NCBI GenBank assembly: GCA_964017235.1
Contig: OZ024929.1
Coordinates: forward strand, 23,619,464 to 23,683,463
Length of the DNA stretch: 64,000 nucleotides
Origin: Sabellastarte sp. h YS-2021
Lineage: Eukaryota > Annelida > Polychaeta > Sabellida > Sabellidae
Direction: 5' to 3'
Shown here: positions 1-64,000 of the stretch, one piece after another
Layout: each line of letters starts with the position of its first letter
Position numbering within the stretch: position 1 is the first letter of the stretch
Translations under genes and position numbers: made by a program
The notes under the pieces: generated by a model
Told to the model about the DNA's origin: nothing
The model's input: only the letters and a program-made list of their open reading frames with translations
The model's database searches: none

Positions 1-652
1 ACTTCCTCCGGGAGACTTAATTTTATGGGACTGAACTCATCCCTCTCTTCCCCTACCTCAGAGCAGGTCTGTAAAAAAGGGGGGGGGGGGGGGGGGGGAG
101 ACAAGGTCAACTCTGACGGTTCCAGTCCGGTTAACCGGATGATGATATTCGACCATAGCCTTAAGGGTTTTTGACTTCAAGGTCTACCCAGGCTTTAAGA
201 AGGAAGTTTCATTATTTTTAACATGAGTTCACACAAGTCAGTAGTAACTTACCCGCCGGCCAAGCGGTAGTTATTCAGCTATTGTCCATTGGATAGGATG
301 TATTAACAAAATAAAATTGCAAATTTAATAAGTAAATTAAATTTTTATAAGTTAATACCCTATCCAATGGACACACAAGACCCTCCCACCGACCCCGCTA
401 TCAGCTTACTAGGGGTCTAATAGGTTTAGACAACAAAAAAGATGCTATGACGTCACTCTGTCTAGACAGGAAGGAAGTATGACACGCCATCTGGCGAGTG
501 CACTGGTACTACGGACCGACCTGCCAGTGGAGACACAGGACGTCTTTTTCTGACGTTTGGCGGGCCGGTCTGCGCCGACCGGATAAGCTATTGTCCATTG
601 GATAGGGTATTAACTTATAAAAATTTAATTTACTTATTAAATTTGCAATTTT
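1..652 (+). mobile_element. DIRS-A: right (3') end of a DIRS-type YR retroelement
   Basis: This is the distal non-coding end of an element whose body lies before the window. The stretch 240-300 (CCCGCCGGCC...GTTATTCAGC) lines up with the same part of DIRS-B (24725-24765) and DIRS-D (62465-62490), just before an internal complementary region. The block 374-591 is the reverse complement of 19279-19490, so this end and the left terminus at 19250-19550 are matching inverted ends of one family. A G run of about 20 bases lies near 79-98. The element ends at 652 inside an R2-family repeat, whose head resumes at 653. No coding part is in the window; the copy is treated as a fossil. Confidence 0.75.
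288..652. repeat. DIRS-A terminal complementary arms (61 bp, inverted)
   Basis: Positions 313-373 and 592-652 are inverted copies that match over all 61 bases when read by hand. Each contains TATCCAATGGACA or its complement next to an AT-rich tract. A further variant of the same motif lies at 288-312. This is the internal-complementary-region plus terminal-repeat arrangement known for DIRS elements, which is thought to be used to rebuild circular intermediates. Confidence 0.8.
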
Positions 653-830
653 TGCTTTGTCCGGCGTCCCACTTGGTTTCCAGACATTTTAGGCAACAGT
701 TCTTACCCTATTTTTACCAAATTTGGCATGCAGGTTTATTGAGTTAATAGCTTGTATGGGATTGCTTTTGGTGATGATAGCTCTATAGCTAACTGAGTAA
801 TAGCTACTTTGCTACTTTTGAGTATCTCTT
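653..830 (+). mobile_element. R2 family head fragment (+ orientation)
   Basis: The sequence (GTCCGGCGTCCCACTTGG, then TTTGGCATGCAGGTTTATTG and GATAGCTCTATAGC) is nearly the same as 3868-4035 in the R2 copy at 3817. DIRS-A appears to have inserted into this R2 head. No protein is encoded. Confidence 0.7.
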
Positions 831-1990
831 TTTCCCCTTTGCATGGGACACTCTTGTACTACCCTGCGGTTCTCTTACGGTTTTCGAGATATTCACACTT
901 TTTCATTTTTCGCAAAAATCCAAGATAGTCGCCAAAAGTGGCGAATATTGAAATTTTTCCCCTTTGCATAAAACCCTCTTGTACTACCCTGTGGGTTAAA
1001 AATTCCCTCGAAATCGCTCTATCTCTTACGGTTTTCGAGATATTCACACTTTTTCATTTTCCACAAAAATCCAAGATGGCCGCCAAAAGTGGCGAAAATT
1101 GAAATTTTTCCCCTTTGCATAAAACCCTCTTGTACTATCCTGTGGGTGAAAAATTCGCTCGAAATCACTCTATCTCTTATGGTTTTCGAGATATTCACAC
1201 TTTTTCATTTTCCGCAAAAATGCAAGATGGCCGCCAAAAGTGGCGAAAATTGAAATTTTTCCCCTTTGTATAGGACACTCTTGTACTACTCTGTGGGTCA
1301 AAAATTCACTCGAAATCGCTGTATCTCGTACGGTTTTCGAGATATTCACTCTTTTTCATTTTCCGTTAAAATCCAAGATGGCCACCATGAGTGGCGAAAA
1401 TTGAGATTTTTCCCCTTAGCATACAATACTGTCGTACCACCCTGTGGGTCAAAAATTCGCTCGAAATTGCTCCATCTGTTACGGTTTGCGACTTTTCACA
1501 TTTTCACTAAAAGTAGCAATAAAGTAGCCATTACTCATTTGTACATTGAGCAACAGTTATGAAACTTCAATGTGTTACACTTCACAAAAAAGTAGATGAA
1601 CAACATATTTGAGCGAAATTGTGTAGCTGCAATACTTTTGAAGATATAAGCCATTTGCTCATTATGGTTAGCATTAAAAATTGACATGTAGCTATTACTC
1701 ACTTAGCTATGGAGCTACACTTCCAAACTACTGACGATGTTGTAGCTGTGGAGAAAGTAGCTGAACTACATATTGGAACAAAATAGTCTAAATTCAATAG
1801 TTTGAGAGTTATAAGCCATATAATTATATTAGGTAAAATTGCTATGGAAAACCTGTCTCTGCACAATTTTGGCCTCTTTTTGAAAAACAAAATGGCCGCC
1901 ATAGCTAATTGTTTGAAAATCATAAAGTTGCTCTAAATCTCGAAATATTCCAGCTAGCTTCATCAAATTTGCACAAAAGTTATATATCTA
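831..1990 (-). mobile_element. R2 copy a, inverted: about 5-unit tandem array plus inverted head
   Basis: Five units of about 150 bp occupy roughly 831-1530. Read on the minus strand, each carries a block like ATCTCGAAAACCGTAAGAGA, then GACCCACAGGGTA, then a GGCGGCCATCTTGG stretch. This is the order seen on the plus strand at 4205-6150 and 27840-28610. At 1680-1760 a reversed form of the head sequence (complement of GCTCCATAGCTAAGTGAG) appears. A reversed R2 therefore abuts a forward R2 head. Long open frames across the array are a by-product of the repeat period. Confidence 0.65.
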
Positions 1991-2008
1991 GAAAAGCTAC
2001 CCTAATAA

Positions 2009-3099
2009 TAATTAAGCGTCCCTGAAAGGGCGTTTATTTGTTTTCGCCTCAGTTTCCTCACCGCCGCCGCATTATGGTCTCCCTTGAATATCTCCCTTAT
2101 TATTAGAAGGTTTCAAACCATATTTGGCAGTTATAATACCTTAGGCATGGGAAAATTTTTCTGCATGCTTAAATTTGACCTTTGACCTTTATGAAGGTCA
2201 CATGATCAAAAACTATTTTTTTGAAATACACCCCACCCCCCCACCCCACCCCCGTCATCACAGTTCAGGAAAAACTACTTGCTACAGAGCCTTATAATTT
2301 GACACACCTGTTCATACTATCGAAAACGCGAGCTGATTACATTTTGGGAGCAATCCCTTGAAAAATGTCTCATTTATGAGTGATTTTCTGACACCTTCAA
2401 ACCTGAAAGCCTTAAATTTAGGACAACCCCCCTATTATCTTCTTAAGTATTGCATTTAGAGCTATAAAATGTACTGAGAGGTGATAGGAAACCATATGTG
2501 GAGAGTCTAAATAGCCGGTCAGTTTTACCCCCCGACCCCCCCCCCCCCCCCCCCCTTATGGGTCAAACTGGGGTCATAAAATAGTTGCTTTGGAGTTTTG
2601 CCTTATATCTTCTTTATTGTTGCTTTTATACCTTGAAAATGTATTAAGAGGTATTGGGAAAGCATATGTGGAGAGTCTAAATAGCCGGTCAGTTTTACCC
2701 CCTGCCCCCCCCCCCCCTTATGGGTCAAACTGGGGTCATAACTGATTTTGAGTTTTTGCCTTATATCTCCTTTATTGTTACTTTTATAGCTTCAGAATGT
2801 ATTAAGAGGTATTGAGAAAGAATATGTGGAGAGTCTAAATAGCCAGTCAGTTTTACCCCCCCCCCCCCCCCCCCCCCCCCCTTATGGGCCAAACTGGGGT
2901 CATAAATAGCTGCTTTGGAGTTTTTGCCTTATATCTCCTTTATCGTTGCTTTTATAGCTTCAGAATGTATTAAGAGGTATTGGGAAAGCATACGGTGCAG
3001 CTTTGTGCATTCTTAGCTTTACAGCATGCTTATTAAAATCACAAAGCATTTTAAACTTTAAGGGACGCTTCGCTTTTGTTAGCAAAAGCATTCCTCTAG
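2009..3099 (+). mobile_element. R1 copy a: hairpin / tandem-array element, Helitron-like 3' end
   Basis: The sequence shared with 24994-26531 starts at TAATTAAGCGTCCCTGAAAG, which contains the hairpin CCCTgaaAGGG (2020-2030). Three to four units of about 155-170 bp follow. Each has a TATATCTCCTTTATTG block and an AGCCGGTCAGTTTTACC block that runs into a poly-C tract. The 3' end has the hairpin GCTTTTG-TTAG-CAAAAGC (3072-3089), then CTAG (3096-3099) followed by T. A hairpin about 10 nt before CTAG|T is the usual 3' signature of Helitrons. There is no coding sequence, so it would be non-autonomous. Confidence 0.6.
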
Positions 3100-3699
3100 T
3101 TTATTTTTCCAATGACGTATTTGGGATTTTGTGTACTTTTTCCACTGAGTTTTGTACTTTCTCCATTGAATATATACTAAAACTCGGAAATTCGCCTCTT
3201 TTTAGCCCCGAAAATGCCCCCGGAAATTGCAAGCTTGTCTTTTACATTGAAGGCTCATGAACTCACTTCATCCATTAATTTCTTTGCGATTTATTTATTT
3301 GACAAATATTTATTTCCAATTTGTAATGAAATAAGATGTATTTTCATATTATTTCATTTAAAATACTGATCACGGACAGCTTATATAAAAAGAAGAAAAC
3401 ACAAACTGCGTATAGTCGTATGCTCATAATGCATACATACAAAACGTTTTACTTAATTCCAATTTCAGTGACCCCAGTCTGCTACAAAAATTTTTTTTTT
3501 TTTGTTGAATGAAAGATTGTACTACAATGACATCACCTCATTCATAATTTCTTAATGGTTTATTTGTCTGACAAATGAAGTACTAGAACTTATCTCGTGA
3601 TTTTGTTGAAAGCGAGGCTACAGCCTGTTGGTACTATCACGTGACTTCATATATCTGTTTTGCTTGACAAATGACGAAAAGAAATCTGTATGTTCTAGA
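3100..3699. other. Non-coding; holds one copy of a dispersed repeat
   Basis: No gene is seen. About 3345-3412 (ending GCTTATATAAAAAGAAGAAA) recurs at 6750-6808, on the far side of the R2 copy at 3817-6368. TTTATTTGACAAAT-like boxes occur at about 3290 and 3555. Confidence 0.45.
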
Positions 3700-3815
3700 A
3701 ATAATCCACTCGTGATGATGGTTTTACATGGCATTTAACCATGGCACTTCCGGTAATAATTTTACAAAGCCGAAGCTTAAATGCCGTGTAAAACCATCCT
3801 CATGAGTGGATTATT
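3700..3815. repeat. Foldback (palindromic) mini-element
   Basis: The arm at 3700-3737 (ATAATCCACTCGTGATG...GGCATTTA) is the reverse complement of 3778-3815 apart from a few mismatches, with a loop of about 40 nt. It looks like a small foldback MITE. It ends directly against the hairpin start of the R2 element at 3817. Confidence 0.7.
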
Positions 3816-3816
3816 A

Positions 3817-6368
3817 TGTCCACCCACTGGGGGGTGGACATATTATTTTTGCTTTTTCCGCTGTCCCGGCATCCGGCGTCCCACTTGGTTTCCAGACATT
3901 TTAGGCAACAGTTCTTATCCTATCTTTACCAAATTTGGCATGCAGGTTTATTGGGTTAATAGCTTGTATGGGATTGCTTTTGGTGATGATAGCTCTATAG
4001 CTAACTGAGTAATAGCTACTTTGCTACTTTTGAGTATCTCTTTGGTTTCCAGACATTTTAAGGAATGCTATTAAGCCTAGCTTTCTGAAATTTGGTATGG
4101 AGGTTCATTGGGTTAATAGCTTGTATGGGATTGCTTTTGTTGGTAATTGCTTCATAGATGAGTGAGTAATTAATTAAATAAATGAGTAATTGGCTATTTT
4201 GAATACTGAAAAAGGAAAATGTGCTCATATCTCCTAAACCGTGCGAGATAGAGCGATTTCGTCGAAATTTTGGACCCACAGGGTATCTAAGGAATGTACT
4301 CTTTGCAATTTTCAAAAAAATTTTCCCCTTCTCAAAAATGGCGGCCATTTTGAATTTTCGAATTTTTGCCAAAAATGGCAAAACACAAATTTGTTTGTAT
4401 CTCCTTAACCGTGCGAGATATAGCGATTTCGTCGAAATTTTCGACCCACAGGGTATCTAAGGAATGTACTCTTGGCAATTTAAAAAAAAATTTCCCCTCC
4501 CCAAAAATGGCGGCCATTTTGAATTTTCGAATTTTTGCCAAAAATGGCAAAACACAAGTTTGCTTCTATCTCCTTAACCGTGTGAGATAGAGCGATTTCG
4601 TCGAAATTTTCAACCCACAGGGTATCAGAGAAATTTACTCTTGGCAATTTTCAAAAAATTTTCCCCTCCCCAAAAATGGTGGCCATTTTGAATTTTTGCC
4701 AAAAATGGCAAAACACTAATTTGCTTCTATCTCCTTAACCGTGTGACACAGAGCGATTTCGTCGAAATTTTCGACCCACAGGGTATCTAAGGAATGTACT
4801 CTTGGCAATTTAAAAAAAAATTTCCCCTCCCCAAAAATGGCGGCCATTTTGAATTTTCGAATTTTTGCCAAAAATGGCAAAACACAAGTTTGCTTCTATC
4901 TCCTTAACCGTGTGAGATAGAGCGATTTCGTCGAAATTTTCAACCCACAGGGTATCTGAGAAATGTACTCTTGGCAATTTTCAAAAAATTTTCCCCTCCC
5001 CAAAAATGGTGGCCATTTTGAATTTTTGCCAAAAATGGCAAAACACTAATTTGCTTCTATCTCCTTAACCGTGTGACACAGAGCGATTTCGTCGAAATTT
5101 TCGACCCATAGGGTATCCGAGCAATGTACTCTTGGCAATTTCAAAAAATATTCCCCTCCCCAAAAATGGCGGCCATTTTGAATTTTCGAATTCTTCCCAA
5201 AAAATGGCAAAACACAAAATTGCTTCTATCTCCTTAACCTTAAATTTTCGACCCACAGGTTATCTCAGAAATGCACTCTCAGCAATTTTCAAAAAAATTT
5301 GCCCTCCCCAAAAATGGCGGCCATTTTGAATTTTCGAATTTTTCCCCAAAAATGGCAAAACACAAAATTGCTTCTATCTCCTTAACCTTAAATTTTCAAC
5401 CCACAGGTTATCTCAGAAATGCACTCTCAGCAATTTTCAAAAAAATTTGCCCTCCCCAAAAATGGCGGCCATTTTGAATTTTCGAATTTTTCCCAAAAAT
5501 GGCAAAACACAAAATTGCTTCTGTCTCCTTAACCTTAAATTTTCGACCCACAGGTTATCTCAGAAATGCACTCTCAGCAATTTTCAAAAAAAATTCCCCT
5601 CCCCAAAAATGGCGACCATGTGAGATGTTTTTATAGAGGGATTTCGTCAAAATTTTCGACCCGCAGGGTATCTGATCAATGTACTCTTGGCAATTTTCAA
5701 AAAATTTCCTCTTCTCTCCTCTTAGAATTTTTGCCCAAAATGGAAAAACACAAAATTGCTTCTGTCTCCTTAACCGTGCGAGATAGAGCGATTTCGTCGA
5801 AATTTTCCACCCACAGGGTATCTAAGAAATGTACTCTTGGCAATTTTCAAAAAATTTTCCCCTCCCCACATATGGCAGCCATTTTGAATTTTCGAATTTT
5901 TGCCCAAAATGGAAAAACACAAATTTGCCTTAACCGTGCAAAATAGAGTTATTTCGTTGAAATTTTCGACCCATAGGGTATCCAAGAAATGTACTCTTGG
6001 CAATTTTCAAAAAATTTTCCTCTTCCGAAAAATGGCGGCCATTTTGAATTTTCAAATTTTTGCCAAAAATAGAAAAACAGAAATTTGCTTCTATCTTCTT
6101 AACCGTGCAAGGTAGAGTGATTTCGTCAAAAATTTCGACCCAATCAATGCAAAAAGGCATGAAGCTGAAATAATTTACATGTACACTAATAAATATTTAA
6201 CCATCATTGATATATTTCACAAATGAAACAGGGTCTTGTAAGACTACTGTACAATTTTGGCAAAAGGTTCATGGGGTGGACATTACACATAATAATGTGT
6301 GTTCTTCTATGCTATCCTGTTTCTATTCATATGTCGCAGCTACTATCAACAGGGCGTCCTATTTCTAG
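3817..6368 (+). mobile_element. R2 copy b: hairpin / tandem-array element
   Basis: It begins with the hairpin GTCCACCC-ACTGG-GGGTGGAC (3818-3839) and TATTATTTTTGC. A head made of two related halves follows (about 3870-4035 and 4045-4200), then about twelve array units. The tail has GGGGTGGACATTACACATAA with the palindrome ACACATAATAATGTGT at about 6286-6301, and ends CCTATTTCTAG|TTT (CTAG 6365-6368). The same start and end occur in the copy at 27487-28874. No protein is encoded. The resemblance to bivalve pearl elements (subterminal inverted motifs around internal repeats) is an inference. Confidence 0.65.
4205..6150 (+). repeat. R2b internal tandem array (about 12 units, 145-170 bp)
   Basis: The CCACAGGGTATC-type mark recurs at about 4277, 4447, 4616, 4784, 4947, 5107, 5255, 5400, 5549, 5666, 5811 and 5970. 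Each unit has a TATCTCCTTAACCGTGCGAG block, GCGATTTCGTCGAAATTTTC, then CCAAAAATGGCGGCCATTTT. The units at 5225-5560 share a deletion in the GTGCGAGATAGAG part, so they multiplied together. Open frames on both strands come from the repeat. Confidence 0.85.
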
Positions 6369-8021
6369 TTTCTATTCTAACATGACATTTAAGCTTATTT
6401 TTGAGACTTTTTAAATTTATTTTGTTAAATTTTACAAGGAATAAATTGTTTCACGTAGATTTGTTTACATTCTGGTGACCTTAGCAACCGGCTGTTCCAT
6501 CCATTGTAGCTTTAATTTGATATAAAATATGTACAACAAATATATAAATCAATATAAAATAACACTATAAAATAAAACATTATAAAATCTGACACTATTT
6601 CACACTATAAAATTTAACATTATAAAATTGTAAAAATATGAACGCAGGATGGAAGGGCAGTACGATTGTCATCGGATAATGTGTGCGCATAGAACTGAAA
6701 ACTCGTTTCTGCGCACCTCGTCATGTTAGAATATAAACTGCATTTTTATATTATTTCACTTCAGAATACTGATCATGGATAGCTTATATAAAAAGAAAAC
6801 AAAACCAACTAGCTTGGCTACAGAGTAAAAGATCGATTCGTGAACTTGTACATCTCATTAATATTCATGAGCTTTGCTGTGAGAGTTTCGAAAGCAAGAC
6901 CAAATGGCTTTAATAGGGAATATAACCGCTACAAAGATATATTTCTTTTGAAAATAAGGTAATTTATTATGAATAATTTATTAAAATACTTACAGTTTGC
7001 TTGTGTTAAGTATCCGTGTTACAATATTTTATAAAATCCAAATTGCTTTGATATTATATGAACTATATCTAGTCTTATTTTACACGTATCGACGCTTCAA
7101 AGTTAAAATATGTGTTCTCCCTTCGAAATCTAGATTAAAATGTGTAGTTTACAGATACTAACCCCTCTATTTATAAACCTTTCAACGTCACGTTTCTGGT
7201 CAGTGCAAGCTCGCCTCACAGATCTGTAAACAACGTCTTTGCAAGCATTTTTCAAATGGGGCGATAATAGAATAGTTTACAGATTTATAAAGAGATAATA
7301 CTATAGGTTTCTGGTCAAGACAATATTTCAAATACCCAACACATCTCGCCACGCAAATCTGCAAAAGTCTTTACAAATATTTTATTTTATTTCACTATAA
7401 AATAGTCATAAATATTAAATGCTATGGCCACGAGAAATATATGGATAAAGACCACGAAAATATGAAGGCAATTGATTTTCTTATTTTAAATGAAATTGTT
7501 GAATATTTTATCAAAATACTTACAGTTTGGTTTTGTAAAATATCTGTTTTACAATATTTTTATAAAATTCAAATAGATTATATATTTATAAAATGAACTA
7601 CTGCGACGTACTACTTTGCTCATCCGCTGTGTACGCTTCAAACTTAAAATATGTCTTCTCCCTTCGAAATCCAAATTCATACTGCGTAGTTACAGATAAA
7701 CCCCTGTACTTATAAACCTATGTTTAGAAACCTATATTTCTTTTGAAAATAAGGTAATTTTATTTCACTTTAAAATGTTTATAAATGTTAAATATTATAG
7801 CCACGAGAATATTGACGAAGACTGCACAGGACGCAGTTGAATATTTTATAAAAATACTTACAGTTAACTAGTTTCAAATATCCACAAAACAATTATGTCT
7901 GTAACCATCGTTGCAAGTTTTTTTTGTAAATGGGCGATAGTTCACAGACCTTAATTCCCAGTACTGTCCAAAGATTTGACTCCGTCTTTGGCAGAAAGCC
8001 AGCCACTGCACCCTTATTTTA
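6369..8021. other. AT-rich non-coding stretch with degenerate direct repeats
   Basis: No gene is seen. A block with AAAATACTTACAGTTT starts near 6983, 7513 and 7851. Associated pieces (TTCTCCCTTCGAAATC at about 7116 and 7658, and a GCCACGAGAA piece at about 7426 and 7801) show that a unit of about 340-530 bp is present in three decayed copies. The repeat at 6750-6808 matches 3345-3412. Confidence 0.5.
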
Positions 8022-8034
8022 AAATATTGCTTGG

Positions 8035-8272
8035 GGGGCAACAGTGTTACACTGGTCTCTCAACTCTGAGGTCAGAGGTTCAAGCCACGGACCCTATGTG
8101 GGAAAGTTGTTCGTTTCTTACCAGTGGTCAGAAGTTAATATTTTATAAGTACCAAAATTGGACTAACTGTATGTACTGGTTTCCTCTGGCCATAAAACTA
8201 CCAGTCGTGATATGACCTTTACAGTGTTGAAACTGAAAGCGACGTTAACTAATAATATTAATTAAATAAATG
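8035..8272 (+). mobile_element. SINE1 copy a (tRNA-headed SINE)
   Basis: It is flanked by a perfect 13-bp direct repeat AAATATTGCTTGG (8022-8034 and 8273-8285), a classic LINE-mediated target duplication. The head holds tRNA-like promoter boxes: an A-box-like ACAGTGTTACACTGG and a B-box-like GAGGTTCAAGCC. The body has GTACTGGTTTCCTCTGGCC and the tail AGTGTTGAAACTGAAAGCGA followed by AT-rich sequence. The same body and tail are seen in reverse at 38592-38796. It is transcribed by RNA polymerase III in principle and encodes no protein. Confidence 0.85.
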
Positions 8273-8414
8273 AAATATTGCTTGGAAATCCACAACTGTT
8301 CGGTGACTTAATGTTTTCTAATTTGCATATAAATTCCAAGAAATATTTGAAAAAAAAAAATCATCACTCCAGTTGGATATATGTTTTTATATTTCTGGGA
8401 AAGTTAACATAATT

Positions 8415-9445
8415 GTATCCACCGGATAGCATCTGGTGGATACTATGGTTTCACTTTGTTACACCGTCACTGCCACCGCAGTGTGTAGAGAGATTTCACC
8501 GTTACCACTATAATGAAAAAAATATTATAGCTAGCCTTCTCAAATTTGCAGGATATATTCATAACCATAAAATCTTGCCTGGGAATATTTTTGGCCTCAT
8601 TTTGAAAAACAAGATGGCCACCACCAAGGACTTTTATTGGCCCTCTAGAGCAAAGGATATTATAGCCAGAGATCTCAAATTCGCAGGCTATGTTCCTCAT
8701 TACAAAATCTTGACTGGGAATATTTTTAGCCTCATTTTGAAAATGAGTATTATTATTGGTCGTACAGGTTTGGGATGGTAAACCAACTTATAGGATATCA
8801 TGGGCTGGGAATCCTTTGGTGTGGTGAGATTTTTCCTTGGACCCCTCCTTCAAGGTCAAACGAGGATAGCGAAACTTAAAAGTGCTTATAACTCGCTTAT
8901 TATCTGTTGTACAGGTTTGGGATGGTAAACAAACTTACAGGATATCATGCGCTGGGAATCTTTTGATGTGGTCAGATTTGACCTTGGGGCCCTTCTTCAA
9001 GGTCAAACGAGGATGGCCAAACCTAAAAGTGCTTATAACTTGCTTATTATTGGTCCTAGAGGTTTGGGATGGTAAACCAACCTATAGGAAATCATGGGCT
9101 GGGAATCTTTTGGTTTGGTCGGAAAAGTGCTTATAACTCGCTTATTATTGGTCATACAGGTTTGGGATGGTAAACCAACTTATAGGAAATCATGGACTGT
9201 GAATCTGACTTGTCAGTCAGCTGACATTATGACATCACTCTGTGGCATACACATATGCATGGGTGTCCATGAGAACAACTTTTCTGACAGCATAAGGCCA
9301 AGAGGCATGCTTTTTTATGTCAGCTGACTTGACAGTCAGCTGCATTATGGCATCACTCTGCCGCGTCTGGCTCCGCATTCGCGTGAACATCTTCTCCGAT
9401 AGTACAAGGACCAGAGACATACTTCTAAAAGATCCCTTATCTATC
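8415..9445 (+). mobile_element. R6: hairpin / tandem-array element
   Basis: It starts with the hairpin GTATCCACC...GGTGGATAC (8415-8423 / 8435-8443), similar in form to the R2 start. Two units of about 115 bp (8515-8745) contain AAATTTGCAGGATATATTC and AACAAGATGGCCACC. About four units of 100-155 bp (8750-9200) contain AACTCGCTTATTATTGG and AGGTTTGGGATGGTAAAC. At 9205-9370 a GTCAGCTGACATTATGACAT block occurs twice, about 125 bp apart. The 3' boundary is uncertain. No protein is encoded. Confidence 0.5.
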
Positions 9446-9639
9446 AAGCATGATAAATCGTAAAATGCATGTTCGTCTGTCCCCCAGAGCTGTTAGAAAT
9501 GATGTATCCCCATACAAAATGTGAAAATTTCGAAAGTTTATCACAATTTTCTCATTGACTATCCAAGAGATTTCTGTCTTATTGTGCATATATGTAGTAG
9601 GCTACAGGTAGATTCCCCTGTGTGATTATAGCACTTGGA

Positions 9640-10204
9640 CCTTTGTAGGTGTAGGTGTGCAACATCATGGTCTGATTTGACCTTTGACCTTGCTGTAGTG
9701 ACTTCGACGTATAAAATCTTGTCCGGGCTATATGTCGGAAGTTGATATTTGGTAGAGACATTGGTTTGGGGATCTAGGTGTGCAACATCATGATCTAACC
9801 TTGATTTGACCTTGCCGTAGTGATATTGACCTATAAAATCTTGTCTGGGCTATATCTCAGCAACCGTAAGGTGTAGGAAGTGATACTTTGTAGGGACATC
9901 GGTTAGTGGGTGTAGGTGTGCAACATCATATTGTGACCTTGATTTGACCATTGACCTTACCGCCATAGTGGCCTTGATCTTTTAAATATTGTCCGGGCTA
10001 TATTTTGAAAACCGTAAGGTGTAGGAAGTTGATACTTGGTAGGGGCATTGGTTATTAGCTGTGTGCAACGTCATGGTGTGACCTTGATTTGACCTTTGAC
10101 CTTGCCGTTGTGACCTTGACTATAAAAACCTGTCCGGGCTATATCTCGGAAATGGTAAGGTGTAGGAAGTTGATACTTGGTAGGGACATCGGTTATACTC
10201 CCTG
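9640..10204 (+). repeat. R5 copy a, left part: tandem array of ~145-bp units
   Basis: About four units, each with TTTGACCTTGCCGTAGTGAC, CTATAAAATCTTGTCCGGGC, TATATCTCGGAAACCGTAAG and TAGGAAGTTGATACTTGGTA. The array stops at about 10204, where an insertion begins, and resumes at 17666. The same array occurs at 44290-44830. Confidence 0.8.
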
Positions 10205-11324
10205 TTCACACTACAATCCGTGTTGACAAGGATTGAGGGTTGAAGCAGATTGAAGCAGATTTGTCTCAATCCGAATTGAGTGTCAACACTACAGAGTTTA
10301 ATCTGGATTGAAGTGTCAAAAGCTGAGTACAGTGAAACCTCTAAATTTAGATGAATTCATGTAAAATTGTTTAAATTGCATTTTTTAATATGGATAAAAA
10401 TGATAAAATTAATAAAAATATACAAAATCCCTGCATTCTGTTATATATCATACAATAGCTTAATAACATTTTATAATTAAAATTATAAATTAAACGAGAC
10501 TTCGGTCCTGGTTACAGCTCAACAGAACTACAATCAAGTTAGAAAGGTGAGTTTATGAAGTCGACATATGTCGGTACTCGGTCGGCCAACGTGGGCGATA
10601 TTGGATGTTAATTTGCACCAGCGAGTGACAGCACTAATATATATATATATATATTTTTTTTTTAAATAATAACCGGAATAGGCACAAGCATATTCATAAG
10701 TGTTGGGAAAAAGCTTGAGTGCTCCAAAAGGGTACAATGGTCACCCTGTGGCCTCATCAACACCTATCTTCTGGGGCCATCTTCTGCAGAAACTCCAGTA
10801 ATGAGTGCAAAGGTAGGAAAAGTATAGAATTTTCAAGATTTCCAATTTATAGTAAATACATTCACAAACATAGCTTCTGGATCTGGCTTGTAACTTACAA
10901 AAGGTGTTAACTGATAGTTTAATCTTGATGCAAAGGGATCAATGCTACAATTCACATTTAACACAGATAGGGCTTTGTGGAAAACATTTTCACTCAATTT
11001 CTATGCAACTTCTAATTTTTTTTAATTTTTTATATATATTGTCAGGAATGACAATAAGTTCACCCTAAATGTAGGTAGAACTTAACCACAAGTTTCTCTG
11101 TTTTGCAAACTGCCATATGTCCCAGGCTATTTCATTGCACTGTTTAATTTTACTGCTCCCATTTCTCATATATGCTACTGCAGTGATATTATCAAGCATC
11201 AGCCTCACATGTGTGTCAGTCATGTTTACACAAAATGAGTGGAGTGTAAGCTGCTTTTCCAATTTCAAGGCATTTATATATTTGTTAGCCTTTTCATCAG
11301 TAGTCCATTGGCTCTATCAGTAGT

Positions 11325-13622
11325 TATATTCCCAGACGAAAGTCGGGGATATATTGGATTCAGGTCCGTCGCGCCGCCGCCGCCGCCGCCGCCGCCGTAG
11401 AAATTTCCTTGTGGACGCGTCTAACTCAAAAACAAATTAATATTTTTTTTTCAAACTTGGTACACATGTTAAGGGTGCCCAAAGGAAGATCCCTATTTTA
11501 AGGTGACCTTAAACTCCCAGTAAAAAAGAACTTATGGCCACCTTAAGGTCAGAAATTGCACTTTTGGCCACTTAGAGCCCTGTAGGTCACAAACTATGAT
11601 GCTCAGCTGGCTGAAATTTTACCTGGCAACACATTAATATGTTCTTAGTACATGTGCCGAAAATCATGACTTTAAGTTGAGGAGAAAATTGTGTTTGAGG
11701 CCCATAAATACCCCCACTTAGGGATTTTTTGCTATACTTTACACATATTTTGCCCTATAATTTGGAAGTGATAATTCTGATGAGTCTCAAACTGCGCTAG
11801 GTATAACTTTGATATGTAATCCTTGTCTGTAGAAAATTTTAGGGCTGTAGGTTTACCCAAAGGGGTCGACTTAAGGTCTCAAAAGTGCCCACAGAGACCC
11901 AATTTATGCACTTTTTGCCACTTTCAAGCACTGTAGCTTTCAAACTATGTCTCTCATCTAAGTTAAATATCATCTGGGAATATATCTATGTGTTTTCTTA
12001 TATGTGCCCCAACATTTAGGCCTTTAATAGACAGTTAACCTGTGTATCAGGACCATAAACACCCACCCGAGTGACCCTTATAAGACATTTTTCACATCTT
12101 TTTCCCTGTAACTTGGAAATGGTAAGTCGGAGAAGTTTCAAACTGTATTAGATATATATTCTGTGTGTAATCTTAGTATGTAACAGATTTTAAGTCTGAA
12201 GCTTTAATTTTGAAGGTCAAATTGAGGTCTCTAAAAGGCTCCCAAAGACCCAATATTTGGACTTTTTGCTACTTTTAAGCCCTGTGACTGTCAAACTATG
12301 TGACTGATAGAGCTCAAATCCTATCTGAGAAGATATTAGTATGTTATTTTTATATGTGCCAAAAATTAAGGCTTTAAGAAGACATTTAACCTGTGTATGA
12401 GGACCATAAATCCCCACCCGAGTGACCATTTTTAGACATTTTTCACATATTTTTCCCTGTAACTTGGAAATGGTAAGTCTAAGAAGTTTCAAACTGTATT
12501 AGATGCATATTCTATGTGTAATCTTAGTATGTGACAAATTTTAAGTCTGAAGCTTTAATTTGAAGGCCACATTTAGGTCTCTAGAAGGCCCCATAAAGAC
12601 CCAGTATTTGGACTTTTTGCCAATTTTAAGGCCTGTGACTGTTAAACTATGTGACTGATAGAGCTGAAATCTCATCTGGGAATACATTATTATGTTCTTT
12701 TTACATGTGCCAAAAATCAAGGCTTCAAGTAGACATTTAACCTGTGTATGAGGACCTTTAACACCCACCTGAGTGACCCTTTTAAGACATTTTTCACATA
12801 TTTTGCTCTGTAACTTGGAAATGGTAAGTCTGAGAAGTTTCAAACTTTATTAGATACATATTCTATGTGTAATCTTAGTATGTAACAAATTTTAAGTCTG
12901 AAGCTTTAATTTGAAAGCCACATCGAGATCTCTAAAAGGCCCACAATGACCCAATATTTGGACTTTTTACCACCTTTAAGCCCTGTAACTGTTAAACTAT
13001 GTGATTGATGGAGCTGAAATCCCATCTGGGAATGCATTATTATGTCCTTTTTACATATGCCGAAAATCAAGGTTTTTAGTAGACATTTAACCTGTGTATG
13101 AGGGCCATAGACACTCGCCCAAGTGCCTTTTTTGACATTTTTTCCGTATTTTGCCCTGTTATTTGGAAATGCTTAGTGTGACAAGTCTTAAACTGTATTA
13201 TATATGATTTTTGTTTGTTATGTATGTCCCCCCAAAAAGTTTCAGATCTGTAGTTTAATTGCTAAGGTCTCTTTAACAATTGTAAAATGCTCACAGAAAC
13301 CCAATTTATGGATATTATGCCACTTTAAAGCCCAGTAACTGTCAAACTATGTGGGTTATAGAGCTGAAATCTTTGAATTTTTAAAAGGAAATGCCTGTCT
13401 ATTTAAATTTTGAATATTAATAATGTTATGGCTATCTTAGTCTTTTAAGAACTTATTTTTGTGTGTTATACCTCTGCTTGCTGAGTTTTTCACTTTTTAA
13501 AATGAAACTGGTGAAACATATTGAAGTAGACAAAATGGACACTTTAAGTGAGCTTTAAGTCCCAATATTAATGAAATTATATCCTTATGTAGTAAAACTA
13601 GGGGATTTTTAACCCTCAACTA
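11325..13622 (+). mobile_element. R4: hairpin / tandem-array element inserted in DIRS-E
   Basis: It starts with the hairpin TATATTCCCAGAC-GAAA-GTCGGGGATATA (11325-11353) and a (GCC)n tract. About five units of ~351 bp follow: the mark TTTAAGTCTGAAGCTTTAA falls at 12188, 12539 and 12891, with weaker copies at about 11835 and 13237. Each unit has GTAACTTGGAAATGGTAAGT and GAAGTTTCAAACTGTATTAG. A plausible 3' end is CTAG at 13619-13622 after GGGATTTTTAACCC, but this is tentative. No protein is encoded. Confidence 0.55.
11368..11398 (+). repeat. (GCC)n / (CGC)n microsatellite
   Basis: About nine GCC triplets directly downstream of the R4 start hairpin. Confidence 0.9.
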
Positions 13623-14560
13623 GCCCAGTTTTATTCAACTTGCCTCAGTTAATTTTGGCACAGCTCCTACAGTTATGAACTCATTTCAGTTGATAATCAC
13701 ATACTTAAAATTCTCAATTCTTTTTGTATTTGAGTACCCCTTTTATATAGATTGTTTGTTTACCATTTATGCTCAACCCACATCCCCCCACCCGGATTCC
13801 CCCCACCCACCTCTGGGACCTCCAGCTATATTGAGTGACACTAAATAAACAAAGGTATTTAATGATATCAGATGAGAAACAAAGAACTCAATGGGGTTGC
13901 AGATCTTGTGTAATAGTGAGAGAGGTGTGGAGAAGGGGAGAGGGGTGGGGGTGGGAGGTGGTGGGCTTCATTACATATAACACAAAGGGGAGTCAGAACT
14001 GAGATTGTGTCACATATTTAGGTTGCATATATATGGACCACATATATAGGTATAGAGGAAATGAATAACTGAAAACAATTTGCAAATTCTAAAAATAATA
14101 TAATAAAATAATAATATAAATAATTTTTTTTAAAATAATATTTTATTTGTGAACAAATATAGAAACAGATATGCGCTTTTGGGATTATGAATTTTAGAAT
14201 GGACATTGAATCATCAATCATTTAAATACTTTGAAGGAAGATTGAAAAATATGATGAGTTGAGTTAAAAATAATATTTTATTTGTCAACAAATATAGAAA
14301 CAGATATGCTCTTTTGGGATTATTATTTTAGAATGGACATTCAATCATCAATCATTTAAATACTTTGAAAATAGGTTTAGAGTTATCATTGCAGGAAGAT
14401 TGAAAATATAATTTGAGTTATGTATTCGGCGTCTGGGGATACACCATCTTCCTTGGGGAGATATAAACAGAGTAGATTGATGTGCTGAAGTTCATATAAT
14501 AATGGGTAATTATGTTTTAAAAAATTCCCGATCAAAACCTGTGGCGTGAGTGATGACCTG
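13623..14560. other. Non-coding, with a local duplication of about 105 bp
   Basis: No gene is seen. The stretch 14130-14235 (AATATTTTATTTGTGAACAA to TTTAAATACTTTGAAG) recurs at 14262-14368 with few changes. C-rich and purine-rich tracts occur at 13780-13815 and 13920-13965. It lies between R4 and the first RNase H piece of DIRS-E and may include its decayed sequence. Confidence 0.6.
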
Positions 14561-16585
14561 TCTGGGGATATGTTGGCGCCGAGTTGGCCCAATCTAGTTT
14601 TATTATTATAGCCTCCTCCCCAACTTTTGAGTGAACTGTCTGACTGAAGGACTACCTGGGGATCACATGTGTAACTGGACACCATGAGCTGTTTATGTGT
14701 CCTGTACACCAATATAGTTCTATTTTTGACTCATCACTAAACTTCATGGGCCTTTCAAACTTCCCTCTAGAAGATTTGAGTGCCTGTGTTTGTCAAATGC
14801 AAGGCATCTGTAAAACATTGGCCCATACATGACCCCAGGAAAACTAGACAAGTTTCCCAATAACACTGCTAACCTGCCTTATAGAGGGAGTGTTCAGAGA
14901 TAAGAGCTCTACACAAGCTTATCTGACACTGTTTTCTCTGGAGTGAGGGAAATTCTGGGTGAATTACAAATCCCAGGGATTTTAACAATGTCACACTTGC
15001 TTTTACATTATTGGCATCTTCACTGAAAGTAGCTGTCTTTAAGAAAAGTCATACAGCTTCATTAATTTAGTAAATTGTCTTGGACAGAACCATAAACCAT
15101 TTGTAGAAACAGTGTATTTGTAGTATTGAGAATTCCATTGAAATTTAAGATATTTATAGTCCTCAGGGTAAACAGGAACTGAGTAGTAAGCATCTTTTAA
15201 ATCGATTGAGACAATAAAACAGTTTGGTCTCATCATAGCCATTGCAGACAATAGGGTATCCATTTTAAAGTAATGGTGTACCACATGGGAATTAACTCTT
15301 TTCAGATTTAAAGTCATCCCATATTTCCCGTCTTTTTTGGCCCTCACAAAGATGTTGGACACAAAATCACCACTTTCTCTGAAACATTGTTTAATCACCC
15401 ATGTTTGTTGAAGCATTTATATTTCTTCATTAATTCCTGTATTTTCGGTTGGGGTGAATTTAAACTTGTTTGAGAGTAATACTTGATTGGGTACTGTAGC
15501 AAATTGTAAGTGCTTTCCCCTCATGACATTTAAAATACTTTCATCTGATGTCATAGCTGACCCGTTTTGTATAAACTATTTAATTCTGCCAGCTTTAAAA
15601 TATTTTATTTGTTCAATACCATTGTTAACACAATCAATGAACTGTATCTTATGTGGATAATTGATGACTGAGTTCACACTCAACAGGGTTGTTGGCTGTA
15701 CAGGGGTTGTTGCAGTTACTGTGTGTGCTTGTGCTTGTATTTGTCCCCCTGTTTTTGTGCTGCCAAGATGGTCTGTTCTTTCCTGCTTGAAAAGAAATAG
15801 TTGATGTCTGATGAATTCTCTCATAGTTCTGAGCAGGTCATCATCCCAAACAGAAAGTCTATTACAGGCATAGCTGGCAAGGCAAGGCCAGCATATTCAC
15901 TTTTCAGTATGTGTGCCAACATTTCCCGCCTACAAAATGAAACTTCATGTGAGGCATACCCCAAGAGGGCAAGGGCATCAGTAGCCTTTGACACAATGAC
16001 TGGAATACCCATAGTGGTCTTGTTTCTGGCAGCAGATATCAGGTTTTCTATGACCTGAGTTATGGCAGTGGCATTGGCTGGCAAGGCTGTATGAATATTG
16101 GCCAATTTAAAATCTTTCCTTTTCTAGAAAATGACTCAGTTTCTTCTAGATATCATCATTACTGAGAGTTTGGAGCAATATTCAGTCTTGACATATTCTT
16201 TTTTGCTTCTCCTGAATAGTGTCATACATCAATGTAGTTTTAAAGTGAGAGTTCACTTTGGTGATTTGGCTCTCACTGGTGGCCCAACTTTGTCAGGTAC
16301 AGTAAAGGGATCATCAATGTCATCCAAGATGTCAGCATCTGAGTCATGTTCTTTGACGGACTGGGTGTCCTCAAACAAATCACCGAAATCACTGATATAT
16401 CATGAGGTTTACTTGTATCCAAAGGTTCGCTCACATTGTTTTTGCCACTTTTGCCAAAGGCTCATCCAAATCATGTCATAGTGGTGTCTCCCTTTTTGGG
16501 CTGCCATATACTGAAATGCCTCTCCCATATTTTGGAGGACTTCAAACAATTTACGTAATTTTTATTTATCTGTTTAAAGGCAGCA

Positions 16586-17440
16586 TTAGAGCCTTTTCTT
16601 GAGGAACCAGGTTCAGAGCCCTCCTCATTATTTATAACACTACTGTCAACTGACATGTAGGCTAATTCTTTTTTTTCTTTTTTTCAAAGTGTCTCACAGT
16701 TTACAATGTATCAGAGCCTTCTCTTGAGAAACCAGGTTCAGAGCCCTTCTCATTATTTATGGCACTACTGTCAACTGACATGTAGGCTAATTAAAAGTTT
16801 ACAATGTATGTACTTCAAGCTGAGCTCAAACTCTAGCTTTTAAATGAAGTGTGTAAACATGCACAAGCTGAACATTACTCTAGCTATTAAAAGGCATGAA
16901 TATGAACCCTCTGACTGTCTATGTTGCAAAGTAGTCCCAAACACAAATATATCTCTTAAAGCTATTTTGTCTTTACTAAAGTATAAGTGTTTATTTTAAA
17001 TATGATAACCAAGAATTGTTGAAATTATATCCAAAACAAAACAACAACACAGTAATAATCCATCTGAAAAAGGTACACATACACAGGTAAAGAAGAAAAC
17101 ACAACTTGACCGGTCAACAACTAATCCAACACTGACTGGTTATCAACACTCCTTATCTCATGTGATCCTGTAGGGACTGGTTATAGTGAGACAGAACAGA
17201 AATTTTAACTTATTAAGTCTGTGTCAGTAAGTTTAAGCAACAGACCAATTACAATCTTTTAAAATATTCTGCTCATAAATATTCTTACTATAATTACACT
17301 TATTCATGTATTTTATGTTAAATTACAATCATCTAGAAATCACACAATAATCACTTTTGTAGGCCTTTGTGTCAATTATGTACTCCATAGCTTACAAAGG
17401 ATTAAGATATATTAAGTTGAGCAATTGTTTCAAGGCAATG
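16586..17440. other. Non-coding 5' side of DIRS-E, with a local tandem duplication
   Basis: The stretch 16586-16668 (GAGCCTTTTCTTGAGG to CAACTGACATGTAGGCTAAT) recurs at 16708-16792. From 16793 to 17440 nothing coding is recognised. Confidence 0.55.
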
Positions 17441-17665
17441 AGTGAATTGGTTACAGTAACCATACACTCAACCCTTGTCAACCCAGATTGAGAGGGTTCA
17501 CACTACAAAGGGGGTTGAACTGATCTGCTTCAATCTGCTTCAATCCACCTCTTGAGTGGGGTTGAGATTTACCCTTGTCAACCCGGATTGTGAGCATTCA
17601 GACTAGTCTTCAATCTGGTTCAATCTGTGTCAACCCGGGTTGAATCACTAGTCTGAATGCCCAGA

Positions 17666-17840
17666 TAGTGTGACCTTGATTTGACCTTTGACCTTGCCAT
17701 AGTGACCTTGACCTATAAAATCTTGTCTGGGCTATATCTCGGAAACCGTAAGGTATAGAAAGTTGATACTTGGTAGGGACATTGGTTTGGGGGTGTAGGT
17801 GTGCAACATCATGTTTTGACCTTGATTTAACCTTTCTGTT
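17666..17840 (+). repeat. R5 copy a, right part
   Basis: Slightly more than one R5 unit (GTGTGACCTTGATTTGACC ... CTATATCTCGGAAACCGTAA ... GGTGTGCAACATCATG-like) continues the array broken at 10204. Confidence 0.75.
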
Positions 17841-18755
17841 GCCTGACTTATCCTGTCACTCACCAAGGTCTGTACCAACTCTATATGTGACCGATTCATA
17901 TCGGTCACTGATTGCTTGTTATTGCATTGAAATCCTTACACAATTTACAGACCAAAAATTATTGAAATATTTTTGACCATTTATTGTCCAGTGCTGTGCA
18001 TAACAAATTTTGAATATTTTGGCCAAATACCACCAAATGTCGTAAGATGAAAATACTTTGCCTTGAAAATGGTATTAAGGACTTTAAGGTTATATTTCTA
18101 GCTTCAATATCACAAAAAAAAATTATTGAAATATTTTTGACCATTTATTGTCCAGTGCTGTGCATAACAAATTTTGAATATTTTGTCGTAAGATGAAAAT
18201 ACTTTGCCTTAAAAATGGTATTAAGGACTTTAAGGTTATATTTCTAACTTCAATATCACAAAAAAAGACCAGACAAAAATTTACTATTTTTAATTTTAAA
18301 AAAATGAGCAAGACGGATCTCAACAGGTGTTCATCTTTTTCAAATATTTTTGAAAATCTTTTTATTGACAGAGATATATGTATTATATTGGAATAGAAAT
18401 GTACAGTGCTCCTTATATTTATTGCATAAAAATTCATTTTTTGACAGAGATACTTTATATATACTGGCTCTCTACTATATGCACAGAGTGACCTCCAACA
18501 TTGGTAACAATATTTATTTTATTTCTGTTCACACTTTACTTATCATCCCTCTCTTACAATCCAGGTTATACCAGTAATAATGAAAAAAAAAGATTAAGAT
18601 ATAAGTGTGTTACAGTAAAATATATATTCTCAAAATTTTGGGGGATTTCTTAGTAGCAGGTACATACATGGTTATCTGTTTGTGGTAGTACCATTAATAG
18701 AAAAACATATGCAAGCAGATTGAATATCCTAAAAAAACCTGTATTTATTTTGTAG
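17841..18755. other. Upstream intron of the TBPL1-like gene, with a tandem duplication
   Basis: About 17955-18118 and 18119-18267 are two copies of one unit (TTATTGAAATATTTTTGACC, GTCCAGTGCTGTGCATAACA, GGTATTAAGGACTTTAAGG). The rest is AT-rich and ends in the acceptor TTTATTTTGTAG at 18744-18755. No other exon is recognised. Confidence 0.6.
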
Positions 18756-18850
18756 TTATGAACCTGAGTTACACCCGGGAGTTACTTACAAAATCAAAGA
18801 TCTCAAAGCTACATTAAAAGTGTTTTCTACTGGTAGTATTACAATTACAG
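18756..18850 (+). CDS. TBPL1: TBP-like factor (TBPL1/TRF2/TLF), penultimate exon
   Basis: This 95-bp exon lies between an acceptor (TTTTGTAG) and a donor (GTAAGATC). In its open frame it reads YEPELHPGVTYKIKD and then LKATLKVFSTGSITIT. That is the second saddle repeat of TBP-like factor 1: human TBPL1 has the same YEPELHP and RATLQIFSTGSITVTG stretch, whereas TBP itself has PELFPGLIYRM at this place. TBPL1/TRF2 is a nuclear paralogue of TATA-binding protein that binds TFIIA and TFIIB and directs transcription from TATA-less promoters. The exon begins with the last base of a split codon and ends with the first base of one that the next exon (26684) completes as Ala. Earlier exons are outside the window or were not recognised. 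I am confident of the family; orthology within it would need the rest of the protein. Confidence 0.9.
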
Positions 18851-19249
18851 GTAAGATCTTTTGACAAAGGTGCTATACAAATGATTTTACACATAAGATA
18901 CTAGTATATTTTTTCTGTGTTGACACAATAAATGGCTGTTGATTTTTAGATGAGTTCCTTAAAATGCCATCTATATTTGTAAATTACTATTTTATTGCGC
19001 TACAATAGCATACCATGTGGGACTGAATGGTGTTCTCGGATGGCCTTAAGGCATCAGGCCAACATCTAAGAAAAATAGACATTTATAGTTGGCCATAGCC
19101 TCAAGTTGTCGTCACGTGATAATCGTTGACCTCTCGACCTACTTTCACGTTGGCCGTGTGGATATGTAGCGTCTGTTATTTACACAGATATTTTCAATTA
19201 TTTCTCAGCACATACATATTGTTGGATGTTGATTTTTGATCATTTCATT

Positions 19250-19550
19250 TTATTGCGTTAATACATCCTATCCAATGGACAATTGCTTTACCGGTCGGCG
19301 CGACCGGTCCCGCCAAACGCCAGAAAAAGACGTCCTGTATATAATACCGGCAGGACCGGTCAGGAGAGTGCATTCGCCAGGTGGCGCATCGTACTTCCTC
19401 TTCCTGTCTAGACAATGTGACGTCATAGCATCTTTTTCGTTTGGCGCGTGGAGAGTGAAGACGTGTTTTCAACGACAAGGAAATTTTGGTCCATTGGATA
19501 GGGTATTAACTTATAAAAATTTAATTTACTTATTAAATTTGCAATTTAAT
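19250..19550 (+). repeat. DIRS-A-type left terminal repeat inside DIRS-B
   Basis: TTAATACATCC and TATCCAATGGACAA (about 19258-19283) and CCATTGGATAGGGTATTAAC (about 19493-19512) frame ~210 bp that is the reverse complement of 374-591. This is the left inverted terminal repeat of the DIRS-A family. It follows ~240 bp after the DIRS-B-type left motif. Confidence 0.8.
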
Positions 19551-19671
19551 ATATATCATAGATTATTCTGTAAAATTTCCATTTTGACAGGATAAGTATT
19601 TTTCTTTATATTTGCGTGTTTTGAGTTTTCCTCGGTTCAGGCTTTTTAGTACGTATTTTATTGTGTTTAAA

Positions 19672-21600
19672 ATGTCTTCCCACCAAACGAATAAAGACAA
19701 ACCGAGATCTAGCAAGTGTAGGCATTTTTGCTTTCCATTTGACACACATAATTTCTGCCCTACCTGTAGGGAATCTGGCAAGGGTGATGACCCTTGTGTC
19801 ACTTTTAAAAGTCTGTGTCAGATATGTGGTTCTTTTACTGAAGAACAAATGCTGAGAATCTCTCAAAGGAAACGTTATATTAAAAAGCAAAAAGCCCTCA
19901 CTTCCACTTCAAAAGACAATGAACTAGATCTCCTAGGGGATGACGTGGATTCCTTTACTGGCTCCAATGCAGACCTTGAGAGTGCTGCTGATAACTTATT
20001 TAGCTCACCCCCGTGTCCACAACCCCTACCCTTCAGTTCATTGTCTCTCAAAACGCCAGTTAAGACTGTCCCACCCACCCCAGGTACTGCCTTATAGCAG
20101 AAAATTGAAGCTAAATTAGAAAAATCCCTGGGTGATTCACTTAACATCCATTTAAAGCAGCAAATGGGTTCCTTTCAGGCTTCAATGTTAGAAGCTTTCC
20201 AGTCTCTCCGAGATGAACTAACTGCAAAAAAGCAAGTCGAGGTGGATCAGACCTCGGCTTCAGCTTCTAAGCCTGGATATACTCAAGCTACTGTAAATCT
20301 GGACCTACCCCCTCCGAGTCAACCTTGGGCTGCCTCAAATCTTGAGTAAATGGAAGTGGACTATGGTCCTGCACTTCCACCTCATCTCGGTGCTGATCAT
20401 CATATGACATCGGATCAGCCTTCTAGTCCAGCTGAGGAGCCTTCTAAGAAGGCATCAGTCAGACCTAAAACTCACTCTCACAAAAGGCATGTTGTTGACC
20501 CGAGGTCTTCCTCGGATCAACTAACTGATGAGTCTGATGAACCTCGGATTGCAACTTCTAAATCCAAATCCAAATACATGATGACAAGAGTAAACACAAG
20601 GTGAGGTCCAGATACGTGTCATCTTCCTCAGAGGAGGATCAGTCCTCTGTAGTCAGACACAGGTCTTCAAAGCCCTCTCGGGCTCAGCCCTCTGTGGCTG
20701 TCTCTGATCAAGACCAACCTCAACATGATCCAGACCTTATTATAGGGAAGTGGCTCTGTCTGACGTTCCCTCCTAATACGCTGAAGAGGTGGACACTTTC
20801 AGGCATATCCTTTCCCTCCCTGATCCCAGGGAGTCTATGCCTAAGTCCTCAACCTCGGTTATGGGTCTGGATGATGAAAAAGGCCGTCAAGAGCTCAGAC
20901 CTAGAGGTTCTTCCTCTATGCTACCACTCAGCTCAGTTATCAAATATGCCTTTGATAAGTTTGAACATGATTTTCAGGCCGCTAATTTACCTGAGGGTAA
21001 ATACATCAAACCTCCTCCTTCCACTACAAGTGGGACAGCCTTGTGAGGAGAAAATACAGGAGTTGAATACATATTTTGCAAAGATCTGTATTACTCCTAA
21101 ACCCCCTGGGGCTCCTATGGGCAAGGTTCCCCTACCAGTTCTTAAGGAATTGGAACACCAAGCTAGGCAAAACATTTCCACACTAAATATTACTGCTGCC
21201 TTTGCTAAGACTTCTTCCTCCTGCAATGCATCTCTGGAGAAGTGCCAACATAGTCTGAAGTCAACCTTCAAGAGGGTTAATTTTCAGATCCAAAAAGGTG
21301 CCAATCCTGAAAAAGCAGCAAAACGTGGATATGAGCTAGCCTGTGAGTACTTAATCTTTTGGAATAAGACTGTTCTTATTCAACACAGGGCTCTCACATG
21401 CCTAAGCAAATCCCTAGCCCATATACTCCAGAGGGAGTTATATACTATTGGTAACACTGGCTTGCTTAGGCGCGAAGCCCCTGTGGGGGCAACTCCTCAC
21501 AAAACAGTAACCAATCGTTTTCCTCAGGTAGGGGGAAACCGAACTTCAGAGGCTGCAGGGGTCGTTTTCGACCCCACAACAAAGGGCGAGGGCGTGTAAA
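19672..21600 (+). pseudogene. DIRS-B gag-like region
   Basis: The region begins with a Cys/His-rich module (CRHFCF, THNFCPTCRESGKGDDPC, CQICGSF; about 19725-19850). A comparable Cys-rich module is present in DIRS-D. A Ser/Pro- and acid-rich central part and an alpha-helical C-terminal part follow. This is the expected place and form of the structural ORF1 of DIRS elements. It is broken and reported as a fossil. Confidence 0.65.
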
Positions 21601-21749
21601 CCCCTCTCCCCAATGACTCCTTAAAAGTCTCCCTCAGTCCACCAGTAGGAGGTCGACTCCGTTCTTTCAGAAGAGACTGGCAAACAAACAAATGTTCATC
21701 AAACGTGTTAAACATTATCGCCAATGGCTACGTACTGCCATTCCTTTCA

Positions 21750-22980
21750 AAACCACTAAAGGTGGAGGTCGGTCATAGACTTAAGCAGGCTCAACACTTT
21801 TCTACACGTAGAAAAGTTCAAAATGGAAACTCCAGAGTCCATTAGGACCTCCCTGATTCCAGGGGAATGGGTATCGTCGATAGACCTATCAGATGCTTAC
21901 CTTCACATCTCCATCCATCCAAACTCAAGGAAATACCTAAGGTTTTGCTACAGGTTCCAGGTGTTCCAGTTCACCTCCCTCCCATTCGGACTAGCCACAG
22001 CCCCCCAGGTGTTTACAATGATTGTAAAGGAAGTGAAGCTAATGGCCCTCTCCAGAGGACTCAGACTTCACCAATACCTGGACGACTGGCTGATCAGGTC
22101 CCAGTCTCAGGAGGAAGCCCAAGTGAACACTCAGGCAATGGTAGACCTAACCCAGTCCTTGGGTTGGATAATAAATCAGGAAAAATCAGAACTGAAACCT
22201 ACTCAGGTGTTTTTGTTTGTGGGCTACGAATACCATCTAGATTCAGCCCTTGTAAAACCCACTCAAGAGAGATGGCTCAAACTTCAGGATTTGATCCTAA
22301 GACTCAAGTCAAGACATGTCTTGACTGCAAGATGTTTGATGTCGCTAATTGGGTTGCTTGCCTCAATGGAGAAAATGGTCCCGGACGGACGCCTTCACAT
22401 GAGGCCCTTTCAGTTTCACCTCAAGGAGCACTGGAGATATCCTCGGTCGCTGGACAGCCTCCTTCCTTGGACAGAAGCCACTGCAGCACACTAAGACTGG
22501 TGGCAAAATCCCTCAAACGTGATGAAAGCTGCAGACCTCATCCCAAAGACCACAGTATCCAACTCTTTACAGATGCCTCAAACGAAGGTTGGGGTGCTCA
22601 CTTAGATCAAAGTTCTACATAAGGTCTGTGGTCAGACCGGAAAAAAAGGCTACACATAAACGTTCTAGAATTGAAGGCGGTCTTCCTGGCCCTTCGAAGT
22701 TTCAAGGACCAGTGCCAGAACCAAACAGTGCTAGTTGCAACGGGCAACTCAACAGTGGTAGCCTACATAAACAAACAAGGAGGAACTCACTCAGCAGAGG
22801 TGTGTGCTCTCCTGTGGAAGATCATGACCTGGTGCCATCACTATCACATAACATTGAAAGCCAGACACATTCTAGGGTGTCTGAATGTGATGGCTGACCT
22901 TCTGTCCAGGTTGAACCAAGTGCAGTCAACAGAATGGTCACTGCATCCGCAGGTGTTCAAACAGATTTACCAAAAGTAGT
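21750..22980 (+). pseudogene. DIRS-B reverse transcriptase and RNase H region
   Basis: The RT palm is recognisable by SIDLSDAYLHISIHPNSRKY (about 21875-21935), LPFGLATAPQVFT, and LHQYLDDWLI (about 22070-22100). An RNase H stretch follows (LFTDASNEGWGAHL at about 22562-22605, then a VATGNSTVVAYINKQGGTHS stretch at about 22735-22795). Order and sequence are typical of YR retroelements. The region is broken. Confidence 0.85.
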
Positions 22981-23289
22981 TCACACCTCATGTAGACCTA
23001 TTTGCCACTCATCTGAACCACAAACTTCTACTGTACGTATCTCCTGTCCCAGACCCAAAGGGTTGGGACATAGATGCTCTGAACATAAACTGGACGGGTC
23101 TCACTGCCTATGCTTACCCTCCAACGGCTCTCCTTCACAGGGTGATCCAAAAAATCAGATAATGCTATTGCCTGATCATCGTAATAGCCCCAGGCTGGCC
23201 AGGGATGCCCTGGTTTTGGGACCTAGTGCAGCTCTCAACAGAGATCGCACTACAACTTCCAGTGTCTACAACTCTTCTCAAACAGTCCC

Positions 23290-24335
23290 ATAATTATGTG
23301 TTCCACAGCATCTCAACCTCCACACCTGGTGTCTAGGGTGGACAGCTCCAAAAACAAGGCTTCTCTGTGGAGGTGGCTTAGAGAATTGCTGCCCCTCAGA
23401 GGTCATCAACAAGGACCATCTACAAGTCAAAGTGGGCCTTATTTGAGAAATGGTGCAGAGAAAATTCAGTGGATTTTTCCACTCCATCTGTGAAACATAT
23501 CTCAGACTTTTTCATGTACCTGTACCAAGATCTAAATAGGTGCCCCTCAACCATTGATGGTTACAGGACGGCCATTGTTGACACTTTGGGCCCAGCGGGC
23601 CACCATATTGCAAAAAGTTCAGACCTTGATAGGTTACTCTCCAGTTTTCACAGGGATCGTCCAAAAAGTTCCAGGAACCTTTCAAAATGTAACCTTTCTG
23701 TTGTTCTCAATGAGCTCACAAAAGCGCCCTTTGAGCCTATGAAAGACACAGACCTCAAACATCTTACTCTCAAAACTGCTTTCTTGCTAGCTTTGGCCTC
23801 CGGCAAGCGCCGCAGCGAAATCCATACCTGGGTTGCAAACAAAGTATCTAATCTAGGCCAATGGGAAAAGGTTGCCTTGTTCCCTTCTTCTGACTTCATA
23901 GCCAAAAAACCAACTAGCAAAGTCTGTCTCCAGTGACTATTCCTGCTTTGACTACCGTTGTAGATAGACAACTCAAAGAAGACAGGACCTTGTGTCCGGT
24001 GCGGGCCCTGAGGTACTATCTGAATCGAACCAAAGACCTGAGAAGGTCTCGATCCCTCCTTTTCATCTCCTTCAAGAAAGGACACACCTCAGACATCAGA
24101 CCCACTACTCTGTCTTCTTGGTTGAAACAAACCATTCTACCTTGTTATAAACAAGCAGACCAACAAGCCTTGGACTTGGTCCAAGTTAAAGTGCATGACA
24201 TTAGGGCCTTCGCGGCCTCTAAGGCCTTTTACGGTGGGGGTATCGGTGGACCAAATCATGCAAGCCTGTCACTGGAAAGCTCACAACACATTTACAAATT
24301 TTTACCTAAAAGACCTTACTTGGTCAGACAATGAC
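23290..24335 (+). pseudogene. DIRS-B tyrosine recombinase region
   Basis: The N-terminal SAM-like part (FFMYLYQDLNRCPSTIDGYR, about 23505-23570) leads into the catalytic part with LLALASGKRRSEIHTW (about 23785-23835) and VHDIRAFAASKAF (about 24190-24230), as in YR recombinases of DIRS elements. These enzymes integrate the circular DNA copy without target duplication. The region is broken. Confidence 0.8.
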
Positions 24336-24993
24336 AACAATATGTATCTGGGACCAGTGGTGCCGGCACAAGTCCTAGATCTTCCCCCCCCTCCCATCCG
24401 CTACAACCAAGTCTTCAGGAGTCTAATCCCAGGGCTAGGTATAGGTTTACCTCTGAAGATGTTACAGGTAAGGTCATTTTTTTATTTTTAGTTATCAAGT
24501 ATATATGTATTAAGGACTTAGCAAGTTGTCATTAATCTCATATTCGGTGGCAAAAATTTATGAGAATTCCAACCATTGGGCTTCATTCTATTCAGGTTTT
24601 TGGCTCTTTACAGACCGGGTCTTCGGGATTGGGGCACTGTAAACAGGACTCAGACTGGTATTTCTAACATTCATTCTAATCTATTACTTCAAAATCTAAG
24701 AAAAATTGACATATCTTCCAGTCTCAGCTGTAATCCCGCCACCGGGCGGTTGGATTCAGCATTCAGTCCCACATGGTAAGCTATTTTAATACAATAAAAT
24801 TGAAAATTTTAGTTACTTAAATATAAAAGCTACAAGCTTACCATGTGGAACTGAGAAGAGTCCCACCCTACCTCCCCGCTGTATTACAGCTGAGGGGTAA
24901 GGTATAAAAAAATTTCAAAGAGAAAGTAGGTCATCCTAGAACAGCATTCAGCCCCACATGGTAAGCTTGTGGCTTATAAAAGCTACATTTAAG

Positions 24994-26531
24994 TAATTAA
25001 GCGTCCCTGAAAGGGCACTTATTTGTTTTCGCCTCAGTTTCCTCGCTGCCGGCATTATGGTCTCCCTTGAATATCTCCCTTATTATTAGAAGGTTTCAAA
25101 CCATATTTGGCAGTTATATACGTTAGGCGTGGCAAAATTTTTCTGCATGCTTAAATTTGACCTTTGACCTTTATGAAGGTCACATGATCAAAAACAATTT
25201 TTTTGAAGTATAGCCCCCTGTCATCGTAGTTCAGGCAAAACTACTTGCAACACAGCCTTATGCTTTGACACACCTGGTCGTACTATCGAAAACGCGGGCT
25301 GATTAGATTTTGGGAGCAATCCCTTGAAAAATGTCTCATTTATGGGTGATTTCCTCACACCTTCCAATCTGGGAGCCTTAAATTTAGGTCAACCCCCCTA
25401 TTATCTTCTTAAGTATTGCATTTAGAGCCATAAAATGTATTGGGAGGTAATAGGAAACCATATGTGGAGAGTCTAAATAGCCGGTCAGTTTTACCCCACG
25501 GCCCCCCCTTATGGGTCAAACTGGGGTCATAAAATAGCTGATTTTGAGTTTTTGCCTTATATCTCCTTTATTGTTGCTTTTATAGCTTCAGAATGTATTA
25601 AGAGGTATTGGGAAAGCATATGTGGAGAGTCTAAATAGCCGGTCAGTTTTACCCCCCCCCCGACCCCCCCTTATGGGTCAAACTGGGGTCATAAAATAGC
25701 TGATTTTCAGTTTTTGCCTTATAGCTTCTTTATTGTTGCTTTTATAGCTTCAGAATGTATTAAGAGGTATTGGGAAAGCATATGTGGAGAATCTAAATAG
25801 CCGGTCAGTTTTACCCCCCCCCCCCCCCCCCCCCCCCCTTATGGGCCAAACTGGGGTCATAAATAGCTGCTTTGGAGTTTTTGCCTTATATATCCTTTAT
25901 CGTTGCTTTTATAGCTTCAGAATATATTAAGAGGTATTGGGAAAGCATATGTGGAGAGTCTAAATAGCCGGTCAGTTTTACCCCCCGACCCTCCCTTATG
26001 GGTCAAACTGGGGTTATAAAATAGCTGATTTTGAGTTTTTGCCTTATAACTCCTTTATTGTTGCTTTTATAGCTTCAGAATCTATTAAGAGGTATTGGGA
26101 AAGCATATGTGGAGAGTCTAAATAGCCAGTCAGTTTTACCCCCCAACCCCCCCTTATAGGCTAAACTGGGGTCATAAATAGCTGCTTTGGAGTTTTTGCC
26201 TTATATCTCCTTTATCGTTACTTTTATAGCTTCAGAATGTATTAAGAGGTATTGGGAAAGCATATGTGGAGAGTCTAAGTAGCCGGTCAGTTTTACCACC
26301 CGACCCCCCCCCCCCCCCGCATGGGTCAAACTGGGGTAAAAAATAGCTGTTTTGGAGTTTTTACCTGATATCTCCTTCATTGTTGCTATTATAGCATAGA
26401 ATATAGAAATGTTGTAGTGTGTACAATGTCTGTACAAAATATACCTACTTCCATCTTTGCATTTTCTACTTTCTCAATGACATTACTTTATTGCTCTTGG
26501 GAAGCTTCGTTTAGCAAAAGCGTTAGTCTAG
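24994..26531 (+). mobile_element. R1 copy b: hairpin / tandem-array element
   Basis: It starts TAATTAAGCGTCCCTGAAAG directly against the right end of DIRS-B and is homologous to 2009-3099. It has about six array units (AGCCGGTCAGTTTTACC mark at about 25478, 25635, 25799, 25966, 26126 and 26280), each with a poly-C run of 5 to over 20 bases. The 3' end is AGCAAAAGCGTTAGTCTAG|T (CTAG 26528-26531). It lies wholly in the TBPL1 intron. No coding sequence. Confidence 0.65.
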
Positions 26532-26683
26532 TTTGGAATTTTGGATGATAATCATATTTTCTATGCAGATATACTTTTTTAAAACTAATTTTACTTCTTT
26601 TTTAAAACTTATTTTACTTCTCATCATCTGTAAATGGGCCTGATATTTCCATGATGTTGTTTTATTTTTAAACCTGATCACAG

Positions 26684-26937
26684 CACCAAGCGTTCACAAC
26701 CTACAGCTTGCTGTGGAGCATATCTACCCTCTTGTGTACGAGTTTCGATTGAGCAAGAAAACACTCAATCCCAAAGAACTGAAAGATTTGCAGCAGTATA
26801 TCGGTCCTGGGATGTCTGGAGTAGGTGGTGGACGGGACAAATATAAAAGGATGTACACTTACCAGAAACGACACGACGACAGCGACGATGATGAATCGTG
26901 GAGTGAGCAGAGTGATGAAGATGAAGAATACCCATAA
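26684..26937 (+). CDS. TBPL1: TBP-like factor (TBPL1/TRF2/TLF), last exon
   Basis: The exon follows the acceptor ACCTGATCACAG and runs to a TAA at 26935-26937. It encodes APSVHNLQLAVEHIYPLVYE and then about 60 further residues. The first part matches the end of the TBPL1 core fold (human: GPNVKAVATAVEQIYPFVFE). Human TBPL1 ends a few residues later; here the protein continues with LNPKELKDLQQYIGPGMSG, a Gly/Lys/Arg/Tyr stretch, and an acidic Ser/Asp/Glu tail (DDSDDDESWSEQSDEDEEYP). C-terminal extensions are known in some invertebrate TRF2 proteins; the role of this one is unknown. The intron before it is 7833 bp (18851-26683) and phase-compatible with the exon at 18756. Confidence 0.9.
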
Positions 26938-27486
26938 TGTTTTGGGAGCTTATTGATAACACCATTGTCTACAGACTACTCAAACATGATCTGATGTGTT
27001 GTTCTTAGTTTATTCAAAGCTTCTTTCTTAAATATATATAATTATATATTTACATTAACTGAGTGGCACTCTTCTATTTATTTGACTGCTGACTCTAGCA
27101 GGAAACATATACATCTGTTTGCAACCATTGATAAAAACCATTTGTGTACTTTGTATTAGTTACATGTAAACTTCTTGTGTTCACAATATTATAAGATATA
27201 ATACATTGAAAAGTAATGTTAAAAGGAAAATTCATTGTTTTTCACTCGATCACTTCATTAACATCAGCACCACATAAAACGTCTCTTTTATTGTAAAAGG
27301 TTAAGATTTAACTATGCTGCAAAGGCACATATGAGTACTTCCTGGTACAGCCAGGCTGTTCTAATTAATTTCTGTGCTTTTAAAGTTAATTTGTTTTAGA
27401 GCGTTTTTGTAAAATATGTTACTCCAGTTTTTGATGTGCCATAACAGATTTTTGTAGCTCCATAACTGGCTAGGTTATAGATATTT
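26938..27486 (+). other. 3' UTR / downstream flank of the TBPL1-like gene
   Basis: AT-rich, with no coding sequence. I see no canonical AATAAA before the R2 copy at 27487, so the 3' end of the transcript cannot be placed. Confidence 0.5.
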
Positions 27487-28874
27487 ACCCCCGGTGGGGC
27501 TGGACATATTATTTTTGCTTTTTCCACCGTCCGGCGTCACGCATCATTTCCACTCATTTATTTTAAGGAAAAGTATTAGAGCTATCTTCACCAAATTTGG
27601 TATGCAGGCTTTCAGCTGTTGTAGCTCTTTTGCTTACTGAGTAATACCCAAGTATAGCTATTTTCAGTACCTGTTGGTTGGTTTCCGTACATTTAAGGGA
27701 AAATGATTAGAGACATTTTAGTAAAATTGGGAATATAAGATTGTTGTGTCTATAGCTTGCTTGGAATTGCATTTGGGACTGATAGCTCTGTAAGTAAGTA
27801 ATAGTCATTTAGGTACTTTAATGGCTATTTTCAATACTTCTTTTGAGCAATTTGCTTATATCTCAGAAAACGTTACAGATAGAGCAATTTTGAGCAAATT
27901 TTCAACCCAAAGGGTAAAAACGAAAAACTTCAATTTTCGGAACTTTTGGCGGCCATCTTGGATTTTAGCCGAAAATAAAAAAGTGTAAATATCTCCGAAA
28001 CTGTAAGAGATAGAGCGATTTTGAGTGAATTTTTGGCCCACTGGGTAGTACAAGGGTGACTTATTGAAAAGAGAAAAATTTCAATATTCGCAACTTATGG
28101 CGGCCATCTTGGATTTTAGCGGCAAATAAAAAAGTGTAAATATCTCGAAAATGGTACGATATAGACCAATTTCGTCAAAATATTTGAGCGCCAGGGTATC
28201 CCCAGAGTCAACTGGCGTGTTTTCCCAAAAACATAAAAACTCATTTATCTCAGAAACGGTGTGACATACAGTGATTTCATCTAAAGTTTTGACCCCCAGG
28301 GTATCAGCAGAGTCAACTACTGACTTTTTCCAAAATTCATTTTGCCGCCATTTTTTCAGGCTATCTTGAATTTCTTCGTTAAACAAAAAAAAGCATTTAT
28401 CTCCGAAACGGTACAAGATAAAGCGATTTCGTCAAAAGTTTTGACCCCCCATGGTATCAGCAGAGTCAACTGGCAACTTTTCCCAAAAATCATTTTCCCT
28501 CCGTTTTTGGGGGGCATCTTGAATTTCTGCGTAAAATGTCAAAGTGCATTTATCTCAGAAACCTTGCATTTTAAGATAAATGGAAAAACATTAAACACAG
28601 GAAGATAGTCATTTCGACAAGGTCATTAATGCTCATTGGGACGCTTTGTTGATGCTGTGCAAAAAACAATTTCTTTTTCTCTTGCGAAGCAATACTCTGG
28701 TTTAAGATTAATATTAATATTGTATATTTACATTTTCATCTTTTCATTAAATGACTTATAGCCTTTCCAAGCATCATGGGTGGACATTACACATGATAAT
28801 GTGTTTTTCTGTATGCAATCTACCTATTACTCTGTTGTTCCTCTTTCTCTTTTTACAGGGCTTCCTATTTCTAG
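27487..28874 (+). mobile_element. R2 copy c: hairpin / tandem-array element
   Basis: The start CCCCCGGTGGGG-CTGGACATATTATTTTTGC matches the R2b start with a weaker hairpin. The head (TTTGGTATGCAGGC) is shorter. About five units (27840-28610) carry TATCTCAGAAAACGTTACAG- and CCAGGGTATC-type marks. The tail has GGGTGGACATTACACATGAT (about 28778) and ends CCTATTTCTAG|TTT (CTAG 28871-28874). The copies at 3817 and 27487 agree at both ends, which sets the family limits. Confidence 0.65.
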
Positions 28875-28899
28875 TTTGAAGTTAAATTTGCCCTTTGAC

Positions 28900-30570
28900 C
28901 CCTGATTTGAAATTGAATGGGGTATGTCATACTTATAATGCCCTGTACTATATTCTGCTGTGGACATACTTGACCTTTAACCCCTTCCTTCAAGGCTGAA
29001 TGTAGTTCTTGATACTTCTAATGTATCTCCTGTATAATTGGTCCAAGAGGTTTACGATGTGGAAACAACTATTGGAAGTCCTCTGCCCCAAATCCTTTTG
29101 GTGGGGTAACATCGGACTTTAAACTTCCTTCGGGGTGAAATGCAGTCCTACATACTTATAATATCCTGTATCTCTATTATTGGTACTAGAGGTTTATGAT
29201 GTGAAAACAACTTGTGTGAAAGTGGTCTTTGATACTTATGATTACTAATTAGTGAGTGGAATCGCCTCCATTTTCTTGGTTAATTATTTGTCCATTTTTC
29301 CGACCGATAATCGAGCCATAAGTGATGTTTTCACTCCACTGTTGGTCAATATTTCATGAAACTTTTCCTTTTGAAGTATATTGCATTCCAGCAAGAATAA
29401 TGTTTTATCTACGTTTGGCATTTAGAATCTACCAAAGGGACCTAGTTTCTGTAAATATAGCTGTAGATGTAAACAAACCCAAAATTCATAATAAATCTTT
29501 TGGTTTATTAAAGAAAACTACCTAAAATATTAATAATAATTCGTGGAAATGAGATAATTAAAGAAAGTTAAGGTGAATAGTCGATTTCTATTAATTGTCA
29601 GTGACTGACTGATTGTACCTTGATACCGAAGATTAATGGAGAACATGTCTTATCGTCCAACCACTTATTGAGATAATCTTTTTATTGGTATTCTAAATGT
29701 GGGATATCAAGATTAGCAAATAATGTGCCACAAAACTTTAGGTCTTTTAGTATCTACTACCACAAGGTTACTGTACTACAGTACTGGCATTGTTTTGGCT
29801 GTTGCCAACTGATGAAGAAGAAGGACCATTGTTTGTATACAGGATTTTCCTCCCATTCAAATCTGCTGGCTCCGTAGGATTCTGCATCTGCATTGTTTCT
29901 TATCAGATTTCATTCAAATTTGGTGTTTGTAGAGTGAGCCTAAGACAAATTTCTGATATTGTAGTTTTGACAAGGTCAAATAATAAAAAGTACTGATATT
30001 TAATTAAGATCTTAATTCTTAGCAGCTGTTAACTTTTGAGGAAGACTGTTGCAGCTGCAACACTGAAATGTAGCAGCCACTTGTGTAACGTGAAAACCTT
30101 TGGACCAGATGCTTCTTAAAAGGGCAAAGTTTAATATTTTTTATTGATCAATTATTTATTCTTAAAATCATTGTATGTTGCCTATTATTGCTCTTATAGA
30201 TTTGGGATATGGCAACAGCTTGTAGGACCCAACAAAGGTCAGGTTTAGGCTTTGTCCAATCCTTCAAGGTCAAAATATATTTTTGTACCACAAAGATATT
30301 ACACACTTATTTTTGCTCCTACTGGTTCAAGATGTGAGGACATAGGAAATTCTAGGTTGCTATGTTTAGTGTGGTCAAATTTGGCTTCAAAAGTCAAATT
30401 ATGTTTATACATCAAAGCCATATCTCCCGTATTACCCATAGAAGTTTGGAAAATGAAAACAACTAAAAACAGTCCATTGGCTGTGACACTTGCAAGATAT
30501 AATTTGGCCTTTGACCACTCAATAAAGGTCAAGCAGCATTTTTGGTCATGATATCTCTCTTCTTGCACCC
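28900..30570. other. Non-coding; degenerate R6-like repeats at both ends
   Basis: 28920-29230 holds two to three decayed units with TATCTCCTGTATAATTGGTC and AGAGGTTTACGATGTGGAAAC-like blocks. 30180-30570 holds three more (ATATCTCCCGTATTACCC, TTTGACCACTCAATAAAGG). They resemble the R6 units at 8750-9200. The stretch 29231-30179 between them shows nothing recognisable. Confidence 0.45.
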
Positions 30571-32089
30571 ACACTTTTGAAATTGAAAGCAGCAAATTAT
30601 CAAATGCAAAGTAATTTTCTGGTTCTGATTTGTTTCGTAACTATAATTTTTGAATTCAAGTGTAAAGTTCTGAAGGCAGAATACGCTTGTAAGTTTGTAA
30701 TTTATAAGCACATAAGTGTTACAGAGATAAATTTGCATCAGCAAATTTGATATTTAATTGCTTAAATGTACCTATTGGTAATTTTGAATTTGTGTTATTT
30801 TGTATTGACAATTCAGCTTTTATCCCCCAAATATGTGACTACTAATTTTGTATTAATACTTTACACTGCTGTGGTGTTGATTTGATTACAGTTTAAAACA
30901 TAAAAATAACACATTCCTGACATTTCAAAATGTGTTTAAATTAGGATTTGAACTTAGTAATGAAAAATGATATAGCTTTTTAATAATAAATGATTGCCAA
31001 AAAAACAATCTTTAGTAAAACTATATAGCTGTAAGTTTTTGACAAGTAATAAGCCTAATTTTCTCTGTTGCCTCTGTTTAATCAAAATTAAGTCTGAAAT
31101 GTTGCCTAAAATGTGTTCATTTATTGCTATAGATTAATTTCTTATTACAGGTATTATGAGAGTGTAAAATAAGATTGTGGTGTAACTAGGTTAAAACTAT
31201 GTTATGTTAATGATAATATATAAGCAACCAACATTTGTATTTTTCTTTTCAGTTAATACATTGTTATCGTTATGTCTGTGTTTTTACATTTTAAATCAGG
31301 TTTAATCACATTTTATATTCCTCTATCTCATTGAGAATCAGGCTAAAATCAAGTATGAAAAAACAATCCTGATTTTCATGGGCTCCACATAATTTATGAA
31401 AATATTTTTGTCAAGATAGAGTGACATTAAGCCTCTATCAGTCAGCATTTATTAGCTCTGATGAGGAGCTCTAGCACTGATATCAGTTGATTGTTTCACT
31501 TGAGGTTCCTTTGTCCAAATTTTTCTGATCAATTACATAAAAATCTTCTTATTGCCTATTTGTCCCTCAATAAATTTGTTACAGACGTTACGTACTTATC
31601 CCTGATTGTATGATTGGTTTAGTGTTTGCTATGTAACCACCGCGCATAGAGAGATTTTCAACATTAACACTCTCAGCAGAAAACTAGACAATCTGGCTTG
31701 CAGATATCTTAATTGGGAGGTAAGCTTCTCTGTGACTGAAATTAGCCTCAAAGTTCCCCCAAATAGGCCCCAGGAAAATAGGAAATTTATTAATACATCA
31801 ACAATCTTCATATTAATAATACAATACTAATACTTCTAAATTATTTACAAGTCCCAGAAAATACACAAAATCCAGTACTGATACAGAGTTGATCAAACAA
31901 ATGTCCGATTCACAATGAATAACAAAAGACCAGTCAATGCAGCAATTTAAGACAAATAATTTAATAAATTTAATTAGATCACATTAAGTATACAAAACTA
32001 CATACAGTCTCATGATCAAAGTAAATAAGGAAAATAAAAGGTGACCAGTTATAATTACAAAATATAAATATTATACAAGTACATTATGA
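30571..32089. other. AT-rich stretch, nothing recognised
   Basis: No gene, RNA or clear repeat was recognised on either strand. Confidence 0.4.
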
Positions 32090-33095
32090 AAAATTCCCTC
32101 AATCCCCAACCTGTGCATTTATGAACTATATAATTTAGAGAATGTAGAGGCAACACAGATGACCATGTTCCTTGAATTATTATCTTGAATTATTATCTGC
32201 TGTAAAGGAACATAAGAAGTATAGGCAAGGGAGGCACCAGAATGCCTGAAGGAATGAAATGTGAAATAGTGAGGGAGTACCCCAATTTTACATTAATAAA
32301 AGGATAAGAGTTTTCATAAGATTTGAATCAGTAAGAACTTTCCATCCTGAGGGATATTTAAACTGAAACAGGGGTTCATTTTTTCTAGGATTATGCAAGT
32401 TGAACAACTTTTTGATAGTTTTGAATGGGCAAATGGCAGCTCTACTCTGCCACTGTGGCCTAGCGGGTAACACACTTGTCTAGGAACTCAGAGGACGTGG
32501 GTTCAATCCCAGGTGCAGGCAGATACATAGTGGCTCGGATGACCACTTAAAATGGCGGTCCTCTGTCATTGGGTCCTATCCCTAGTGGCAGGTTAAAGAA
32601 CCTCAAGGACGTTGATAAATGGTCATCCTTGAGCCTCTATCTTCCAGTTAGGGGAATGTCAGTTACTTGTGAGTTGGGGCTGTACCTGTACAGTCGGATT
32701 GGTTAAATAGCGCTTTGAGTCCTCTAGTATATGGAGATATTACACTGAGTATAAATACATAATAATAATAATAATACCTAAAGAGAGAAGAGTGATAAGT
32801 TTGACTTTGTCTCTAGACCGAATTGTCTTTGACCATTTTAGTAAAATTTTCAGAGTCATCATCCCATAAAGCATTGCCTGATAGGTGCCTGGATAAATCA
32901 AAAAGAAAAATAGTCTTGTAAACCTGGTCCTTGTATAAGGATTCACATGAGGCAGTCATAGAGTATAAGTCCTCAATAGTTATGATATTACATTTGAAAG
33001 GATGATTGATCTTTACTGACTTGATAAAATAATGCAATTTTGGGGTGGATTGCATGTAACCAACCCACTTATTAGATTGATGTGTCTGACATCTA
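32090..33095 (-). pseudogene. DIRS-F: recombinase part of a broken DIRS element
   Basis: On the minus strand the region is homologous to the recombinase of DIRS-C (38870-39850): KLHYFIKSVKINHPF and TIEDLYSM (about 33030-32955), WSKTIRSRDKVKL (about 32835-32800), then ICPFKTIKKLF, FQFKYPSGWKVL (about 32430-32330) and FTFHSFRHSGASLAY (about 32270-32225). A SINE sits within it (32446-32778). The remaining N-terminal part of such a gene appears at 43700-43925, beyond a block of R3 repeats. Fossil, broken, several interruptions. Confidence 0.75.
32446..32778 (+). mobile_element. SINE2 (tRNA-headed SINE) inserted in DIRS-F
   Basis: The head has an A box TGGCCTAGCGGGTAACAC (32456-32473) and a B box GGTTCAATCCC (about 32500-32510) at normal tRNA spacing. 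The body runs through GTTAAAGAACCTCAAGGACG to AATAGCGCTTTGAG and the tail ends in (AAT)n at 32759-32776. Recombinase sequence resumes on both sides. I do not see a clean target duplication. The body differs from SINE1, so this is a second family. Confidence 0.85.
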
Positions 33096-33109
33096 TTCCT
33101 TAAGAAATA

Positions 33110-34508
33110 CATAGAATGTCCAAAATACATATATTGGCAGTGCAGGTATCGAGGGGGTGATCATATGGCAAATCAGTCCAAAACCCCCCTTAAAGTTCAA
33201 TCTGGCTCAAATTTTTACAGGAAACTCCGTTTATATCAGACCTTCATAATGTGTTGGCTCGACTTACTCAGGAAACCAATTAAAAATGTCAATTTTCCGG
33301 GGTGTGGGGCCAGGCTCAGCCCCCCTCAAATTGGGAAATATCAGGTATATCCTAATACAGCCAATCTGAAGCCCTTATTTAATTTTGCACATATTTTAAC
33401 AATAATTGAGGATATATTAGGTGCATTTGGAGCATTACATCTCTGAATATAAATTATTTCACCCATATATTGCTGTAAAAATGGTCAAAAATACATGTAA
33501 ATTATACCAAACCAGTACCAAATGTTGGTCTATAATGCTGAAATTTGACCAGAATATCATGTGACACATGCTATATCTGACTGAACCGGTTTTAGAATTA
33601 CATCTGATATAACAGTGCTTAAAGTTTGGCAATATTGGCTCCAGCTGGCCCAAAATTTGTTTTTGGTTGGCAGCATTAAGATATACTTAAATTGTGCCCA
33701 GTAAGACAAATCTAAGGCTGAAAACCATATTGTTTGCTAAAGTTGGCACGACTAAATGATATTCACAAGAATATTCCTTAAGAAATACATAGCATGTCCA
33801 AAATACATGTATTGAACTGGTTTTAGAATTACATCTGATATAACTGCTTAAAGTTGGCAATATTGGCTCCAGCTGGCCCAAAATTCGCTTCTGGTGGGCC
33901 GTATTAAGATACACTTAAGTTGGCGCCACTAAATAAGATTTCACAAGAATATTCCTTAAGAAATACATAGCATGTCCAAAATACATGTATTGGTAGTGCA
34001 GGTATCGATGGGGTGATCATATGGCAAATCAGTCCAAAACCCCCCTTAAAGGTCATCAATCTGGCTCAGACTTTCACAGGAAACTCCGTTTATATCAGCC
34101 ATTCATACTGTGTTGGCTTGACTTACTCAGGAAACCAATTAAAAATGTCAATTTTCTGGGGTGTGGGGCCTGGCTCAGCCCCACTCAAATTGGGAAATAT
34201 CAGGTATATCCTAATACAGCCAATCTGAAACCCTTATTTAATTTTGCACATATTTTAACAATAATTGAGGATATATTAGGTGCATTTGGAGCATTACATC
34301 TCTGAACATAAATTATTTCATATATTGCCTTAAAAATGGTCAAAAATACATGCAAATTACACCAAACCAGTACCAAATGTTGGTCTATAATGCTGAAATT
34401 TGACCAGAAGATCATGTGGCACATGCTAAATTTGACCGAGCTGGTTTTAGAATTACATCTGATATAAGAGTGCTTAAAGTTTGGCAATATTGGCTCCAGC
34501 TGGCCCAC
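33110..34508 (+). repeat. R3 repeat units (about 0.7-0.85 kb), two plus a partial
   Basis: Unit 1 runs from about 33110 to 33790, a partial copy covers about 33770-33990, and unit 2 runs from 33960 to 34508. Marks are TAGTGCAGGTATCGATGGGG, TGATCATATGGCAAATCAGT, GGGGTGTGGGGCCAGGCTCA and AATTGAGGATATATTAGGTG. Open frames in this region recur from unit to unit and are not evidence of a gene. Confidence 0.8.
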
Positions 34509-35294
34509 AATCTTCCTGAGTGTCCAGGCACTCGGGGGAGGGGGGACGGGTCAGTCCCTCTGGCCCTCCTCTTAGTCTTGGTCGGGTTCCAGGCTGAGGG
34601 TCTTTTCTAGGAAATTACTATATCCCTGGTGATGTCCTGATTAAGTTCAAAATCATTGGGGGTTATTTGGAAGTGCCAATGGCGGGAGTTTTCTCATGAA
34701 TATTCATGGGGTTAAGTAGAGGTTAGCTCTAGAGAATTGGGTCCTAGTTTCTCATTGGCTGGGGTTAAGGAGTCTGGGGTCTTTTGCACATGTGTGGTCA
34801 TTGAAATTTTGGAGCCAGAACTGTTAAGACTGAAATATTTTGTTGGCTCCTATATTGTTTGAATTTGATTATTTATGAAACTTTTATTTTCTGAGTTTTG
34901 CATTACTTTAATCATTTGATTATCACTTGTTTTTTTTTGAGAAACATTTCTGTGCTATAACATGCGGAGATTGAATACTGGACTAAATGCACACATTCTC
35001 AATGGATTTGTGATTAACGGATTCTGCTTTGCTAGTCTTGAATCTGGTGGATTCTTGACTATCTGTGGTGTGCTGTTTAGACAACCTTAAGCCTGTTTTT
35101 TCTACCAGATGAGGGACGGTCTAACCTATGTTATTCTTGCAATGCCATATTGGCTGAGATTTGATATATAATTTGCCAATTTTATACCACAAGTTAAAGC
35201 AGGCAAAAAGTTAGTATATGCAGAACACGGTTCCTCTTTATATTTCCAGATAATTAGGACATTGACTATATATCAATTAAAAACAGGGCTTGAC

Positions 35295-37332
35295 AATGCC
35301 CAGTAATAAATCTAAATGCCCCTCCAACTGGGAAGAAATGTAAATATATGCTATCTGAAGACTTGGAAGAGGCACAAGGTCACAGTTTAACTGCAGCGTC
35401 ACCTGTCAAGCGCAAGAGGTCTGGGGAGGTGTCCGATGTACAAACACAGATCTTGGAACAGTTGAAAAGGGTTAACTCAAGACTTGGTCACATGGAGGAT
35501 GAAGTCGCCCAATGGCCCAAGTGAAACAACATTCTGCAAAACAGAAAAAGATAAGTAGTCTTTCTTTGGCTAGTAAATCATCACCTGTACAAGAAAGTGA
35601 CTCATCTTCTGACGAATCTTTGGTGCCTAGTTTAAAGTTGATTCACTGCAAGTTGATTCACGGTTACGTGAGCTGGAAGAATGTTCTGGTGTACAAGGTA
35701 ATCAAAAGCAAAAGTTAAAATCAGAAAGAGGGGGCAATGTGGAATGTATTGTCAGTAAGAAAGTTGCTTGGCCCTATGATTCAATTTTAGGAGGTACTAG
35801 CAAGCAGAGATTGTCATATGACCAGCTTACATGGTCACAATGGGTTCAGGGCTTTGCCAGAAGGAAAAATCTCAAAACCTAGGGAAACAATGCTCACCAA
35901 CCTTTCTGATTTAATGGAAGATACCACTGATTTCAGCTGGCAAGGGGCCAAGGCCTCACATGCCGTTTTATTATGTGAAATGGAGAGGGGGCTGTAACCT
36001 GGGATGATACTGGTCGAATTGACCGAATAAGGCTCATGCTCAGAAACATGCTACAAACTCAAGATTTTTAAGTAGAAACAATGATTCTGGCAACAAGCGT
36101 CCCTGGTATTGCAAATATTTTCAGTCAGGTTCATGTAGTTTTAGCAAAGATCATGAGACCAATTTAAAACCTCACAGACACATATGTGCTAAGTGCCTAG
36201 AAAATGGTAAACTACTCAATCATGCGGGGAAAGATTGTAGATCAGCAAAAAATGGTTCAAAAAACGAGTAAGGGGCTGCACTGAGAATGTTTTACTCAGT
36301 GGCAGCTTTAAATCTCATGATCTTTCTACTTGTGTACAGAAAAGTATGAAAAATAATGCAGGCATAGCTTTTGTCTCCATTAAAACAAAGTATAACACTA
36401 GAGTTGTGACAAATTCTGGGTTCAAATCTTCAGAAGTTAAAGAATTGCTAAACATGAAAAAGCAAAAAGTAATGGCCCTGTTCCAGCACAGCGATAGCTC
36501 GTCCACTCACACTGCTGTGACTGGCAATTTTGCCCAAGATGGTGGAACTCACACAAACAGGTATGCTAGTACTGTACTCTATGATGGTAGGTCATTTGCT
36601 GAAGTGGCCAAGGGCTGTGTCTCTAGAAAGGCTACTTACTTGTTTGACACACGTGCTTCTCCTCTCTGTGGTGGTAGTATTGATGAATATATCAAACCCA
36701 ATACTGTTGTGTGTACTGAAAACACTGCATGCGAGAATAGTGTTAATATTGTATGTGATAAAACTTGTGTTACTGCAGAGGATAGTGATAAAATGAAGAT
36801 CTTTATGTCAATGGATTTTAATAAGTATCTTAGTTCTATTTTGATAAAATCCTGTCATGTTAATTCAGTCCCTGCTTGTAACGAGAAAACACGTGAACTT
36901 TGGAAGCACCAAACTGATTTTAACTTTGGTTTTATTCTCTTGGGTGAATTTTGTTTGTCAGATAGCACTGAGGTTAACCATTTGGCTGAATATTATCCCA
37001 TTACTACTCATAACATTATTAAACAGTTCAAAAAACCTAATTACTTGGGTGCAAGACTAAAAGTCGATTCACAGTTGAACTTAGATGAATGGAAAATAGA
37101 ATTAGTGGGATATTGGGACACTGATCAGCTGATTGATTTGTTACAAATCGGCTTTCCATTAGATTTTAATAGGAATTCACCTTTAAAGTGGGAAGGTTCT
37201 AATCACAAGTCTGCAACTGACTATCCAGAGGATATTGAAGCTTATCTCCGTGAAGAATTACAGTTCAAAGCTATTGTTGGTCCCTTTGATCAACATCCGT
37301 GTCTAGGAGGTCACATGTCTCACCTTTTCTGA
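35295..37332 (+). pseudogene. DIRS-C gag-like region and leader of pol
   Basis: An N-terminal stretch with SPVKRKRSGEVSDVQTQ (about 35400-35450) is followed by a Ser-rich part. A zinc-finger-like module reads WYCKYFQSGSCSFSKDHE and ICAKC (about 36105-36200), a CCCH arrangement common in gag proteins of YR retroelements. The long open stretch 36346-37332 (328 residues) links to the RT region. Broken, fossil. Confidence 0.65.
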
Positions 37333-38560
37333 CTAGAGAAAAGCCTAATTCTGAGAATCGTAGAGTCATTGTTGACCTTAGTTGGCCACTTGGTCAGTCT
37401 GTAAATGCAGGAATTGATGAAGCTTCATATTTGGGTACTGATTTTCAACTCAAACACCCCACTATCGATCATATTACTGATCAGTTAAAAGCTTTAGGAA
37501 GAGGTTGTCATTTGTACAAAATAGATATCTTAAGAGCATTTAGGTATATCAGAGTAGATCCATTAGATTATGACCTTTTGTGTCTTTCCTGGCGTCACGT
37601 CTACATCGATACTTGTGTTGCTTTTGGGACAAAACATGGTTCCCAAATTTTTCAGCGTTGCAGTGACGCTGTGCGTTATATTATGCGTCAAAATGGCCAC
37701 AGGATAGTGGGATACATGGATAATTATGTTGGGTTTGGCATCCCATCTGAAGCAAGGGCTTCTTTTGATTTCTTATATGATTTACTTGGTCGCCTAGGTC
37801 TCACTATAAGCAGTAAAAAACTTATTCCTCCTAGCACTAATAAGGTTAGTTGTCTAGGTATTGAAATTGATACACGTGGCTGGATCCATCTCCATCCCTG
37901 AAGAAAAATTGCAGAAAATTAGTGAACTCGTACATGAATGGGCTGGGAAACAACAGTGTACAAAAAGACAACTGCTATCCCTTTTAGGTAACCTTTTGTA
38001 CATACATAAATGCATGAAACCCACTAGGATATTCCTAAATCGTATGTTGCAAGTATTAAGAAATGCTCATAACAGTAGTCGCATTACGCTGGATCACGAC
38101 TTTTACAGGGACCTTAGATGGTTCCAGACTTTTTTGAACAAATTTAATGGGATTGCCTTATATGACCACAAACCAGTCGATTTTCAGGTGCATCTAGATG
38201 TTTGTTTGCAAGGGTTGGGAGGTATATTCAACAACATGGTTTATCATCTGCCCATCCCCTTGGGGTATCAAAACTTAGATATCGTGCACTTAGAAATGAT
38301 CAACATATTGGTTGCTGTAAAATTATTTGGATTGCACTGGAAAAACAAGCGAGTAAAAATCTTTGGTGATAATATGGCAGTTGTGTGTGTATTGCAGTCA
38401 GGCAAGACCAGAGACCCCTACTTGGCTGCCTGTGCCAGAAATATCTGGCTGTGGTCTGCAAATTATGATATTGAGTTTCAGTTCGTATATGTTAGTGGAA
38501 AACCAATGCATTTGCTGATTTGTTGTCTAGATGGGACCAGTCTGTAGACAAAATTAAAAA
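37290..38560 (+). pseudogene. DIRS-C reverse transcriptase and RNase H region
   Basis: The RT palm is recognisable by YKIDILRAFRYIRVDPLDYD (about 37515-37575), VAFGTKHGSQIFQRCSDAVR (about 37618-37677) and the following fold-back (SKKLIPPSTNKVSCLGIEID). RNase H follows (FQVHLDVCLQGLGG at about 38183-38225, KIFGDNMAVVCVLQSG at about 38357-38405). Sequence and order are those of Ngaro-like elements. Broken. Confidence 0.85.
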
Positions 38561-38591
38561 TTGTATGATCTGGTTCATCATGCTGTGTGGT

Positions 38592-38796
38592 TTATTTATG
38601 TGGGGTTTTACGTCGCTTTCAACACTGTACACTGTACTGGAAGGGCAGAGGAAACCAGTACATGCAGTTCGTTAGGGTTCTGTACTGTAAACTGCCGACC
38701 GGCACTACCATTTTTCCCACTTGAGGCCGTGTCGGGAATCGAACCCCGTCCTCAGAGGTGGGAGGCAAGAGTGTTACCACTCTGCCACCGTGGCCC
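38592..38796 (-). mobile_element. SINE1 copy b (tRNA-headed SINE) inserted in DIRS-C
   Basis: It is flanked by a perfect 9-bp direct repeat CTGTGTGGT (38583-38591 and 38797-38805). On the minus strand the head has GGTGGCAGAGTGGTAACAC (A box) and GGGGTTCGATTCCCG (B box), the body GTACTGGTTTCCTCTGCCC, and the tail GTGTTGAAAGCGACGTAAAA followed by an AAATAAA-rich end. Body and tail match SINE1 at 8035-8272. It lies between the RNase H and recombinase parts of DIRS-C. Confidence 0.9.
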
Positions 38797-38869
38797 CTGT
38801 GTGGTATAATGTGTCACTAGGTCACCTTGACCTTAATAATGATATTTAACTGATGCTATACTTTGTTGT

Positions 38870-39850
38870 AGGTAGCCCAAAGTTTAAAGGTCTGACAGAG
38901 CAAGCTTTATCAAGATTGAATTCTGCCTTCAGACCAAGCACTCAGGCTGCCTACTCCTCAATGTTTAGGGTCTTCGTGGCCTTCTGTTGTCACATGGGTA
39001 TTTTGATGTCAAATGTAAATGTCAATGTCGTGTTGGCCTTTTTAGAATGTTTAAATGTAAATGGTGTTTCTCCCAACATGTTGAGCAAGCATGTGTCTGC
39101 TATAAAAGCCAAATTTGTAATTTATGGCCTTCCAATAAAGTGTTTAGAAAGTAAAAGGATCCATTATTATGTCAAGTCACTAAAAATCAACAGACCACTT
39201 AGCATCACTAGGGGCAACATTGTTAGTATTGAAGATTTATATTCCCTGGTTACCTACTGTGATCAATTATATATGGGCCAAGTCTTCAAGGCACTATTTT
39301 TGATGGCTTTTTCTTCGGGTTTTTTCGACTCTCAAACCTGTGCCCTCATTCGTTTGACACTTATGACTTTACCAGGCATTTATCTACAGGTGACATTTTT
39401 TTTCAGGGTAACATGCTCAAAGTCCTTCTAAAATGGTCGAAAACTATTCAGTCACACGATAAAGTAAAAATTATTTCATTGCCTGGTCTTGGGAGAGGAA
39501 AAATCTGTCCTATCAGAGTACTAAGAAAGCTTTTCACCATGTACTTCCCTGTCAAAAATCAACCATTGTTTCAGTATAAATACCCTTCAGGATGGAAGGT
39601 TCTCATTGACTCTAAAGTCAGGAAAACTTTGACTTATCTTAATGTTAAATTAGGCGATCCACCCCATTATTTTACTTTTCATTCAATCCGAAGATCTGGT
39701 GCATCATTGGCTTTTGCCAGTCATGTCCCTCTTCAACAAATAAAGTTTCAAGGTACTTGGTCATCAGACTGTGCCTGGTCTTATATACATTCAAATCCAG
39801 ATAATGCTTCTCAAGTAGCAACTTCTTGCTTGTACTCTATATATAGCTAG
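38870..39850 (+). pseudogene. DIRS-C tyrosine recombinase region
   Basis: The N-terminal part has LNSAFRPSTQAAYSSMFRVF (about 38915-38975). The catalytic part has DKVKIISLPGLGRGKICPIR (about 39455-39520), YFTFHSIRRSGASLAFASH (about 39668-39725, the conserved H-x-x-R box) and a late CAWSYIHS with the expected tyrosine (about 39770-39800). The catalytic set is typical of YR recombinases. At least one interruption. Confidence 0.85.
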
Positions 39851-40118
39851 ACTATATTGCTATAATGCTTGTTTGGGTTTGAGGTACTCTTATAATGTCC
39901 CCTTACAAAATTTTTACTGTCATATAATGCACTCGCGTTCACAATTTCTCTAAATTCTTATCCCTGGGTCACGCTGATTTGTTATTGTTTTGGGTACTTT
40001 TGGGTTGAGTTTACTAAGGTGATCTGGTGTCATGTCAGTTGTAAATTGACTTTCTCTTATGTATGTAACATAAATTCATGGATTCTATTGATTCACGAAT
40101 ACATTGGGTGAAATTATT

Positions 40119-40400
40119 TTCACATATGTGATTATACAAATTATCATGTATTTATTTGGATTATGTAATGATTGAATGTGAAATATGTGTTTATCTTATG
40201 TATCTATATTTTTAAACAGATATTATCACATATGAAATTATGGTTCTCATAAAATCAATAATTTCACATATGTAATTTCAGAATTTATCATATATTTTTT
40301 GGATCATGTAATGATTAAATGTTAAATATGTGTTTATATTATGATTCATCTTTGGTGGATATATTTTCACATATGAAATATTTTATATGGTTCTCATAGT
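40119..40400 (+). repeat. DIRS-C 3' untranslated duplication (~144 bp x2)
   Basis: 40119-40262 and 40263-40400 are two copies of a unit that starts TTCACATATGT and contains ATGTAATGATT and a TGGTTCTCAT piece. TCACATATGTGA and related palindromes recur four times. Confidence 0.7.
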
Positions 40401-40589
40401 TGTCTTAATCTACTGTGTAATCTTTAACATCTTCTCAGAATCGATCATGGACATGTAAAAATGACTGTAGTGTTAGTAATTGTATATCATATTGCTTGTT
40501 GATGTATAATAAATATTATTACCCTCTGTCTGTTGTCTGGCTGTCATTGGGGGGGTGGGGGGGGGGGGGGGGGTGTCATTGTGGGACTG

Positions 40590-40990
40590 TTCGCTTCTGG
40601 TGGGCTGCATTAAGATATACTTAAATTTCGCCCAATAAGACAAATCTAAGGCTGAAAACCATATTGTTTGTTTTTAGTGGCGCCACTAAATGAGATTTCA
40701 CAAGAATATTCCTTAAGAAATACATAGCATGTCCAAAATACATGTATGGGTAGTGCAGGTATCAAGGGGGTGATCATATGATAAATCAGTCCAAAACTCC
40801 CCTTAAAGTTCATCAATCTGGCTCAGATCTTCACAGGAAACTCGGTTTATATCAGACATTCATACTGTATTGGCTTGACTTACTCAAGAAATCAATTAAA
40901 AATTTCAATTTTCCAGGGTGTGGGGCCAGGCTCAGCCCCCCACAAATTGGTAAATATCAGGTGTATCCTAATACAGCCAATCTGAAGCCC
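40590..40990 (+). repeat. R3 unit continued after DIRS-C
   Basis: It resumes the R3 unit broken at 34508 and starts the next (TAGTGCAGGTATCAAGGGGG at about 40751). It stops within CCAATCTGAAGCCCTT at about 40990, where another insert begins. Confidence 0.75.
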
Positions 40991-43119
40991 TTTTCAGTCG
41001 AATCTTGGATTCGAGTTATGTACTGGGTTCTGATTGTTATTTAAAAAACGCCACTTTATCCTCTAAAAATTAAAGATATATGTAATATCTATACACATAT
41101 ATTAAATATTAGAGGTACTGTATATACTCTGTTATTTTGTTTTTTATTTAATATTTTCTTTAATGTGCAGTTTATGAAATGAATACACTGTCTAGTCTTT
41201 GTCTAGCTTCTTGCAAAGTACCAGGATGTAGAAAATCTTCTGCAAAACACTAGAGAATAGTCATAAAACATTAACATGATGTTTTTACTTAGGATGAATA
41301 CTAACATAACAGTGACTACAGTAGGCAACATATTTTCTTTGATTAGATTTTGTTTAATATCAAGTAGAGTTTCCATCATATTTCAACCATGGTAATATTA
41401 AGCAGAACCTTTACAAATGTCATTTTCGGAGTTGAACCAGTAGAACCAAAATAGTGACACTAGTAATGGCCCTAGCTCTAATACAAATGTATCTTTTACA
41501 ACAGACAAGGCAATAAATCAATCTTTGTTATGTCGCAACATGTAAATTTTTGCAGTGGCAAGTGCATGTGAAGATATAAATTGTCTTCTGTTTTGTGCAA
41601 AGTTAAGGCATTTTCCAAGTTACGGTTTGAAGCATTAGACAGCCCCAAAATCTGTCTTTCATCAGCCATGTTAAGACAACTTAAGTACAATTTAAGTACT
41701 AATTTAAACGGTGGTGGTCTAATATTCACTTGCACCATTGTGTAGGTAATCTTTGAATGTGGAAATGGAAGTAGAACATATGCCCATGAATGCCAAGGCA
41801 AGCAACCTTATGACAATACATGATGAAATGGGGAAAACTAACATTTGACTTATGATGTAATCTTCGAACAAGGCCTTCACATTATTGGCTTACTGATCAT
41901 ACAATATTTATAAATTCTGTTTTATTGAATAATTTAAAGTCAATTATATTATTCATGCAAGTTAACCATATAGAAATAAAAGACAACTTTACCTCTTGTA
42001 TCAGAAATGTACTTATATTTTTGATATTGAGAACTATGATTTATAGCTCACCCATCATGTCTCCTATAATCTTATTTTACAAATTTGAAGCTTACTTCAC
42101 AACCTTCAACTTTTCACCTGCAATGTCTCATCCTTAATAATTCTTGATCTCTGATTTTTTCTTGTTCGATATTCCTTGCAATCTGTTTAATGTGTCTTGG
42201 AATCTGGGGTCCAGTCCATCCATACTTCAAACCAGTAACTGTCTTTAGATAGGGATTAAACGCTATAGAAATACTATTAGAGTTAGAATTACCTAGTGTT
42301 GATTACTCTGCAAATAGACGCAACAGAAATTGAGCCAACTATATGTCTTGAAAATGTTATGTATACATACAAATCTTAACTAATTATATGTAACATGTGT
42401 CAACAAAATCCCATGCATTCAGCATCAATTTCTATCATAATTGAGGCAGAAATTAAAACACATGATTCAAATAATTTTGGCTCATAGTAAATCAAAAGTT
42501 AGCATGGAACAGTGTTGTCTGGTGTATTAATCACAGACACTCTCAATATAAATTTGGTATTAAAGTAAAGGGGCATGAATTAGAAAATATATGGTATATG
42601 TAATGATCAGTATTTATCTTAATTTATAGGTCACTGTTTAAAATGTATAATGAAAAAGCCATGCATGGGGATTATATGTTTTTATGATGAGATACAGTTT
42701 ATTTTGGATAACAAAAAAGTATTCATCTGGTGGCTCTACACATGAAAGCATGTGGACAGTAACAGTTTCTTAGATGGCAGACACCACATGACTAATTTAG
42801 TAAATTTGTTTGGGTTCTGCAAATCTATTTAGAATTTCTCCCTCAGAAAAGGTTATTGCCTTCTCTGTTAGGATTTTCATTTGTAAATCTATCATAAAAA
42901 CACATTTTAACAGTCTTGGTAAATGACATTATTCTATTCAAAAACACTATTAAACATCTTGAAAGTTATTGGGTACTAATGAGCTCTCTGCTTGTTACCC
43001 TTGTGGTATATGTATATTGTTATCTAAACACAATAAATTGATATCTGTTATTTTGGGTTTAACTCAACTTTAATCTAAAGATTCGACTTTGTGGTTGTCT
43101 GAAAGACAGCCACTATTCC
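40991..43119. mobile_element. Orphan 2.1 kb insertion in an R3 unit
   Basis: R3 is broken at CTGAAGCCCTT and resumes with TTTAATTTTGCACATG at about 43120. The insert's ends share AGTCGAATCTT...GATT in inverted form (about 40998-41015 and 43078-43093), suggesting short terminal inverted repeats. Inside it I recognise no gene or known repeat. A minus-strand open frame of 101 codons (41496-41801) has no recognisable domain. Confidence 0.45.
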
Positions 43120-43690
43120 CTTGTTTAATTTTGCACATGTTTTAATAATAATTGAGGATATATTAGGCGCATTTGGAGCATTACATCTCTGAACATAAAT
43201 TAATTCACCCATTTATTGCTGTAAAAATGGTCAAAAATACATGTAAATTACCTCAAACCAGTATCAAATGTTGGTCTATAATGCTTTTGGTAAAACATTA
43301 TGGCCACCATTGGTACTATTTGGTAAAACATGATGGCTGCCATATTGAAATCCTGTTTCCAGACTCTAACTCAAAGACGCTCCTGCTGATCAATGTGAAA
43401 CATAACTGGGTGGTAGGGCACCACTTAGGCTAGTTGTTGACATTTGGAAAAACAAGATGGCCATCTTGAAACTCTGTTTGCAGACTGTAACTTGAAGATG
43501 CTTCTGCTAATCTCAACACTTGACAAAGTGGAAGGACAGGACCAGCCACTATTTTGATATATCCAAGACCTGTGTAATCACAGCTATCGTGTTGTATCTT
43601 GTAGACATGGCAAATACTAGTATGTGTTACCATCCCTGCTATTGATTGTGCAACCCTCCTTTTGGGGTTACAACTCTGGTTTCTTGTTCG
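43120..43690. repeat. Last R3 piece, then two ~140-bp degenerate units
   Basis: 43120-43290 is R3 (ATTGAGGATATATTAGGCGC, GGAGCATTACATCTCTGAAC). 43291-43560 has two related units, each with a GATGGC(T/C)(G/A)CCAT- or AAGATGGCCATCTTG-type block and CAGACT(C/G)TAACT. No gene is seen. Confidence 0.6.
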
Positions 43691-43699
43691 TCATCTTTA

Positions 43700-43925
43700 G
43701 CTTTGATGGCTTACAAATAATTACACAGCATATTTACAGAAACCTTGTTTACATGCAAAGATTCCAAGCAAGCTAACAACACACCTATGTTTACATCCAC
43801 TATAGCAATTATAATATGTACACAAAAAACAATGAAAACTCTGAACATAGATGCATATGCTGCTTGAGTTGAGGGCTTGAACGCTGAGTTTGCCATAGCC
43901 TGAGCTGTAAGGTTCTGCCATGAAT
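43700..43925 (-). pseudogene. DIRS-G: N-terminal recombinase fragment of a DIRS element
   Basis: On the minus strand NSAFKPSTQAAYASMFRVFI and LLACLESLHVNKVSVNML, ending AIKAK, match the first ~75 residues of the DIRS-C recombinase. It stops about where the DIRS-F fragment (32090-33095) takes up. The two are most simply one element split by the R3 block. Fossil. Confidence 0.7.
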
Positions 43926-43984
43926 GATTTTAGAACAAAGCATAGTATATCCAATTATTGTTATGAAATATTATTTTTGTAGTA

Positions 43985-44140
43985 TTAATTCATCTTACCT
44001 GGTGGACAAATGCATATGCCTGGCACGCTGCCGGTGTCACCAAATGTCCTGAGCTGGGCTCTGGCTGGGACCGGTAGTGTCCTGTTCATTTGTCAGGCGG
44101 CATGTCACTCCAAGCTTCCCTGGTGAACATGTGCTTTTTG
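43985..44140 (+). repeat. Left terminal repeat of the DIRS-D family
   Basis: CATCTTACCTGGTGGACAAA, TGCATATGCC and CACGCTGCCGGT read as the reverse complement of the right end of DIRS-D (62640-62730: ACCGGCAGCGTGC, GGGCATATGCATTGTCC). It is either the displaced left end of DIRS-D or a relic of another copy. Confidence 0.7.
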
Positions 44141-44147
44141 TTTGGCG

Positions 44148-44830
44148 CAAAAGCGATGGGACGCTTTTGATTCAAGAGATACTTTTTTACCCTTAGGGCT
44201 GTTGGGGTATTGTTTTCACCCATGGTGTCCAGATGGGTGGGTGGGCGGGCATCCAGGCAAGCGGGCAGCTGGAAAAAGTTTGTGCTGACTGTATTTCAGA
44301 AACCGTAAGGTGTAGGAAGTTGATACTTTGTAGGGACATTAGTTAGGGGTATAGGTGTGCAACGTCCTTGTCTGACCTTGATTTGACCTTTGCCCATGCC
44401 GTAGTGACTGTTGACCTATAAAATCTTGTCAAGGCTATAACTCAGCAATTATAATTTCTAGGAAGTTGATGCTTGGTAAGGACATTGGTTAGGGGTGTAG
44501 GTTTGCAACGTCATGGTGTGACTTGATTTGGGCTTTGACCTTGCCATAGTAACCTTGACCTATAAAATCTTGTCTGGGCTATATCTCAGAAACCGTAAGG
44601 TGTATGAAGTTGATATTTGGTAGGGATATTGGTTATGGGTTGAGGTGTGCAACATCATTCTTTGACCTTGATTTGATCCTTGACCTTGTTATAGTGACCA
44701 TGAGTTTTAAAATCTTGTCTGGGCTATTTCTTGGATTCCATAAGGTGTAGTATGTTGACACTTAGTAGGGACATTGGTTAGGGGGTGTATTTAAATGTGT
44801 GTGCATCATGGTGTGACCTTTTTGCTCTGC
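44148..44830 (+). mobile_element. R5 copy b: hairpin / tandem-array element
   Basis: It starts with a perfect 8-bp hairpin CAAAAGCG-ATGGGA-CGCTTTTG (44148-44169). A head of about 120 bp and about four ~145-bp R5 units follow (CAGAAACCGTAAGGTGTAGG at about 44297; further units at about 44445, 44585 and 44735). This copy supplies the 5' end missing from the copy at 9640. The 3' limit is unclear. No protein is encoded. Confidence 0.6.
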
Positions 44831-45467
44831 AAAAGTGTGTTCAGCTGTCATATTTGAGACATCTTTTTCTCATGACAAAGCTGTATGGATTGCTGCAACT
44901 GATTATTATATGCACTTTTACATAATTTACAGCTATACTCCAATTAATAAATTTTACAGCTTCATATTTTTTGTTTACTGATTAATGCTGTCTCCAGCAG
45001 GCAAAATAACATTGATCCAACATTGAAGCAATGTCATACACTGATGTTGCGCCAATGTTGAATTCTGCACATTGGGATGATGTCATATTCAGAATGTTGT
45101 TTCAACGTCTCATATCTGACGTTGTGTTAACGTCAATATTTTTACGTCAAACCAATGTGCAGATTTCAACGTTGTTTCAATGTTGGAAATTTCAACGTTG
45201 TGTTCTAGTCAAATATTGTGACCATCAGTCCAAAGAAGGCCAAGGTAAAGAAAGTCATAAAACAACTTTTCATTTTTTTATTTATCTGATTTTTATAATA
45301 TACACTTTCTATGTCTTCTATGTTGTAAAGACTACATGTGGTTTTTAAACTTTATAGAAACATGTTTGATAGACTTAAGAAGTAAAAGCAAGTTAATTAC
45401 AACATAGTCTACCTATTTATTCTGCCATTGCACAAAATAACTGAAAAGCATTAGCTCAACATGTATT

Positions 45468-46255
45468 CCCAGTAAACATTTGAAACATTTTAAAATGCGT
45501 TAAACATTTGCAAAATGTTTTAAAACCTATTCAAACTTATCTTACAGTTTTCTAAATATTTTCAAGTAAACATTTACAGTGTAATGGTTTAAAACATTTT
45601 TTAACCATTTTATATACAAATGTTTTTTACTTAAAACATTTATTAAATGTTTATAACATAACCCAAGAAGCTAGATTTGACTAGAAACATTTCTTAAACA
45701 TTTATAAAATAGCTAATGAAGTAAAAGTTATGCTGGAAATGTTTTTCAAAAATTCATTATGAAATGGTTTATAAACAATACACATAAAATGTTTAAAAAA
45801 CATTGTGTATCAAATGTTTTAAAAACATTCTGTCAAAAACGTGTTTTAAACCCATATTTTCAAAATGCTTATTAAACCTTCACCTTCAAACATGTCCACA
45901 TAAAGATGACGGTGAGCAATAATAGGGGATTTTAGAGGACTTTTTCAAAAATCGTCCTAAAACTGAGAATTGAATTTGGGCACAATTTATTAGCCACTAT
46001 CTTACAATTCTAGACATAAAAATAATATTTTCATTAGTGAGAAACCTTAAAAATGTATTGAATTTGACCTCTGACCACATTATTATTCAGACATTAATAT
46101 GTTCATTTATAATATTTTTTTAAACATTTATCATTAAACGTTTAATAAACAGTATGCATAAAATGTTTTAAAAACATTTTATTATAAATGGTTTTTGTAC
46201 CCATCATTTTTTAACCTTTTCCAAACATTTGCAAAACTTAAAAATATTTACTGGG
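45468..46255. mobile_element. MITE-like element, CCCAGTAAACATTT / AAATATTTACTGGG ends
   Basis: 788 bp with inverted ends and an interior full of AAACATTT/AAATGTTT and GTTTTAAAACATT motifs on both strands, so the whole can fold on itself. Target duplication unclear. No protein. Confidence 0.65.
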
Positions 46256-46877
46256 TTATCTTAATTTTGTAGCTAGCATTAAACGTCAATTTACTGGTAA
46301 GGTGTCTGTAATGTATATAATATCTGTAAAAAAGAAAGAGAATGTCAGAAGTAAACACCCTGAATGTAATTTTTTGCAATCAATGTAGCAAATCACAGGT
46401 TTTAGAAAAGTTTAAAAAAAAATCACACAAATTGTTGCTTCACTTTCAAAAAAGGAATATTTTAAGATAATGCAATTATAAAATGGTTCAAAATCATCCC
46501 TTTTGTAGATCCTACCAACACAGAATAATGATAATATAAAATTTAAAAAAATTCCATTTATATGAAAAGGAAAAGTCTGACTAAATGTCATGTTTGGGTC
46601 AAGTTATGAAGTATGTTGATTTGAATTTTCATAATTATATATTACAAACTTGTATAATTAAACTAATGTAAATGACTTTCAGTACAAAGTTACATGTAAG
46701 GCAAAATAGTAATTTTGGTGGTCTTACATTATGTTAAATTTAATCATTTAAATACATATTGTGAAATTTTTGACTTGACGTTTCAGCAGGAAATTTCCTT
46801 GCTGCAAAGGCATTACAATGTATTCACAAATTACTTTTACTTTTCATTAATGTATTTACTTGTAAATGTGAACATAA

Positions 46878-47044
46878 AATCTAATTATTCAAGCAGGAGC
46901 ACTGCTTTGTTATAGTTTTTTTAAATTTCAGAGGTCCTTTTTTCGTCCTTGTACCCCCTTCCTGCCAGGGGCATATTTTAAGTGGCTGCTCCTCATCTAT
47001 GATTATTTCAGTGTCTTTGACATCACCATTCCTTTGAAGAGCAT
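46878..47044 (-). pseudogene. Exon-like open stretch in the CAACGTTG element
   Basis: On the minus strand an acceptor-like TTTTATTTCATTTCAG precedes an open frame with RNGDVKDTEIIIDEEQPLKI and CPWQEGGTRTKKGPLKF. A GGGGTACAAGG at about 46968 could be a donor, otherwise the frame closes near 46878. No domain is recognised. It may be an exon of the element's own gene. Confidence 0.3.
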
Positions 47045-47169
47045 CTGAAATGAAATAAAATAAGTTTAGAGTAAATTTAATTTTGTTGAAGCGTGGTGTA
47101 TTTTCTTCTTACAATATGTAAGAATATATAAATTATTCTGCAATAATGTCTTATGCCAGTAAGTTAATA

Positions 47170-47662
47170 ACTAATTCTAATTCTAATTGGACTTTTATAG
47201 CGCTTAATCTCTGTCAAAAGACAGACTCTAAGGCGCATCATACAAAAACATAGTTCAATAATCGTAAAACCAGAGACATTGCAGGGGTTGGCACCGCAGA
47301 GAAAGAAAGAGAATGGAAAATTTAGGGTGGGTATGCTTTTCCAAAGAGGTATGACTTCAACTTTGACCTGAAAGAGGCAAGTGAGTTTGCAGAGCGGACC
47401 ACATCAGGAAGGTCATTCCAAATCATAGGTGCATCATATGCAAAACTGAGTCCAAAATGCTTTCGAGACTTGAAAACCGAAGCAAAGTGGGGAACCTCAA
47501 GAAATATGCCATCAGATTGACTTCGACGAGTGTTATATGCACTATGTCTGGGTATCAAAAAGGGATCAAAATACTTGGGGTTACCACTGTGTAGGAACTT
47601 GTATACAAGCACGGCAGTCTTAAAGATAGAACCTAAAAACCTAAAACTGCATGCATTAAAAT
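47170..47662 (-). pseudogene. 5'-truncated LINE (CR1/L2/RTE-X-like): RT C-terminus and 3' tail
   Basis: The minus-strand frame 47696-47322 (to 47662 within the LINE) reads KTAVLVYKFLHSGNPKYFDP, YNTRRSQSDGIFLEVP, and WNDLPDVVRSANSLASFRSK. That is the conserved C-terminal domain after the reverse transcriptase in many CR1/L2-type LINEs. A ~130-bp 3' UTR follows with a CTTAGAGTCTGTC...GACAGAGATTAAGCGC hairpin, and a short-repeat tail (AATTAG)n at about 47188-47170. Such microsatellite tails are usual for these clades. Sequence past the MITE (48055 to about 48115) may continue it. The rest of the LINE is absent. Confidence 0.75.
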
Positions 47663-48054
47663 TAGGGGTGTGACGAGTACAAATAATCCGGGTCAATTAC
47701 TCGCGGACAAAAACTCAACTCGACATCAAGCACTCGCGAAGTTTAGTATCCACCATTACAGGAAACAACATCCAATATGGCGGCTCCCGTAAACGACAAA
47801 AATATAAAGATAAAAGCTTTGAATCGCTTGAATTAGCTGATGTCATCATATAATATACTTAATATTATGTTAGAAATTGTGGATTATGCGATTTAATGCT
47901 AGCAAGGTATGTTATTTATTTTTTATTTCCTAATAAACATAACCGCTATAATAGGTTGTTGTATATCCACGAGTAGTCGACCCTTAAAATTGGGCTCGAA
48001 TTTTTGTGAAATTGGCCTCGCTCGGCGAGTGTCGACTGCTCGGTCGCACCCCTA
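47663..48054. mobile_element. hAT-like MITE with 8-bp target duplication
   Basis: Perfect 8-bp direct repeats ATTAAAAT (47655-47662 and 48055-48062) flank ends TAGGGGTGTGACGAG and, in complement, TAGGGGTGCGACCGAG. Eight-base duplications and such ends fit the hAT superfamily. 392 bp, non-coding. It sits inside the LINE fragment. Confidence 0.85.
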
Positions 48055-48115
48055 ATTAAAATTGCAAGATCTTGTAAAAAGTAGGCACTAAAGTTGGAGC
48101 ACATCACTAATACAA

Positions 48116-48344
48116 GTCAGCTTACTGAACAGATTTACAAGGACCTGAATCATGGGGCCATATTCATAAAAACTGATAGCTTAGGCCAGTTATAGGGCCC
48201 TATTTATTGCATATGTTATTACTTTTATTACCATCCAGGAAACCTCAGGTTATGGTAAGTGGTCACAATATTTAATAATTCATACTGTTACAAAAATACT
48301 CAACAGATCTTACCTAAAATAAACTTTACTTTAACTATTGGAAA
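48116..48344. other. Non-coding interior of the CAACGTTG element
   Basis: Nothing recognised apart from a donor-like GTAAGATCTG on the minus strand near 48315-48306. Confidence 0.4.
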
Positions 48345-48524
48345 CTATCTCCAGTTGCTATCTGGCTGTCTTCTACTCTGCAGGGTCTTCTGAGGAATTT
48401 TGTAAAATGGTGGCCGACACAGTCTCTTTTCTTCTGTGTTTTCCCACATCGATGGTACAGTTCTGTCATCCTCAGTGCCACCCTCAGTCCACGCTGCACA
48501 GGACCAGTTAAAATTTTGGCTCAT
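48345..48524 (-). pseudogene. Small minus-strand frame, W-x-VP-x-W-x-C-PP type
   Basis: A 59-codon frame starts at ATG (48524-48522) and reads SCAAWTEGGTEDDRTVPSMW, then ENTEEKRLCRPPFYKIPQ, to a TAG. The spacing of W, VP, W and C-x-PP resembles a short N-terminal module seen in proteins of some fish and invertebrate DNA transposons (from memory, not searched). With the stretch at 46878 it may be the first exon of a decayed gene of this element. Confidence 0.3.
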
Positions 48525-49654
48525 ATCTGAAGTTCAGTTTTAATTGTTAAATTATTAATCTGAACTTAATGGTACACAGACTTTAGAAATCATGCAAGTT
48601 ATTATTGATGATGCATACATTGTTAAAGTAATGATCAGATGGTTTCTAAGAACTGGGATCAGCAGTGAAAAACCATCCCATTTGACTAATGCATGATCAG
48701 ATATAAAATCACAAATTTTGACATCAACAATAGCATCCTGATCACTGGGGATAGAATGAGTGACTTATGTGACCATGCAAAAATAAAGGTTTAGCTACCG
48801 TCAGTACTGCAATGTTGTTCCAACGTCAAAACAACAACATTGTAACAACGTTAAAATATCAACGTTGGATCAACGTTAGTACTGCGTTGTATTAGTGTAC
48901 ATTAATAAGCTTTCCAAAATGTCTACTTCATAAATTTTATACACCAGAAACTAATCAAAGCTAAAAATAAATATTGCTGCATTGACTGACTGGATGGTAC
49001 TATAATTGTAATAATACATATTAAAAATGCTTGCAGATTTTAACTTATAAAGATTGGGCAGTACAGCAATGTTGTTCCAACGTTAAAACAACAACGTTGT
49101 AGCAATGTTATAATATGAACGTTGGATCAACATAATTTTTGCGTTGCATGAACGTAAATATTTCAAAATGATCTTTTCTTTGAACAAAATAGACAAAATT
49201 TAAACATTGAATGTGAAATAGTCATTTACAGTCATCATAGACCATAAAAACACTCATATAAAATTATGCACAAGGTGAACATTGAAATTTCATTCTGTTC
49301 CACTGCACCAGATTGGTACAAAATAATAGCTGGGAAACATCAGTCCAAGTTTTAGAAGAATAATCAAACATGTGCACCAATAAATTACACTAAAATATGC
49401 TATATATGTCTGATACATAGAAAACTATACTAATATACACCGATTGAGAACATACAGAGTGATATTTTAAGATACATATTCAAACTAACCTTAACTGATT
49501 TCTATCCAAAATGGCCACAGGAAGTAAACATCACCATGTGACACATGCTATTCTGATCCCCAACAGTTGTGATAAGGTTGTTTCATAGTTGACGACGTCG
49601 GCAACGTATTTACAACCATAAAACAACGTCAGACGAACGTTGTGTGTCTGCTGG
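48525..49654. repeat. Right subterminal region of the CAACGTTG element
   Basis: CAACGTT/AACGTTG motifs cluster at 48810-48880, 49075-49150 and 49600-49645. TACTGCAATGTTGTTCC (48804) and TACAGCAATGTTGTTCC (49062) start two related blocks ~258 bp apart. No gene is seen. Confidence 0.6.
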
Positions 49655-49929
49655 GGTCATCTTGCTATTTTGAATTGTCCTGTTTTAGTACTTTATCTTT
49701 ACATACATTTTCTTTCTCTTAGATGGTATTTTCTCCACTTAAACATTAGTTGGACCTTTATATAAATGACACTGCACTGAAAGTACAGGTGTCTTTGTAC
49801 TTTTTTACTACTTCTATATGTCATGGTGTTGAAAACTATTTCCCCAGGCTGTGTGGTACGGGCATCTCCGATGCTATTTTTTGACAGAAAGATTATGTTG
49901 GTGTGCTATTGTAAGAATTGTGAAATATA

Positions 49930-51500
49930 TTGGATTACTGTCATGGCGTCTCCTGGCCAAAGAAGGGGGTCTTGTGGTCACATAATGGCAGGTTTTGATG
50001 CACATGATAAATGCACCAGATAAAGGACTTGGTACTAATCCGTGTATAGTGTGTGGAGCAATTTGATCGATTTGTAATGGATTTACACCAGCACAGTATG
50101 ATATTTTGGCTATACCTAAGTAGCGAATATGAAAAGACAGGTATTCTCGTCTTTCCTAAAGAAGTAACTATCTTGGGCTCTACAAGGGATCTTGTGCAGA
50201 AGAAAGTGCATCTTGAGGTCTCAGCACATGCACAGCCGGTAGCTAGTAATGGTACCCAGGAGTTTATTTCTGGAGATGACTTTGATAAACTAAGTTCTCA
50301 ACTAGGCAAACTATTTGCAAGGTTTGAACTTTGAAGCACTACTGAGTGTGGGAACATTTTCACTACACCTTAAATGCCAGTCATGGTCATGTCTGGTCAG
50401 GGTACTCATTCATTTCAACCTACCTATTTTGATATCAAGATGTCTGGTATGGTTTCTCAACACAGTTCTTCTACCGGTATGTCCGGTAGTACTGGTTCAA
50501 ATGTTCAATCTTCATTTCAATTCTGACAGGGATGATGAACCTTCATTTGGTGTGGATATCCCAGTTTCCAGTGAATCGAAGAAAGGGAGTTATCGGAGTT
50601 CAAAGAAAAGTGTGACCTTAATGAAGACATGAACCATAGGGAGGCAGATCAGTACGTGCCTTTCTTGGTTGGAATTTTATTCCTGATTTTGAACTGGACA
50701 CTAGTGATACAGATAGCTCCAATAACCCATGGAAAGGGAAACATTCCAAGAAAGCGGTAAAGTGTCAATGAAAATATTGGCTGATGACTGGTTATGTCAG
50801 GAAGTGAAATGGCTTCATTGTGCAGCAGCAGAGGGCTACCCTTCCAGGTCTCAGGATGCCAGGGTCTTAAAACAGGCCAGACACCATACACCAAAAGCCA
50901 AACAAATAGTATCGGCAGCGTTGCCCAAGAATGGATGGACCTCACCAATCAGGCAGGAGAATGTTTGGCCAGACAGTTAATGAAGCAAAGTTGTCAGACT
51001 GTCTGCTTATCCACCTGGACCCCCATCAAGGCCCATCCCTCAGGAAACATTGCACCAGTGAAATCCAGGACCATATGTCTTAAAACATCAACCTTTTGCA
51101 GGAGTCTTTGTTGAAGGGCAAGGAACCCAAAGAAATTGCAGATGCTGTGAAGGACTCGAAGGATCTGGCAGCTGTTCACCAAGGAGTATCTACCGCCTTG
51201 GGTACCTCCCTCCAGCATTTAGCAGATAGCTTGTTTGTCCAGTTGGGTAACTTTGTTCTACTTTAGATGAGACTCGTATCTGAATCATGTCAAGAATGGG
51301 TTGAAATCGGAAACCTGCAACCAACTCCCCAATGCACCTCTGTTTCATGGTGGGTTGTTCCCAATGCAGTACTAGCCACAGCAAAACAGGATATCACCAA
51401 GTTTAGTTCTGTCTTAGCTGCTCAGGGGCCCAGTCCGGGTGCACCTCTGTATGCTGGCAAAAAGGCAGTTACAGGCTCATAGAAGGATGCTCATATACTT
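49930..51500 (+). pseudogene. DIRS-D gag-like region
   Basis: A Cys/His-rich module (SCGHIMAGFDAHDKC, about 49968-50015) corresponds to the start of the DIRS-B gag. Decayed low-identity sequence follows. Fossil, broken. Confidence 0.5.
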
Positions 51501-52129
51501 TTGCATAAAACCAACAACCCTGGAGCCAGTTCTCTAGACAGGGGCAAAGGTCGTGTCTGTGGTCGTGGGGTTTCAGTACCCTGTTCTTCACCAAACAGGC
51601 CAATGACAGCAAGCAGAGTAAATGATAATTACCATTTAGTAGACCCCATAGACAGACAGTGTTGTTTAGTTTCGCATCTAAATTATGTAAGAAAGACTGT
51701 AAGTTTCAATGTTGTCAGTCCTGTACATTTTATAACAGACACCAGGCTGTGCCAAAAGAGAGACTTAGGTCCTGCATTGGAAAAAAAATCAATAAAGTTT
51801 ATGAAAGGTGTTTTGCAAGTCATTGTCCTTCTGTTCCTCTTGTCATAAATGTCCACAATATTGCAGAAAAACATCCTGTGGAAAGCCGTCTGCAAAACTA
51901 TTGGCAGGTATGGCTCTCATGGGGTTCAAATCCAAGGGTAGTGTCCATCTTACAGGAGGGGAACAACCTACCCTTTAAGATGACGCCACCTGATACGTTC
52001 ACCTCTAGTGGTCAGTGGATATGCAAATCCTCTCAGGAACAGTTACCTGAATGAGGCATTGCAATCCCAGTTATGGAAAGGGGCAGTGGATAGGGTCGTA
52101 GTTCAATCTTTACTAGCTTTTTACAACCA

Positions 52130-53637
52130 GTTGTTCCTAGTTCCAAAGCCCGAAACCGGTGAAGACCGATTTTAGACCTAAGCACCTTGAACTTGTTCCT
52201 GAAAGTGGACACCTTTAAAATGGACACACCAGAGACCATCAAACTGTCCTTGCAGCAAGGAGAATGGCCAATTACCTGGACTTTAGCGATGCTTACTTTC
52301 ACATTCCCATAAGTCCCAGGTCAAGGACGTTTCTAAGGTTATTCCTAAAATTTTAAACCTATCAGTTTGCACCCCTACCTAGCGATGGCTCCATTGGAGT
52401 TTATGAAGGTTGCAAAGGAAATGAAACTTATGGCCCAGGCAAGGGGTATATGAATCCATCAGTACCTAGACGACTGGTTAGTCAGAGCCCCATGTCAGGA
52501 AATTTGCTTTCAAAATACCCAGATCCTTTTGGGCCTGTGCCAAGAGCTGAGTTGGGTAGTGAATCTGACCAAGTCATACCCAATACCTCAACAAGTATTC
52601 AACTTTGTAGGTTATTGTTTCGACTTCTCTATCGGCCTGATGAAGTCCACTCAGGAGAAGTGGACTTAATAGGACTCCTGACAGCCACAGTGAAGCAAGT
52701 CCTGTTGGGCCGTCTTCAAATGAGGCCTCTTTAGTGGCACCTGAAAAAGGATTGGCATTTGCTAGAGGTTTTGGAGATACCATCCCTCTGCCCAGATCAC
52801 TCCATCCTCATCTGGATTGGTGGCTGGACAAGGTCAATATTTTACAAGGTCAGCCTCTACACCCTCTTTGTCATGGTCTGCAGTTATTTACAGATGCATC
52901 AAACTAAGGTTGGGGTGCACACCTAGGGGACTGCACCGCAAACGGCCTGTGGTTGTACATAAATTTCCAATATTTAAAAGAAGTCCTACTGGCCCTCAAG
53001 GAATTCGAGCCTTTGTGCTGGGGCCAGACTATTTTAGTGGCAATGGACAACACCACAGTTTTTTCCTACATAAACAAGGAGGGGATATGAGATCAGGCTG
53101 TCATGGTGCAACCTCGGGCAAATAGTGCTGACGGCCAGGCACATACCAGGTCGCCTAAATGTGATAGTGGACAAGTTGTCCAGACATTGACAGACGATCC
53201 AGATGGAGTCGTTCCTCTTGTAGGAAGTGTTTGACCACTTGTGTTCAAGATGGCACACACCCCAGGTGTATTTGTTTGGGGTTCAACAACAAACTTCCCA
53301 AGTTTGTGTCTCTGGTACTAGATCAGACGGTTTGAAAGGTGAACACATTTAGTCTTCAATAGGAGGTCTGGATATTTATGCCTTTCCTCCAGAGTCTCTT
53401 TTTGGCCAGGTGGTCTCCAAGGTGGAAGACCAGGGGTGCCGACGAATGATACTGATTGCCCCAGGTTAGCCCAACATGCTCTTGTTCTGGGATCTGGTCA
53501 AATTGTTCATTCAAGTACCACTCCTGCTGCCACAGCTGGGGAACCAACTGTCACAATGCTTCAGCGAGTGTCCCCACAGGGATCTCCTCAACATGAACCT
53601 CCATGCTTAGCTCCTCGAGCCACAAGCATAAAAAACA
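52130..53637 (+). pseudogene. DIRS-D reverse transcriptase and RNase H region
   Basis: Pieces of the RT palm are recognisable near 52285-52330 and 52460-52490 by comparison with DIRS-B. RNase H pieces are seen at about 52880-53100 (LQLFTDAS-like, and VAMDNTTVFSYINKE). Broken. Confidence 0.6.
52593..53637 (+). repeat. ~1.04 kb direct repeat, left copy (upstream of the LINE)
   Basis: It runs from AAGTATTCAACTTTG to CATAAAAAACA and matches 60081-61117 along its whole length, with a few per cent differences by eye. On its left the DIRS-D RT sequence continues without a break. On its right it meets the LINE 5' end. Confidence 0.9.
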
Positions 53638-54418
53638 TGATAAAACATTCTTTATAAAGTTATTATTTTGAAATAGTAAATTGACATTATTTTTTAATAT
53701 AGCTATATAACAGTGGGTGAGACTTTGCAGATTACTAGTCTTTTGTAGGATGGATTAATAGCTTTTTTAAAAAAAGAATTAATTACAATGGCTATTAGAT
53801 TTAATTTAACATTAGCTGATAAAGTAGTCTAATGCAGTTTTATTATTTATTTACCTTATCAGGTTAATTTAACATTATGTTGATAGTCTGCCGTAGTCTT
53901 ATTAGTTTGGATAAAATAGTCTGTCTTAGTCTTATCATTTTTGAATAATATAATCTTCACTGGTTTTTTCTTTTGTGTATGTGCTAATGCTAATGTTCTA
54001 GCTTTTAAACTTATTATGCATCTAGTTGTTAAGGCATTGGAAATGATGTAGTTTATTACATGCAAGTATTGGCTAAGCCTTAATTCTTTATACTCTGATC
54101 AAATATCATATAACCCAAATAGAATAATCAATTGATTGAAACTCGGCACCTAACTCCATTGATTGTAAAAGTTAGTTATATCAGGTATTGTGTTTCTTTT
54201 GTCATGTTTTTATTGCCATACATGTGCACTCCTAATTTTTTACACAATTTATTTACAGTGACATTATTACTATGTACTCCTATATTAACACCTAAATGTG
54301 ATTTTGAAGAATATTTGCTTATCCACCTTAAATACAGAGTGGCCTTTTTGTATAATTTATGTTTAGCATTTATTGATGATTTCTGTGTTACTTCTCAGAG
54401 AATCCCAGGATATTTTTA

Positions 54419-55270
54419 ATGTCAGCTGGTGAAGAACTTGTAGTATTATCAGCGAATTGTCAGGGTCTTCAAAACAAAAATAAAAGACGAGATGTAATTG
54501 ATTATTTAAGTAACACTAAAGTGGGCATTATATATGTTTACAAGATACCCATTGGACATGAAAAGATGAAAACACTGTAAGGTCAATGTGGAAAGGGAAA
54601 TGTATTTTAAACGGTGAATCCTCGAATTCACAAGGTGTTGCAGTTTTGCTAAACCCTAATTTTGAATACAACATAATGTCAGTTTCTAAAGATATTGATG
54701 GCAATATGATAGTACGTAACCTAAATATTGGAGATATATCTATAAAATTGCTAAACATATATGCTCCAATTAAAATTCACCAGAATTTGTTAGTCATATT
54801 AGAGATATTACTGAATCAAATATCCAAACTTATATACTTTTATGTGGGGATTTGAACCTTGTACTTGACCCTCTACTAGACTGTGACCATTATAAGCATA
54901 TCAATAATCCTGAATCCAGATACCTTCTCTTAGAAATCATGAATAGTTTTAATTTAAGGGACACTTTCCATTTATTTCACTCTTTGGTGAGGAGATACAC
55001 TTGGAGAAGGGAAAATCCAGTCCGTCAGGCCAGATTAGACTATTTCTTAGCATCACATACCATGTGTGATATCATAACAAGTTTTGTATCAATCCTAGTT
55101 ATAGAAGTGACCACTCAAGTATACAAATTAAAATACTACTTAACAAATTTTAGCGAGGAAAGGGACTCTGGAAATTTAACTGTAGTCTCTTGAAAGAGCA
55201 GGAATATATTGATTTAGTTAATTCTATAATTCAGGAAGAAAAATATAAATATGCTCTCCCAGTATACAAC
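54419..55270 (+). pseudogene. LINE endonuclease domain (APE type)
   Basis: It starts at ATG 54419 with ELVVLSANCQGLQNKNKRRD, the usual start of these endonucleases. The frame closes near 54580 and continues in another at 54586 (SQGVAVLLNPNFEYN), then shifts again near 54850 (CGDLNLVLDP, the Asp/Asn metal-site region). RRYTWRRENPVRQARLDYFL (about 54993-55052) is the conserved late block. The enzyme nicks target DNA for target-primed reverse transcription. The domain is inactive because of two frameshifts and an internal stop. Confidence 0.8.
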
Positions 55271-56934
55271 TTAAGGGGCTATCAACGCAACAACGTATAT
55301 TTAGTTAGTGTAATCCACGCTAGGGGGTTTGCATAGAAAGCATATTTGTTGCTATGCATGGACTTATTTGCAATGTTTACAAATGTGTTCAACTACGTCA
55401 CACAGCAAGGCTAACATGTTTGCGCCTGTCTAAATATCTATATATTACATACAATCTACATACAAGATATAATATAATGTGTAATCTACATACAAGATAA
55501 CACACATATTTCAGCTTGCTTTACAAAGCTGCAGTGAGAGGACAGGTTATATTTTTTATACTGTGCAATATAACAGCTACAGAGTGAATAATGAGGCAAT
55601 TTATAACTGTAAACTGAAAGCCACGTGTACTTATTTACCTTCAAAGGACAAGGGATTTTTTTACACGTAATTGGACTGTTTAGCTTGCATCAGTTATATT
55701 CTCAAGATTTGTTTCCTATTTTTCATTTATTTTATAATTTCACTACCAAAGTTTCTCTTCAAGATACATCTACCATTAATTTCAAAAATAAATTTATAAA
55801 TCAATACGCTCTCCACAGCCATAAGTACTGGCAGATATTGCTCCCTTAGCAACAGAGATACACCAGTCTATCAAGATATAAAAAAGTACTTAGAAGTTAT
55901 ATATGAGGACACTGTGGATGCCACAGTCGTAGAAATACATACAGGGGGGGACAGCGATTCGCCCATAAAAACAGCAAAATGAAGTTTCTTGAGAACAAAT
56001 ATGCAGTGTAGTTTTATAAAAGTTATCAGAATGAAAAGAGGTTCCTCAAACTGTAAAATGATAGTAGCATCATAAAATATATTTTGTGATAAGTACAAAT
56101 ACAACCATAGAACTTGTACCATGGCAATAAGATTAGAGCTGTTGGAAAGTGGACAGCATTTCGCCGATTATTTTATACTGTTCCCAAAAAAGTTACAAAG
56201 CCTGTTAAACACTTTGTAAACAATATTTAAAGCTAAAGAGTAATTCTTCTCATTGTATTTTAGCACTTAATGAAGTTATAAATAGTATTTATATTGACCC
56301 CAGACACAGTTTAGAGAACATACAGCTCTTTGCATCAGTCAGATACCGTTTGTTAGGTATATTTCTCACTGACATATAAACTTTTTTATTCATCTTTATA
56401 ATCCTGCATGCTGTCAGTTCTAAAATCTTAGAAAAGTATCAAGATATGTTGCACACTTTTCTATGCTATAAGGCTCTTTCAGTATCAACACAAATATTAG
56501 TTTTAAATGAGGTACAATAGAATCTGGCGAATCGCTGTCCCCTGCGAATTGCTGTCCTCCCCTGTAAGTATTGTTTTGAATGAATTACATTTTAAAAAAA
56601 TACTTCCACAAGCATTTAACTAACAAGTATGTAACAGTGATTTAAAGCAGTAGACTTTGTGTATTAAAAATTACAATAATATAAAAATGCCACTTTTAAT
56701 GTAAAAACGAATTCATTCAAAAGTTACAGAAAATTACCTGCACATACATACGTTGAACATAAGTATTGATCTTGTCTTGCATGCATTTTTTGGTCACGTT
56801 TATAAAGCATGTCTCTTTTTGAGGTGACCAAAGTTAGACCAACATTTTTATTGCACCATTTTATTAAAATGGCTGTCTGTGAGGAAAGGTTTCTGCACTA
56901 CGTGAAATATGCTGTTACGTTGATAGCCCCTTAA
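55271..56934. mobile_element. TTAA-flanked inverted-repeat element (Kolobok/piggyBac-like), in the LINE
   Basis: Ends TTAA-GGGGCTATCAACGCAACA and, in complement, TTAA-GGGGCTATCAACGTAACA form a 16-18 bp inverted repeat with TTAA on both sides. LINE sequence is continuous across the insert. TTAA targets are used by piggyBac and Kolobok; ends starting GGGG suit Kolobok better. No transposase is seen in 1.66 kb, so it is non-autonomous or internally replaced. Confidence 0.75.
55941..56565. mobile_element. 625-bp MITE nested in the TTAA element
   Basis: The left end ACAGGGGGGGACAGCGATTC and the right end, in complement, ACAGGGGAGGACAGCAATTC are inverted repeats. A second GGACAGCGATTCGCC copy lies just inside the right end (about 56526-56543). 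The flanks TA/TA fit a Tc1/mariner-type target. Non-coding. Confidence 0.75.
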
Positions 56935-58970
56935 GATACTTGGACATAGCTCCCAATGATGATGTTAATTTTACTGTCAATGATGGACAATTTTTGGAAT
57001 TGCTATTATTATGAATAAGGGGTGAAACAATTAAGTTTGCATCTTACCGTAAAAAGGAAGAGAATAAACATGAAAATAGACTGAAATATGAGATCAATTT
57101 TCTTGAAAATATTGGCAATATGGCCTTAGCAGAAATTATAGACATAAAAAAATCAGAATTAGAAAATATTAGACAAAAATCTACAATTGGTAGTGCTATT
57201 CGTGCCAGAACTCAATGGCTTAATGAAGGTGAAAAACCCTCAAAGTTTTTCTGCTCTTTGGAAAAGTATAACTATACTGAAAAAACAATAAAAAGTATTC
57301 AGCTACAAGATGGTCAACGCATTACTGACCAGAAAAAAATACTGGAAGAGATTAAAAATTTCTATTCATCACTCTTTTCTGAAAAAAAAACACAAGATCA
57401 AAATTTAGATACTTTATTTAAAGAAAAACATGTAAGACAACTGTCCTTATCTGAATCAAAAATTGTAGAAGAGGAGTTAACACTTGATGAAATTAAAGCA
57501 GATGAAAAATAATAAATGTCCTGGGGTAGATGGCTTTCCAGCTGAGTTTTTTCAAATATTTTGGGGACATATTAAATATTTTGTTCTCAGAGGATTAAAT
57601 TATGCATATAATAGTGGTGAAATGACAGTTTTATTAAGAACTTGCATCATAAGCTGTCTCCCTAAAGGAAATAAGCCCCGTGAAATTTTGAAGAATTGGA
57701 GGCCAATCTCTTTACTATCAGTCGTATACAAAATAGCCTCTTCAGCAATTGCAAACCGTTTGAAAAAAGTACTCGACATCTTAATATCTAAATCACAAAG
57801 TGGTTTTATAAGTGGGAGGTTCATTGGAGAGAATACAAGACTTGTCTATGATATGCATTATGTAGAGAAAAACAATTCACAATGTCTCCTCATGCTTGTT
57901 GATTTTCAAAAGGCATTTGACTGTTTCATGGAACTTCTTGTCAAATGTGCTCAACATTTATAAATTTGGGACTAGATTTTGCAAATGGATTAGTGTTTTC
58001 AACAAAAATATAAAGGGATCTGTGATATAATCAGGATTTCTGTCAAAGCCATTTAACATAGAGAGGGGATGCAGACAAGGCGACCCCATAGCTGCTTATG
58101 TGTTCTTACTATGTGCACAAATTCTTCTTCTCATGGTTGATAATAACAACAGTATTGCTGGAATTTCAATAAAGAAGCACAGTTATAATATCACACAGTT
58201 CGCTGATGATACTACAATATTTCTGCATGGAAGTTGGGACTCTCTAATTGCAACACTGAACACGTTAGAAATAGTTGGCTCTCTATCTGGACTCAAAGTG
58301 AATACAGATAAAACCAAAATAATATGGTTGGGGAAAAACATTCTCAGGATATGTATGAAACCCCACAGAAGCTTGACTGGGGTACAACTGAATTTAACTT
58401 GCTGGGGTTTACAATTTTCGGTTGATCTGAATAAAATACCTGCAATGAATTACAGTTTGATAATCAAATTACCTGAAGCCCAGGTATTAATAGAACTGAC
58501 ATACGTGAGGATATTACATTAACAAAATAGAAAAAATTCTGATCCGGTGGAGAAGAAGGAATTTGACACCACATGGGAAAATTACAGTTCTTAAAACATT
58601 TGTTTTAAGCAGTTTAAATCATATATTTGCTTCTCTTCCTTCTCCAGATAAACAAACAATTAGCAGTTTAAATAAATTAATGTATTCCTTTCTATGGGAT
58701 AATAAACCTAGTAAGATTAGTTGCAATCAAATTACAAATGATTTTTTTCAATGGAGGACTAAAAATGATAGATTTGGACAATTTTGTTAGGGCTCAGAAG
58801 CTTGCATGGGTGAAACGTTTCATTCTATCTCCCGATTCTCCATGGAGTAAACTATTTTCATCCACAGTAAGCCCAGATAAATTCTATTTGATGGGATCTT
58901 TGTGGCCTAAAATTTTGGCAAATACCCTGTCAAATCCATTTTGGAAAGAAGTTTATTGGTTGGGGTAAAT
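56935..58970 (+). pseudogene. LINE reverse transcriptase domain
   Basis: The region before the palm (SAIRARTQWLNEGEKPSKFF, about 57193-57255) and NNKCPGVDGFPAEFFQIF (about 57507-57560) lead to RPISLLSVVYKIASSAIANR (about 57700-57760), SQSGFISGRFIGENTRLVYD, LMLVDFQKAFD (about 57886-57920) and the catalytic FADDTTIFLHG (about 58199-58233). Thumb and connecting sequence run to 58970. Frames change near 57500, 57965, 58525 and 58760, so at least four breaks lie in this part. The block from 57120 to 57512 is fully open. Confidence 0.85.
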
Positions 58971-59099
58971 TTCTTGACAAAAAACACTTCGTCCCACTGA
59001 AGCCTTATCAAGTCCTATGTGGTACAACTCAGGGATATCCACTGAACCACTTTTCTTTTCACATTGGTACAATGCAGGGATATGTGTCCCATTGGACAT

Positions 59100-59867
59100 A
59101 ATGTAAAACGCAAGATTGATGGAGCTAGCTGATATTCAACACCATTATAACTTAAAGCAATTTTTTAGAATACCTTCGAATTCAAAGATGTTTAAAACAA
59201 TTTTTTGGTAAATGCGATATACATAATTTTTCAATTGATAGACCAATTTTTCCTCCATATTTGAAAACACTGCTTAATCATAATAAAGGAAGTCGGCATT
59301 TTTATGAAATTTTAAAAGATCACTATGATAATAAAAAAATGAAGAGTAAATGGACACAAATTCTTAATACTGATATCAGTGAAAAAGGTTGGGACATGAT
59401 TTGTAAGATCTGTTTTAAAACCTTAAAATGAAATGACTTCATTTGGTTCCAAAACAGAATTATCCAAAGAATTTTAGGTACAAGGGCTTATCTTAATCAA
59501 ATTTGTATAAGTAGTACCTTTACCTGTGTGTTTTGTGAAATGTCTGTAGAGACTATATGCCACATTTTTACTTCCTGTCCAGTGGTCATACAATTTTGGA
59601 ATAACTTAAAATTGTGGCTCCAGCAGTTCTTCAACATGTACCTAGATCTTAATCGCAAGATTATTATCTTTGGTACACTTAAAAAAAGTAGACTTTTTCC
59701 CCAGAAATATTACTATTATTGTTGCAAATAAGTACATATTTACATGTTCCAGAAATTCAAAAATACTTGACTTATTTGGTTTTCAAAATTTTCTAAGAAG
59801 TGTATACATTGATCAAGAATATATAGCCAAAACCAATAACCAGTTAGAACAGTTCTTAGCAACTTGA
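59100..59867 (+). pseudogene. LINE C-terminal region with Cys/His motif
   Basis: CVFCEMSVETICHIFTSCP (about 59528-59585) is the C-x2-C...H-x4-C motif found after the RT in L1/Tx1-type LINEs. The end of the protein is seen as GFQNFLRSVYIDQEYIAKTN to a stop near 59867, in a shifted frame. A 3' UTR of ~210 bp with AATAAA and a short A run follows. Confidence 0.75.
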
Positions 59868-60080
59868 TCAATACTTGAGAGAATAAAAGGGAGCTGAAAG
59901 TATCAAAGTACTTTGTAGTTAAATTGAAAATTAATTATGTACTTTAGATACTTGTAGTTTATGAATCAATAGTTATGCAAAGCTGGCTTCATGTTACTGT
60001 ATTTTGAGAAATGCTTTTTTCTATTTTTGTGTGCACATGTATATTTGTTTTTCTCTTGTATATGAAAATGAATAAAAAAA

Positions 60081-61117
60081 AAGTATTCAGCTTTGTAGGT
60101 TATTGTTTCGACTTCTCTATCAGTCTGGTGAAGTCCACTCAGGAGAAGTGGACTTAATAGGACTCCTGACGGTCACAGTGAAACAAGTCCTGTTGGGCCA
60201 TCTTCAAATGAGGCCTCTTCAGTGGCACCTGAAAAAGGATTGGCATTTGATAGAGGTTATGGAGATACCATCCCTCTGCCCAGATCACTCCATCCTCATC
60301 TGGATTGGTGGCTGGACAAGGTCAATATTTTACAAGGTCAGCCTTTACACCCTCTTTGTTATGGTCTGCAGTTATTTACAGATGCATCAAACGAAGGTTG
60401 GGGTGCACACCTAGGGGATTGCACCGCAAACGGCCTATGGTTGTACATAAATTTCCAATATTTAAAAGAAGTCCTACTAGCCCTCAAGGAGTTCAGGCCT
60501 TTGTGCTGGGGCCAGACTATTTTAGTGGCAATGGACAACACCACAGTTTTTTCCTACATAAACAAGGAGGGGATATGAGATCAGGCTGTCATGGTGCAAC
60601 CTCGGGCAAATAGTGCTGACGGCCAGGCACATACCAGGTCGCCTAAATGTGATAGTGGACAAGTTGTCCAGACATCGACAGATGATCCAAATGTAGTTGT
60701 AGGAAGTGTTTGACCACTTGTGTTCAAGATGACACACACCCCAGGTGTAGCTGTTTGAGGTTCAACAACAAACTTCCCAAATTTGTGTCTCTGGTACTAG
60801 ATCAGACGGCTTGAAAAGTGAACACATTTAGTCTTCAATAGGAGGGTCTGGATATTTATGCCTTTCCTCCAGCGTCTCTTTTTGGCCAGGTGGTCTCCAA
60901 GGTGGAAGACCAGGGGTGCCGACGAATGATACTGATTGCCCCAGGTTAGCTCAACATGCCCTTGTTCTGGGATCTGGTCAAATTGTTCATTCAAGTACCA
61001 CTCCTGCTGCCACAGCTGGGGAACCAACTGTCACAATCGTTCAGCGAGTGTCCCCACAGGGATCTCCTCAACATGAACCTCCATGCTTGGCTCCTTGAGC
61101 CACAAGCATAAAAAACA
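60081..61117 (+). repeat. ~1.04 kb direct repeat, right copy (downstream of the LINE)
   Basis: It begins AAGTATTCAGCTTTG immediately after the LINE A run and ends at CATAAAAAACA, after which DIRS-D continues into its recombinase part without a break. It covers the RNase H part and the stretch after it. It is a copy of 52593-53637. Confidence 0.9.
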
Positions 61118-61119
61118 GG

Positions 61120-62060
61120 GGTTCTCTCAGGAAGTGACAAGAATTGAGGCTCCTCCAAAACTTTCAACCAGAGGAGTCTGTGAGTCGAAGTGGTCTGTGT
61201 TTGTAAAATGGTGTGAGTTCAACCAGGTGGACTTCAGGTCACCTTTTATAAAACAGATTGCAGATTTCCTCCTGTTCTTGTTTCAGGAGAAGCATCTTCA
61301 ACCTAGCACTATTGGTGACTATAAAACAGCTGTAACAGATACAATTGGGAATGAGAAGGTCAATATCAGCAAAGGTGGGAATTTGACTTGCTTGTTGGAC
61401 AGTTTTCCTCATTATAAACCTAATGGAGGGTGTCCCTTGTTAGAATCTTTCCTTGGTTTTACATCAATTGACCAAACCTACTTTTCAGCCTCTTAGGAAA
61501 GCTTCTCTGAATCATGTGGCATTGAATACTGTGTTCCTTCTGGCCCTAGGATCGGGCAAGAGGAGTGAGATTCATGCTTGATTGCATTGGAATATCTTGC
61601 ATCAGGAGGATTGGTCAAAAGTCTCCTTCTTCCCTTCCCCCAGCTTCTTGTCCAAAAATCAGCTGGCTAGGGAGGAACCTGCTTGTGTTGCATCAGTGAT
61701 TATCCCAGCTCTGGCTCCTAAACTTGATAAATCTCTTAAGGAGGATAGGACCCTTTGACCGGTAAGGCCATTGGTTTATTATTTGGACACAATCAAGAAC
61801 ATCCAACAGGGTAAGGATTTTGTTTTTGTCTCCTTTAAGAAGAATTTGAGTATGGGCATTGTCCCTGCTACTATCGCTTGGATTTTGCAGACGGTGTTTT
61901 TGTGCCATCAGCTTTCGGATGACAATGCTCAACTTCTGCATCAGGTGAAGGCTCATGACGTTAGAACCTTTGCAGTCTCCAAGGCCGTCCATGGAGGTGT
62001 GCCTTTGGACCAGATCCTTTAAAGCCTGTCCTTGGAAGTCACACAATACCTTCACCCAGT
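61120..62060 (+). pseudogene. DIRS-D tyrosine recombinase region
   Basis: WCEFNQVDFRSPFIKQIADF and FQEKHLQPSTIGDYKTAVTD (about 61210-61340), LGSGKRSEIH-like sequence (about 61545-61575) and VKAHDVRTFAVSKAVHGG (about 61945-61998) correspond to the DIRS-B recombinase. Broken at several places. Confidence 0.75.
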
Positions 62061-62439
62061 TTTAATTGAAGAATGTGGCTTGTACTGATTCAGAATTGTA
62101 CCATTTAGGGTTAGTTGTGGCGGCTGAGCAGATCCGCGAGTAGCTGGACCCTATATGTAGGTACATGCTGTATAGGTTGTTATCTGAAGAAGGGACCCTT
62201 TCTTTTTGCTTCAACCGCTTTCTTCCTAGCAGGTTGTCTTTGGTATAAAGGTCAGCTGCAAGAAAGATATTCTTATTTGGCTTCCATGGGAATCCTTATG
62301 GACTGAACTCTCATCCTCCCTCTCCTGCAAGTATCTGGTTCAGGCAAAGAATAAAGGGGGTGCAGAATCCAAGAGTAGGGCACCCTGACACCAGTAGTCC
62401 CTCTTTACCTTTAGGGCCTGGATAGACTTGATCGGAGTT

Positions 62440-62745
62440 CTTGATGTCCCTGGTCTTAGCTACCCTCCATCCACCAGGTAGTTATTCTGCATTTGTCCAC
62501 TAGGTAAGATGTATCAATGCAATAAAATGGATAAATTAAGTAAATTAAATTTGTATCAGTTAATACCTTACCTAGTGGAGAAGGGGATTCCCACCCAAAC
62601 TTCCACGCAATATACAGCTTTATCTGATGAAAAAGACACTACTGGTCGCGGCCAAAGCCCAGGACATTTTTTCTAATGTTGGTAAGACCGGCAGCGTGCT
62701 GGGCATATGCATTGTCCACTAGGTAAGGTATAAACTTACTTATTT
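62440..62745 (+). repeat. DIRS-D right terminal region (internal complementary region + terminal repeat)
   Basis: TTGTCCACTAGGTAAGATG (about 62492-62510), its inverted form TTACCTAGTGGA (about 62566-62577), and a third copy TTGTCCACTAGGTAAGGTA (about 62713-62731) repeat the layout of the DIRS-A right end (288, 373, 592) and that of DIRS-B. Confidence 0.8.
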
Positions 62746-64000
62746 ATTTACTTATTAATTTTTCCAACTCCCAACAGTGACAAACTAGTTGACAAACTAG
62801 TGACAAACAGAAGCCTAGAGGTTTTCACTGTACAGTAAATCAATTGTAACTGGAAAACTATTGCAGTTACAGTATTTGTTTAAATGTTTTCTAACTATTT
62901 TTTTACACCATAACAGCTACTTTTGTACTTTACTTAAGAATACCAATTGCACTGCACAACTTTTGTGTCTTTTTCTTCTTTCACTTTTACTCTGAAACGC
63001 ATGCACAGTTAACTGACACAGAGCACTGATTGCTTGTTTTCTGGTAGGATGACAACAACACCTGTTTTTTAAATGTTAAACTGTCAACAACATATTTTAA
63101 TAAACAACATTCTGTTTTTTTTTATTAATATGAATAAGATTTAACTATTATTTTATTTGAATTTAATACTTCAAAAACTTTAAAACGGGTTAAACCCATT
63201 AAAGTACTTTAAACACAGGTTTTCAACATATGAACGAACACACTTTGCTATAAATGTGATGGCACATTGTACCACTTTGTATCAAAACACAAAACATTTT
63301 GGGGGGCTTTATATATTTATACAAAATACTTTGTGAAGGAATCCACTTGCATAAAAACAGTAGATTCCTTTTTAAAAGTATATTAAATAACAAAAGTTTT
63401 GATTGTATTGTTTTTGCATTACACTGCACTTGTAAAGTGAATCTGATAGAGGGTTTGAAACCCTCGCTCTCCCAGTTTCTTTGTAACAGTGACATGAAAA
63501 AGGATGAGTAAAAATATTGAAGAAGAAAAACATTCAGGCAAATCATTGTGGTATATGAACAAGGTTATTTGTAGATAATAAATTTATATTTTAGACAGCA
63601 AATACTGGTGATTAGCATAGAAAATCGGTCCTGACATATTTTCAACACTAAATCTAAGGTAGATTTCTGACAAGAAAAAGAAGTCATGTTTCATGAGAAT
63701 AATCAACACTAAATCTTGTTTAGGTTTTCTACAGTAAACAGTAGTTATGTTTTAGACTAGAAATCTTGGTGATGTGGGGTTGAAAATCATGATCTGAAAA
63801 CTGATGTACAATTTTTCAACTATAAATTCATGTTTGATTACTAACAGAAAAGGTGGTCATATTTTGGAATGAAAAACATATTGAATGCGAGAAAATATAT
63901 GACATGAATATGTTAATTGTGTACTTTCCCCAAAATTGGTGAACTTTAAAAAAAGACTGATACAGCTAAATAATTTTAATTCAGCCTTCTTAGTTTGTAC
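62746..64000. other. AT-rich stretch, nothing firmly recognised
   Basis: No gene is seen on either strand. 63590-63880 hints at a decayed ~65-75 bp repeat (TTTTCAACACTAAATC-, TCTTGGTGAT- and GAAAATC-type words recurring). Confidence 0.4.

Follow-up and report, generated by a model that had tools for sequence, protein, structure and literature searches.

A LINE lies between two copies of a direct repeat of about 1.04 kb

The window, which is the whole 64,000-nt stretch of DNA that was analysed, contains a LINE that interrupts a decayed DIRS-like element. On either side, the LINE is bordered by one copy of a segment of this host element. As read in the assembly sequence, the arrangement consists of the following features:

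52593..53637 (1,045 bp), + strand: left target copy, from the RNase H region of a decayed DIRS-like element; 95.3% identity to the right copy
53638..60080, + strand: 5'-truncated LINE; endonuclease, reverse transcriptase and zf-RVT matches; 3' A-run; frames broken
55275..56930 (approximate), no strand assigned: insert of 1.66 kb within the LINE, resembling a DNA transposon, with terminal inverted repeats at a TTAA-containing site
60081..61117 (1,037 bp), + strand: right copy of the duplicated target; matches the left copy; outer edge at 61117

Alignment of 52590-53637 with 60078-61117 by blastn yielded 1000 identities in 1,049 columns, 10 of them gap columns. The resulting identity of 95.3% includes a 3-base overlap with the A-run of the LINE, and the bounds given above for the two copies are the alignment ends minus this overlap. 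Thus, the direct repeat of about 1,040 bp described at these positions in an earlier, sequence-only reading of the window was recovered both by blastn and by reading of the junctions, and its copies do differ by a few per cent, as had been estimated. When the right copy was compared with the rest of the window at E 1e-5, the sole other match was a stretch of 40 bp (22566-22605, 92.5%).

The inner edges of the repeat meet the ends of the LINE at 53638 and 60080 exactly to the base, just as the sequence-only reading had stated. At 53637/53638 the left copy passes directly into the LINE (...ATAAAAAACA/tgataaaac, the slash marking the junction), and target and LINE sequence adjoin here without overlap. 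At the opposite, priming end, the A-run aatgaataaaaaaa immediately precedes the right copy (...aataaaaaaa/AAGTATTC). The outer edges of the left copy (...cctcaac/AAGTATTC) and of the right copy (...ATAAAAAACA/ggggttctc) pass into differing DIRS-like sequence; between 46000-52592 and 61118-64000 only a 14-bp match was detected, which is at chance level. Direct repeats flush with both LINE ends are characteristic of target-primed insertion. A duplication of about 1,040 bp lies outside the usual range of 5-30 bp, a range that is typical of target-site duplications rather than defining, longer ones of the same origin being on record.

The LINE is an APE-type element truncated at its 5' end

Pfam searches of the LINE revealed two matches to RVT_1 (9.3e-14 and 1.9e-10), a match to zf-RVT (1e-06) and a match to Exo_endo_phos (E 3.2e-04), the last one under its curated cut-off. 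With endonuclease and reverse transcriptase domains, the LINE can be classed as APE-type, the endonuclease match being below cut-off. From its features it is a putative member of the L1/Tx1 clade. Its relatives in the genome are 71-96% identical and extend upstream of position 53638, the extension being at least 1.1 kb in L069 (the C8 copy) and 1.5 kb in L008, and the upstream sequence including partly repeated 5' units. Hence, the LINE in the window is 5'-truncated, and position 53638, previously described as the LINE 5' end, is not the full 5' end of the family. The 1.66-kb insert is absent from all seven relatives that were read at this place (L002-L008).

The host element and its relatives in the genome

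To place the two copies among other DIRS-like sequences, the 1.79-Gb assembly, which carries the window on its contig C3, was searched. The best genome match of the right copy was the left copy (95%) and the next one reached 78% (L041), among 40 scored of 6,203 first-look candidates; none of these 40 came closer over a comparable length. The two copies are each other's best match among the candidates scored. The drop from 95% to 78% suggests that the duplication probably took place in a DIRS-like element that was by then old and dissimilar from its relatives.

Given the large number of DIRS-like relatives (6,203 candidates at first look, of which 40 were scored), it is conceivable that the flanks derive from two different DIRS-like copies that recombined at or through the LINE. 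This is hard to reconcile with an identity of 95% between the two copies when the next match among the scored candidates stands at 78%. Moreover, both copies are nearly equidistant from every one of the 10 relatives compared, which is expected of copies of a single sequence; the left copy was closer than the right to 10 of 10, by 0.003-0.020. We therefore consider such a recombination hardly credible; flanks consisting of two unrelated DIRS-like copies are rejected on the 40 candidates scored in the genome search.

At the left outer edge (52593), a single alignment crosses in 21 of 28 DIRS-like loci; at the right outer edge (61117) this is the case in 25 of 28. A locus was counted if a single alignment reached 20 bp or more beyond the edge in both directions, and two of the loci (L058 and L066) overlap and represent one place. 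Examples are L041, L048 and L050 on the left (aligned onto 51239-53629, 51942-53629 and 51437-53633, respectively) and L041 and L043 on the right (onto 60157-61356 and 60157-62451). The remaining loci, 7 of 28 at the left edge and 3 of 28 at the right, lack an alignment that crosses in one piece; they have gaps or end close by. The loci that cross are paralogous DIRS-like loci. That they run unbroken across both outer edges suggests that the element most likely possessed one copy of the segment before the insertion, the LINE and one extra copy being the novelty. Transduction of 3' or 5' sequence by the LINE is ruled out, as both copies run outward into native DIRS-like sequence.

The sequence-only reading had the DIRS element continuing outward from both copies. 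This stands insofar as the outer edges are native in most relatives, but the name DIRS is unconfirmed, being backed only by an RT_RNaseH match (Pfam, E 3.2e-04) below cut-off. No Pfam match was obtained for the frames at 61077-61493 and 52357-52731.

The repeat and the LINE are of similar age

Across 1,036 aligned sites the copies differ by 38 substitutions (30 transitions and 8 transversions), plus indels. This corresponds to a K2P divergence of 0.0378 (SE 0.006), half of which is 0.0189 per site per copy. The terminal branch of the LINE, calculated with IQ-TREE under GTR+G, was 0.0193 for the 5' region (7 relatives) and 0.0248 for the 3' region (16 relatives, three of them more distant). Under HKY the branches of the two regions were 0.0190 and 0.0243, and private sites of the LINE amounted to 45 of 2,507 (0.018) and 33 of 1,548 (0.021). 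Thus, duplication and insertion agree in age, with 0.0189 versus 0.018-0.025 per site. FastTree gave longer LINE branches (0.025 and 0.033); by these, the LINE would somewhat predate the repeat rather than the reverse. Since changes that the source element acquired before insertion may be included, the divergence of the LINE is an upper bound for the age of the insertion. The duplication is therefore not measurably older than the insertion, and most of the measures put the two at about equal age.

Substitutions are spaced a little unevenly over the length of the repeat, with a largest gap of 180 bp (P about 0.03). This faintly hints at some gene conversion between the copies, which is possible and could hide age, making the repeat look younger. 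Polarised with 10 relatives, 22 of the 38 differences fall on the right copy and 12 on the left, with 4 ambiguous; the split of 22 versus 12 has a binomial P of 0.12 and we read no meaning into it.

The same differences bear on a possible assembly artefact, in which the second copy would be a false duplication. The 38 substitutions in 1,036 sites and the indels, with derived changes present on either copy, argue against it, as do the native junctions on both outer sides. In addition, a false haplotype duplication is not expected to place a LINE precisely between its copies. An artefact of this kind is therefore extremely improbable.

The putative first-nick site resembles that of related LINEs, whose readable target-site duplications are short

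The two ends at which the LINE would have been joined to the target are placed as follows:

52590..52597, - strand: putative first-strand nick site in CAAG; YAAG in 5 of 6 readable relatives, AAAAT in the sixth
61116..61119, + strand: putative second (top-strand) end; right repeat edge ...AAAACA/GGGG; about 1.04 kb downstream of the first

Because the A-run can supply the As, the nick base is placed only to within C-A-A-G. Six relatives (L014, L016, L017, L025, L027 and L038) carry a readable short duplication, and the contexts at the left flanks of these six are CAAG, CAAG, TAAG, CAAG, TAAG and AAAAT. The first-nick context in the window is thus like that of the LINE's own family, within a small sample of six relatives. 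The shared YAAG context fits a common first-strand nick (CTT, bottom strand) combined with priming by the A-tail. At the 3' ends of 19 relatives, the A-run is directly followed by T in 10 cases, by G in 8 and by C in 1 (L029 being better read as G), so that the G in the window is common but not required.

The readable target-site duplications of the six relatives measure about 9-15 bp, those of L025 and L027 carrying one mismatch and that of L017 having a few extra bases before the LINE. Compared with these, about 1,040 bp is exceptional for the family. We counted this exceptional length against the reading of a single LINE event. The sequence-only reading had proposed measuring the flanking duplications of other copies of the family; among 17 relatives with a tested 5' edge, 6 showed a short duplication and 11 none, and a long one was found in 0 of 17 within the flank compared (only 15 bases for L018 and 153 for L035). 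Several of the 11 edges resemble later insertions rather than true LINE ends. As 11 of 17 relatives gave no readable duplication, a minority of LINE insertions may leave none. Six places, two of which are also among the 17, were compared between the 5' and the 3' locus and showed no long flush duplication, much of the 5' side there being LINE. Likewise, the 3' flanks of three long LINE copies revealed no second copy on the 5' side among the 40 candidates scored of 6,913, 2,731 and 922, respectively; the search with 6,913 candidates was crowded by a high-copy repeat, and only a duplication of at least about 0.9 kb is disfavoured there. A LINE family with constitutively long duplications is not supported, the readable duplications of the relatives being short and none long.

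Tandem duplications of about 1 kb do occur, and the repeat may have arisen first in this way, with the LINE entering later exactly at its junction. A divergence between the copies of the same order as the age of the LINE agrees with such a history. However, it demands an insertion at one exact base without a target duplication of its own: the left copy runs straight into the LINE, and the opening bases of the right copy do not recur between them. Each of the six readable relatives, by contrast, duplicated a short stretch. The ages of the repeat and the LINE, moreover, nearly coincide. A duplication that preceded the LINE is for these reasons very unlikely, and the earlier preference against it, then drawn from the exact edges, is strengthened by the missing target duplication and the near-equal ages.

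A single LINE insertion event as the probable origin of the duplication

We propose that the duplication results from one LINE insertion event, whatever the source of the second end (a sister chromatid included), and assign this reading a probability of roughly 0.86. It is favoured by the flush edges, the mutual best match of the copies, the native outer edges, the near-equal ages and the CAAG context. On these grounds, the giant target-site duplication suggested at the outset is the best reading of the locus.

The reaction steps can be reconstructed as follows. An APE-type LINE would have entered an old, decayed DIRS-like element by target-primed reverse transcription. The first nick would have been set in the bottom strand at the CAAG site, at about 52592/52593, where the A-tail of the LINE RNA would prime. 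First-strand synthesis would have stopped early, leading to the 5' truncation, and the end of the cDNA would then have been connected with an end of the top strand some 1,040 bp further downstream. Filling in the intervening sequence would leave a duplicate on both sides of the LINE.

Within this single-event reading, the second end was likely provided by the same molecule, through a nick or break at a distance. Alternatively, after priming at 52592/52593 the cDNA may have been joined to a double-strand-break end of the sister chromatid about 1 kb downstream, resulting in a LINE-bridged tandem duplication. The same final sequence is expected in that case, and the data on repeat, age and nick fit equally. 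Such bridging between sister chromatids has been put forward in PMC7058536 (Fig. 7b legend) to explain a somatic L1 event in a tumour; there, a single L1 event lies between the duplicated segments, as the LINE does in the window, although that duplication spans 22.6 Mb, is somatic and is explained by a sister-chromatid model. Joining to the sister requires an extra break, whereas a spacing of 1 kb is readily obtained from two nicks or breaks on one molecule, which is the model for large duplications in PMC5223499. We consider the sister-chromatid route rather unlikely.

Comparison with known long target-site duplications

That kilobase duplications are rare, as was remarked in the sequence-only reading, holds true, but they are known, since they have been documented in cultured cells (PMC5223499, PMC2666801). 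In NER-deficient cells, L1 target-site duplications were 5 bp to 5.3 kb long (median 1,495 bp), compared to 2 bp to 1.6 kb (median 14 bp) in complemented cells; a nick or break on the same molecule was suggested as the second end in the deficient cells, and among L1 insertions recovered from HeLa, duplications of more than 100 bp never exceeded 10% (PMC5223499). These L1 copies are flanked by direct repeats on the kilobase scale like the LINE described here. They are, however, de novo insertions in culture, the long ones mostly from repair-deficient cells, while the window holds a decayed natural insertion passed through the germline. Of 25 ZfL2-2 insertions in wild-type DT40 cells, 1 carried a target-site duplication of 1,228 bp (PMC2666801), nearly the size seen in the window, but for another LINE and in cell culture. 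The rotifer rDNA element R9, with 126 bp (cited in PMC6895275), is likewise a LINE with an exceptionally long target-site duplication; it is rDNA-specific, and among the relatives of the window LINE that were read, long duplications are not the rule. With about 1,040 bp, the locus in the window lies within the span of these recorded lengths.

As recounted in PMC2912911, insertions with 5' truncation were associated in HeLa with drastic changes at the target, extremely long duplications among these, and such changes had been taken as peculiarities of HeLa. Given this link, the 5' truncation of the window LINE was counted in favour of a single LINE event.

Among the titles and abstract openings of a limited open-access literature, we found no natural germline LINE duplication of kilobase size. 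The locus is probably a natural germline instance of a known outcome, with no new mechanism involved. Cutting and joining of the second strand is a poorly understood step of LINE integration (PMC6895275), and a datable germline example, with near-equal ages and a family-like first nick, indicates that such events occur in nature and persist. Comparing the age of a flanking repeat with that of its LINE offers a way to seek further cases. Tentatively, and with considerable doubt, kilobase target-site duplications might arise regularly, as a minority outcome, when 5'-truncated LINEs insert in the germlines of animals, and might have escaped notice because surveys take short duplications only (that in PMC2912911 collected those of 5-30 bp). 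If this is true, old LINEs with long flanking repeats would be a source of small segmental duplications, some of them arising via sister-chromatid bridging.

Repeats and an insertion in the LINE, its relatives and other parts of the window

Within the LINE lies a 1.66-kb insert (window 55275-56930), which is bounded by terminal inverted repeats (GGGGCTATCAACG...) and inserted at CTTAAG/TTAA. The insert was missing in all seven LINE relatives read at that position. Its appearance suggests a DNA transposon, either piggyBac-like or non-autonomous.

Longer relatives of the LINE elsewhere in the assembly (loci L002, L003, L006, L007/L069 and L008) carry repeated 5' units, located upstream of the point matching 53638, where the window copy begins. 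The layout of these units varies from one copy to another.

Elsewhere in the window, a 563-bp direct repeat is present as two copies (33094-33656 and 33950-34511, 93.6% identity) separated by a 293-bp spacer, an additional piece being found at 40678-40992. Furthermore, three regions have the appearance of tandem arrays:

871-1504, overlapping direct-repeat set
4216-6142, overlapping direct-repeat set
25402-26405, overlapping direct-repeat set
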